From: Sclerodactyla briareus
Lineage: Eukaryota > Echinodermata > Holothuroidea > Dendrochirotida > Sclerodactylidae
DNA: 64,000 nucleotides
Assembly: GCA_026419785.1 (NCBI GenBank)
Contig: JAODTK010004532.1
Span: forward strand, 62,001 to 126,000
Reading direction: 5' to 3'
Positions 1 through 64,000 of the stretch are shown here, in pieces. The first letter of the stretch is position 1, and the number at the start of each line of letters is the position of its first letter. Below the pieces are notes generated by a model. The model was not told the origin of the DNA, ran no database searches, and saw only the letters and a list, made by a program, of their open reading frames with translations. Made by a program: the position numbers and the translations under genes.

Positions 1-215
1 AGAAGAAGAAGAGGATAATAATTATATAATAAATATGATAATAATAATAATAATAATAATAATAAAAGAAGAAGAAGAAGAGAAGAATAAAAAAGAAGAA
101 GAAGAAGAAGAAGAGGAGAAGAGAAGAATAATGATAATAATAATAATAAGAAGCAGAAGAAGAAGAAGAAGAAGAAGAGGAAGAAAAGAGTAAGAAGAAA
201 AGAAGATAAAGAAGA
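1..215. repeat. GAA/AAT compound microsatellite
   Basis: Almost pure purine strand of GAA/GAAG triplets with interspersed AAT runs (about 36-64 and 129-148). Compound triplet microsatellite; no coding signal. Confidence 0.95.
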
Positions 216-235
216 AGAAGAGACGTTGCGATCAC

Positions 236-830
236 TGTGTCGTGTGTGTGGGTGTGTGTGTGTGTGTGTGTGAGCGTGTGAGTGTGCGGATGTGTATTGT
301 GTGTGTGTATGGTTTGTTTTTTCTTTAGCAGATTTCTCTGGAACGGTAGACCGATCTGAGAATTTGGTATAGTATCGGGGTTTGGTAATCGATCTGATTA
401 GATGTTTGGCACCGAAGTCACTATATATAGTTGGGTAATGAGCCTAATTTTATGTAATCTTTATATTACGGACGAACCGTAGGTGCTATGGCGATTTGGT
501 TTGGCACATAGGTCCAGCATATAAGGTAGAGAACTGATTAGACTTTCAGTGGAGGAATATGCTGAATTGAACTCCATCATTATTTGCATATTCATGCCAA
601 ATTTTAAAGTTGGTCAGATTTCAACAAAATCTAGGTGGATATAGTTTACCTTTCGTTCCGAAACTTTTTAACATGGAATAACGGGTCATTATAGGTCATT
701 ATTCAACGTGTCTGATTTATGCATGAACTGTAAAGTTGGCCGGATTTTTACTGAATCTTGGTGGGTATGGGGAGCATTGATTTTTGCACTCGCATTCACC
801 AATCTACTTTCCCAACCCTAGTGTTTCGAC
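236..830 (+). repeat. GT-headed dispersed element, copy 1
   Basis: A (GT)n tract (about 236-312) is followed by about 500 bp that aligns collinearly with the sequence after the (GT)n tract at 17003. Shared landmarks in order: a GGATTTCT-like box, 'gatct-atcagatt' then 'ggcaccaa', 'tggtttggcatat', then a 'gaatct' and 'agcactgatt' region. The same order in both places shows one repeat family whose 5' edge is the microsatellite. No open frame; family not recognised. Confidence 0.65.
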
Positions 831-1059
831 ATTGAACACCAATATGGCAACACATGTCACGGATAATTTCAACACAGTGGTCTGGCCAAATCTATGACAT
901 ATCCCCCTGGGATTTTGCACTGTAGAAAGGAGCTCTTCTGATTAGCGATTACGTCTTCCTGTGTCATACTGTGCATGGGTGGTCAGTATGAGAGATTGAG
1001 AGTCTTTAATCAGGACATTGCGTACCATTGCATGTGCGGGTAGAAGATGGACTGAGAAT

Positions 1060-2000
1060 AAGCAACATCCATCGATGAGATGACCGCCCCCCCCCCAAAA
1101 AAAGTGCTACATTGTGAAGCCTAATATGATGATTTAGATTGAATTTGCTAATATGAAGAGTTTTTGGGGGGCTCTATCCCAATAAGTGTCAAATTATAAA
1201 CTTGAAAAATTGCCGACATCACCTCCCCATCCCCCCCCCCCGGCACCCTGAAAACAGAATGCCGTAGATCATTGCACATGCAGCAGTAACCGTAATGTGT
1301 GTCAATGCAAGAATATTGTGGAACCTGTCAATACAATTTAGACTGAGAAAATACTCTGTACACCACTGTGCACATGTCGGTTGTCTTCAGTATTATTCAA
1401 TTGTATAGAGTAGCCTCTAGTAATACAGACAATAACCCTAAAAAAAAAGTTAAACGTTTGAAAATCCAAATGGAAAAGTGCAATTGCAATTTTTGTAAAT
1501 GACGAAAATGCCATAAGTGCCGGCAGGCAGCCTTAGAAACATGGAAAAGTGAAATTACAACCTCATATATGTACACCTAATATGATGATTTATACAGAAT
1601 TGTGTCTAATATGAATATGAGGTGACCCTCCTCTCTTTTTTTTTTTTTTTTCGCTTGAGTGCATTAGGGAAAATACCTACCCACCTATCCTCTTAGGGAA
1701 TAGAATAAGCGTGTTATATGGGCCTGCAAATTCTCAAATTGCCAACAATCCGAACCCGCTCCCTAACAAGTGGATGACACACTGTAATTTATGATTTATA
1801 TAGCACACTTAATCATGGATATAGTTGAAGAAAACCCCCTCCTCCCGAAATGAATTGCCAATCCACCACCCCCTAGCCCGAAGACAAAGCCAGTACGTGC
1901 ATTGTGATAATGATCAGAATTGTGTGTTAATGCTTAATATGAATATGTGACGACCCTCCCCTCTGAAAATATTTGATCAAGTGCATAGAAAAAGACCCGG
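1060..2000 (+). repeat. Degenerate low-copy tandem repeat
   Basis: The phrase 'taatatgatgattta' or 'taatatgaatatg' recurs near 1121, 1577, 1611 and 1937. The later copies are followed by 'gaccctcc-ctct'. The spacing is about 330-460 bp, giving roughly three diverged units interrupted by C, T and A runs. From 830 to 1060 I see nothing. No coding signal. Confidence 0.45.
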
Positions 2001-2599
2001 ACAACAACCCCCCTCTCACCACCTGGGGCTGGGATAGGCAAGTGTGCGGTAGCCTTCAGTGCAGGGCGCGTATGCAGGATGTGTTCAACCCAGGGGGGGC
2101 GCGTGTGCTCTCTAAGCGGAGACGCCACCATCGGTTTGGCCGCGGATCGTACAGAAAATTTTTGAGGTTTTACCACCCCCCAATCTCCGTAATGCCTCCC
2201 TCGGGACATGAGAGGGACCGTTTAATATACTTCACACTAAACAAAAAAAAATCGCTAAAACCCATGTGCCTTCGTCATGGAATTACAGTGAGAACAGAAA
2301 TGATCTTTGCACTCATACTGAAATATATGAATCGGAATTACAGTGAGAACAGAAATGCTTTGCATCATACTGAAATATAGAATCTAAATGAAGGGTGGTT
2401 TTCTTCTCCACATACATATTCACAATATATAAACCAACCGCCATACGAAGGACAGCATTGATTCCTCTGCATGTCAGCCCCATCAGTATAAGCCCGACAA
2501 TAACAAAAAACTCTCATTATGGTTACAGGCGTATATGTACCTCGTTCTGGAGAAAAAATGAACGTGACAATCGGTTCATGTATGAATACTGATGTGTAG

Positions 2600-2995
2600 T
2601 GTATTCGACATGCATTCTTCCCTTCATAAACGTACACATTCATATCAGGCTGAGATTACTGATGCACATTCAAAAACGCCCTATTCTGTCCGGGAATGAG
2701 GCAACTGCATCGGGCTTTGGCGGGAGTGAGGGGAACTGCGCTACCCATGCAGAACCGAGCCATCGCCTGGAACATCAGCATGATTTCCTTGCCAGGAGCA
2801 GTGGCACCGTTCGCAAACGCCCCCACCTCCAGCTTTGATATATGGGTTAGACTTGCAGCTTGCCTGTGGCGTGCCTTGTGGCAGGAGTTCGAACACTGTG
2901 GTTATTTAGCCTTCTCTCTGTGTTTCTTCCCTACAGGTCTCTGGAGCAAAATCAGGGGCGCCATCCTTTCGAAAAAAGTGTGGGTGGTGGGCATG
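2600..2995. other. Insertion present only in the left arm
   Basis: The arm alignment is continuous up to about 2590 (partner about 9535) and resumes at about 3005 (partner about 9500). Roughly 400 bp here has no partner in the right arm. The inserted sequence has two short forward frames (2599-2838 and 2696-2998) that I do not recognise. It is either an insertion in the left arm or a deletion in the right. Confidence 0.55.
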
Positions 2996-5319
2996 TGAAC
3001 TGCAATTAATATATGCGAGAAGCGCCACATTGGTTGGCGCGTAGCGCACCCAGAAAATTTTGGTTTGATACTCCAAGATCGGCCGGAAAGGGCACTCGTC
3101 GAGCCTAGTGCAAAAATCGGATGTGCAATTTCAGTAAGAAAAGAAGGTTGAAGAGTTTTCACTCTGCAGGTAAGGAAGATAAATAAGGAAACACCAGCAT
3201 CTACGGCTCTCTTGTTTCTATGGAAATAATACGTCAGAAGTAAGTTAAAACTAAATACCAAAGAACCCTACTGCAAAGTACAATTTACGTAACAGGTGGA
3301 GCTAGGATCGAAGCCCAACCCCCTTCATTTTAGACTAAAGATCTGGAAATATGTGAATTACGGTGATGTACACATCGTTAGGAAATGTGGGAGATGAATT
3401 TGCCGGCTATCTAAACGGAGCCAATCATTGCTTGGCACGAATCGTTGAGAAAGGTTTCAAGAAACAAGAGATCACTCAAGATTGCAGGCAATAGTAGACC
3501 TACTTTCAGTACTTGACTTTGGTGGCGCATCTGGGATTTTCTTCAGTGGGAGGTGCTGGAGGAAGGGGAGCTAGAGCAGTGGCGTCGCCAGATTTTCGTC
3601 TTGGGAGGGGGACAGGAGGAACGAGAATGCTATCTGAGCGGAGCGCACCAGGTGTTGCGCGGAGCGCACACGAAAAGTTTGTGCAAGCCACCAGATGGCC
3701 GGGAAATGGCCTTCCCGGGCGTTTTATGATCATTTGTGATCACAAATTTGTAATCGGAGGAAATGTGACTTATGCACGGACCTAGGTCCTATCGTTGCCC
3801 CAATTTTCAGCCAGACTGTTTCAACGATGCTGCGATACTAATCTCCACCAGTGCGCGCGAAGCGCGCAATTTTTCTCAGATTCCAGAGCCATCTGAGAAA
3901 AAATCATAATCCCAGCTGAAATTTAGGACATTTAGCCAACTTTACCTCTACTGTCCATCATTATATAAAACGTTATGCCATAGAGAACATGGAACTTCCG
4001 AGTAGCAGTTCCCTGAAGAAAAAACGCGCTGAAAATTCAAGCAGTCGATAGCCTAGGAGAATGCAGTTCAAAAGTGCACGTGGTTGAGAGAGGAAGAAAC
4101 GGGAAAGAGGCTAAAGGGTTTAGTACAAAAGAGGTTGATTGTAGTTGTCACGTTCAATGAGAATGTTGCTGTATTATTTCACCTCACAGCTTGGTATGAG
4201 CTAGGGGCCAATGAGGAGAAATTACCAATATAGAGCTTGTAGAGATGTCGGGAGACGGGGCGAGCAACGGAACGAATTCCAAACATAGTAAGTACGACGC
4301 AATTTGGCACGAACGTAGTACATTATATTCTAGTGCAAATGCCACCAATAGGCTACTGCCTCATTGTCTGAAAAACCACAAATTAGTAGGTCTATATCAA
4401 ACTAGTCGTTTATTACTGGACTACAGAATATTTGTTATGAAAATGAAATTTCTTCGGGGGGTGGGGTGGGGGTTGGGGGCACGGTGAAGGAGCACGGAGC
4501 CCCTCTCGAAAACCTGTGCCCTCTCCAGTGCCCCCCCCCGATGAAATGAGTAATTTCGACAGAAAAAAAATTCGTCCCCATTGGTCCCATGGGCTAGAGT
4601 ACTTCATATGTCAGGTGATGAATAATCTGATCGGAGGGACAGCATCGGGTGTGAGATGGTTACACAGAAATTCGGGATTATGAGGATCCCAGATGTTAGA
4701 AAAGGCACTTCTCAAGTTTCCCTGATCTCTTCACAGCCTTAGTTTGTGGGGCGCTAAACATTGAATTTGTGAGCTTGCCAGATTACGAATATAATTTCGC
4801 AATCTCAACAATGTTGCCTAAATTCCATTGAGTTGACGAAAGAACACATTGTGGGCAATCAGTAGTTTTTTTATGTAAACAGTTCACTTTTGCTTTCACC
4901 CGCTCTCACTTTCCCATTCTCGCCCAACCAACTTGGACTATATGCACTGCCTTGGATGCCTGTGCAATGGTTGACCTAGCAGATATGGTCAATCTTTCGA
5001 CAAAGGATGTAAACATAAATTTATGTCGAAATGAGTTTAACTCATGCCTATAGCGGTAGTGGCGGATCCACCGAAACATGTTAAACCATGAAGTTTCCCT
5101 GATAGCCTGTATGGGGGGGGGGGGGGGCTGCCGGCCCCCGATTCTATATTTTTCATCACGGGATACCGGAAGCTGTGATGTAACACTGATTGGATCAGCG
5201 AGAAGGGGGGGGGGGCTAGTGCTAAACTTGTGGGAACATTCTTCGAACGTTTTTATGACTACAATAGCCTACAGTCCACTTTTCAGTGTTTTTGGTTTCT
5301 CTCGTATTTTCTTTACCAC

Positions 5320-5480
5320 CTTCCCTTTTTCTTATCCTCTTCCTCTTCCTCCCCCCCCAACCCCTCCCCCCCCCCCGTTTCTTTTCCTCCTCTCGTCTCC
5401 TTTCCTTTTTTCTTTCTCCTCTTCTTTCTATCCTCCTCCCTTTCTTCTTCTTTCCCCTTTCCGTTTTTCCTCTTCTCTAC
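5320..5480 (+). repeat. Polypyrimidine tract in left arm
   Basis: About 150 bases almost entirely C and T, with C runs of 8-10. Its mirror partner is the polypurine tract at 6920-7050. Three overlapping forward frames here (5078-5603) are low-complexity Ser/Pro/Phe/Leu artefacts, not proteins. Confidence 0.9.
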
Positions 5481-5599
5481 CGGGGGGCGCGCGCCCCCAA
5501 AGCCCCCCCCCCTGGATACGCGCGTTCAGTATCAATACTAGTGTACGGGAGCCGACAGACCCATGTAATATACCAGTTTACGTACAACTGCAACAATAA

Positions 5600-6840
5600 T
5601 TAGTGTTTTCCCACTCAGAAGCTGGGGCACAAGGCCATTGCCCAAAACCGACGGTCATGGCTTCGTGCCTCCGGTCCACTCTTGCATAACGACAACACCA
5701 TTGCAATGAGCACAAAGACTCTCCCACTGTATCGTCCAACTATTGCCCACGACATCACACGGAAGGGTTATGAGAAAGGCGAAATAGCTTACAAAAAACG
5801 ACATTACAATTGATCAATTTGAAGCGAACCTACAAATAATTCACATGTATGGTTGATTGTCCTCGATATAGTATCATACACAGAAAGACTACGGTTAAGT
5901 AGCAAACGTGTGTAACTCAAAAAATCATTAGGAGCTTTAGATTCACGACGGCGGACGGTTTTTCACGTTGTAGACCACGTCGGCGTCCTTAGCCTGCGTA
6001 AGGGGCGCTTAGATTTCTAAGGAAGTGTCAATGTGCCGGTTACAGTCCCACGAGACCGACGGCCCACGAGGCCGACGGCCCACGAGACCGAAATTGAGAA
6101 AGGGTCCCCGAGACCGAAGGTCGCGAGACCGAAATTGAGAAAGGGTTCACGAGACCGAAGGTCCGCGAGACGAAAATGAAATGGGGTCCACGAGACCGAG
6201 GTCCGCGACGAACCGAAATTGAAAAAGGTCCACGAAGCCGAAGGTCCGCGAGACCGAAATTGAAAAAGCGTCCACGAGAGACCGAAGGCCGCGAGACGAA
6301 AATGAAATAGGGTCCACGAGACCGAAGGTCCGCGAGACCGAAATTGAAAAAGCGTCCACGAGACGAAGGTCCGCGAGATCGAAATTGAAAAAGGGTCCAC
6401 GAGGCCGAAGTTCCGCGAGACCGAAATTGAAAAAGGGCCACTGAGACCGAAGGTCCGCGAGGACCGAAAGTTAGAAAAGGGTCCACGAGACCGAAGGTTC
6501 GCGAGACCGAATATAGAGAAAATCCTAAGGACCGAGCGCTGTTCTGTATGATAAAAAATAGTGGAACACCATAAGGGGAATATCGTTCGCCGCCAATACC
6601 GGCAATAATAGTCGGTGACGTTTGCCTAACAAGTTTCGAACTCACATTCAAGATTGCAGCCTGTCGAAGAATAATTGGGGTAAAAATATGCAACGAGGTC
6701 CACAATAATTGTAGGGTGGGTGTTTTTGTATACGCATCCGAGTGGGGCGGGCGCATCGGGTGCATTCAGGTGGGAGTGGTGTTGTCCGGAGTCCGGGCTC
6801 TCACCTGCAAGTGAATGTTCAGATCATGATGGGTATATAA
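5600..6840. other. Spacer (loop) between the palindrome arms
   Basis: Pairing between arms fades at about 5600 and 6840. The intervening 1.24 kb holds about 440 bp of unrecognised sequence, the GAGACCGAA minisatellite, then about 320 bp more unrecognised sequence. The flank at 5925-6045 resembles the reverse complement of 14100-14350, so minisatellite plus flank may form one module present twice in the window. Confidence 0.6.
6047..6517 (-). repeat. 42-bp minisatellite array 1
   Basis: About ten degenerate units of about 42 bp. Each is a 26-bp monomer (GACCGAAATTGAAAAAGGGT plus CCACGA) joined to a shortened 16-bp monomer (GACCGAAGGTCCGCGA). The 26-bp monomer is the same as that of the array at 13622-14085, which lies in opposite orientation. 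Open frames on the minus strand (6040-6765, 6017-6400) translate the repeat into Ser/Phe/Arg-rich tandem peptides and are not treated as genes. Confidence 0.9.
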
Positions 6841-9800
6841 CATGCTAAAACTAACACGTGTCGAGGGCTAATTTGCTGCTCACATTCAATAAGGCGCGGA
6901 TCAGGGGGGTGGGGGCGCGCTCCCCCCGGGTAAGAGAGAAGGGAAAAAAGAAAAGAGGGGAAAGAAGGAAAGGAGAAGGAGGAGGGGAGGAAAAGAGAAA
7001 GGGGAAGAAGAAAGAGGATAAGAGAGAGGAGGGGGGTAAAAAAACAGAGGAAAATCAATAAACTGGAAGGTGAATGGATATATTGTGCGTTATGAACCGA
7101 ATAAACCGTGAGAATGTTACCAAGACTTAGCAACTATCCCCCCCCCCCACCCCGCGCTGGTCCAATCAGCGGGTACCATCAACAGTTCCGGTATCTCGGA
7201 TGAGAAAAAAATATTTGGGGAGCGAGGCTGGAAGCCTCAATCCCCGCCACCCAATACGGTATCAGGGGAAAAACGGCAGGGGGTTAATGATGATTCCATA
7301 CCAGCTGGCTGAGTTGAACTCAATTTAGAATAAAATTTATGTTCATGGACATTCCTTTCTCACGATAGATGGACCATAATCTGCTTTTATGAAAGCCGCC
7401 GAACCTGCAGAATCAGCTGAAATAGTACAACGTTACACCGTTAAACCAACTCGAAGCCAATTATTTACTCAAGCCCCTGCACAATAACATCCTTAATACG
7501 ATTCGATCAGCCGGACGATGGGGCTCCGTTTAGATGGTCACTCATAACCCAAAACCCTCCAGGTGTCATTAAAAAACCAAGTTAGGGCAAAACCAATAGC
7601 CAGGAAGCCGAGCAGTGCAGTGCATTTTCAAGTTGGGATCGAAAACTTGAGTTAGCGCAACGCGGGCGGGAGAAAGGATATATAAGAGAAGGTGAAGCAA
7701 GGGAGAAATGTCACACCAATTATTCTGAGTGCCACAAAAAAACCTGGTGGTTTCTTCGTAAACTTCGAATGGAATTTTAAGCAACTTGCTCAGAGGCTTG
7801 CGTATTTTTCTTTCGGATTAATTAGACAAGATCACCATTTCTAATGGTCTAACGCCCCTGCAACAACCAAGGCTGCTGAAAAAAATATGGAAGATGGGAA
7901 GTGCCGTTTCTTAACATCTAGGAGGCCTCATATCCCAGAATTGAACGTGTACACCTACTCACCAACCATGGTTGGTCTCTCCGCTCAGATATTTGAAGGA
8001 ACGAGACAGCCCAGTAAATACTCTAAGGCCCGTGCCGTCGCCAAGGGGCCAATGTCCCTCGAAAACCATGAGCCTCCCTCGTGTGCCCACCACCCCCCCT
8101 CCTCCAAGAAAAAAAAAAGATTTTGATTTTAGAAGAAAATCTGTAGTCAGTATTTCACGACCAGTTTGATATAGATCTGGCTAATTTGCTGTGTTTTAGG
8201 ACAAGAAAGGCAGTAATGTGCCAAATTGCATCAATGCACTAAAACGGATTACTACAAAGTTCGTCATGCTTGCGGCGTGGTACTAGTGGGGGAATTCTCC
8301 CGTTGGCTCTCCCGTCTCCGACATCGATGCAAGCTCTTGGGGAATTTCTGCCTCATATACTCATTGTCCCCCTAGCTTAATACATATAAGCGAGGAGAAA
8401 TACAGGTAATAAAAACACATCTCATTTAATCATTCACTCTACCTCATTCTCATTAACTACAATCAACATCGTTTTGGATTCTAAAAAACCTTAGCCTTTG
8501 TCCGTTTCTTCCTGTCTAACCACGACAATTTCAACTGCGTCGTTGCTATCAGACTGCTGGATTTTCAACGTGGTTTTCTCCAGAAACTTTACTACCGGAA
8601 GGTTCCCTGCTCTCTATGGCATTACGTTCATATCATGATTGGAAAGTGGGGCAAAAGCTAGCTAAATGTCCTAAATTTCTGCTGGGGATTGATTTTTAAG
8701 ATAATTCTAAGGAAAACTTGAGAAAAAAATTGCGCGCTTCGCCCGCAACGGTGGCAGAGTATAGCGCAGCAATTGTTGAACTTCTGGCCAGCAAGTGAAA
8801 GCGCCCGGGGAAAGGTCATTTCCAGGTCATCTGGGGGATGTACGGCGAAATTACCGTGAAAGATCCGCGCCAATGATGGTGGCGCTCCATTCGAATAGTA
8901 TTTCTGTTTCTCCTGAAATGTAGGTGCCCCCCCCCCCCCAAGAGGGAAAAGTTGGCGAAACCAGGCTCACTTCCGCCCTCCCCGGCCCCACTGAAAAATC
9001 TCAGCTGCGCCACGGGGAGTCAAGTACATGAAAGTACTATTTAATTGCAATCTGAGTGACATAATTCTCCAAAAACGTTCTCAACGATTTCCGCCCAGAG
9101 TCAATGATTGGGCCCTTTAGATACCCGGCAAAATTATCCCCCACATTTCACAACGGGTTTATACATCAATTCACATATTGTGCCAATTTGTGATCAAATA
9201 TTAATAGTAAATGAAGGGGGTTGGGTTCAATCCTGGGTCCACGTGCAGTAGGTTCTTGATATCTAGTTTGAAATCACTTGCTGACATATTCTTTCATGAA
9301 AATAGATGATGTGTTGCTATAGTTATCTGCATATATCTTTCCCAGAGTGACACCTCTTCAATATCCTTTTCTTACTGAAATTGTACATACAGATTTCTGC
9401 AATTAGGCCCGGAAGTGCATTTCAGTGATCTTGGCGAGTCGGAGGTATAAAAAAGCCACAATTTTAGGGGTGCGATACGCGCCAACAAATGGCGGCGCTC
9501 AGCTCAGATAGTAAATTGCAGTCCAAATCGGTCCCCAATATAACATATATTAGAATAATATAAGACCGTTCTCCCAGCTGAAAAATGTCACTCATACGAC
9601 TGGTAATATAGTAGTGATCATGAATGAGAGATTGTTTAGTATAGAGGTTTGTGTATGTTGAATATTGTATGTGGAGAACAAAAACCCAACCTCTCATTTA
9701 GATTCCAATATTTCCCGTAAGAGTGCAAGATCATTTTTGTTTGCAGTGTAATTCCACCACGAGAAGGAACTTTGTTTTTAACCGAATTGTGAGTTTTGAA

Positions 9801-9955
9801 ACGGTCACTCTCGACAGGCCCCGAGGGGCCATTACGGCGATAGTGTTGGTAACCTCAAAATTTTTCGTCCACGCTCCACGCCAACCGATGGACGGCGTTC
9901 ACTTACATAGTGAACTGCGCCTCGGGTTAAAAAATATGCATACTCGCCGAGGGTG
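6840..9955 (-). repeat. Right arm of the ~8 kb inverted repeat
   Basis: Reverse complement partner of 2050-5600, about 0.4 kb shorter mainly because the 2600-2995 segment is missing. Several subsegments carry a shared box near GATACGCGCCAAC..ATGG (about 8857, 9473 and 9880). That box is also the core of the ~185-bp tandem array at 12025-13250, so the outer arms seem built partly from diverged tandem units. C runs at about 7138, 8092 and 8925 match G/C runs in the other arm. Confidence 0.85.
6915..7055 (+). repeat. Polypurine tract in right arm
   Basis: About 130 bases almost entirely A and G, the mirror partner of 5320-5480. Such a tract could form H-DNA; that is inference. The frame 6858-7061 is a Lys/Glu/Arg low-complexity artefact. 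Confidence 0.9.
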
Positions 9956-10011
9956 AATTACACTTGAACTGTAACAGTTTTCCTGAGGCCACTCAGTTGC
10001 GTATAGGCCTA

Positions 10012-10125
10012 CTCTAATAATTAATAATTAATAAATAAATATAATAATCATAATAATAATAATAATAATAATAATAATATAATAATATAGATAATACTAA
10101 TAATAATAATTAATAGATATATATC
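10012..10125. repeat. (AAT)n microsatellite
   Basis: Interrupted ATA/AAT repeats immediately outside the right arm of the large inverted repeat. Confidence 0.95.
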
Positions 10126-11399
10126 GCAATTCAGCACACAATTGCTGTTCTAGGCGATTAACAAGGGCACATCAGGAAGAAGAAAGAGAAAGAATAGTGT
10201 TCGGATTAGTCTTAAATGTAGAAAACGTTTTTCACAAAGCTAATTGATCTGGTAGTCGATTAACAGGGTAAGGTGCAGCGTACATGAAGCAGCGCATACA
10301 TATGTCTTCGACCACGAGGTTTGGATTTGGATTCGGAGTGAAGTTACCGGACAGGAGGATACGGAGACAGTAGCCTGAGAAAATACACAGGATGTTACAG
10401 GGAAGGGCACGCGAAAAGCAGAGCAACATGATTTGAAAATATTTCTTCACAAACCGATCGCCAGTAGAGCTCTCTCAAGGACCGGAGTAGTGACACGTTT
10501 TTCTTTTCCGTTAGCGTCGCGGCTGCAGGGTACTGTATTTCCCTATTTTTTTTTTTTTTTTCGAACAATCCGGCAGGCCAATAAGAAGGAATTCAAGAAA
10601 TCAACCTGGATGTAACCGGGAAAGCATGAAATCAGATCTCGCAAGGTCTTATCATCAGGAGAGTTCCTCAAATAAGTCATATTTTCTAACTGCCTAGTAG
10701 CAGAACGACAAAGATGATTTACGTAAAATGCATTTAAGGGTTCCAGTGCGCCCCCACAAAATGAAATACGACCATACTATCGTGCAGATTAGTCTCCAGT
10801 GTTATTTTTTGGTTCATCCGATATACTATTTGTCGGGATTGTGGAGCACCAATATTGGATACTCACTGCAGTCGACTAGGATTTGGACGCCATCATCTTG
10901 TCTCTTGTTGCGATATACCCATAATACTTTTCCATCCTGAGGAATACATCATCTAAGCGTTGGCCATTGGGCTCCCTCGGACCCACCATCACAGCTGACC
11001 TGACCCATAATGTTAATATTGTACGGTCCGATAAAGCACGCCACGAAGAATCCAACGAGCTATTTTCACTCAGATCAGTTCCGAATCAAACGCGTTGCCG
11101 GGTTATGACCTTTTTAGTGCGTGATAGGATGCGGAAGGTATACGATCTACCCATAAGTGACAATTGCCTGCGCCTCTATGCTTGCATTCAAACAGTACGA
11201 GCCACATGGGAAGGAAAATCTGATAAAACATTATCGACAGAGCTTTTCAACCTTGCCAAACCCTATAAGTCCCTAGCCATAGGCTTCACCAATTTATAGT
11301 ATGTATTTCCTTACCACTGTAGTTCATGAAAACACACAATACAACAATAATAACGCCAGGTAAGTCATCAAATAGTATAATCATTCGAAAAATGAAGAG
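10126..11399. other. Unassigned sequence
   Basis: No repeat of other parts of the window was found here. A T run lies at about 10546-10561. One forward frame at 10967-11299 is listed separately. Confidence 0.5.
10967..11299 (+). CDS. Unrecognised 110-codon open frame
   Basis: An ATG-to-stop frame of mixed, non-repetitive composition with a polar middle (SDKARHEESNELF) and a basic stretch (LVRDRMRKVYDLP). It is one of few frames here not explained by low complexity or by a known repeat, so it could be an exon or the remnant of a mobile-element gene. I recognise no domain. No splice signals, partner exons or codon bias support it, and a chance frame of this size is expected in 64 kb. No function is proposed. 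Confidence 0.12.
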   Translation: MGSLGPTITADLTHNVNIVRSDKARHEESNELFSLRSVPNQTRCRVMTFLVRDRMRKVYDLPISDNCLRLYACIQTVRATWEGKSDKTLSTELFNLAKPYKSLAIGFTNL

Positions 11400-11530
11400 T
11401 ATATTTAATTATATAATATAATAATATATATAATATAAATATAAACAATATAATATAATATAAATAAATAAAAAATATAAATAATATATATAATATAATA
11501 TCATATAAGTATAATATAATATAATATACA
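11400..11530. repeat. (AATAT)n AT-rich microsatellite
   Basis: A run composed almost only of A and T with ATAATATA periods. The minus-strand frame through it (11368-11784) is Ile/Tyr/Leu low-complexity. From 11530 to 12020 I see only a C run at about 11831-11844. Confidence 0.95.
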
Positions 11531-12024
11531 GTCAAACCCGCATGAAATTGAACTGAATCAATCATATAGTCCTGATCATTCATGCGACTGAAACGAAGCT
11601 CATACCAACACATCAAAATTAAGTCTTTCAGTAAACTGGTAAAAAAACAGTGATCCTGAAATTGAGCATCAATAAAGAAGTGCTGGTATCCTGCGCAAAC
11701 TGATGGCGCCCACGATTCCTCCGGCGGAGGTCCAATTGAGTTCGACGGAGTGCCGGGATGGTTCGAGGGAGTCCGAGGACTCACCTACGCACTACCCCTG
11801 TCGAAACCTTGAATTTTTATGTGTCACCCTTCCCCCCCCCCCCCAAGGAAAACACAAATATAATTTGCGGAGTGGTGAAAAGAACTACGACAATGGTTCC
11901 AGTACGACCCGACCACCAAGGCCTACCGCTGATTTCTAATCAATGGCTACCTTTTTGTTCAGAAAGTGTATAATACAGTGGGAGTGAAACATGGGAAGGC
12001 CACAAGAAAAAAGGCGTGAAAATC

Positions 12025-13250
12025 GGTCAGTTCATTCACCAAGTTCGGAATTCAATTACGGAAATTTATTGTCAACTTAGGGATGAGGCTACTGCCCATA
12101 CGGCCCAGGGGAAAGGCCATTCATGCATTCTGGGAGTTTGTGAGACGTTTTCTTTTACACACGCGCCAACCGATAAGTGGATGATATTGTAAGGAATAAC
12201 ATCGACGTTTACTTCAGCTTGGGTTGGAATGTCAGTGCAACCGAAAAGGAACCGTTAGCGACACTATATAAACAAAGCTATCAGGTGTTGGAGCGGCATC
12301 AGCCGTCAGTCGACGTGATGTACCAATGCCTACTCGAGTCCGTTGGACTGACACCAGTCACCGTTTTACAAACCTCTCCATGCAGGAAAAATAGAGGGAG
12401 GGGATATGAACCCACAGACATCGGAATTCATTCATCCCCCGTGCATAAAGTTTTTGAATGATAAACAGAAGACGCTAACTCCGTCCTATTTTTCATAGCT
12501 TATATATGACTTGTATATATGGGATTTTTATTCATGAAGTTTTTTTTTATTTTTTTAAATGTCAAGGCCTGTAGTACGTGCGAGCTCTTGAAATTAATTT
12601 CTGGATTACTCACTCATATTACTTCTTATTTGATTACTAAGTATATGGTAGGAATTAAGGCCACGCATGAAAATTGTAAGGATAAAAATTAATCAGTTTT
12701 GGAAATTTATTGCAATTCTAGTGAGGTTGCTCACTGCCATAAGGTCTGGATGTGCCGTTCCGGCAATTCTGGGGTCAGTGACACGATTGTTTTTTTTTCT
12801 ATACGCTATGCGTCAACCGAAGGTGGCGCATGATGTAAGGATGAACATTGATCAGTTCTTCTAGAAAGGTCTTGGAATTAAAAAATTCAATTCCCCCCCC
12901 CCCCCCCGGAAATTAATGGCCAATTTTAGGAAGTTGCTACTTGCCATAGCCTGGTAAGATGTCCTGCAATATGGAGGGTACGTAAAAGGATATGTTCGTG
13001 TAGATACGCGTCAACCGATGGTGAACCCGAATTGTGACGATATACATCGATCAGTTTCTTCCAGAGAAAGTCTTAGAATTCAATTCGACATTTATTGTAA
13101 TTCAGGGGATGTGTTATGTATACGGCCCGGGGAGTGACGTTTCTGCAATCTGGGGGTCCGTGAAACGAAAATTCTAGTTGGACGATACGCGCAACCTATG
13201 GATGGTGAGACTCGATAACCAAGATGGTCAGACAGACGCCATTCTGTTTA
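12025..13250 (+). repeat. ~185-bp tandem repeat array
   Basis: At least four units share the same order of boxes: ATCAGTTTCTTCCAGA, then TCTTGGAATTCAATT, then TTTATTG-AATT, GCTACTGCCATA, GGCCCGGGG, GCAATTCTGGGGGTC, GATACGCGTCAACCGATGG. The last box occurs near 12160, 12803, 13003 and 13185, a spacing of about 182-200 bp for the last three. A diverged or foreign 480-bp segment (12200-12680) separates the first unit from the rest and contains the frame 12177-12461, which I do not recognise. A 17-base C run at about 12893 interrupts one unit. The same terminal box appears in the arms of the large inverted repeat. Confidence 0.75.
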
Positions 13251-13570
13251 ATAAAGGAAGGTTGGAAATTACATGATACTGTCGGGGAACAGTTAGGCCC
13301 TCGTCGGAGTGTGTAAATTTTACGACACCCCATCGGGAAACAATTCCGGCGAAAGGGGGGGGGGGGAACGTTCCCGACGGGGCATGCATGCCCCCCAATC
13401 TGCAGGAATGCCTACCGGAACCCCAATATCAAACAAGAAGAATAACAAGTGTATGACGAAAGGGCCGTTAGGACGGAAAGTGTGGGAGACCGGACCTCTT
13501 CCCCCTTCATAGCTACTGAATTGAGAGTCACTAAGTCATTTCAAGAGAGTCGTTGAATTACTTCGGCAAA
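13251..13570. other. Unassigned sequence between arrays
   Basis: Contains a G run at about 13357-13366 and 'cccgacggggcatgcatgcccc', a small GC-rich palindromic stretch. No coding signal. Confidence 0.4.
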
Positions 13571-13621
13571 AGTTTAAATAACTGGAAGAGATCGGAACGG
13601 CAGAATGATATATTCAGGTTC

Positions 13622-14085
13622 TTCCTTTCGGTCTCGCGGACCTGCGGTCTCGTGGGACACTTATGACTTTCGGTCTCACGGACCTTTCTTACTTTCGGTC
13701 TCGCGGATCCTTCCGCAACTTTCGGTATCGCCGGACCCGTTCTCACGTTCGGTATCGGGGACCCTTTTTATGTTTCGTCTCGGGACCCTTTATAGACTTT
13801 CGGTGCGTGGAACTTTTGTAAGTTTCGGTCTGCGGACCCTTCGCAATTCCGGTCTCGGGACCATTTCAAGTTTCGGTTCTCGCGGACCCGTTGCACTTTC
13901 GTCTGTGGACCCTTTTCAAGTTTCCGTCTCGCTGACCCTTTCTCACTTCCGGTCTCGCGGACCCTTTTCCACTTTCGGTCCGCGGACCCTTTTTGACACT
14001 TCGATCGTCGGTCTCGCGGACATTCGGTATCGCTGGGACGTCGTCTCGTGGGCAGTCGGTATCGGGACCTTCGGTCTCGTGGGCT
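13622..14085 (+). repeat. 26-bp minisatellite array 2
   Basis: About 17 degenerate units of 26-27 bp with core CTTTCGGTCTCGCGGACCC. It is the reverse complement of the monomer of the array at 6047-6517, without the alternating 16-bp short monomer. The frames 13605-14108 and 13768-14195 are repeat translations. The right flank (14100-14350), reverse complemented, resembles 5925-6045 in 'cagatttcacgacg' and in 'cccacgagacc' at the array edge. Confidence 0.9.
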
Positions 14086-14339
14086 GCCCACAATGTGCAG
14101 TTGGGTGATGTAAATGCGCGCGTTTTAACGATTGCGCGTCCGAGTATTGACAGTAGATTCCGAATCCATTGTTTTAGCCTGTGGAATGATGCCACGCGAT
14201 GGGTTCAAGTCACGTCGGTAGGGACAACGTGGGAGTGCAGTGAGTGACTCCCGTCGTAGACCGACGTAGTACGGCAGGTGGTGAGGTTGTCGTATGCGGC
14301 AGTAAGTTAACATGGCGCTCATACGTTGCCGTTGCTGTC

Positions 14340-15033
14340 GCGTCGTGAAATCTGAAGCTTCCTATTATTACCTTTCTTGCCCAAAAAGGCTCCTTCTGAT
14401 CTTATTGCCTGACTGCTGGTGCATTGGCCAAAACATGGCAAGATAAATGGTTATTCTGACTCGATTGCTCAAATTCAAGAAGCCAGTTAAGCCTATCAGG
14501 GAGAATCCTGGCTATTTGGCATGCATGAGACACCAGCGATAACCGGCCTACTCTCTCAATTAGTAGTCAGATGATAGCAAGGCAGGAGTGGTGATCCCAA
14601 ATCTGCTACCGAGGACCTCCAGGTTACGTCTCGATCCGACAGACAATCAGTGGAACCCAGGATCCGACCACTTCTCATAACCTGGATAAGGCAAATGTTT
14701 CATGCTCATTGGACTGTTTACAGCCGAATGCCAAGACTTATTGTGAACCATACCAGACAGTGGCCCTCATGTCCAAATGCACCAAAACCGCAAGAACAAG
14801 GAAAGCAGCTGCAATTAAAACAAATCATGTTTGTATGGTTTCAGCTATAGCAATCTTATGTACTTATACGCCTCGTATTATGCTTACCCACCGAAGGGCG
14901 CTTCAGCTTGACTAAGGAAATCATACGCGGAAATTGTAGAGGCTTCATTTTTGGAGTGTGGGAGGACACCGGCGAACCTAGCTGCGCTGTTCGAAGAGTG
15001 CCCGAGTAACGAGGCAGGGGTGAGAATTCCTGC
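14340..15033. other. Unassigned sequence
   Basis: No repeat within the window and no convincing frame. The two short overlapping frames at 14650-14915 are not recognised. Confidence 0.4.
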
Positions 15034-16434
15034 TCCCGGGTATGGAAAGCCCTGCTGGACAGAAATACCATTTTTAATGCTACCATATATTCCATTTTAT
15101 GGTGCATAATTCCATTTTTGGTAGCATATATTCTTTTATGGAGATATATCACAGGCCAATGGGAAGCAAGGAAGATTTATGGTAGCTTAAATCGAATTTA
15201 TGGTAGCATGTAAATCGAATAATGTACCAGTATTCGAATATATGCTAACTATATTCGAATTTATGGTAGCATTAAACGAATTATGCTACCATATATTACG
15301 AATTTATGGTAGCATTAAATACGAATTTATGGTAGCATTAAATCGAATATATGCTTCCAGAATTCGAATAATGCTACATATATTCCGAAGGTTTGGTAGC
15401 ATTAAATCGAATATATGCTACCATATATTGGAATTAAGGTAGATATATTGGATTTACTGCTCCCATTATTCCTGGCCTTCCATTGGCGTGTATGAATAAG
15501 TCTATGCGATGTAAAAAAAATAGGCGAACGGGTTTGCGCGCGCATATGACATTGTAATGCATGCTGTATCCCATATATGTATTGTAGTAGTACGCGCCGT
15601 TATAGGCCCGCTGAGCCGAAAACGTACGATACGTACGTACATGATTACGCAAAGGCCAAGCGGCGTCAAGAGGGACGGTGATGAAACCGCAGTCGCCAAT
15701 CTTGGCATATGAAGAGCTCTTTCTCAGAAGGTACTAGTCTAGTCAAAACATCTCGAGTGACTGAAAAACCTTCTCGCTGATTGTCATGTTCTGCCGCATT
15801 CACATCTTGGGTATAAGTTGTCAAAAACCGTACGCAGTCATCATTTCAAGGACGAAAAAGATTTTAGGAAATTCTCCTTATTGTGACGCCATTTTGACCA
15901 TGCCCACGGGCGCGGCGTCGGCGCATTTCACTAACTATATAGCGAGAGCAGAAAGCAAATGCCAACTTGTGCGGAACACAATTATGTCTCCGGTTGGCGG
16001 TAAGCAAATGACCATTTGATTGGTTATATTTGCCAGGTAGTTTTGATTGGCCGAATATATGGTAGTCATTAAATCGAATAGATGGTAGCATATATTCGAT
16101 TTACTGGTACATAAATTCGATTTTAGGTAGCATATATTCCATTTTAATGGTAGCATATATTCCACAAGCCAATAGGAAGGCAGGAATATATGGGTAGCTC
16201 ATATAGTCGAATATATGGTAGCATATATTCGAATATTGGTAGCATATATCGAAATATATTGTAGCATATATCGTTGAATGCTACATAAATTAGATTTAAA
16301 TGCTAGCCATATTATCCCTGCCTTCCCATTGGCTGTGAATCTATGCTACCATAAAATGGAATATATGCTACCAAAATGGATATGGTAACATTAAATATTG
16401 TATTTCTGTCCAGCACGTCTTTCCATACCCGGGA
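15034..16434. mobile_element. Fold-back element with subterminal subrepeats
   Basis: The ends are inverted copies: TCCCGGGTATGGAAAG at 15034 against CTTTCCATACCCGGGA ending at 16434. Pairing continues inward through GTCCAGC(A)GG / CTGGACAGAAATA and through 'ccaatgggaagcaaggaa' (15156-15175) against 'ccttcccattggctgtg' (16320-16336). Each arm of about 400 bp is filled with alternating inverted subrepeats of TATGGTAGCATTAAATCGAA and its complement ATATATGCTACCATATATTC. The inner edge of the arms repeats the CCAATGGGAAGG box (15474-15488 and 16168-16180), enclosing about 560 bp of unique sequence (15490-16045). No transposase frame, so non-autonomous. No clear target-site duplication was seen. 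Confidence 0.8.
15490..16045. other. Unique centre of the fold-back element
   Basis: Non-repetitive sequence between the arms. Short overlapping frames exist on both strands (15502-15708, 15786-16019, 15864-16091), none recognised. It includes CGTACGATACGTACGTACATG, a small palindromic word. It may be cargo or the remnant of an internal region. Confidence 0.45.
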
Positions 16435-16438
16435 TCGC

Positions 16439-16615
16439 CATTTAACGTCCCATCCGACAGACGAGAGTGTAGCTTCACTCGTGCAGCCGCTTTTCCCCTA
16501 CACGCAAAAGAGCGTGTGGAGTTGGTGGTTGTGACGACACCGGGGTTTGAACCAGGAACCTGCCGGCCTTGCAGTCGGACACCGTTCCTGCCACCTCATC
16601 GCTCATAGCATCATT
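16439..16615 (-). mobile_element. tRNA-derived SINE, copy 1 (minus)
   Basis: Reverse complemented, it begins with a tRNA-like head: an A-box-like GTGGCAGGAACGG and a B box GGTTCAAACCCC (about 16541-16552). The body follows: GCTGCACGAGTGAAGCTACA, CTCTCGTCTGTCGGAT and GGGACGTTAAATGG. The same head-body order recurs at 40305-40510 and 45988-46260. The copy abuts the end of the fold-back element at 16434. Polymerase III promoter boxes are established knowledge for tRNA-derived SINEs. No open frame. Confidence 0.8.
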
Positions 16616-16999
16616 AGTGCTCTAATTGAACTACACATGTGCAACCGAGTAAACCGTCCTCGTGTATATCCCCACATTTACATCAAAAGACGTCCTCGAA
16701 GATATCTGTCTCATTTCACATCCACGATATCCACGGCCCGGAGCTCTAATGGACACAAAAAAGTTTCAAACAAAAGTTTAACCTCAAAAGATTTTCCCTT
16801 GGCCTGACACAAATGTAGTTCACATTCACGAAGTTTCGTACAAATACAAAGGAAGTTTGTAAATGACATGAGTGACCTTATCAACACCACCATAGATTGC
16901 ATTGCCCTCCCCACCAAGTCTTGCCTCTGCTGTAAAAAAAAAATACAGAGAGAGACTTGCCTCGCCTGAACAAAGTTCAATAGAATTGCCATTCATTTT

Positions 17000-17002
<3 letters not shown>
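16616..17002. other. Unassigned sequence
   Basis: No within-window repeat and no convincing coding frame. Confidence 0.4.
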
Positions 17003-17035
<33 letters not shown>

Positions 17036-17054
17036 TGTGTGTGTGTGTGTGTGT

Positions 17055-17094
<40 letters not shown>

Positions 17095-17560
17095 TGTATG
17101 TATATATCTATGTATATTCGTGTCCCACTGCCACTCGCTAACAGGATTTCTTTCGAACCAATACATCAATCGCATTGAACTTTTAGGTTGCACACCGGAG
17201 AGGGTGCATGTAGGTGATCTAATCAGATTTTAGGCACCAAACACCATGATTAAGATGGGTTATTCGCCCTTACATAGATTATATTGTTTTAAGCTCGTTA
17301 GTAATATTGCGCCAGGTCCATACTGGCACTACTGATGTGGTTTGGCATATAATCAAGATTTCAGGTTCTTAACTGACTAGGTTTCAGCATAAAATATGCT
17401 ATTAAGCAGACCAATTTATCAAATTTAACGATTGGCCGTTCTCATACCGTTAATGGGTAAAAACGACATCTTCAACCCAACATGTATGATTAGGTGGTGA
17501 ATTGCCGAATCATTATAGTGAGAAGCACTGATTGCACAATCGAATATTGAACGATCAACT
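17003..17560 (+). repeat. GT-headed dispersed element, copy 2
   Basis: A (GT)n tract of about 90 bases (17003-17092) precedes about 460 bp collinear with copy 1 (236-830). Shared boxes in order: GGATTTCTTTCGAAC, GATCTAATCAGATTTTAGGC, TGGTTTGGCATATAATC, then AGCACTGATTGCACAATCG. Forward Cys/Val and reverse Thr/His frames over the tract are microsatellite translations. Confidence 0.7.
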
Positions 17561-17899
17561 GTTTAGAAGGTTAAACAGTACATCAACCTTTTTGTGGTAT
17601 ATAGTGTCGTTCAATTTACATGATGGTTCAGCCCTGCTGGAGCGTTGTTGAAGTGGGGAGGGGGCTAGATAATGATGCTTCCCCCTACGTATCGCTCGTG
17701 CTACCCTCTTTCCACTCAGCAACAGGAAATTGTGTACCAGAAGGATGTTGGGTAAACAAACGAAAAGTTTCGTTCACAAGTCTACCATATAGATTGAGAG
17801 AAGTGGCTGTGCCTATACCATATGGAGTCCTATGAATCAATAAACTTTTGCAACGACTTATGAGGGCAGTTAGTGAGAGGTAGACAGAGCGAATATGAT

Positions 17900-18085
17900 G
17901 TACCACAATGGCTCACTCGTGATCAACCAGGTTTCATCCGCTCTTAGATACTCTGTCTTCGTTATCAACGATGATTTCACTCATTCCACGTCGATGTGCA
18001 GTTGACTTTCACAGGTACGGCCGCATTGGTCTTCCTATAAATACCATTGGGTTTCCTTTTACTTATAAATGATAATAGCTATATA
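17900..18085 (-). mobile_element. LINE fragment, antisense (RT region)
   Basis: Direct repeat of 19670-19850 with 'ctcactcgtgatcaacca', 'tactctgtcttcg', 'gccgcattggtct' and 'ataaataccattgggtttcc' in the same order. The box CTCACTCGTGATCAACC matches my memory of the antisense strand of a widespread animal jockey/CR1-type LINE and lies upstream, in sense, of the segment at 18720-19060. Family placement is therefore by memory, not search. Broken fragment. Confidence 0.5.
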
Positions 18086-18089
18086 CAAG

Positions 18090-19060
18090 CGAGTTTGATT
18101 ACTCCTAGAATATCTAGGAACCAGTGACGTTCGAAGTATTTTGTTCTTGCAGCTGGATAGCTTAATAAACTTATAATATGCCGCGGAATGATTAGCTGTT
18201 TACTGCCCTGCTTACGCTCATGAACTTGACTTCTCCTATCAAGGTCAATTCTTGGGCTTCACGATTTCGTTCAGACCCATCTTGAATAAATCAAAAGCAC
18301 AGCTATTAAGTTCCATTCAGGCTTTGAAATAATCGAGAAATAAGCATCAATGATATTGAAAATGGATGCTACCGTTCAATACCTCATCTACATGAAGAAC
18401 TCGTTCAAATTCACAGCCCTCAATAATTTCTATTCTTGAAAAAATTGGTGCACAGACCGATAATATAAAAAACCCCAGCCGACCGGCCCGCTTCTTCACA
18501 TGGAACTATTCCACTGAATTACGAATTTTGACCTAATACTATCGTTTGAACAGATTTTGTTTTCCAAATAGTAGTTTTCGTATCAGTCATCTTCGGGAAG
18601 GCTTAACCACTCATTTATAGCTCTCTGTGAGAAGAATATTTACGAATATCCACTAGTAACTTTGGAAAACTGAAGAAAACAATAATATGGAAAGGAAAAG
18701 GAATCTCCAAAACCATTGACAATTTTAAAACATGAATCAAATCACCTCGCATTCGTCTAGCCCCTCGAAGTTAGACCGAGACGCCTTAATCTTTCCTCTT
18801 AAGGTAAATCTATAAGACAGTGAATTAATCTGGTGCCCCCCCGCCGAACATTTTAAATGTAAACTGCTTATCTCTCTAGAATAAAGGATTTCATACATGG
18901 ACAGAATACTCCAGGTGAGCTCTCACCAGTGGTTCAAACAGCCTGACAACAATATCGTATCTTTATCCAGGAGACTGAACGACGTCTATTCAAGCTAAGA
19001 ATCCAATTACCGTCCCTCGCAGCTTCAGTACACTGCTTGAGGGTTTCAAGAAGAATCGAA
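18090..19060 (-). mobile_element. CR1/jockey-type LINE 3' segment, antisense
   Basis: On the minus strand, 18720-19060 resembles the end of the reverse-transcriptase frame of animal jockey/CR1-like LINEs: the boxes for 'EYC..FWSP', 'KLE.VQRRATK', 'YEERL..L.L.SLE' and 'RRLRGD' lie in the expected order. On the plus strand these read as 'atactccaggtgagctctcacc', 'ttaatctttcctctta' and 'aaatcacctcgcattc'. The segment 18090-18600 is repeated directly at 23270-23755 and would be the C-terminal and 3' region. The frame is interrupted several times by stops and indels, so the copy is dead. No 5' part is present. Confidence 0.65.
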
Positions 19061-19408
19061 ATGAACTCCTCTTTCTGAATTCATGTGAGAATGTGTTTTG
19101 CCCATTCACTTGCATGAAGCGTTGCGATATTATATACTAAATAATAGTCCTATAATATTATTGGGAATACAATACCACCATGCTAAGGGGGGGATGTATC
19201 AAATTTCCACAAATCTCCCATTTCAACTAAAACTGTCTCCCCGTTTTCTGCACCAAACAATAAGGGCCTTGTCCATTCGCATCCTGTCCATAGACAGCTC
19301 TACAAAACAACCAAACATTTTTTCAATATCATTAAAACAAATCCTTCTGGGCTTATAGTGTTTAAAAACTGTCATACTTGGCCCCTCTGCTGACCTCAAT
19401 GACCTTTG
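19061..19408. other. Unassigned sequence within the LINE cluster
   Basis: Includes a forward frame at 19098-19358 that I do not recognise. No duplicate elsewhere in the window. Confidence 0.35.
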
Positions 19409-19441
<33 letters not shown>

Positions 19442-19486
19442 TAATAATAATAATAATAATGAATAATAATATATAATAATACTAAT
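19409..19486. repeat. (AAT)n microsatellite
   Basis: About 25 interrupted AAT triplets. The next 180 bases (19490-19668) are unassigned. Confidence 0.95.
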
Positions 19487-19667
19487 ATTAATCGCCCTCC
19501 AGGATGCCGCCCGAGCGAAGGCGTATTGAGACCAGCCGCAACCATCGGGTGGTGACTTTCGCCCAATTTTGTCGGTGTCTATTGGTATGATGAAGAAGCT
19601 TCAGAGACCCACTGATACACTGGAAGTGGCACACGATTGGGGAAGGGTATGACAGAGAGGCATATGA

Positions 19668-19852
19668 CTAACCACCAATGCTCACTCGTGATCAACCAAG
19701 TTTCATCCGCCCAGGTACTCTGTCTTCGTTTATCCACGATGATTCACTCTATTCCCACTTCGATGTGGCAGTTGATACACGGTAAGGCCGCATTGGTCTC
19801 CCTATAAATACCATTGGGTTTCCTTTTACTTCTAAATGATATATATAGTGAT
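19668..19852 (-). mobile_element. LINE fragment, antisense, second copy
   Basis: Close direct repeat of 17900-18085, ending in the same 'cttttacttctaaatgata'. Its position 600 bp after the RT C-terminal segment (18720-19060) fits one antisense LINE interrupted by other DNA. Confidence 0.55.
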
Positions 19853-19859
19853 AACAGTA

Positions 19860-21190
19860 TTGCGTCGTTCATAGCCTAAACCCTTGTACTTGTAAACACA
19901 AGCGGTAGGTTTGCTAGGCCGTTAATGCATCGCGTTGTTCTCATTCTTGGGTTTGGTGGTTTTGTACTCTGAAGCGCCCACATGCGCATTTTATGGAGGA
20001 TCCGTGAGTGCAGCAGACTTGCTTAGTCATTCTGAGAATTGACTGTATGGTCCAATCCTTAGCCCATTTGAGCAAAAAGTAATCTGGCTGGCCTTGATCT
20101 TCTTGTTCTTCTGTAAAAAAGTTCATGCATCGTCTGGAAAAAATTCGAACAGTCAGGACGGTCTTTATTCCGCGCAAGGGAACTAGACATGGTGCATGGC
20201 AGTTTAGACCGTGTATATCCCGCAGAAACAGCCCACTTCGTGTTGAAAGACTAACTCTGGATTTTCCGCGAAAAACGAAAAAAGAGAGCAAAACACAAAT
20301 TGACCTACGTGACCTGGAATCACCTCATGTTTTTTTCGTGTAACAACCTGCAAATCGTAGGGCATCAACATGATATGCCACTCATTGCGAGATTTCACTA
20401 GGGCGAACATTGTATCCAAGGTTCAAATCAATCGGATAAGCGTTACAGAGTTATTGCGCTGAAGCCTAAAGTTTCCGGTGCGGCACGCCCTGAGACGGCG
20501 GCGGTGGCTACAACAAAAACACCTGGCTAAGCCATGATATCCCCACTCGTGTCTCGATGTAATTATTGGAGGGCTATGTGCAGTTCCCTACGGAGCATCG
20601 AAATACCTTGGCTCACCACAGAAATGTCTCTGTCAAAACCAATTCGTTGTGTGCAATCCTGTATAAAAATGTCTGGTTTCCATCCTAGGACATGCAATGC
20701 CCTTGCAGAAAATTCCTTTCGCAAAAAAAATAGCAAAGGATCTGCTTGTAAAATGATTAGTTGACTCTAGTTTTATCATCTTTCATCCCTGAGTATCCGT
20801 GTTCGTAACTAGCGACAAGTTTGAACACAATGATTGGCTCGCGCTCAATCACCCGGTTAACGTACCCATCAATGATAGTATTCGCCTCTGGCATGTCCTT
20901 ATCTGGAGTAATTCATGCAACTGCAGCGCTACTAGGTGATAAGATGAGCTTAGCCATAGAAGAAGAAAAAATCCAAGCAAATATAGCTAAATATAGTCAA
21001 ACACAGAACGAAGCAGGGACGGTGATTTTGGGAATAACGCATATCACCCCAATTCGAATGTTACACCAAAATCAATGGACACTTGCCTAGCACGCGCCGG
21101 GCCCAAACAAGCCCCGCAAAGGTTGCCTGGATTATACACAGGCAAAAACATTCAAATTGTGTACTCCCGTTCGTTTCTGCCCTAGCTATT
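19860..21190. other. Unassigned sequence
   Basis: Several short frames of about 70-116 codons occur (the minus-strand frame 19941-20291 is the longest). None is recognised, none shows a repeat relation, and they overlap on opposite strands, so I call no gene. Confidence 0.4.
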
Positions 21191-21194
21191 GTGG

Positions 21195-21310
21195 CGTATT
21201 GGAATAGGAGGAGGAAACAGGAATCGAGTTTTGCTGTTGTCCTGACAGGGATTCGAACCCGGCCGGGTACAAATAACCCGGCGCCCCTACGAACTGCGCT
21301 AATTCTTTCA
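21195..21310 (-). mobile_element. tRNA-like SINE head (minus)
   Basis: Reverse complemented, it shows an A-box-like TAGCGCAGTTCGTAGGGG and a perfect B-box-like GGGTTCGAATCCC (21248-21260), separated by a length typical of a tRNA. The expected acceptor stem does not pair, so it is not called a tRNA gene. It is unlike the head of the other SINE family in the window. A pseudo-tRNA is the alternative. Confidence 0.4.
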
Positions 21311-22440
21311 AATGATGAAAAAATGCACGTTGGCTACGTTAAGTTGACGATGCACAGGACATTAGAAGTTTAGCGAAAGGTGCAAAAATCCTTCATGTAT
21401 ATATCAGATTCATTAGTAAACTCTGTTCGGGTATCATACACGATGACAGCACAGGTGTGTTATTGACAAGGATTCACTCAAGGGGAGTTTTTTGCTTCAA
21501 ATTCTTATAATGAATGCCTCAATCTGAAGGTTCAGGAGAAAAGTTTAGGCTATTTAAACCGCACTAACGGCATGAACAGGTCGGGAAGATATATCGGTGT
21601 CTTCCTGGCAATGGATTTATTTCTAGAACCTCGGTCTTGGTGGGGGTGTGGGCGGGAGTGGGGGAGGTTTGTGGGGGGGGAGGGGTCAAAGGAGTCGGAA
21701 ATGAATAAAATTCGATTCACCTGTTAAGATTTTGAAGCAACCTTCAGTAATTCAGGGAATATTTGAAACGTGCATCATTTGAAAATTAAAATTATTATGT
21801 TAATGTTATGTTTTTTTTTTTTTGGGGGGGGGGGGGTTGAGGAAAGAAATGCCAGGGAAGGAAGCAAGACCGTCCCAGAGGTGAAAACTTACAAATGTCA
21901 TGGGCTCCATCATCCAACCAAAAGCATTAATAGATTCTGGACGATTTATTGTTGGAATTATACACAGTACTGTTCCCGACGTTTGTTATTCTTGATCTAC
22001 TTACAGGAGAGCAAACTACAACTCACAAGTCAGACACACATACTACGAGGGTGACTATGAATGCATATTGGCGAAATTTAAGTATTATTATATTGATTTA
22101 AATAGTATGCCACCTTGCGCAGTTGCTCACATTGAAAGAAAATAGTGGGTGGATTCAGTTCCAATTGGCGTTTCGAGGATTTTCATCATGGTAATATGCT
22201 GGAAGTCAAATAGGCGTCCAAACGAGACCCTCAGACTAGCACTGATAAGCCCCGGCGGACAATTTCAAATTTCCACACCTTTAAGTTCTAGTCAAGTTGA
22301 CTGTTGAAAAAATTTTATGAAAATAATGGCGTCACGGCAAGAAAAAGACGACGATGCGAGGACGCCAATAGATTTACACAGGAAATACAAAACACTATGG
22401 GACACGGTTCTCGGTTCTCAAAAGTACTCGTTTGTACACT
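21311..22440. other. Unassigned sequence with G-rich patches
   Basis: Contains G-rich 21638-21690 and a T-run plus G-run at 21811-21837. No coding signal. Confidence 0.5.
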
Positions 22441-22445
22441 GACAT

Positions 22446-22752
22446 CTGTAGAAACCACTTTGAAAGAAAAAAAAAAGGTTTGATAAAATTACAATTTTGA
22501 AGAAAAAAAAAAATCCCACTTTTGACAAAATGACCCAGTTTTGAAGAAAAAAGTACCACTTTTGAAAAAAAATCTCCAACCACTTTTGAAATAAACATTC
22601 CCACTGTGAAAAAAAAATGTGTTTTCAAAAAGTGGTAATTTCCTCAAAAGTGGGGGAAAATGGGCAAAATTTCCACCTGTGAAAAAAGCGTTCTTTCAAA
22701 AGTGGGTAATTTTATCAAAACTGTTTTTTTCAAAAGTGGTTCCTACAACATC
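22446..22752. mobile_element. Palindromic MITE with CCACTTTTGAAAAAA subrepeats
   Basis: The left end GTAGAAACCACTTTGAAAGA is mirrored by the right end CAAAAGTGGTTCCTAC. Pairing extends inward through GTTTGATAAAATTAC / GTAATTTTATCAAAAC. The whole 305 bp is made of the subrepeat CCACTTTTGAAAAAA in one orientation up to about 22620 and the complement TTTTCAAAAGTGG after it. 'acatc' occurs just outside both ends and could be a target-site duplication. No coding capacity. Confidence 0.8.
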
Positions 22753-22754
22753 GT

Positions 22755-23268
22755 ATTTATATGTAACTTCACGAATCCTCCGGTAAGGGGCCACCCCCCA
22801 ACTCGTGAATTTGCAATGTATAAAATAGTCTATGGTGGTTGTTAGCTCCGTTCACCTGAGGTAATGACTTCCATATTACAAAGACATAACCTCAGTCTCC
22901 GAGTTTAAATTTGAACGTTGGGCGCTTTAAACCAGATGCATGAAAATTGTGAAAATCAATAACAATATGAATATGAACGTTTCTAAAAAACAGATAAATG
23001 GGCATACTTAAATCTAGCTCTCAAGACGGTATTCAAGTTGTTCACGTTCGAATTAGGTGTGCTGTGGAGAAATTGTTGGAATGCGAATTTCACCGTTACG
23101 TAAGTTGTTTCCCAATTTCAAAATGGTCCACTCAGTTTTGGAGGTGTTTTTTTTTTACTGTGCTAAAAATATTGAAACCCCCAGGCAGTAAAAAGTTTAC
23201 ATAAATATTAACAATTTCGCGCGAATTGGATCATTCCCCCTGTTAGCTTGTTCTGTTTCATTGGATAA
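22755..23268. other. Unassigned sequence
   Basis: No repeat and no convincing frame seen. Confidence 0.4.
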
Positions 23269-23269
23269 C

Positions 23270-23755
23270 AACTTTGCCTTTCATTGATTATTCCTCACTC
23301 AAAATATCTAGAAACAGGGACGTTTAGAAGCTATCGGACTTGCATGGATAGCTAATAAATATTTATTGAGCAATTCATGGCTTCACGATTTTGTTCAGAC
23401 CTATGAATCGAAAGCACAACTATTAAAGTTCCATCAGCTTTGGAAATATTCGAGAAATAAGCATCAGTGATATGAAAATGAAGGCCATCGTTCAATAACC
23501 TCATCTCCCAGAAGAACTCCAATCGAAATTGCAGCCCTCAAATAATTTCTATTCTTGAAAAAAAATGGTAACAGTCAGCGAATTTAAAAAAAACAAAACA
23601 GCGGCCAGCTACAACAAATGTATATATGTTTCGTCCACAGGGAACCTATTCCACGAAATTATGTGAAATTTGGTAATTATGTGTTAATTTTTTTTAGGGT
23701 TAATACTATCGTCCCAACAATTTTGTTCAAATAGTAGTTCTCGTATCAGTCATTA
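23270..23755 (-). mobile_element. LINE 3' fragment, antisense
   Basis: Direct repeat of 18090-18600. Shared in order: 'ttcacgattt-gttcagacc', 'aaagcacaactatta', 'gagaaataagcatcagtgat', 'ttcaataacctcatct', 'aataatttctattcttgaaa', 'taatactatcg' and 'aaatagtagtt-tcgtatcagtcat'. The RT segment found beside the other copy is absent here. Truncated and non-functional. Confidence 0.7.
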
Positions 23756-23759
23756 CAAT

Positions 23760-26700
23760 ACAATAATACTCGTATGGGTAAGGCTGTGGCTGGGAGGAAA
23801 AGAGGACATGAAGGCTGAATTGACTTTGAAGACAGTGTTCGGCATAACAAAACCATTTCTAGACAATATAGCCGCCTAATTGTGCGAGTGAATTATAACT
23901 ACTTACTTTCATATTCACGCCAACTAAATTGTTCATGGTTTCGCCTAAAGAACTGCAGGAGAGCAAGACTCCTCGGTTTGACCACTTCTAAATGCCGTGG
24001 CTCCATTCTCTAACCGAAGAAGTTCTTTATGGAAGACGCATTTGCTAATTGTAATGTTCGTTTCTGTTACTTTTCACCTGTTTTTTCTCTAAAGATGAAC
24101 AATCAACCGTCAACCTCACAGCCCGCTACAGTGATGACATAGGTAATCAGAGAACACTTGGCTAATTTTATTTTGCCTTGAAATAGTTCCATATTAAATT
24201 ATCGCCCCTTCGTTATGAAATGCAAGTAGAAGACAAATATGTTCTGAATTTTCTTCTTCATACTATAATTATACAGCACATCAATTTGTTTTTGATATTC
24301 ATTATCTTATCACATCTTGCTCACTTTACTGCGATATATTGATTGGGTTAACCTTTCCCTACCTTACTTTCGTTACAAAAGCTGCTAAATTTCAGTCTGT
24401 GCGAACATAAATTATGACGTGCTTACTGCTACGTCCGTTGTATGTTTCCAAATTCCGGACCCGATCAGCTCAGGTACAGTATGTATACTTATAGGACCTT
24501 TTGAAATGTTACAGAGGGATTTTCCCTCAAACGTCATAATTCCCTCTTCATGACACCCTGTTTGGTGAACAGTACCTACTTGCTGTGTCAGTGGAGAACT
24601 GAAGCCCATATGAACCCATAAGGCTGCAATAAGCGTTTGACCCTCCATAAAAAGAGGAAACACTCCACACCAAATTTTCTCTTGATAACTGGTATGCTTT
24701 TAGACTTCTCACACCCTTTTGGCCCAGCCCTTACCCACTTAAGGGTTTTGTTCCCCACTTGAGGGTTTGAGAGTTCATTCCTACTAAAATTCCCCGAGCA
24801 TGCCACAAACAATTCAGGGCCCCTCCCATAAGACGGGTTTCCGCATTTCAGTTCTATCAGAAAGTTTTCTTTCAGGGGTTAACCCCTACAGAGGTGTCCT
24901 TGTATCTGTGCTACGATGACTATATATTATTCGCAGGAATTACGTTGTTGTTTCTCTCTATATTTCGTCGTTTTTAGCTTACTGCACCTCATCACTACCC
25001 TAGAAACAGGCCACGGTAACCAAAGTGCAGTTTTGGCTATCTTCGCTGTCACGATACATTCACTCTACAATGGAAAGCCTCAGCTTGTGTGTGAATTTGA
25101 TTCACATGAATCGTGGCTGTGGAGTGGTAAAATTCCTGTCTGTGTGCGGGAGACCCTGCTCACCACAACGCCAGATTCCTTCGGGGGAAGACACAAAGAT
25201 TGGGGATCCTGGAAACAATGAAATACCCACGCCACCTGCCGGTCCTGGGTATCCAACCGTGGGAAACGCCATACCTCAGGAAGAATAAAGAAACTGTAAG
25301 ATTCATTCCACATTAGAAACATCGTATTCATCATATTTGTTGATTTTTCGAAGTGATTTAAAGGTTCGGAAAGCCCGCAATATTGCACGCTAATTTGTTT
25401 GAGGATTTGAGTAACGGCAGATTACCATTAACAAATAATAAAGGTCAGTGAAGTATGGTGATTGGGAAGAATAGCATTAGAATAGCCCATCAAGAGGGTG
25501 GCGAACGATATTGCTATTCAGATCTCTAATCTCATGTCTGTACCATTGAGGCTCGTTGCCAATGATCCTCGAACGTAGGCTATTATGCTGTGGTGGCTTA
25601 TAATATTACAATGCCGTAAACATCCCCTTTTGTCCGCCGAAGATTATTGTTTGTTTTGTAAATATATCCTTTAAGCACCTGGTAGTTGGACTCACCAACA
25701 TAAATAGATTAAAATCAGGTCTTGTTTATTTTGTAAACGACCTTGTTAGCATAATCCAAAAAACCTAATTGGTCATTGAGCTGAACCTGGACTGTATTTT
25801 AATTTTGGCACAGAACCTTCACGCGGTCGTGCATACATGTCTAATGCAATTACGTAGTTTTTGGTAAGTTCCTCACTTCTTGGACCACAATAGGGAGCGG
25901 AACAAAAAGTATTCTACCAGGGATGGGTTCGGGTCCCTGATTACAGTGCCCATACAAAACGCAATCTTAGTTCAGAGTGTAAGGCTAATCCTCCATATTT
26001 TCAACAATAGCCGCCTTGTATAACCATTGGTCTCCAACGTTAGTCTTATGAATGATAATTTATCAAATTCAATAAATTATGTAACGTACACCCCTAGCTT
26101 GACGACTGAAATGTTATACTTTTTTTTTTAAAGGAACCAATATACCCAATATGAATACTCATTTGAATGTCTTATGGTAAACTGTGTAACTCAAGTGTCC
26201 ATACCGGGTTCCCAACCAAGCTTGAAATTTTTGACATCCATAAATGGAAATTGCCCACCTGTCTCCGTTTCGAAGTTACTTTTATAGAACTGTGGACCGA
26301 ATTGAGTGCATATCTTGAATGGTGATCCAGTTTCCTAATTTTGTGGCGCCTGTTCCTACATATGAACGGATTGGCAATTCGTCCAGCCCAAACCAAAAAA
26401 CATGGTAACAGAGCACACACAATATCGTTGTATTTGAGCAAGCTAGGGCTGCCTGATTGACAGCCTGCGTGAAAACTTAGGAAGTTCCTTTTCGGTTAGC
26501 TTAGTCAGTTAGTGTACTCATAATCTGTAAGAAATTGAACTCGCCTTGACCAAAACATTAGATATTGGATCTGTTCTTAAAAATTCCGTGAAAACAGTTA
26601 ATCATTTCCCATCGTTCTCCTTGGCAGCTGACTTCAAGATCTGATTATATGTTCTGTGTAGGCCTATTTGTTTTTGTTGTTGTTGTTATTTAATCCTTGA

Positions 26701-27880
26701 TAACATTATGGACCAGCGGAAGAAAAACGCGATCACATGACAGTTTTCTAACAACACAACGACAACAACATGCAACAACAACAACACCGAGGAGGAGGGA
26801 CGGACATATCCGCCGAGTCGGTGAGTTACGTGAGCTATCTCAGTGAAGTAGACTTTATGCTCTAATTTATATACTGTTTCCAAATTATGTCAATCACGTA
26901 TTGTGTGTTAGACGGTTTTTCAATTACATTATTCTGAATGGGACAGATTCCATAAATCTGCAACTGGTTCCGTTCTCTTTTTTTTCACAGGAGCGCCATG
27001 ACGACTGTCTATCGTGTCTATGGTGTATCCTTGCTGGGAATTAGCAACCCTTCATTCCGGCCAACCATATATTGAAAACTTTGGAGTCATTCTCGTACGA
27101 ATGATGGGAAACCTCTAAACCGTCGAAAGGTCGACCACGATCATCGGGAGTCTCGAGATTCGGACAAGGTTGAGAGAACCGAGAGGCTGCAGTATTCCAC
27201 GCGTCCCCTGTAACGAGATTTTGTGAAATAATGTTACTTTCAGCTAAAATCAACACTGAATCATATGTCAGAAGATATAGTTTATTTGACTCAAGTGAAT
27301 AATTGTTTTAGGCACTATTTTAGGAGGTTCTAACACGAGAACTTTTCTAATGGCTTCATGCGGTATCGCTACGGCGCGTGCATCGCTTAAAAACGGATTA
27401 GTAACCGAGCAATTCCGTTTGTAGATATTAGTCTGTACAGAGAGTGAGCATTATTGTCGGAAGCCACACCAGAGCTCAAATTCGGCAGCAAGATGTGGAG
27501 CAGAGACCCTTCCAACATGTGGCCATCCACAGGCAAACGCACATATGTCCCTAAACTATGAAAATCGATCAAGAGGCCAGCTTTGTTCCTCCTTGATGTG
27601 TTCATGTCACTCTATAGTCATCGCATCGACATTCAAGTCGAAATCGGAACACGTTCAAGTTGAGAGATTCACAATAGGAAGTGTTCTTTTCCATTTGAGT
27701 TATGTCAAATAACTCTATCAACGCGGATTAACACTTTTTTCAGCCTCTGTAGCAGATGCCTCTGTATGCCGTATGCAGTGGATGTCTAAGAATTATCTGA
27801 AACTGACTGAATAAAAAAACAACAGACATAATCAACATTTAATGTCTCAGTATATCATCGTTTTTTATGGTAGCACAACC
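23760..27880. other. Unassigned low-repeat sequence
   Basis: About 4.1 kb of AT-rich DNA. Frames of up to about 100 codons occur on both strands (for example minus 24412-24663, plus 24916-25221, minus 26172-26441), none recognised or supported by splice context. A short ACA/GTT-rich stretch lies at 26668-26790. Confidence 0.45.
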
Positions 27881-28655
27881 CAGTGGTTTTAATGGGATGT
27901 GGTATTCCATCTACATCTAGCGTTGTCAAAAAACCTTGGCGTACTTGTTCGATGACAAGCTTTGTCCATGGTTTCCACAGATATCGCAGCGTTGTCAAGG
28001 GGTGCTCTTACCACCTTAGCAACATCGAAGAGTGAGGCGCTATTTATCTACTGCAGCTTTTGTAAGGCCGCAATTAAAGGTTAGTCGTGTCTAAATCGAC
28101 TACGCAGTGCTCTTCTGATGCTGTGTACCTCAGATCGGAGCGGGCGACTACAGAATATTCCATAACCAAAGCTGCCAGTATATTGCAAGAGTTACGATAT
28201 CTGGACCATATACGCCAAAATTCTTTAAGACAAAGAGCTGCACTGGTATACCATGGTCAGCAGCGGATACAGTTCCGCATCCTGTTTAGGTATATAAGTG
28301 TCCTCAACCACCTGGCTCCAAGCTATTTTCAAGATCTTGTGTCACTCAATCAGCCCTGGGGCGTGCCAACTGAGACGGCAAGTGATCAATTCTCTTCTAG
28401 TGAGAAAGTCCACGTAAGAGAATTGGGGTTCAAGCTTTCTCTGTTAGTGCCCCAACAGGTGTGGAAGAATATTCACAGCCACAGTAGGATTTCCTCATCT
28501 TTAACAGATGATTTGCGTAACCTACTTAAAACCCATAGGTTTGTAAGGTACTTCAAACAGCTTGTGTTTTCTATCTTTGTAAAGCGCGTAGATGCCTGTG
28601 ATTAAAGCGCTATATAAGCACCGGTAGTTCAGATTATATTATATTATATTCGTGT
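27880..28655 (+). mobile_element. LINE (L2/CR1 superfamily) 3' end
   Basis: The frame 28087-28605 (172 codons to a stop) reads as the C-terminal part of a non-LTR reverse transcriptase: LDHI, QQRIQFRIL, LNHLAPSYFQDLVSL, VWKNIHSHSRISSSLTDDL and LLKTH, the usual order at the end of L2/CR1-type ORF2. Upstream, 27915-28075 carries VVKNLGVL and ALSRGALTTLATSKSEAL remnants of the preceding thumb region in another frame. The 3' end has AAAGCGCTATATAAGCACC followed by a (TTATA)n tail at 28635-28650, typical of this superfamily. The 5' end is truncated and at least one frameshift or stop separates the two parts. Dead copy. Confidence 0.8.
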
Positions 28656-28659
28656 GGCG

Positions 28660-29560
28660 TCTTCGCCATTTGTAGACGTTATACAGTCAATTAGTGGCAA
28701 AATATACAATGTTTAAATCTCGCTTTTGGAAACGCTGCATGAGCATTTTGAGTTCAGCAAGTCATTAAGTCATTATTTGACTGCGGATAATGTGGTGAAA
28801 AGGTGTTGTGATGTGGCAGTGGAGGGATTGTAAAGATGTTTCTTTAATTTCTCAATGCCCGACAGTGAAAGGCCTAGAGTGGACGCTTCATCAGCCTATG
28901 TTTATGTACATTTTCAGCCTTATTATATCGTCTACCCTCTCCAGTGAACACAGTTCACTTAAAATACTCGTAATATAAGAAATTCCGTGTTGGGTACTCG
29001 TTATAACATAGTTAAATATAGATATATCATCCCAAATTATAATATGGCACGAAACACTATTTTTTAGCAACAATACATAAAAAACTGGACAAACTCGCGT
29101 AGTCCAGTCGAGTCAAACAGGATACATAAGCGTCATTTCATTCGAGAGGAATATTGAGTGAATTCTGATAATGAAAAGATAGTCAGATAGTAGGAAAACG
29201 CCATCTAGCGGTTTACTGAGAATTCTCTGATTATGAAAAAGCATTTGGGAAGGATGAATTGAATTTTCCTCTTGTTGAATGATATAGGTTCAAAGGAGAC
29301 GGTTCCGCCCACTGGAATCAGTACACTCTAATATCACCGATATTAGATCTTGGTTGCCATTCCAAATGCTTGTGCGGAGTGATGAGGAAGACAGAGTGAG
29401 CTACTTCTCGTCACAACTAAGTAATTCTTCTTGGATCATACATCAAGACGACAATTGAGGATGATAATGGACTTCTTTAAGATGTATGTCATGTGCAAGG
29501 CAATTGTGTTAAAAGCCCTGCATGTTAATTAGATAGATAGGGAACATGCGCCCAGTCGTA
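28660..29560. other. Unassigned sequence
   Basis: No repeat and no convincing coding frame. Confidence 0.4.
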
Positions 29561-29564
29561 CCTT

Positions 29565-30212
29565 CGATCAGAAGGATCATACTTTTGTCACATCCAGGCT
29601 GTGGATATTCTTGACAAGCTTCAAAAAGTGCCGAACATTGCTGCTCGTCTATTCTTCTGTGTTCCTTGTCATGAGCAGATCACGCCACTGCTATACAGGC
29701 TTCTCTGGCTCCCAGCGTAAGGCAGATGTTTTAAGATCATTCTACTCAGGATATAAAGCAATCAAACTGACATGGCTACTTGTTTCATCTCAGAGCTGTT
29801 CAGCTGCAGTTCATTCCGGATCCCTAAGCGTCTTTACCCAAGCAAACAGCTTTTAAACTTAAAGTCTTGGGTCGCTATCCACCAAATTCTACGGTGACCG
29901 TTCATTTGCCCTCTGCTGCGCCTCCCTGGTGGAATACCCTTCCTAATATCGTCCGGTCTGGGCTTACCGACTGTAACTTCTTTCAAGTCTTGTCTTAAAA
30001 AGTTTCTCTTTCCTCAGTATTTCTGTTGACATGATTCTCATGTTATGTCTTTGTTGTTGTGGTTTCTTCGCCCGTGTTTTCTTTTGGTCCTATGCTGATA
30101 CTTTTCTTTTTACTGCTCTTGTGTCTTTTGCTTCTGTGTGAAGCGCTAGAGGGCTTTGAATCCAGGCGCTCTTTATAAGAGTCCTAATTATCATCATTAT
30201 TATTAAATATGT
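29565..30212 (+). mobile_element. LINE (L2/CR1 superfamily) 3' end, second copy
   Basis: Forward remnants in shifting frames: TFVTSRLD-like start, KLQKVPNIAARLF, ITPLLYRLLWLP, then PWWNTLPNIVRS and KSCLKKFLF. This is the same motif order as the copy at 27880-28655. The 3' end has GAAGCGCTAGAGGGCTTTGA and TCTTTATAAGAGTCC, then an ATTATCATCATTATTATT tail. Several stops and frameshifts; 5'-truncated. It is too diverged from the first copy to be a duplication of it; rather two insertions of related LINEs, in the same orientation 1 kb apart. Confidence 0.75.
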
Positions 30213-30214
30213 TG

Positions 30215-33200
30215 TAATCTGCTTTTTTGTGCGGTACATTCTTCGGCTTTGCGTCGTCTTCGTTTGTGATTACAGCGGGTTCCAGTTTTCTGAATAGTTT
30301 CAGCTTGGAGTCGTTCCAGTATGAACTGCAAATAAAATTAATAAATAGGGAAATAATTATTTAAAATATTCTGACATTGATCTCGCGCCTCATATTTGCA
30401 ATCGAGAGGATTCCCGCCAAACGAGTCGAAAATAATATAGGTGAATTGAAATACCCGGCTAGACATTTTATATGATTCAGTTAAAAAAAAACTCCAGCAG
30501 AAAAGAAAAATGATGGGACAGGTCGTGCGCCTAAAATATCTGGTTCCCAAAGTCAGATGAATTTAGAAAACTATTATTTTGTTGCAACCAGTCGATGGTT
30601 TGGTATACATATTTAAAAAAGTGACAAAATGGGAGGAGGCCGAATAACCGAATGACATAAAACAATATTCAGTAATTTCAGTATAACTTTTAATTAACGA
30701 ATAATTGGACAAGAAGTCCAACCCGAAAAACCAAAATAAACTGCCACGATCGTTTGTTGCCACTGAGATCCCTATAAAATATGGTTCAGGCGCCCCATGA
30801 GGTCCTAAAAATACTATAGACAAATATGGACTGTCAAATTTACCTTAAGACATAGGTCAGTTTAAGAAGTTGGCCCAGAATTAGAACCTTTTCTCTTAGT
30901 AAACGCTGAGAACCATAGGAGAATAAAGTGTCGCCCGACATATTGAAGATTTTCGAGTTCCTTGTTTAACACAGTAATAGGACATTGCTAGCACTTATTT
31001 TCGTTGCTAAAAGTTCCACACAGGAATAAAGTATGTAGAGGGCCAAGAAGATCCTTGTGCGTAAAGATACGAAACGGACATTTACTACGAATAATCTCTT
31101 ACATAGTAACTACCTTGCATAGCCTGTTCCTCTTTTTAGAAATCGATTTGGGACGTAAATTAATTACTGTCAGCCATTTTTACCCTCATTATACTCTGTG
31201 CCTTTTTTGGGTATACAAACACTTCCTACTCACCCACAATAAACAAAGCATCGGAGCATTTCTGGAAAAAAGTGCCAAATTTTCAAGTTAGACTATTAGA
31301 GTTTGTTGACCAGGTTCATAGTCAGGTTGCAAAGCGTGAATTTCATCAGACTTGCTGAAAAGTCACATTCCCTAATAATCTTCTTCCAAACATTAGTCTT
31401 TATACTCGGGTCTTATTATCGTGATATATCTGGTCAATTCAGTTAATTTATTGTTCTGCTGAGCATTTTGCCCCTCCAACTTCTCGGGTGGTGGGCATAC
31501 TCCGAAGCTATGTCCGAATTAGCTCAAAACAGCATTGAAAACAATTTCAACATGATCTCTTGGGGTGTCTTCATTTTAATTTTTTACAACAGTCTATACC
31601 AGACCGTCACTTGTCCTACATGAGTCACGTGGCAATCGCTTCAACCTCTCAAGAATAGATGGTGTACTTCAGATATTCTCATTCTTTCTGCCGGAACTAA
31701 AAAATTTTTTTATACGGAACTATGAATATGAAGTTCTCGCAAGAGCATAGAACAAACTCTATTTATTCAGGAACAAAAGTTAGACTGTCATAAAGATGGC
31801 TATGTTAATCATTATGATAAATGGATTTTTACAATCAGAGTTTCAAAGGTACATTGAGAACTTAATCATATACACGGTGAGCACCTCTAACTGGAACGAA
31901 TTGACGAAAATGGAATTCCTCTGTTAGTGATGCGATTAACATTTGCAACGTGTTGTAATGATTTTTATGTCAGTATTGGCTCCACCCTATCTCCTGCTGT
32001 ACCACACTTGTCATAAATGAGTTCAGAGATTAATTTACCTCATCGAATGAACACATATGTTTCTTTCTGTATCCCACTGATGAGAATGAAGTGATGAAAG
32101 AAAAGTGGCAACCTGGTCCTGCTGGCGATAGCATGTTTAGTTGTTAAGAAGGCAGTCATGCATATATATATCTTGTCATTCCATTCGCGGATTATGCACA
32201 TTTCTCGGATTAGTATTGATCACACTCGAGTTGGGCCATACATTAACAGTAGGGGAAGGTAGGTAATCCCTAACCTTTTGTTGAGAATTTCATATGAACT
32301 GACATCATCTTAATCAACTGATCAAGTATACCGACGATATTAAGTATGAAACTTTTTTCTTAAGGTGCGCATAGCCAAACTAACATTAAAAATAGCGTCG
32401 TTTTGTTTACTACGTCGCAACTCGGGGACAATACCGAACGTGACTTTTGGACACCTATAGAACAATATAATGGAAAAGACTACACATATTAGGGGATTAT
32501 ATTTTACCATGGCAGATACTGACCCGTGACCACTGCACATATGAACGGTAATGAATATAACTTAGGCCTACGTATGTATTTGGTTGGTTCAGAACGTTCG
32601 TGGTCTTTGTCAACAAATTGCGATTATTTACAGCAGTCGCATTAATTGTAGCCGTACAATACACTTTTTTACCCCAATCAACTACCTACCACCTCAATGC
32701 CACGAATCACTGTCATTTAAAGTATCGTGGCATTCGGTCATTTCGGCAAACTTGGAGGGTAAATGTGCAATCCACGATGTATGGTTTATATGTCATACAT
32801 TTCTGTATGTGCTCAGTCAAATGACATACACATGCATGGCTGGCCCATAGCTTTGTTATAGAAACATCAGGTGGGATGGACCCATTGTGATGGCGGGGGG
32901 TTTTATGGCGGACGGTCGTTTGCCAGAAATTATCCAAGCTGAAAAGTCCGATTTTTTCACACTGCACTCTAGTGGATCAATCAGTGTCGGTCGGGTGTCG
33001 GGGGGGGGGGCCGATGGGATGGCATCAGTAGCAGGCGGTCGTGATGAGAACGCGGATCTTAACGCGTTATAGGCGTCATCTATTCCATCTGTCTAGATTA
33101 TTGACGGTTAGGTATTGGCTCCGCGTTTGGTTACCCCACCTTCCCACTACCTGATAAGAAATATCCAGAACGGGCTGGAAAATTTACAGACGTAGCTTTC

Positions 33201-34290
33201 GGTAGCTTTTTGTAGTATCCCTGGGCCATTGTCCTTTCCTTATTGTGACAATATTGTATTTTTTCTTCTATGGTTCAAATAAAGTTCGGAATTATTCAAT
33301 CAATCAAATTTAGACAATTAAAAATACCCACCAAGAGTAAAAACACTCAGCACACGCAGAGCTGCAATCTTTCTGTCTCCATTGCCCAACCTGCGTTACC
33401 AGCCAAAAACTATAAAATTAAGATCGTGTATACCCATACAATTCGTAGCATAAGATTTCAAACCATTTACATAGACAGGACAGCCATTATTATTCAACAT
33501 TTATACTTAGGACATCTTAATACAACGTTATACAGGTTTCCGCATATTCTCTTCTAATTATTTACCAAAGTCTTTTTGAAGGATCAATGATGAATGTGTA
33601 TATTCTCTTCTTTGTAACCCATAATAGGTACAAAATTCTGATTAGACCGAATAAGAAAATAAATTGAAGAACAAGTCTCATAAGCATCCTTATTGAGATT
33701 GGGGGAGGCATGCAGGGAGTTCTGGGAGAGGGGGGGCGAGGCGCTGGTCAACACAGTGGGAGGGCACGGGAAAGACTGAGCAATTAACGTCATAATACAG
33801 CCACAAAAAAAAAATAAGGGTTATTTATGTCATCACACCTTTATGTTTCTCCACGATGGTATAGTGTGATCTCTTGTTGGTGGTAGTGATGAGGCTGTGA
33901 AGGTGGATTTGGGGTAAGATAAGGCAGACCACTCATCAACTTCTCGATGAATGGCTAGGGAGAGATCACGGAAGAGAAATATGTATAAAAAAAAAAGTGA
34001 TTCTACGCCGCAATGTGTAAAAGTTACATCTCGAGGAGCCAAACAGAGTATCAGATGCATGACAGCAGTATAGATCAGTTAATACAATAGGTTAGTTTGT
34101 TCAGGTAAGTACAGTAGGGAAAGGTCAGGAGTCCTCCGAACAGAAAACCACAAAACAACCAAGAACGAAAACAAACTCCAAATAAATTTCAACAATTGAA
34201 AACAAGTCATTACTGTTCTTGAAGCGGACATAACACTTCCTACGAACCCAAACAGCATCTGCAGGGAGGATTCCACTCATTAACACTCTT
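30215..34290. other. Unassigned low-repeat sequence
   Basis: About 4 kb without recognisable repeats or genes. A G run at about 32999-33010 and a G-rich patch at 33708-33740 are the only compositional features. Frames of up to 95 codons are not recognised. Confidence 0.45.
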
Positions 34291-34540
34291 TAGCGAAAAG
34301 AAAAATTTCCGAATGTCTAATCTTCAACGTTTCCGACGGAATCCGATGAGTAGTGGTAAAAGTACTTAAGTAGTCACAAGAGAGGTGATCGAACGCCATG
34401 GACAATGTTGGAAAACCCGAATTGCCTTAAGCTCCATGAAGTCAGACCGGACGCGCTCTAATCGTCCCTCATACAGCAAATCTCACAGACAGTTGAAACA
34501 CCACTCGTAGCTCTTCCTTGAATCATCAAGATCGTTGATA
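34290..34540 (-). mobile_element. Diverged LINE fragment, antisense
   Basis: 34400-34510 resembles 18720-18840 on the same strand: 'agctccatgaagtcagaccg', 'ctctaatcgtccctcat' and 'aaatctcacagaca' match 'agcccctcgaagttagaccg', 'cttaatctttcctctta' and 'aaatctataagaca'. This would be the YEERL-type region of the antisense LINE. Short and diverged; could be coincidental outside the core. Confidence 0.45.
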
Positions 34541-34612
34541 TAGGCCAAAGAGAGCCAGGGGATCAAGACCTGACCATTCCCCCCCCCCCCCCCGGGAAAC
34601 ACCAGGTGATAG

Positions 34613-34742
34613 ATAGCTAGATAGATAGTCGATAGATAGAAGAAGTTAGATAGATAGACAGATAGACTAGATAGAAGATAAGAGATAGATAGATAGATAG
34701 AAGTGGAGAGATAGATAGATAGAAGATAGATAGATAGATATC
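34613..34742. repeat. (GATA)n microsatellite
   Basis: About 130 bases of interrupted GATA repeats, preceded by a C run at 34579-34593. Confidence 0.95.
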
Positions 34743-34744
34743 AC

Positions 34745-35730
34745 TGCGGCTCCAGCCCATCTGCGCCCCATCGTCGTTCTCCTGCACCAACACCGCCCGG
34801 CTCGGACTAAGCGATATGGAGTTCACGATCATGGACGTCGGGGGGAAAGCTTGAGGGGTTTTTAGAATACGGGGGTGGTCTCTCCCGACTCCGTACCTGA
34901 GGTGGATTTAGACAAAGTGAAAAAAACGTTGGACATTTGAAAAAACAAAAAAATCTCTCCCATCAGGGTAACGGAGGGTAACGGAGTAGCATTTGCTCAA
35001 CATACAACAACAAAAAATAAGAATTTTCAGCCACATGCGCTCGAGGCTTCCCTGGCCCACGCCCCCCGTCGGGAGCTTGCCGGCTGATACTAAAGGCAAC
35101 CGTTCTGGTCCAAGAGAGTTCCCGCGACTTGTGGGAAGAGCCTAATGATTTTGAACACGGGCGACAGGTTCCGTCCCGTCTGAAGCTCCAGGAAGGAAAT
35201 GTTTGGCCCATTGATTGAGCTGTGAGTGGAACTGTGAACTTTGGAAACGCTACCACCTCTCCCGTAAAGTACCGGTAGCCATCGGTTACAGGTCTCAGGT
35301 AGGCATGTCTGCGTCCAGCTCTAAATGCAGCCGGCGCATGGTCCCGGTCCCCGAATCTATTGGTAGGCCGTAAAAGCGTTGTAAAAACGTTCTCAGCTCC
35401 CTGCCGACTGTGGCGATTCCTGTGCCCACGCCCGCTCCCGCTCGTTCGAATCGGCCCCCGAAACTGACTTCCAAATGCGCAACGGAAGGCTCCGCAACAG
35501 CAAAGCATCAGGCCCTACCCCATAACGCCATTTCAAGACGGGAGATCTCCCCATCCTCGCCGAGGATCGGGATTATTTCAGTCAGAGTCTTGTCAGTCTT
35601 TCCAGATCCGGGAACGCGCCCTCACCTAGTTAATTTTTCCTGTCCCAGGAGGACACTACCTTGTGGCTGCAGTCCTTTTCACGCAATGGTAAAGGACTCT
35701 TGGCTTTTCATTGTGCTATGTTGAGCAGGT
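34745..35730. other. GC-richer unassigned segment with overlapping frames
   Basis: Composition rises above the surroundings. A minus-strand frame of 181 codons (34963-35508) is partly mirrored by a plus-strand frame (35410-35724). The translation shows no recognised domain. A decayed GC-rich mobile element is possible. Confidence 0.25.
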
Positions 35731-36133
35731 AGGTCCCCGTCTTCACTGGTTCGGTATATTGATTTCGGTTCCAATGGTTCCAAGCAAATTTCCCGAGGTT
35801 CCGGGAGGCGCCCCGGCTCTACGACCAAGGACGACACCTCAGGGATTGCAACTTATTTCATTTGATAGTAACGACCCCTGGCCCTATGAGCTATATGAAC
35901 GGGGATTGCAGGCTCACGTCGTCACTTATGTGGTAATGTTCCAATTTCGACTGGAATTTCGAGCTACGATCGTTCCGATCAGAGCTATGTCAGGACTAAC
36001 AGGGTGTTGCTCGAAAGGTTGTCATGAGTCTCGTTTAAGCACTCGGTTACCACACCGTGAATTGAAACTTTTGAAAATAAACCTACGACCATATTATCCT
36101 GATGCACGGCGACTTTGGCTTAGGATTTCATAG
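35711..36133 (+). CDS. Unrecognised 140-codon open frame
   Basis: ATG-to-stop frame of mixed composition with no obvious low complexity; middle residues include DSNDPWPYELYERG. No domain recognised, no signal peptide, and no supporting neighbour or splice evidence. It follows directly on the GC-richer segment, so both could belong to one decayed element. A chance frame is the simpler explanation. Confidence 0.12.
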   Translation: MCYVEQVGPRLHWFGILISVPMVPSKFPEVPGGAPALRPRTTPQGLQLISFDSNDPWPYELYERGLQAHVVTYVVMFQFRLEFRATIVPIRAMSGLTGCCSKGCHESRLSTRLPHRELKLLKINLRPYYPDARRLWLRIS

Positions 36134-36139
36134 ATGTGG

Positions 36140-39100
36140 ATTATGGAGTGCGGTATTGCATGTGCAAATCTTGATTTCGTGGAGGCCGAGGTTTTTTTGG
36201 GATATATTAGGAAGGAATAAACTTGGTAATGATGTGAAAGGGCCCGAGTAGTGAAGTATCTAGCAAAATATCATGGAAAGGTGTCAATTGAGCTTGAGAA
36301 GGTTATTCAGTAGAATCAATTAGACCGTGTTGCGGCATCATTGGCCGGCATTCCGTGAAATGTAGTTTTTGCCTATTTAGTGTTCGTTCCATTATGTTTG
36401 GTTGGTATTTTGCGCTAAGGAACTGTCTTCATCTCGGCAAACCAACTGCAGTTCATTTGGCATTTTTCATGGTTCGACTCGCATTTCATTCATATGTGTC
36501 TTGCCGATACGACAAAACCGCCTCTATGGAATTACCAGCCTTAGCCGCAGTTAGGCGGGTATGGGGAGTAGTAGTTAGGTATTCTGTTCAAAATTGTTTC
36601 GAATAAGATGCCAATGCATGTTTTGGCCCTTCAATATTCATGCTTCGATGGACGTTGACAAAGTTGGACATATTATCAGTTGACTGCGGGGTGACCTTCG
36701 ACCACCCAAAGGTCAGGTTCAAAGTTATTTATGGAGTTTGAATGACCATTGTGTTGAAAAAGTGTAAAAATGAATCCTCTTGATTTTCATGGAATGTACT
36801 TCTGAACGGAGTTGACTAGATTCAATAGATGTTTCTTGGCCAGTGTAATCATTAATTTGTGTTTAAACAAGGGGCTCTTTGTTCGCGACTGCTATATGAC
36901 AGCCAATATCTGCACACCATCGACTATTTACTTTTGTGACGACCGCGATATACAGGAATACAACAACATGGATTCACATTTGGTTCTTCAAAACAACTTA
37001 AAATTAGATAAAATAAGAAAAAATTAAACCATCGTGTAGCAAGTAGAACTGAAACCAATGCATAACAGTCCAAATACCTCATTACTAATTCATACATATA
37101 ATTGAATACTTGTTCGGTTTGAGCTACCGGAACCATGGGTCACTTAGTTTAGAAAATATTCCATGGGAACTCATACGGTGACACGCATCCGTATGCGCAA
37201 TTGGTACAGTCATGTGCCTTATTTTGCATATTCAGTGTTGTTTGCTTTCATTTCGAATTTTGCCTCTGCGAACCAAATCCTTTGCAAAATAAGAGGACAT
37301 ATTCCGACATTGGCTCCCATCTCAGTCATAGTGAATCCTAGCCCAGTAGGCCGTAACAGGGAGAGCGGAATTCCGCGTCAATCAATGCCAGGAACCATTC
37401 GACAGCCGGGGCGAATTACGGGAAACCTAGCCCCCGCCCCCCCCATGGGGGTGCGCGCCTATCCCCTCCACCTACCAGGTGGGCGTTTGGCTGTTGTACT
37501 TAGGTTCTCGCCACTCAATTCCTCTTAACACCGTACGTATAATTATGCGGCCATAATCCTAACTCATTTTGTCATAACTTTCGTACTCATGTCCTCGAAT
37601 TTCATATTCGAACATCAACAAGATTTTCAAAAGAATTAGCAAAATGTTCCCCCCTTGTTGCCAAAATACCAAAATGGGGTGAATCGACGCGAGGCCGATG
37701 TCGCATCGAATTTCGAGAAAAAAAAAGAAAAATTCTCGATCCCCACTGTGGTACCACCTCAGTAAAATGCACCGGATTAGGTGATATCGGCGGAACCGTC
37801 AAAGCATACCATACCATCATGTCAAAGGTCATGCTATCTCTATCAAAATCAGTTTTTCCGAAATCGGTGGCGCTCCCCATTCATCGGCCATTTCCGCCGG
37901 GAAGCGACTCGCAATGGCATCTCTAAAAGAAATGTCGGTCCGATGGCTTCGTACCGAGCGATCATTTTGGAGTGTACATTTGGAGTGTATCTAAAGACTC
38001 TCTATAAAGTTGGAAAAATCGACTACATCAGGCATGGAGAAAAGGGCAATCGTAAAAAAAACTGGGACTCCCCCAAAGTCGCGTATTAACTACGCGAACG
38101 GTGTCACTTAGGGACATCCGATTTCACCTTATCCGCAATACCCGATGTGTTCCTTGGTCGCCTCGTGGCGACTTTGCTGAGTACTAGAAGATATGGGTGG
38201 GTGGTTGGTAGAGGAGGGGTCGAGTGTTGTCACGTACGCTTGTGAGGTATCGACCCAGGGTGCCGAATTCCTCCTCTCATTTAAAATAATGAAAACTAAT
38301 TAGGGTTGGAAATTCCACCTCAAAGTCGGAATAAGTCTGAACCTATCAACTCAGATGTTACCTTATATCCTTATCCAGGGTTATCCTACTCGTTTTCCGA
38401 TCTCTCCTCTGATTATCGATATATCGACCAGGCTTAGACGAGCTTTCCGATTTACCGGAAAGATCGCAGATCCCATAAACCGCCCAGTGCACGATGCCAA
38501 CTCCATGTCAAAGTCCCTGATGTTCCCAGGCCACTCGGGTACCTGAAGTGTTTGTTCTTTGGCGATTTGACCCACAATGCAACTTATCGAACTGGGGTTG
38601 CCAACAATCGATCCTCCGTACCATTAGGTAAACCATTCACTTCCCCTGATTGGAGATGCCCCATTTGATCACCAGGCAACGTCTTGCCCAGTTGTTTAAA
38701 CTGCCTAAGAACACCATCAAAGGCTGTAGTTGCAGCAATCAACCCCGCGTGACAGTTTAAACAAACAACCATGTTGTATCGAGTTGGGAGTACCCTGCAC
38801 CGTCGACTCTGCGCAGTCGTTTTGTCTGGATTCGGTTCCGACCAGCTCCTCCCCCCCCGTGCTATAGTGGGTATTTATCCCGGTACATGCCGTTCTTATC
38901 CACGATCAAACATGAATTCCTTTGAAAAATTTATGTCGCTCTTCTCGTATCCGACTTTAATATCCATCAGTCTGTAGACCCGAAGGCATATACTTTGGGC
39001 GCATCTAATCCTGGGCGTTTGGGGTGCGCAGTCCTTCATTTCCAAAAATTGAATACTAAGTGTGCTTATTAGAATACGCTAACATTTACTCGTCAGAAAT

Positions 39101-40290
39101 ATTATCAAGAGCAGGCAGCTTTCGGTGCTGCCATCAGCAGCACCTTTTACGCTCTGGTTGACGTTGGTCCATGACTCTGACAGGTGGTAGTCCATTTGAC
39201 AAGAGACTGCTGTACACTAGGAAGGGGGTGTGGTGGCGTCCGGCATCTTGGTTCATGTTGGAGAACTGGAGCGAATGTGTTGCCTATGGCCTCTCGTACC
39301 CGCTTTCAACCCATCCAGAGTCACGATCTTGAACTTCCCCTCGATGTTGGTGTTGGTTCGTGACAAATGCTCATGCAGCTACGGGGATAAGGCTCTTGAT
39401 TCTGACCCCCAATGCTTGGAGGTTTCCCTTGCGGCGTCACAGTTCATCGCAGGTGAGTGAGTGAACTAGGGTCCAAATCTGTGGAAACCAGGATTCCAAA
39501 AAGTGGTGTGAGGCGGGTGGTGAGTTAACCATCTCCCCTCATTTCCCTCGAAATATGTTCAGTAATGCCTTTCACTTGTGGTAGGTGACATATCCTCTGA
39601 CATTGCTTGTGTGCTTCTGTTTTGGGTGAGGTATCCTTTCCTGCTCCTGGAGCACCCGTTGTCCATTTGGGCAGCCAAACTGCCTCGGGGAATTCTTGAG
39701 GTGATTATGGTAAGTCCTCAGTTATGGAGGTTACAGTTTCACTCACGTATAGAAGAGGCATCTTGATTTATATCCACAAACGCCTGATCAAGTGGTTTCG
39801 TATTTGAGAAATGGCCGGTAGATGAATGATGTGTCCACAACGACCCCCCCCCCCCCCCCCCCCAATTATTCAAATGAAAGCGCCTCGGGTGTCCCATGAA
39901 AATGAACCATATAACAGTGGTTGTGAGATACATTCCTCTGGTTATTCAAGCAGTAGTAAATTCTCGATATAAAAAATATAAGAAAATCATTAATATATTC
40001 ATATACTGACTGTATTACACGTTCCGTTCTAGACTTAGTATATAAGTGTTTCAAAGCTTTCAGTGCTCTCAAGCTCTCAGCGTTCGCGCGTATGTATTTC
40101 TAGCGTTTGACTTTCTTTCAATCAGTTTGTCACGTATATTTTCATTTGACCTTTTTACATGGTGTGACAAAAAAAAATCGACTCTGACATGTATTTGCAT
40201 GAGTTTGACGTTCTTTTTGCAGCGACAGCCGCCCATAATCGGGTTGGCACCATCATTTGGCCTGCGTCAACACGCTTAGAAACTCGAAGC
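36140..40290. other. Unassigned low-repeat sequence
   Basis: About 4.1 kb. Two consecutive minus-strand frames (38584-38772 and 38381-38575) read as mixed, protein-like sequence (CLNCHAGLIAATTAFDG; VPEWPGNIRDFDMELAS) but match nothing I know. A C run of about 18 lies at 39845-39863. No repeats of other window parts seen. Confidence 0.35.
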
Positions 40291-40304
40291 TCTCTTCCTT
40301 GTAT

Positions 40305-40510
40305 ACAGAGGTAGGCTGCAGTCCGAGGTACCTGGTTCAAACCCTGGTGTCATCATTCATGTCATTCACAGCAATTTCTTCACGCTTTTTCCTCGTGAAT
40401 AGGACGCTGCACGAGTAGAGCTACACTCTCATCTGTAGGATGTAAATGGCAGTTGGATGTTAAATGGTAGACTCAGAGGCACTATTCGAAAAGCGAAGGC
40501 GAGATTCGCC
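40305..40510 (+). mobile_element. tRNA-derived SINE, copy 2
   Basis: B box GGTTCAAACC at 40333-40342 follows a short head with AGAGGTAGGCTGCAGTCC. The body has GACGCTGCACGAGTAGAGCT, ACACTCTCATCTGTAGGAT and GATGTTAAATGGTAGAC, as in the copies at 16439 and 45988. The 3' end shows 'gaaggcgagattcgcc', close to 'gaaggcgagtcatcgcc' in copy 3. The head is diverged in its A box. Confidence 0.8.
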
Positions 40511-41318
40511 CCCCCAGGGGTTTATTTTTTTCCTTTTCCATGAGCTCCTGTAATTTCTGACCAGGGATTAACTGAGTCGGCTGGAGACACCTTGTTACAA
40601 AAGCTCGCAAGGACAAGCTCCATCGTATATCTAGGATACAGCAGGGCTACTACAGTTACCCCCTCGCAGACGCCGAGGTCTTCAACTTAGCATTCAGTAT
40701 TCTTGGACCAATTATAATTTGGTTGTCAGTTAATCGCGACGACGACAAGGGGCATCAACAGATAAAACTACACTCTCATATAATACGCACACCCGCCCAT
40801 ATACTGCATAGATTCCTATGGCATCCTTCGAGGAATGAAACAGGAACTCAAACATGCAGTAGTGATACTCGCGGAATTAGCCAAATCTGTAACCAAAGAA
40901 GATCAGTAAAATCTGAATATTTACTCTAAGCAGGGCAAGTAGCAGATAATTAAGCATGACACACCACCCAAGTCCATATTGTGAGGTTAAGTGGAGTTTC
41001 AAGTAACAAGTCCCTTCCTGGGTCGTTGTCTACATGCAAATAATACCATGTGCCTCTAATTCCCTACTTCCCCGGAATGGTAGGGGTTCTATCCGCTCAG
41101 GTGGTAAGGACCGGATCGCAATACACGGTTGTATGTATTGAGAGATGGTTCACTTTAGGATTAATATGTGCTAAACAAGTTTTTGTACCCTGTCGGGACT
41201 TGAATGCTTTGAACTGGCACTAAAAAAAAATTGGGGTCATTTCACAAACTGAGAAACTCACGGGCCTAATCGAAACTTTGATACTTGTTTGCTGTTCGTA
41301 GATACATGCTGACAAGGG
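40511..41318. other. Unassigned sequence
   Basis: No repeat and no convincing frame seen. Confidence 0.4.
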
Positions 41319-41319
41319 T

Positions 41320-41405
41320 GGTCACACACACACAAACACCCACCACACACACACACACACACCACAACCACACAAACACAACCAAACACAAACACACACA
41401 CACGA
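41320..41405. repeat. (CA)n microsatellite
   Basis: Interrupted CA repeats. The frames 41258-41530 over it are artefacts. It is not followed by the element that follows the two GT tracts. Confidence 0.95.
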
Positions 41406-41459
41406 ACAGATTCATGGATCCTTTTCAGAGGCAGAGAAGGTACCCAATGAAGGACGCAC

Positions 41460-42105
41460 CACATTTGCAAATCCCTGATTTCGGCCGAAATAATTGGGCT
41501 GGGCGTATTGAAGGGGGTCAACATTTTTGAAGCCCAGAAAGGGAAAGAAAAAGAAACGTGTCAATTCAACATTTTGGACACCAAAATCCACACGTGTGCC
41601 CCACACAAATGTTGACCACCATCCCCCCCCCCCTCCAGAAGAAATGGCCGTCTTCCATTTGGGTGGGGCATAGTACGGGTGAGGTGTCAAGGTTGGAAAG
41701 TACCTTGCCGTTCCATTTCTGGGCTTCAAAATTTTTGACCCCTCTTCTGTATGGACCCACCAGCACCACATTATTTCGGCCGAAAAGGGACAAATCGCAC
41801 TTTCGTGGGGTGGGGGTCAACATAAGGGTAGGGCACAAGTGTGGAGGAGGTGTAAAAATGTTTTGAAAATTACCGGTTCTTCCATTCTGGGGTTGATTTG
41901 AAACTATTGGACCACCTCTTCTAGGACTCTCAGCACCAAATATTCGGCGAGAATGGAAAAAATCGCATATATGTCTGGGGGGTGGGCCGTGCGTGGGGGG
42001 TAAACATATGGGAGGGGCACCAAGGTGGGTGAGGTATCAAACTGTTGGAAATAACTGTTTTTTTTGACACCTCTTCTATCCCCACAACAAATTTGTGCCC
42101 ATACT
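41460..42105. repeat. Palindromic ~170-bp repeat cluster
   Basis: One unit is inverted at 41460-41640 and is followed by about 2.5 direct units from 41645. The unit core is AGCACCACATTATTTCGGCC, then 'gaaaagggacaaatcgca', a G-rich 'gtggggtgggggtcaaca', 'agggcacaagtgtggg', 'gaggtgtcaaaatgtt' and 'ggcttcaaaa-tttttgacc'. Landmark ttcggc at 41775 and 41943 gives a period of 168 bp. The C run at 41622-41633 marks the mirror axis. The overlapping frames on both strands here are repeat translations. Confidence 0.8.
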
Positions 42106-42420
42106 ATGTCACCAGTGTGCGGGAACGCGCGCAATCCCTTCCGGTTTCTGGCCACATTGGTGAAAACAAGAGGCACCAAAAACGAGACATTAGTTAGCTT
42201 TAGGTCTACTGTCCAACCATAGGAGGGACGTTCGGGCCCGACGAAAGAGCAGGGAACTCCCACTTACCTGGAGAAAATCAGCGTTGAAAATCCAAGCAGT
42301 CTGATAGCCTAATTACTGCAGTTCCAAATCGGCGTGCGCGTGAGAGGGAGAGGAAACCGGACTACAGAATATTCAAGCTCAATGGGGGCACACGGGGGGA
42401 AAAAAGTTGGTGATGGGGGA
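42105..42420 (+). repeat. Third, partial copy of the large palindrome arm
   Basis: Collinear with 3845-4105 and with the reverse complement of 8540-8745: 'accagtg-gcg--gcgcgcaat', 'aggtctactgtcca', then GTTGAAAATCCAAGCAGTCT, GATAGCCTA and a GAGAGGGAGAGGAAAC box. After it, ACTACAGAATATT and a GGGG-rich stretch match 4420-4480 with the intervening arm sequence missing. Shows the arm belongs to a dispersed family. Confidence 0.65.
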
Positions 42421-43848
42421 ACGTTGCTCCCATGTCCCCTTTGGCGACGCCACTGTCATCGAAAAATTCATGCAATATGTGGACCCATTTTGAATCATGT
42501 CTTTTCGGACAACGCAATTTGTTGGCAGTTCCTGGCCGCATTCGATGCCGCACCCAGTGGCCGCATAGTGATGTCAGTGCACCGTGCACTCAACTTCAGC
42601 AAGTGGTCGACCCATCCCATATAGATATATAAAAAAAAATCACAGATCCCACAAGGTGGGACCTAGCATCAGTCGCCCCCCCGGGGGGGCCGTCGCCTCA
42701 ACCCCCTCACCTCAGGATAGCGATTCGTATGTCGTTTGTTTGGTTATTCAACTAACAACAGGAAATCGACAACGTTCCATGAATGAAGGAACAATAAACA
42801 AAATAGTAAAGCCTCTTGTCTTGCCAAACGAATTATGGGGGAGAACCATTCTTTTTTTCATTGGAATTGGGAAAATTTTTTAAGCTAGTCGGAGATAGCA
42901 CCAGGAATTATGCAATTTATCCCCGGCCGGGAAAAACTTCGTCAACGGGAAGACTCCGCCAATAGGGTTTACTGTGGGACTCTCATTCTCAGTTGAATTG
43001 ACAGTGGAAAGTTGCGAGTGACTGTTAAATCGCCTGAAATATAGGCAAATAATCACCGAAAAAATAGTCCATAATACCATGACACACTATTAATATACAG
43101 GAAACCCGTCAGGCCGCACCAAAATGAACACAACTTATTCAAAAAATACCTACAAAAAAGGACTGATCGAAAGCCGGCCAATCACTGCCGACCTGCGGCC
43201 AGTCAGCGTCGAGTAGTCCGGGCCTAATGCAATAACAGTTTTAAGAGGAATATGGCCTTATTCTGCGGGATACATGCGGGAAGCCAGAAGTCAGGGGACA
43301 TACACGGCGGCACGGGAGTGGGAAAAAAGCAGGTGGATTTTCTTGGAATTTATTACTAATTTGGGCACATAGTATAACAGGAATTCTGATTATATACAAC
43401 ATGTTCTCGCCATGTGAAGCTAAATTTAAGAATTCTTTGAAAAACGAGGGAGAACAAAACAAAGTTTCTCTCGGTCCACTGCCGCTCCCTTGACTAATGT
43501 GGCAAGCTAAGCTCGCAGTAAGGAAATTGCCCCGAAAGCCAGTGGGAGAAAACAATGACGGCAATGCGCAGGAAGGAAGCTATCTTCCGAACGAGCTATT
43601 GAGAACAACCCAGAGTAATTTTCGGGCATATTTGTTAAGGAAACATCATTGTCGGCCCAAGGACATCATTATGTCTGAAACCCTACCAGCGCACAAACTG
43701 AATCCCCGCGCGCCTCCAAGCGCGCAAAAAAATCGAAAATGGAGAGCAGAATCAATCAAACTTGATCATTTTGGTCATATGCATTCGTTTTTTTAAACCG
43801 GTTGCTGCTGGCATATGTCGGAAACAGTGTCAGCGAAATAGCTGTTCG
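42421..43848. other. Unassigned sequence between ~170-bp repeat clusters
   Basis: Contains a short GC palindrome around 42678-42690 (CCCCCCCGGGGGGG) and a gcgcgc..gcgcgc word near 43706-43725 reminiscent of the large palindrome arms. No gene recognised. Confidence 0.35.
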
Positions 43849-43849
43849 G

Positions 43850-44400
43850 CTGGAAAATATTGGGGGGGGACAAATGCAATTGCGTATCCTCAACCAATTA
43901 TTGTGGGGGGGGGGCGCCCGTCCCCGTCCCCCCATGATCGACGCCGCCCTTGGGTGGGGCACATGTTCGAATGAGGTGTCAAAATGTTGGAATATACTGG
44001 ACTTTCGGGGGATTCACCAAATCTGACGTCATCTTCTATACATCCAAGCAGCGCTGTCACATTATTTTCGGCCAAAAATGGAAAACGATCGCATTATTTG
44101 GGGGTGGGGGTTGGGGGTTCAACATGGGGGGTGGTCCACAAGTGTGGGTGAGGTATCGAAATTTTGGATATAACCTGTTACTCTTTTTTCCTGGGCTCCA
44201 AAACGGTGACCCTTTTCTATACCCCAGCACCACATTAGTTCGGGCGGTAAGAACAAATCACATAATTCTGGGATGGGGGTAAACATATGGTGGGGAACAA
44301 GGTGGTGAGGTATAAAGGGTTGGAATGACATGTTTTTATATTCTAAGGGTTTAACATTTTTTACCACTCTCCTATATCTAAGCACCAACAGTATTACGAG
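43850..44400 (+). repeat. ~170-bp tandem repeat cluster, second block
   Basis: Three direct units with the same core as 41460-42105: CACATTATTTTCGGCC near 44059 and CACATTAGTTCGGGCGG near 44230 (period about 172 bp), followed by 'gtggggttggggg', 'cacaagtgtgggtgaggta' and 'gggctccaaaa'. The first unit carries G runs at 43863-43870 and 43905-43914. Confidence 0.8.
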
Positions 44401-45987
44401 AATTTGTGCGTTTGCTAGCTACCAAAAACATAATAATGTGGTGCCCCACTACTTGCGTACGTGAAAATAAACGTTGCCAATCCATGACTCCCGGACAATA
44501 TCCACTGTACACTGCATGTGGTGCTAATCACCGAGTCTTTTTTAGTTCGGTGCATTCCAAAAGGCCGTATGAATGATAGACTTAATTTTTTTAGTCACAG
44601 TGATAAAGACTAGTTGACTTTTCGGGGAAATGTACCAATGTTAATGAGATTAGTGTAAGAAAAAAAATACTTTGTTAATCTATGGATACACTGTTACGCG
44701 GGAGAGTAAAAAATGCGGCCTGAAAGATTTTTTCCCCAAATCGTCGAGAGGGTCTTTGAATGGCTTTACGTAACGCCTGTGATTTGTATTATTGACAAAA
44801 CAGAAAACGGTCACCAACTATCATTGTTTCAAATTGGCGAAGTGGACGGAGGGAGAACAGCTGTGTTCCAACCTAGAGGGCGTAAATACGAAAAATCCAG
44901 GATTTTACTGATTACTAGAAAACAAAAATACGTCGAAGGCATAGCCAAGTCATAGCCATGAAAGTTTAGAGGAACATACGACCAAGTCGGTGAGATTTTC
45001 TATTCAAAGATGTGACGTCGACAGGACATTAGCAAGGGGCTCGTACTCGGACGTATAGGCGAACGTCGTGACATAGGCAACGTGCGAAACTCACTTCATC
45101 ATAGGGGCACTTTGCGTTAGCAGGTCAATGGAGCAAGCCAGAAAAATCACGATATCGATCATTTGGGGGTGTATGCCAAACCAAATTCTGAAATTTTGTT
45201 CTTGGTATTTCTATTTCACAAATTGCAGAAAGCAGTCTGATTGAAATCTGTGATTTTTTGGGGGACCCGGGGCGGTGGTTCGGGACAGGGGCCCTGTCTT
45301 GAAATACTTTTTCAATTGCGAGGGCTATTTTGAAGAAAAAATCGCCACTCTAAAAACTTAATTCCGGGGGGCTACTGGAGAGCTTCCGGGGGGCTACTGA
45401 ATAAACATCAATTTGTTCAGAAAACGAAAATGGTTAAAATTGACAGAAAATGTATATCCATTTGGTGCTACTGGGGTAGTCCCACTAGGATGAGACCCTC
45501 AGAAAGGAGGGGGTATGATTGAGTCCTTGCCCAGATGGCGGGTGATGAAGCGGAGGGTGGACCACAGCTTCCAGGCTCTGTATTCTCCTCCTTAGGCTGC
45601 AACTTGCAATGTTACACCGTAAATGCCACAGACCAAAAACAATGGAATCATGTCTCTTGTCAGAGTTCGAAAGACTTTGTAATTTGGGGTAATTATTCAG
45701 GACCAGAAATTGCCCCTCTCGAAATCATTCTGGGTGCTACTTCAGAGTGCTACTTGATAATATGATGATGATTGAAAAACAGGGGATCTCATTCACTTGC
45801 CTACATGTATGTAGCTGCATATGAGGACAATCCTTAGAGAAACAGGTGACATTTGATTTCCCACAGTAAAACAGGAAATTCTGGGAAATGGCCCCCCGGC
45901 CATATTAGAGCCCAGCTGCGCTCTGATAGTGGGCGAGCTACAGGCTGTAAATAGATTTTTTGCCACAAGTTTTAAACACGTTTAATG
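44401..45987. other. Unassigned sequence
   Basis: Two short forward frames (44713-44955, 80 codons; 45535-45765, 76 codons) are of mixed composition but unrecognised. Phrase 'ccggggggctactg' is repeated at 45364 and 45388. No other structure seen. Confidence 0.4.
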
Positions 45988-46265
45988 CGGTGATGGGGGC
46001 AGAACGGTTAGAGTGCCCGCCTGCAATCCAAAGGGTCCTGGTTCAAACCTTGGTGTGGACAAAGATACCAATTTCCACCCCGCTCATTTCTTGTAAGAAA
46101 AGTGGATGCACGAGTAAAGCTGCACTCCGTCCGTCGGAGGGGACGTTGGGGGACGTTAAAGGCCGGTCCCAGGCGCGGATTCTAACCCCTGCTCGTAAGG
46201 TCTGGACACGTATCGAAGAAGAGAAGGCGAGTCATCGCCGGTGTTCATGCCAACGATAAACGAAG
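45988..46265 (+). mobile_element. tRNA-derived SINE, copy 3
   Basis: Best-preserved head of the family: A-box-like GGGCAGAACGGTTAGAGTGC (from 45997) and B box GGTTCAAACC at 46040-46049. The body GATGCACGAGTAAAGCTGCA, CTCCGTCCGTCGGAGG and GACGTTAAAGG parallels the copies at 16439 and 40305. The 3' boundary is uncertain. Confidence 0.8.
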
Positions 46266-46269
46266 ATCA

Positions 46270-49125
46270 GTGCGGAACAGTTAAATGATATTATGTGGTG
46301 AATGAATGTCCTCAAGTGGAGTACACCGTAGAATGAAAGAGAAGAAGAAGAAGAGAACATGATATTGCAGTGGACCTCGCAGGCTATGGAGTAGGGACGA
46401 AAGGATTATAGGCACAGCTTGGTGTTGTTTGTTAGAGTCATTTCCTACTTCATTTCTGGCAGTGTCAGGTTTACTTTCACAATGAAGCTTTGACATCCCA
46501 GGACATGCAGGACATACCCCACCCCCAATTGTGTCGACTAGATAATCTGATCTAACCATAATACCTTTGACTAGAGGTCGCTTTAGCAGGATTTTCACTC
46601 AAAATCAATATATTCTTGTTCGGAGAATGCCAGTCCAGTAACCTGTCCGTGGCCTAATCATGGTCATTTGTACAGTTTGCAGTAACAGTGAAGGAATGAT
46701 GTACGAACTAAAAATTGACGGGTGAAAAATGATTATTCTAATTACACCCTGTAGCATATGGCGAAATTAAGCATTAGGCCACACACAGCAATGTTCCGGA
46801 AATTGTGGTCATTATAATTTCAGTGATTTGGGTGTTTTTAGGTTTGGTTTGACACAAATCACTTGATCTTGCCCTACATAACTTTTTGGTGAGGAATTCT
46901 ATAAATTTCACATGTCAGCAGTTGTTAAATCATTTAATGCTAATATTCTCAGATAAATTCGAGAAGTTTTCTGCAAACAATCCGTTCTGGTAAAGTTGGA
47001 TTGATGCCTGTCGATCTCGTTCTGTGTTAAGACGAATTATTAAATTGTATTCCTCACTTTGAGTGAATGTTACCTTAATCTGATTGCGATATAAAAAATA
47101 TGCAAGTTGAATGACAACCACAGCTCTGTGAATTTAGTCGTCTTGTCCAATGGTCTGGGGGACGTACTCTATCTGCTCCATGATTGGCTCCCTCCAAAAT
47201 GGAAGCAACTTGTCTATAAGGGCCCGCTGGGTGGCCCAGACAATCTGGAAAGACGTTGTTACGGCTGTGGAACACTGCAGGTTACTGCGGGCACACCTCA
47301 GAAATGGGAAAGGCGTACACATGAAAGGAAAACGCTATCTGGACAAGGTTGTGCAACCCGTCTTAACACAAGACTATGTCAGTCTGCGCAGCCGGTCAAC
47401 CTTGCACCACTGCGTTGCATGCGCGGACTACACGAATAGGCTATTCATGCCAATCTTTGAGGGAAATTCCAATTTGAAGGACGATTGGGGACTTACGGTG
47501 AAATTCTTTGGTAGCTAACTAACAAGATGACGAATATGTATTTGGAATATTTTCAAAAACACATACTGAAGTTGTTCCTGACTGATGGTCATGTATTAAG
47601 TTAGCGAAGCAATTGGTTCTGGTTGTATAGTGAGCAGCGTGATGTCTACAAGTTGTAGGCAGTACAGGAGCCATGCCAGTCTACTGTCAATGATTCTATG
47701 CAGTACTGTTAAAACATGTGCTGGGTGAGTGGTTCAGTGCAGAAAAAACAAAAAAATACTCACTTTGGCGAATGCCGGGATCGTTCAATCGACGTGTATG
47801 TTATCACTAATGAAACAGTGGTCTTACAAAACGATCGAATTCACAAGAAATCGTAAGGCATTGATGTTATTTGAATAAATACAGACTCTCTTTGGGGGTA
47901 TTATACCAATGCAAATGAAGAACTTTTCAGGGGCGATTTTCTTCAATATTATGACAGTTTTTGCCCCTAATGTGATTTTGAGAGTCTTTTTCAACTTTGC
48001 CACCAGCGCCGGGGGGGGGGGCCGGTTTTCCGGACGATGCTCGGATTTTGTTACACCATGAGGTTACTTGCACTGCGTTTGGGAACTTACCCTGTCGGAT
48101 ATTTTTTATACTCGTGTTTTTCCATAGAATGGGTTTAGAGAGCAAATGATGCTTCCGGAGAAGTTTAGAAAAGATAAAAAAATAAATTTGATTAACTAGC
48201 GTCCGAAATTTCATCGAATGGCGTATTCGCAATTTTGGCGAATGATGTCAGTGTGTCTGCTAGTGAATAAACCATCAGTGATTCTTCAAATGACGAAATC
48301 ATGAGAAGTTCCTGGTTCATCCAAGCTTCACCTCCAACAATGTATTTCTACATTAGATCACATAATAGATACAAAGTGTGTGTAAATTGCTAATGGTTTG
48401 AACAAACATTCACTGCGGATCTATGAAACCAGTTACGGAAAGCCTGAACTCACAAGGAAAACAGATATCGCCAACGAATAGTATCCCATATCCACTAGTA
48501 TATTGTATCCAGAGAGTAATAGCTCCCTCTATTTTTTAGAAACGGTTCCCTCATTTCGTCTGCTAGCAGGCATTACTGAGAGGGCGAGATTTGAACACAG
48601 TACTGTGAAGAAAAGTTCGTCCTTCAATGTTAACAGGTTACCACCACAATGTGACAGAAGCCAAAAGCTTAAGAATAGTAATTAATACTATCACTCTCAT
48701 CGATCTTTCTCCAGTCACAAGGCCTCCATTGTCTCCCGATCCGTCTGTAGGGGTAACACTTTCGTGAAAGCACCATTCCGTTGTCTACTGAGGTGCACAT
48801 CATCTATGGGGTGCGAGTTAATGGCCGTGATTGGGAAATAATTCAGCTGACCATAATCCGTGATCGACTGATTGGTTGAAAGTGCTGGAGGGAATATCAG
48901 GAAAATTCGGGAATAAAAAACTTTAAACCTTGAAAAACTCTTAAAAAGCCTGAGTTGGGTGGGACAAAATTAATTGACATTCATAAACCACCACATTCAC
49001 TGATGCGAAAATATCAAGCCCCTTTAGAGGGTCATACACAAGCAATTCAGACCTTGGGCCACTGCCTAATATGGTTGTTACATTTGATAGAGCGGAATGG
49101 TGCAGTCAAGACGATGAAGCACACG
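46270..49125. other. Mostly unassigned sequence
   Basis: No within-window repeats were seen. A G run lies at about 48011-48020. One frame at 47150-47518 is listed separately. A B-box-like GTTCAAATCTCGCC (minus, about 48587-48600) stands alone without a good A box. Confidence 0.4.
47150..47518 (+). CDS. Unrecognised 122-codon open frame
   Basis: ATG-to-stop frame of mixed composition with basic and aromatic residues (ARWVAQTIWKDVVTAVEH, then LRSRSTLHHCVACADY). A second forward frame (47107-47439) overlaps it in another phase, so only one, or neither, can be real. It resembles coding sequence more than its neighbours but I recognise no family; an exon or a transposon-gene remnant are possible. 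Confidence 0.15.
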   Translation: MVWGTYSICSMIGSLQNGSNLSIRARWVAQTIWKDVVTAVEHCRLLRAHLRNGKGVHMKGKRYLDKVVQPVLTQDYVSLRSRSTLHHCVACADYTNRLFMPIFEGNSNLKDDWGLTVKFFGS

Positions 49126-49149
49126 AAGTGGGCCTTATCGTTCACACGC

Positions 49150-49330
49150 GTATTGTTGAAGGGCTCATCTACTGTAAGCGTAAGGGACCGAAATCGTATT
49201 TCACCTAATCTACTTACCCCTTATCGACCATGCACCCCCTCAATATGCTACCGAAGTGTCTGGCATCAACATAGTACCGGGTGGCCAGCCCATCGCCCTT
49301 CACTTTCTGCCAGACGTATTCGTCGCACGA
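49150..49330 (+). repeat. Left inverted terminal repeat of DIRS-like element
   Basis: Key shared boxes: ATTTCACCTAATCTACTTAC, CCCTTATCGACCATGCACCC, CTCAATATGCTACCGA, GTCTGGCAT, TAGTACCGGGT and CCCATCGCCCTT. All recur in the same order in the reverse complement of 54990-55110, and the first two also in the reverse complement of 54800-54850. Confidence 0.75.
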
Positions 49331-50289
49331 GTGTTTCGTCATGGAAAAAGTTCAAAAAAATTTCGACAAAGGAGTTGTTACGGTTGTTGAACTGTTTGGA
49401 GACCGAAAGCTGATCATCCAGCTCGTGGAGAAGCAATTGGAAGAGTGGGGTTCGTTTTTCTCGAGTTTTGGGTTTCTGTGTCTTCTTGTCGCCGTCTCGC
49501 GTAAGTACTTCAACAGCCTAGGCTGCGCTACGTAGGGATGGGTGGTGTACCTCCCGTGCCTAACGTCACTTGTGTGGTTAAACAGTGGGGTGTCTCTCAC
49601 TTGCGGAAGTCGCTTGTGGGCTTTGGGGGTGTTGTTTGGAGGTGTGGGGGGGGTTGTAGGGGCAGTACCGGAAGCCCTCTTAGCCCCTACCCACCCTCCC
49701 TGGGCCCTACTCCCAGTCCGTCCCGGGGGGTCCCTGTTTCCCAACCCGTCCCTCCCGGGGGTGGTGGTTTGGGCTGTCGCGTGTGAGCGTGGGAAGTTCG
49801 CGGTGCGGCGGCGACGAAGGGAAGGAGGAGAGAGAGACGGAGAGATAGGTAGTGAGGTTAATAGAACGGTCGGCCCCCGTTCACATCCTGGAGGAGCATC
49901 AGAGCCCGGGCCATCGGTTGCAGCAGAAAAACGCTGGCTCAGCAAGCAGCGGAGCGCCGTGCCGGAAACGAAGAGGCCCGCAGGTGGGTTTCCCCGAGGC
50001 AGTAGGACCAGCCTGGGAAGACGGCTGACTGTGTACCGTATCTGGACTCCCCATGGTCGGATCGTGGCCGGGAGTTCCGTAGTGGCGAGGTGGTTTCACG
50101 GTCCAAACCCTGCAGTTCATCGGGGAGGACAGCGGAAGAAGCCAAGGAGCCAATGGTAAGCAGGTTCAAGACCGCCGGGGGGACTAGCTCATTCCGGCGG
50201 GGCTCGGGGGTGACTCAGATCGGATCGAAACCCCGGCCGCATGTGGAGCGCCAGGCCGAGCGTGAGCGCAGAAACCGACGTCACTATCG

Positions 50290-51300
50290 GGTGGTGCTCC
50301 GGGACGAGGATTCCAGGGGAGTCAGTGGGGGGTCCCGGCGGCTCCGGCGGCGAAGCGACCACCGGGTGCCGGGGACACCGGTGGGTCGGATACCGAGGTC
50401 CGGACTCCGAGAGGGTCTACGGTTCGGGTGGGGCGTAAGCGGAGCGCACGGCCAGATTAGGCAGCCGAACCGACCACAGGGAGCCGGGGAGCTCGGTGGG
50501 CGGATACCGAGGTCCGGACTCCGAGGAGGTCTACGGCTAGGCGGGCCGCCGCGGAGCCCGGTACCGCTTTAGCGGCCGAATCCGACCACGGGGCGGGGGC
50601 TTGGGTGTAGACACCGAGGTCCGGCCCCGAGGTGTCGACGGCCGGTTAGGGGCGCGGGTCGGCTGAAGCACGGCCCCTGAACAGACCACAGGGAGCGGGG
50701 TGCGGGGTGGGTTGGGATCGAGGTCCGGACTCGGGGGGTCGCGGTTTGTTAGGGCGCCGGCAGAGACGGCCCGGTCGGCTTAGGCCCGGCGAACACCGAC
50801 CATCGGGAGGGCAGGGGCATCCGGTGGATTAGACACCGATGATCAGACTCCGTGAGGAGCGGCGGCTCGGTTAGGGGCGCCGAGGCCAGGTCGGCTTCGG
50901 GCCGGCCGATCCACCGATGGAGAGGAGGCTCCGGGGGTTAGACACCGAGAGAGGGACTCCGAGAGAGGGTCGGACGGCTCGGTTAGGGCGCGGCGGAGGC
51001 GTGCTGCCCCCCGTCGGCTTAGCTTCAAGTAGTGTCTGGTCGGCGAACAGGCCACTGATGCCGGGGGACTCCGGTGGGTCGGCACCGAGGTCCGGACTCG
51101 AGGGTTGTCGACGGCTCAGTTGAGCGCCTGCGGAGGGCCGGTAGGCTTCGCCGACCAACCCTCACGGGAGCAGTGGCCAGGGGGAACAGGACACCGGACC
51201 GTACTTGAGAGAGGGCGCCGGCGGGGGCCAGATCGGCTTTGCCGGCCGAAACCGACCACCGGCGAGACGCCGGCGGTCTGACACAGAGGTCCGGTCTCTC
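50290..51300 (+). repeat. ~110-bp GC-rich tandem array inside the element
   Basis: About nine units marked by CACCGAGGTCCGGACTCCGA near 50391, 50505, 50613, 50719, 50838, 50943, 51083, 51188 and 51281, a spacing of 93-140 bp. Each unit also has 'gaccaccgggag', 'gtctacggct' and 'ggccg' boxes. Degenerate relatives reach about 52050. The array lies in the 5' third of the DIRS-like element. Frames on both strands through it are repeat translations. Confidence 0.8.
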
Positions 51301-53099
51301 AGAGAGGGGTCAAGCGATCGGTGGGGCCAGTGGCAGAGACGCCGGCCGGTGAAAAAGCCCAGGAGTCACAGCGAAGGGTGTGCACGTGGCGATGGTTAGC
51401 TGGTTGGGGAGCGAGGAGTGCCAGGCTGGCTTCAAACGGACGGCGGATCTAGGGCGCATGCAGGGCGACGCGGTCGGACTCGGTAGACCCTAGGCCAACA
51501 TGTAGGGCCAGGACTCGTTGGCCCTGTAGGTAGGTCACCGAGTACGGGACCCACATCAAAAGGGCCAAAGCTGAAGCTGGAGTCCCGGCGCATAGACGCA
51601 CCAGGCTGTTTTTTTAGTGCCGACCGACCGTCACTCCGGTGCGGGATCATGGGGTTGATTGTTGCTTTCGTCGCGAGGCGCCGATGGATCGGCTGGGGGC
51701 CCGGGCATGAGGGTAGCACCAGACCGTTTCAGCCGACCAAATCGATTACGATCCTGGGGCAGGGGAGAACCAATCGCCAAGGGCTCGGACGGAGACCAAC
51801 GGTCGGTCGGGGCTGGGCGCATCGGAAGCGGCAAGGACGACCGGCCATCCGAGGGCTTGAAGTAAGATCCTCGAGGGCACCCACGGGGCGCTCGGTTGGC
51901 TCCGCTGGCCGAATAAACCACTAGGAGCCAGGGGTTCCGGTGGTTTTTCGAACAACGAGGTTCAGGACCCTGAGAGGGGACCACGGCGAGTTGGGGGTTG
52001 TGGCCGCAGGAGCCGCCAGGCGGGCTCAATGGCCGAAACCGATCGGCGCCCAGAGCAGAGTGTGCCCGTTGGCCGTCCTCACCGGTGCGGTGGGTTCAGC
52101 CGATGAGGCCCAGTGCGCCAGCTCGGAAGGAGCCCGGTGGGAATTCTTACGCACGAGCCGGAGGGTGGAGGGGCGCAGGCATAGTCTCAGTTTTCTCGAA
52201 AGCACGTGCGCGAGAGGTGGGCGACGGGCGAGAGTGTTTGGGTCGTCTTCGACCAACCCGCCTCCCCCTCCCTCATGACAGTGATGGTTGCCGGAAAACC
52301 AGTTTCTGGAGCAGTCTCGGGTACCTTGGAGCAGGCCCCACCACCGGCGTAAAACCGGTCCCGGTAGAGGACGCCTTTGTTTCGGTCGTACACTCGCCTC
52401 GGAGACCCCAAGGTTCTCGTGCCTCGAGCGGGGCGTTGTTCCTTGGCTCGGACATTCCCGTGACGCTCCGGAATGATGCGGGCGCACATTCCAACGGGGG
52501 ATGGGCTCCGAAAGAGCCGTCCCGTCGGAACAGCCCACCGCGCCACCGTCCCGCCTGTATCCCTTCATTGCCGGGCCTGGTAGCACAACCACCCGTGGGG
52601 CCGATCAATGTGAGGGGTTCCACCCTTCGAGTCTCATCGCCCGGGGGCCTCCACAAAGAGGGAGGTCTCGAAACCTCTGAGGCGGGTAATTAAAAGAACT
52701 CTGGGACCCGACCTCGTCGGTCCGACTGTGTTACGCATGCGCTTTACCGTCGCGTTGAAATCGTGGTACGGCGTTTCACAAGGGCGTAGAGGGGCGCAGC
52801 TCTCAACGGGACATCGGGAATGTGGTTCCATATGGGCCCCGGGGCATGGCGTGACATCGACTCGAGGCGGTGTAGACCTACGGAGGCCATGGGGGGGAAA
52901 GCTGATTCTGTGCGGAATGGGCCTCCTGGGCTAAGGACCAATTTGTGGACAACCTTCATGCGCCCGGCAGTCGAGATCCGCAGGAGGCCGGCCCAGGCAG
53001 CCGCCGACCTCAACTCTAAGCTGAAGTGGGAGGCCGAAGGCATAGGCGAAAGCGATGTCGTTACGCAGTCTGTTTCTCGGCGGAAAGCACCCCCGCGGA

Positions 53100-53470
53100 G
53101 GTATCGGCACGTCCGCCCAACAATATCGGGTGGGGGTCCCTGCACCGCCATCCGATCCTCAAGAGGTGGCGGCGACGTAGAGAGCACACGGGAAGCTATC
53201 TGACAGGCACACGCTCACGGCCGATTCCTGCGTCGCACGGGGGCATGACTACCGCTTGGTGGTCCTTCCCATTCGGCGCCAGACCGCCGGAGCTCTTCAC
53301 CTGGGTCTGCACCCAATCCTCGACTTTCTTGCGGCAGGAGGGCATCACAGTGCGTCGCTCACACCGAGAAGGCCCGGTGGCCCGTCGAAAGCGGGTCCGA
53401 TTGCTCCTACGCGCGGATCTCAGGCGCGTCGGACGTTGCCGCGGCTGCAGCGTTAGATATGCACCCTGAG
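53100..53470 (+). pseudogene. Reverse-transcriptase remnant of DIRS-like element
   Basis: Short stretches resemble the DIRS-type reverse transcriptase around the region before the catalytic aspartates: a PFGARPPELFTWV-like stretch and then a DFLRQEGITV-like stretch, which recall the 'LPFGLS-AP--FT' and 'LR--GI-V' words of that family. No intact frame spans the domain and the remnant is broken in several places. Other RT-bearing elements remain possible because the match is short. Confidence 0.45.
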
Positions 53471-54794
53471 TATTCCCGCCAAGGCGGGAATCGGCACATT
53501 GGTTCGGCGGCCACTATGATCGATATTCCGATCTCTGAGTCGGGGCGCGGCCGCCTGCGGCGGCAGTCTGGGTTTGGTCGATCCGCCTGAGCGATCCTTC
53601 CGATCTGGGCTCTTCCTGTCCTGATGGACGGAGCCACATATGTGGCGGCGGGGACCGCAGAGCCAAAGGGTGGCTGCGTATCAGTCGCTTTTTGGACGCC
53701 CTTCCCAGGGCGACAGTGCCCACAGACGTGTCGCCTTAGGGTGAGGGGCCAGCTATAGGACGACGGCCACTTTTGGGCGATCAGCGGCAAGGGCAAGCAG
53801 TGACGGTCCCTATCGAGGACCGTAGTCGATCTCGTCGTGGCGGCTAACAATGCGCGAGACTTCAGACCGTCTGCTTCCGGACCCTTTTCCGGCTCGGTGC
53901 AGAATGGGGACCTGTGGGTACCACGCAATTGCGCCTGGTCTTTCTGCGGGGAGACGAGCCCAAACAGTGCTTCCGAAACAAGGCGGGTTCGGACCGGTTT
54001 GCGGACGTCGCAACATCTCGGTTTGGACCCGTGGTTGCCCCGGTAGGCCGGCGATGTCATTCGTTCTGGCCCCTTTCCTAAACAGGGGAAGCAGGACTCG
54101 GCGATCCGGGCCTTCCGCTACGCCCTTGCGGCGATACATCGCGTTTTTTCCCGGACGGGTCCTCCGGGGCGTAGCATGTCACTGACAGCCAGCTCGTAGG
54201 CGAACGGAGCGAGCGTCTCCGTGACGCTTATTGGCTCGGCATGTCTCCTCGCCACATCCGCGAAACGCTTACGAGAAAGCTGGAGCTCCTCACCTCAACA
54301 CCGTTTGTTGGGGGTGGCGAGTGGCCTCCGCCGAGACGCAGGAGCTGTCTTGAGGCGCACTACTACGCCGTCCTTCCCTGGCACGGTCAAGACGGGTCCG
54401 TTTCCTCTCGGATCCTGCTTTCTTGGCAAAGATCCAGTGGTGGCGTTCGCGCCGGAGATGATATACCCGCGACGGGTCGCCTCGGAAAACCCGAGGACAG
54501 CATCTGGTGCCCGTCAGGCATGTGCTTGGTTATCGGAGGGACCGTTTGATCCATACACCCCCTTTGTGCAGCAATGTTTGCTCCCATCGCCGGTCAGCAT
54601 GGCTTCCGAGCCCGGTGACAGAAGCGTGAGGAAGCGGCGGCGGGAAAGGACTCCGAACACCTTTGCGCGTTGGGCTATGGGACCGACAACGGTGTCCACG
54701 GAAGGGCATTTGCCCTAGCGGCTCTGCAACCTCTGACTACTCAGCATCCGCTGCACGGGGCGAAGGCACGGCGCCACCCAGAGCGCCCTGTGTA

Positions 54795-54855
54795 GACGGT
54801 GCTACTGGTCGATAAGGGGTAAGTCAGTAGGTGAAATAGATCGTACAAAAACGTG
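54795..54855 (-). repeat. Internal complementary region-like repeat
   Basis: Reverse complement of 49190-49240 (ATTTCACCTA..CTTACCCCTTATCGACC). Its position just inside the right terminal repeat is the arrangement known for DIRS elements. Confidence 0.6.
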
Positions 54856-54984
54856 CGGGTTTGTGAATCTGTGAAGCCTACGAATATTACCCCTAAAGAC
54901 AGTCCCACCATCCATCCCCTCTCCCGGGCGTCGTGCAGGCGTCCACACATGCGCTTTCCGGGGTAAACCCTGAGAAGCAGGACG

Positions 54985-55175
54985 CCTAGCCGGAATAAAA
55001 AGAGAAAGGGCGATGGGGTGGCCAACCCGGTACTATCTGAGAATGCCAGACATCGGTAGCATATTGAGGGGTGCATGGTCGATATAGGTGGTAAGTATCT
55101 AGGCTCACAGAGTCACCAAAATCGCACCGTTTTGTGATGACTCTTTTTGTAGAGCGCGCGTGTCCCTTTTTTGGC
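54985..55175 (-). repeat. Right inverted terminal repeat of DIRS-like element
   Basis: Reverse complement of 49150-49330 with a few indels: 'ggcgatggggtggccaaccc', 'ggtactatctgagaatgcc', 'agacatcggtagcatattga' and 'ggggtgcatggtcgata'. Confidence 0.75.
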
Positions 55176-55194
55176 ACCGGGACAAAGTATTACA

Positions 55195-58100
55195 CTATTG
55201 CAGCTAGGTCTCAGTTACCATGCGAGTGGAAGAAAACGGACATGATCGCTCGAAAAGGCTGATATGTGAGGGTCAAGGAAGAGGTCCATGACTGGTGACC
55301 GGGTTTAGCTCTCTGACCTAGGACGTCAGTAGGATATTTTTCTAGTGCTATAGGCATTGTGCATGTATCTTGGATCTGTGTGTGGGACAGAGGAGATACA
55401 GTATTACAGAGCAGGACAGATACCAGAAACAGGTTTTTCAGTGCATATCAAATTATTACTTTTTAGTTGTGCCCCACAGGAACCTAGGCATGCAATGGGG
55501 ACTAAAGAGGACGACTTGTAAATTTCATTTTTGGTAGTTATAGGTAAGTAGAGATACATTTATGGTACAGGATGTGACAGTCATTCTGATCTTGCACATT
55601 ATAGATCTTCAAAAAACCTTCTCTCCATATGTGCAGAATCTCAAACCAAAACGTCAGCTGGGTCGTTTCATTCCCCCGGCCTGTGACGTAGCTGAAGTCA
55701 TTGCGAGGAGTTGGATTATTGATCGTTGAGGTAGTTTGCCCAGACCCTCAGGAGCTGGAGTGACCAGACGTCCGTTCATTGCAGTTACCGAAAGCAGCGA
55801 CGAACGGACTGGATGTCGCAAGTCGCTATGGAACGGTTGCTGGAAGAATTGAAGTAATGTTCCACTCTGGAATGCAAAATGCATGGTTCACCCTAGGTTA
55901 TGATTATCTTAATTTCTGTCTTTTGATTTTTTCAGGAATGAAGTCATGCCCTGTGTCATCCGAGTGGGAACACTTTGCTATGAACAGATATCAGCCAAGC
56001 CGATGGGGATGAGGCTAAGATGGTAACATTCGGTCACCATAATGATTACATACTCCCTGCACGTAGGAGTCATCTGAGGTCAACAGAGGTCAAAAGTTTA
56101 GAAATGTGAGCACACATGAACTGGGACAAGCCTATTCGAACCTGCTGGAATTATCTTGACATGAGGAACTTTGTCCGTGGCAGCTTTATCAACTTACTCT
56201 AATCTTGTGAATCAGTCATAGTGCATAGATATAAGGGGAACTGGCTCAGTAATATGAAGCTCTGAGAGTTTTTATAGCCATAGAGAGGAGTCTGAACTCT
56301 CAAAAACCTGTTTTTTCGCATGCTGTCAGCAATGGGCATATCTCCTAATTTCTCATGCTCCCCGGTCATTGATACTGACAAAAAGCGAGTAGTTGACTCA
56401 TCAAGGTAAAATTGGAATGTTTTCATGCAATTTCAAACTTCTTCAGGTTTAACATAATGTACGGATAGACTACAGATAATATGGTCCTGATAAAAGTGGC
56501 AGCTTTTTCGAGGTATCAGACGTTTGAATTTCCCCAAGCGAGGGTTTTCAAAGTATGATTTGAACCAATTGGCGAAATGTGATCTTGGTTGATGGGAAGA
56601 ATGGGATTTTTTTTTAATAATTCGCGTGACCTATACAATTAATTAGTAAATAGGTAGCTTAGTGTTTAAATTATCAGACCATCATATCTTTTCACAAATT
56701 ATCCGGAATGAGTAACCAGACAGTGACAATGCCCCATGAATCCACCCCCTAGCTCATCTCCCAGCTACAGGAAACAATCTGTCATGAAGTCACTAACCTT
56801 TCATTTTTTCTTTCTCTGATTCTGAGCACGTACACGCCAAAGCCAAGAAAGTTGCTGCGATGGTGAACGCTAAAGGGAAGCTAACCCCGGCACTCTTAGG
56901 GAGTTTACAGATGGCGACCAACCATCTATGAAATAGAACGAGTGGTCAGTACCCAATTCTTCTGTCAACATTTTGCCAAATCGGATGATGGATCAATCCC
57001 ACCTTTCTCCTCTCTTCCGGGGTGGGATGGGGTTTGAATTGTTTCCATTAACTTCTGCAGATGTGTTAACCTGACATATGTGGGTTAAATTCAATTGGGT
57101 CATTGCTGGTTGGTCAGATTACAACTCGACACCCATGAACTGCCCCTAATTCATGGAAGTGCTCGGTGAAACGAGAATGTTTTCCCAATGGTGAACTTGA
57201 AAGCAGCCACTTCAATCACAGGCTGGGCAACTTGGTTGAGGTGCAAAAATGAAAATTCTTTCACCAAGTGGATAATTCAGAAATATTCTCCAGGGATGCC
57301 GATCCAATGGTACTGAGTCCCATGTCCCGAGTACCATGTGGTAAACATTCCAGGGTGAATATGAAGACACGACCTGTAAGGCATTCTTTGATTGGCAAAG
57401 GTTTTAAGGTCACTTACAATCACAAATGCCTAGACCTACTATACATTAATGTTCAATTGTAGACAATGCATATCTGAGGTAACGTTCGACGAGGACAACA
57501 ATGTGCTTCACAAACAAACAAAAGTTGTAATGAAACAATTGCAGATTCCTAAATAGGGTGATAAAGGTTCTGGTGTATTGTAGTCTCTGAACAAATAAGA
57601 AAATTTACATATATACAAACATTAGGGGACCTCTTTTCATAGATATCTCCCCTCCTCAATTCTTGGATTGTCATGCCCAACTGATGAACAAATCACTACG
57701 AGAATGTCCCCAAATAAATATGTATGTATAATACTGCGACCAGTCTTTGGCTGGCGGCGCAAGATGACCTAGGCTGACCTGAAGTGAAACTCTGAAATGG
57801 CCAGATATGTTAAAATAAAGGCAAATGAGATATTCAGCCCAATCAGGAACAGCAAGGAAAAGTTACTACAGCCCAATGGACCGAGGACACACTTTCAGGA
57901 CAATAGGGAACAAAAGGTGACGTTTTCATTAAAGCTGACAGGACCTGAGAGACCATGTGAGCAGCCTAGTCCATTATGGACTTTATATGCCCCAGAGGAC
58001 CCGTAGATGCACAAATTGCATGAATTCATTGCTAAAATATTCTCAATTCAACATGTCCAGGGGGATCTCCATTGTCGAGAGTGCCATCAACTACGGTCTG

Positions 58101-60945
58101 TCATACACCTTGACACACCTGCAAACTGCTCCAAGAGGAAGGGCCCGCTCCTCACTTCATAGGGTCAAGTGGGCTTGCCTCCAGAGATCTAATGAAAGTG
58201 CTAATTGGCATTTTATGGCTGACATGGTGGCAGAGATGTAGCACACGGGCGGTGGGAGCCCAGTCTCAGCCTGACCAACCAGCACTCAGTCTGACCCACC
58301 AGCATCCAGCAAATTTATCTTGCCAACCGCCACTGAATAATACAATCGATGTCTATCGCGGAGACATGGAGCACTGTATCTATAGGTCCAAACCCCATGC
58401 AATACGATGTTCCTGTGGAGTAAGTGGCCTCCAAATTTGGTCATTTTTATGCAGTGGATCCAATTGCGCAAAGTTGGACAACTGGGGAAATTATGTCATG
58501 TAATTCGTGTGGCATGCGAATAAGTCAACAATTATCAGAAGTTCTGTTGTCTTTCTCTCAATTACGGAACGATCAGACCTACCAATCCACACAGAAATCC
58601 CCTTCCATAGACTACTGCTTCAAAGTGAAACATGGTGAAGAGACAATAGAAAACAAAGATGGTCTTGCCAGGGTTGTGCAAGTATGACATTCATCATATT
58701 GGCAGTGATGAGGCTTTGCAATCTGGCACAATCCAATGCACAAACTCAGAGACTGTTAAACTCCGTAACCTGAAAATCATACAAACTAGGGTTCTGGACT
58801 GAGCATCCAGGTTCCTCCAGCTAAAACTAGCCTTTCTTAATTCATCCTTGCGTTGTCGTTAAAAACAAGTCAACGCCATAATAGTATAAAAAAAAGATTT
58901 AGTAAATTTACTGCCAATGGTACCAAAAAATTTTAGATAGCTACATCCTGATGATAAGCAGTAGGGGTAATCTCTTTTTCGAACAGGGGCACGCAAAGTT
59001 GGTCGGGTGCTGGCAAATTACTACACGTGTTTCAAACCAAATTTTTTATGCTTCAAAACTTTTCTGGCCCCTGGGACTGAGAAGCATGTTAACCCATGAG
59101 CAGTGAATACCCTGCCTTCTCATAAAAAAATCCAGAATGAAGGGTTATATGAGAACCCTGTAACCCGCGTCGGCAGCAGTGGACGTAATCATACAATTAG
59201 GTCATTCGTGTGGCACACACGGGTAGCCTGACTGCTGTGCCGAGGTGCCTGATGGATCTGGAAGCAGGTCGAAGGAGACATCTCGCTGATATGTTGTTAT
59301 GTGATTCAACGGCGTGATCATGAGAAGTTGTTAACATGCATCAGCAGTATTTGAGAGATGAGTGCAAATATAAGGGTTAATGAGTGCCATTATATTACCA
59401 GGTTCCCCAGGGTCATGGACTATATCAATAAGAATTCCAGGGCCTGGATAAGTTCGAAAATTCAGAGAAAAGTTGTTGAGTCATGGGAATTTCTAAGTAT
59501 GTTGTCACTTTCTCAAGCCGTTCGCTGTTGTTGGTAGGCTGCTCTGTTGGAGTTCAGTTGAGAATTCTGTACATGAGTCATGAAGAAAGTCTTGGAAATC
59601 CTTTATTTTGGTCATGAAAAGTCGTGGAAATAGATTGCCCAGACCCTGCAGGACCGAGATTTGGCTGTAATCTTTCTCAGTTGTCAATTAAGCCTGCGAC
59701 GAAGAAAGCGCATGGCAGAGAAAGAAGCCAGGCAGGTCCCGGCCTGAATCTCGCACGAAGTTCTCTGAGGTGACCTTTGTTCCTCAGGAGTATGTCGATG
59801 CGAGTCCAGGTCAGAACATTCTGCTTCTGTGGCAGTCAAGAAGCCTTCAAGTAGGTGGCTTGAAATATAACTAGGTATGAGAACTTCCAACTTGTCTGCA
59901 AACCAGTCAGGAAACGTATTTGTCGTTGAAAGGAAATGTCACCCGAATCAGGCAAATTACCTGGACTCCTCTCCCATGACTCCCTTCCAAAGTTCCCTAA
60001 AACACCTTAATTTCCTCTAATTGGACTGGCTATACGACACCCAGCAAACATTGGATCTCACAACGATAGTATGATTGCTTCAGGGGGGTTACCACTTTAT
60101 TTTATCGCTTTTGTACCCATCTCTGCATTAGGGCAGTTCTGCAACATTACAAGTATGTTGTCGTATACTCTATATGGTAGGTGACTCTTGACAATATCCG
60201 GTTTGATAGACATTAGCAGTTACACTGTAGCTTATCATACTTTTATCAAATCCTGTATTTTCCTTAACAGTTGAAGATCCATGCATCAATTTGTCTTGCT
60301 TATCTTTATGATTTCCAAAACAAATCTGTTAGTTCTTTCTTCAGGTAAGAAGATGTGCCTATTTAAGTGGATTGGTACCATCTGGCTGACAAGATAGCAG
60401 TGTGACAAAGATAACGGGCAACAGATCTCCAGGAAATGTTAGTACCAGTCACTATGTTGCCTTTGAGGTGCCAGGTGTTAAATGGTTACCATTAATGATA
60501 TGATCATGATATTGTGTCAAAGGTCATAGGGGAAACCTAGGCTCGGACATGCAGTACAGTGGGCGGAAACAATCTAAACCCCCTATGGAAAAATACACAT
60601 CATACCTGCACCAACTACACAGCATTGAAGTGGGGAAAAATTTCAATTGTTTTGGTATTTAGTTGGATGTAATAAATACGAAGTTGCTTCACTCAGCACT
60701 TGACTTGGTGGACACACATAGGGCTATGGGTTTTAGCTCCAAAAACAGCTGCTGGTTGGCATATACTATTATAATACTCTATCAGTGTGTACAATTGCTT
60801 TTTGGCCCAAACAGTCATTCTGTGATGGATTGGCGACCCAAACTGGACACAATGTTTTGACCCATTGAGCATGTTGACTTTGTGCAGGTCAAGGTCAAAG
60901 TTCATTAAAGGGCGATAGGCCATTTGTGTGAAATCAAAAGTACTC
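55195..60945. other. Unassigned low-repeat sequence
   Basis: About 5.7 kb. Frames of up to 103 codons occur (57957-58241, 58192-58503, 58424-58687 overlap on one strand), none recognised. The phrase 'gcccagaccct-caggag/ccg' occurs at 55739 and 59637 but is too short to call a repeat. No RNA gene seen. Confidence 0.45.
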
Positions 60946-60949
60946 CTCT

Positions 60950-62650
60950 ACCATTTTGGTGCACAGTGCTGAGTGTGGTCATGATGCTGGCCTAACTGAC
61001 CTACCTTTGCAGTTGTTCAAGAATTTTGGGCAGGTCAGTTTGGGCCCGCGGGTCCATTTTGTGAAATTTCACACGTATTACTGAAATGCACTCTCCCCAA
61101 ATTCCATTGATTGTTCTTCAAAGTTACATGTCATGGTCCTTGGGGAGGGGCCAGAGCGGGTGTGCCGTAATTTTGGAGCAAGGCCAGTTGAGGCCCTTGG
61201 GCCCATTACATGAACTACGAAAAATTTTGTTATCTCCTCTAAATTTGTTGCCCAAGCTGAGTCAGTCAAATGGTGGTCTAATAGCCGTACTGTCAGGGTG
61301 CCCAGGGATTTCGGTCACAAGGCCCCTGGGGGATGGGGATTAGGGTCTTGGTGTGGGGGCCCTGGGGCTGATATGGAAATTACGCAAACATGCTAGAGAC
61401 TCCTCTTACAAATTTCAGTGACATGCTGACATTCGGGCATAGTGATAGTTTATCAGCGTAATTTCGGGGGTTCAGGAATTTTTGGTATAAGGTCCCACTT
61501 GGCAGTGGGCCACTTGTATGATGAAATTTCACACAATGGTACTGAAATGCATTCCTCACAAGATTCAATTTAAGGTCTCCAAAGTTACAGTTAACGTCCC
61601 TTGGATAGATGGAAAAAAAATAAAGAAGAGGAAAAAAAAAAAAGGCCATTGGAGGGTGTTCGGGAATTCTGTGACTCACGGCCCCAGTTTGGCCTAGGGC
61701 ACATCATATGAAATACGCAAAATCTGGTTCTTATACAATTGTGTGCACAGTGCTCATGTTAGTCCATAATGGGGTCCATATTGCCATATGAGGGTGCCGG
61801 AATATGTCCCAGGCCAGTGTGGGCCCTAGGGACCATATGTGGAATTAGCAAAAATCTTCTGTTCTTACGAATTTTGTGCAAGTGCGAATTGGTCATAATG
61901 ATGGTCTAACAGCTTTACCTTGGGGTGTTTAACAGGAATTTTGGTCCAGTTCCTACTTGAGCATGGGCCATGTTCATGAAATTTCCCTCAATGGGACCTG
62001 AAATGATCTCCTCCCACAGCTTCAATTGATTTTCTCAAACTTAAATTTAATGGTCCTGATAATGGCCATTGGGGAATTTGGGAATTTGAGAGGAGACAAT
62101 TGGACTATGTCCGCAAGATGCCATGACAATGATACTAACAAGGGAATAATCGAATATTTGGGAATTGGTGTAGGTATAATAAACATCTAAAGCAAAGGAG
62201 CATTTGGGGGTGAGATGGATTCATCAACCTTCTGAACTGCTCCCCTCCAATGCCTTTTGGGACCCCTTCCGTACCCAGAGGTTTGGAGGGGGAGAGGTCA
62301 GGCGGTCATGAGCCTCCGAACCAGTTTTTCCTTGGTGGGTTCAGGAATTGGTCAAGGCCACTTGAGCCCATGGGACCCTTCATGAAATTTCACAACAAGG
62401 TACCTGAAGGCATCTACTCCACAAGCTTCAATGATTTTCTTCAAACTTAATGTAATGGTCTGTGGGTTAAAGGCCATTGGGAATTTGGGGACCTCTAGGG
62501 CCCCAAATATATGGAATACTGCGAAATATTGTATCTCATACAAATTCTGTTGCATAGTGAGTTGTAGTAAAATGATGGTCTATAGCTGTACCTGTAAGGT
62601 GGCCAGGGATTGGACCCAAGGGCCAGTGTCACTGTGAGGCCTGTGGCTCT
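60950..62650 (+). repeat. ~440-bp tandem repeat array
   Basis: Four diverged units. Marker GAAATTTCACAC followed by 'tactgaaatgca-tc' and a 'cttcaattgattttct' stretch occurs at 61061, 61522, 61976 (tttccctc variant) and 62383: spacings 461, 454 and 407 bp. A second marker, 'cata-gaaatacg-aaaa-t' followed by 'aattttgtgcacagtgctgag' and 'gtcataatgatggtctaacag', alternates with it. Palindromic GGGCCC words are frequent. Frames within are not genes. Confidence 0.75.
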
Positions 62651-64000
62651 TGTGTGAATATTATACTGCAAACAGTGCTACGCATCTTCGGGTCATATGA
62701 GATCATGTTCAAAAGTCGAAACGGGCGCAATGGGCCATTGTTTCAAACTGCTAACATAATTGTAACTGGTCTTGGTACAGTTGTGGGGTTTGAGCTATAG
62801 CACCATTGGTGCTTAGTTTATTAGGTCCATAACCTGGGGTCAGGAAACAAAGTACAAGCCATATGATTTGGAATCCTCAGTCTCATTGAGGTTTCCCCAA
62901 GAGAGTGTACTGTGACGGTATTCACTTAAAAACTGTGTTATTCTTAGCATTTCACTTGAGTGTTCAATCCTAAACAGCTTCTGAAGGGTGTTGGGTCGCG
63001 GTGTTAAAACCCTGCGGCGTGGTGTCAGACTCCAATTCTGAGTTGGGTCAAAAGTACTAGTACACACTATTGTTTATAGTTTGAATAACAGATATATCAA
63101 AATGGTGATTGGTGCAGGCTCTATTCTCTTCCATGGGTTCTCCTATTGCTATACTTTGTTGCCAAAGTAACAGGGACATTCATCTTCATTAACCAATTGG
63201 CCAGTCACCTAAATGTACTGCGAAATTACCCATCTTCCACAGTCATGTGTAAAAATAATAATGTCCAAGTTATAGGGATGGACTGTCGGGTATTTTGTCG
63301 ACCCGGGGTACCCGACCAAATTCGGCGGTACCGGGCACCCAAATTTACAGGCAAAAAGTGCGCAATGCCGGCGTCGCTACTCTGCTCCCCGCTCATGCAA
63401 TAAAGTGAAAGATTGTCCTGCCAGTCGATCGATACATCTAGTAATAGTAGTACACCTTAGATTTCCGACGAGAATTAATTGATGATGAGTCGCTGAAACT
63501 GCACAATGTTTTGGTGCCGATCAGTGTGGAGTCCCTGATTGGTAACAGTGGCGGAATGCAGGCCTCGACCAGTTAAGCGATGCCAGATCGCGAGTTGATC
63601 CACTTGGCACGCAGCTTTAGCTACGTAACCAAGCTATAATAAAACTGAATGCAAAAGTTGCGTGTACGTAGCTCACTCACAATGCTGTGCCATACTTTGA
63701 ATACATCTGTTCTAGTGGAACTTGAAACACATTTATGCACCTGCCTTATTCAGTGCGCTCCGCCATGACCAATGTGCAGTTGCACTTACAAACAATACTA
63801 GTTAGCCACTCTGATTGATTTTCATACAGAGCGACGAATAAAAACTTACCACCGGAAGTTAAAGTCTATTGGGTTTTCCATGACACGGTGATAAGGAGGA
63901 TGAATTTATTCACGCGATGCGGACGGCAATGAGACTGATACGGCAATTAATTTGCGTTAGCAAAATTCTAGATGAATGAACGTGATTTACTCAGTTAATG
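62651..64000. other. Unassigned sequence at the window end
   Basis: No repeat of other parts of the window. A short GC-richer patch at 63290-63395 (CGACCCGGGGTACCCGACC) contains an unsupported frame at 63146-63403, with AATAAA at 63400-63405. No gene called. Confidence 0.4.

Follow-up and report, generated by a model that had tools for sequence, protein, structure and literature searches.

Does a diverged palindrome with kilobase arms represent a single fold-back transposon that moves as a unit, or does its symmetry have another origin? The question is raised by positions 2050..9955 of a 64,000-nt stretch of Sclerodactyla briareus contig JAODTK010004532.1 (62,001-126,000), hereafter the window, whose positions serve as coordinates throughout. 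A preliminary description had reported landmarks running in mirror order along two arms here, and a BLAST comparison of 2062-5525 with 6893-9950 confirmed the mirror similarity, returning seven inverted-strand blocks at E <= 1e-3. Six of the seven, which are the main ones, keep the mirror order at 68-80% identity and pair 2128-2333 with 9891-9701, 2334-2435 with 9755-9646, 2993-3725 with 9528-8798, 3820-4427 with 8780-8140, 4978-5423 with 7385-6932, and 5367-5508 with 7036-6904; the seventh is a 42-bp block off the diagonal. A same-strand control and a reversed, uncomplemented control of the same arm-versus-arm comparison yielded 0 blocks each. Local blocks were used because a global alignment of the whole arms misaligned the outer ~0.9 kb. 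The left and right arms measure ~3.46 kb and ~3.06 kb, with similarity reaching nearly to both ends of both, and the ~1.36-kb centre between them (about 5527-6890) is not mirrored.

The left arm (2062..5526, plus strand) is a complete, dispersed terminal inverted repeat (TIR) transposon of a family that we call A, in which no coding sequence was recognised. This assignment draws on its genomic copies, their common ends and a count of the end pattern. With 2050-5515 as query, a search of the assembly (319.5 Mb in 3171 contigs) gave at least 107 matches including the window itself; among the best 40 of 1937 candidates scored, copies of at least ~2.9 kb show 73-79% identity and shorter pieces 69-90%. 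The arm is judged a discrete element because several copies share the same start and end limits, starting at query base 11-18 and stopping near 3460-3466. Its ends read CAGGCGCGTATGCAGG.../...CCTGGATACGCGCCTG, and the ends common to other family A loci, CAGGCGCGTATGCAGGATTTGTCAACCCGG (outer) and CCCCTGGATACGCGCCTG (inner), form a short inverted repeat. Allowing <=3 mismatches, the 30 bases of the outer end recur at 88 places, versus 0 for a backwards control.

Target-site duplications provided a second line of evidence for the limits of the left arm. The arm is flanked on the plus strand by CAGTG at 2057..2061 and CAGTA at 5527..5531, which are identical at four of five positions and lie in the wider contexts TTCAGTG and TTCAGTA. 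Across 16 family A loci with both ends, the window's own among them, the flanks agree best at a length of 5 bp, with a mean identity of 0.575 versus 0.309 for shuffled flanks (z 5.0), and lengths of 3, 4, 6, 7, 8, 9 and 10 gave z values of only -0.5 to 2.5. Exact 5-bp duplications were found at three of the 16 loci, namely CTCTA (L007), GAATG (L008) and AAGAA (L015). Dispersed left-arm copies with the same ends exist, but an inverted arm or loop was present on the axis side of none of the eight near-full copies checked, for each of which ~5.6 kb of flank was inspected. The sole match to the 2062-9952 span among these eight flanks, next to L035 (C2364), is a weak 88-bp family match of 72.7% in direct orientation.

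The right arm (6891..9952, minus strand, inverse in orientation to the left arm) belongs to a sister subfamily of TIR transposons, family B, and lies nested in a larger element described below. It carries the ends of its family, AAGGCGCGGATCAGG at 6891 and GCATACTCGCCGAGG finishing near 9952. Each arm has a short terminal inverted repeat of its own, and the earlier statement that the structure has no simple TIR was mistaken. Searching with 9960-6895 gave at least 134 matches (best 40 of 1393 candidates scored), and the copy lists for both arms are lower bounds. In all seven loci that group with the right arm in the tree below (C2445, C739, C1975, C2917, C2321, C607 and C1051), similarity runs beyond the arm and into further window sequence at one end at least. 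Matches in the more distant family B relatives L046, L047, L048 and L050 are confined to the limits of the arm, and the right arm is for this reason considered a separate element. Read by eye, the 5-bp duplication of family B is exact at L047 (ATTAT) and appears at L050 (GTCAC) only when the start is set one base later. Flanks of the nested right arm are of the same kind in those copies where they can be read; ATGGT is obtained on both sides only if the C407 sequence on the inner side is set against outer flanks taken from other copies, a pairing that crosses copies since C407 has lost its outer arm end.

Relationships between the two arms were addressed with a tree of the segment equivalent to 2993-4432 in 38 sequences, comprising the two window arms and 36 of 40 loci (L014, L023, L025 and L030 were left out for length). 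A right-arm group containing L040-L050 and the window's right arm splits from the left-arm group with a support of 1.000. The window's left arm groups with L002 and L004 (support 0.857), and its right arm pairs with L045 inside the set of nested copies (support 0.847). Being placed in opposite clades, the window arms are therefore not each other's closest relatives.

Following right-arm copies outward revealed the context in which the arm resides. Four of the seven copies (C2445, C1975, C2917 and C739), all chosen through the right-arm search, were followed on both sides, and all lie within copies of one larger element, whose window copy occupies 6037..14090 (plus strand, ~8.05 kb). This foldback/TU-like element has inverted tandem-array ends, contains the right arm, and is defined by its four other copies and its end pattern; at its far end it extends 4 kb past the palindrome. 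The left array (6047..6535, plus strand) is built of a ~41-bp unit, CCACGAGACCGAAGGTCCGCGAGACCGAAATTGAAAAAGGGT, and the right array (13626..14086, minus strand), inverted relative to the left one, shows 25-26/50/75-bp periods of the same motif. Inverted arrays of one motif at both ends are present in the window, C2445, C1975, C2917 and C739, and the four copies outside the window align with window positions that begin at 6038-6059 and stop at 13901-14089. Their internal structures vary: C2917 lacks the equivalent of window 6693-7185, ~4 kb of other sequence lies within the left array of C739, and the window copy itself is missing, at 6819..6820 (plus strand), about 57-74 bp that are present in five other copies (C607, C739, C2445, C1975 and C407). 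Where the left arm should stand beyond the axis, it was found in none of the four followed copies, which were viewed to ~4.6-4.8 kb past the element start in C2445, C1975 and C2917 and to only ~0.6 kb in C739, whose left array is broken by the ~4-kb segment.

The larger element is bounded by GGTTACAGCCCACGAGACC ends, and its left-end sequence, GGTTACAGCCCACGAGACCGA, is matched at 28 places when <=2 mismatches are allowed, versus 0 in the control. In the window it is flanked on the plus strand by the 8-bp duplication CAATGTGC at 6029..6036 and 14091..14098. With ends placed by eye, the duplication is exact in two of five copies (the window, CAATGTGC, and C2445, GGTTGGAG), agrees at 7/8 positions in C2917 (GTTAGTTG/GTTATTTG) and at 6/8 in C1975 (TGAATTTT/GAAATTTT), and is not recognisable in C739. 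A search with 10130-13600 alone gave as its best eight other places C2445, C1975, C1051, C2917, C607, C739, C2321 and C407, in all eight of which the right arm, or some remnant, is present. The interior is a mosaic, with about 10131-10722 listed in C2171, C329 and C296 without the remaining element.

Between the left arm and the larger element lies a spacer (5532..6028, plus strand) that is common to neither family as far as seen. A search with 5533-6028, in which 28 of 28 candidates were scored, returned besides itself only partial matches of 66-89%, none of them listed beside a copy of either arm. Two loci were considered as candidate empty sites of the nested arm. C407 (L059) was rejected, as it carries an internal deletion and retains ~170 bp of the inner end of the arm. 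At C2992 (L060), the inner flank ...GCTGCCCTAAATTCAA continues as CGGTGATAC, similar to the outer flank ATGGTGATAC over ~8 exact bases (GGTGATAC), after which there is no BLAST match to that flank. This short junction makes C2992 a possible, tentative empty site, and it may reflect a different rearrangement.

Searches for coding capacity and structured RNA were largely negative. Pfam comparison of 10 of the 55 stop-to-stop ORFs (>=60 aa) in 1500-10500 gave no usable match, with one meaningless hit at E 0.17, and the earlier remark that the palindrome has no transposase frame holds to that extent. No transposase was detected in 9 of the 21 ORFs of 9950-14090 or in one spacer ORF. Weak matches to PF24528 (E 0.0054) and PF19855 (E 0.05) lay under the respective cut-offs and were not believed. 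Rfam returned nothing at gathering scores over the window. As suggested earlier, a transcript of the palindrome might in principle fold into a long hairpin RNA and give rise to siRNAs, but the arms are only 68-80% alike, in separate blocks, and none of the present results favours the idea.

The ends of hAT transposons begin with CAG or CAGG. Families A and B are bounded by CAGGCGCGTAT ends, with CAGGCGCGTATGCAGG / CAGGCGCGTATCCAGG-like ends in most of the A and B loci inspected, and their short TIRs starting with CAGG resemble those of hAT elements. The duplication length offers a further likeness, since hATs with 5-bp target duplications are termed hAT5 in the relevant part of PMC12730594, which cites Kapitonov and Jurka 2007; general hAT background is provided in sections of PMC3517528 and PMC6004678. 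For family A this likeness comes from the peak at length 5, and for family B from inspection by eye, the nested window copy being unclear. In contrast to hAT5 elements, no transposase was found in the arm ORFs tested, and the interiors of 3-3.5 kb contain no recognised coding sequence. Judged by ends and duplication length, both families resemble non-autonomous elements of the hAT5 type.

For the larger element, the closest parallels are foldback transposons. The sea urchin foldback element is named TU, and TU elements show 8-bp duplications and short tandem units. The 6037-14090 element is similar in its inverted tandem-array ends, modular interior, 8-bp duplication and lack of a recognised coding sequence. 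The relevant passages of PMC4079207 include the sea urchin among hosts of foldback-type elements (element of Lieberman et al. 1983) and describe duplications of 8-9 bp, together with TIRs that contain tandem repeats, in Drosophila Tetris, and those of PMC4168063 describe tandem repeats that extend the TIRs of Galileo. The element differs from Tetris, for which the same part of PMC4079207 gives a repeat unit of ~220 bp, in its units of ~41/25 bp, and from known foldback elements in that each inverted end spans ~0.5 kb. The element resembles foldback/TU elements in form. The TU precedent raised in the preliminary description suits this overlapping element, with its inverted tandem-array ends, rather than the palindrome as a single unit. 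Literature searches on TU foldback elements in sea urchin, on sea urchin hATs with 5-bp duplications, and on nested passengers in foldback elements returned nothing. We regard the families described here as members of known transposon kinds and make no claim that either is unpublished.

Taken as one fold-back transposon with diverged 3-kb arms moving as a unit, the ~8-kb palindrome (2062-9952) would account for the mirror order from end to end and for the same kind of terminal sequence on both arms. This reading is highly improbable given that the partner arm is absent from all eight left-arm and all four right-arm copies examined (C739 in partial view), that the arms fall in different clades and hence different subfamilies, that target duplications enclose the left arm by itself and, separately, the 6037-14090 element, and that the spacer is found beside no other arm copy. 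Inverted duplication or template switching of one arm in place, followed by independent decay, is a process known to leave close inverted pairs, yet the tree contradicts it by grouping each arm with other genomic copies and not with the opposite arm; the larger element, moreover, flanks the right arm in the followed copies, and the left arm is bracketed by a target duplication of its own. We see almost no chance that the palindrome arose in this way.

Just as remote is an assembly or read artefact in which template and complement were read through. Actin pieces on C1260 and C2792 that shift frame over short distances do point to some indel errors, or pseudogenes, in the assembly. Other actin pieces with open frames and one U6 gene recovered in full (94.4 bits; best 48 of 23887 candidates scored) suggest a residual error far below the divergence of the arms, which differ by 20-32% in the aligned blocks; in our judgement such error cannot explain a divergence of 20-30%. 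The unmirrored ~1.36-kb centre and the copies of each arm on many other contigs likewise argue against an artefact. The claim of an old genomic structure therefore stands, and gains further from the target-site duplications flanking the pieces and from the spacer, which was found beside no other arm copy. A different question is whether the juxtaposition was fully random, as family A might prefer sites near or in its relatives or foldback arrays. Two family copies lie close together at L022, an inverted pair is ~8.2 kb apart on C2972, and adjacent pieces occur on C2618, but no inverted neighbour was present in the eight axis-side flanks examined, and we consider such a preference improbable.

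Very probably, then, the palindrome is a chance juxtaposition of two related transposons, one of which is a passenger in an old, larger foldback-like element. A family B transposon would have entered an ancestor of the ~8-kb foldback-like element, and the composite would then have spread, being found end to end at five places including the window. One composite copy would have landed at 6037-14090 with an 8-bp duplication, and a related family A transposon would have inserted separately at 2062-5526, 0.5 kb away and opposite in orientation to the nested family B element, with a 5-bp duplication. Because no coding sequence was recognised in the tested ORFs, we can only infer the transposases of A, B and the larger element. 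The CAGG ends and 5-bp duplication suggest that A and B were mobilised by a hAT5-type enzyme from an unseen autonomous partner, and the larger element may have been moved by some enzyme that makes 8-bp duplications. The two arms do not move together and probably share no function as a pair. Nested family B might be no mere passenger if its second pair of ends allowed the composite to be copied or repaired by two transposases, which would explain the nested copy or remnant in the eight best interior matches; we think this unlikely.

Other repeats were observed elsewhere in the window. A GC-rich block at ~49500-55500 (GC 0.53-0.67 over 50-56 kb versus ~0.42 around it) is a dispersed repeat, as 50000-54000 gives at least 109 matches (best 40 of 140 candidates scored), the long ones reaching ~3.8 kb at 73-79%. 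Neither Rfam in 48000-57000 nor Pfam in eight tested ORFs gave a match for this block. It is bracketed by an inverted repeat of ~100 bp and 87% identity (49211-49306 / 54999-55097), which is possibly its terminal inverted repeat. In an AT-rich cluster at 15034-16434, a ~21-bp motif (ATATGGTAGCATATATTCGA-like), itself partly palindromic, recurs both in tandem and inverted, and direct repeats at 81-86% pair 17879-18077 with 19646-19845 and 18246-18472 with 23371-23591.

As a palindrome the structure is ordinary; what deserves more interest at this locus is the larger element. A striking kilobase palindrome can come from two independent insertions of related elements, and the unit of mobility is decided by genomic copies and target duplications, not by a dot-plot. 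Nesting of family B would have preceded the spread of the composite, and the resulting ~8-kb foldback/TU-like family with tandem-array inverted ends would be a useful entry in a repeat library for this genome.
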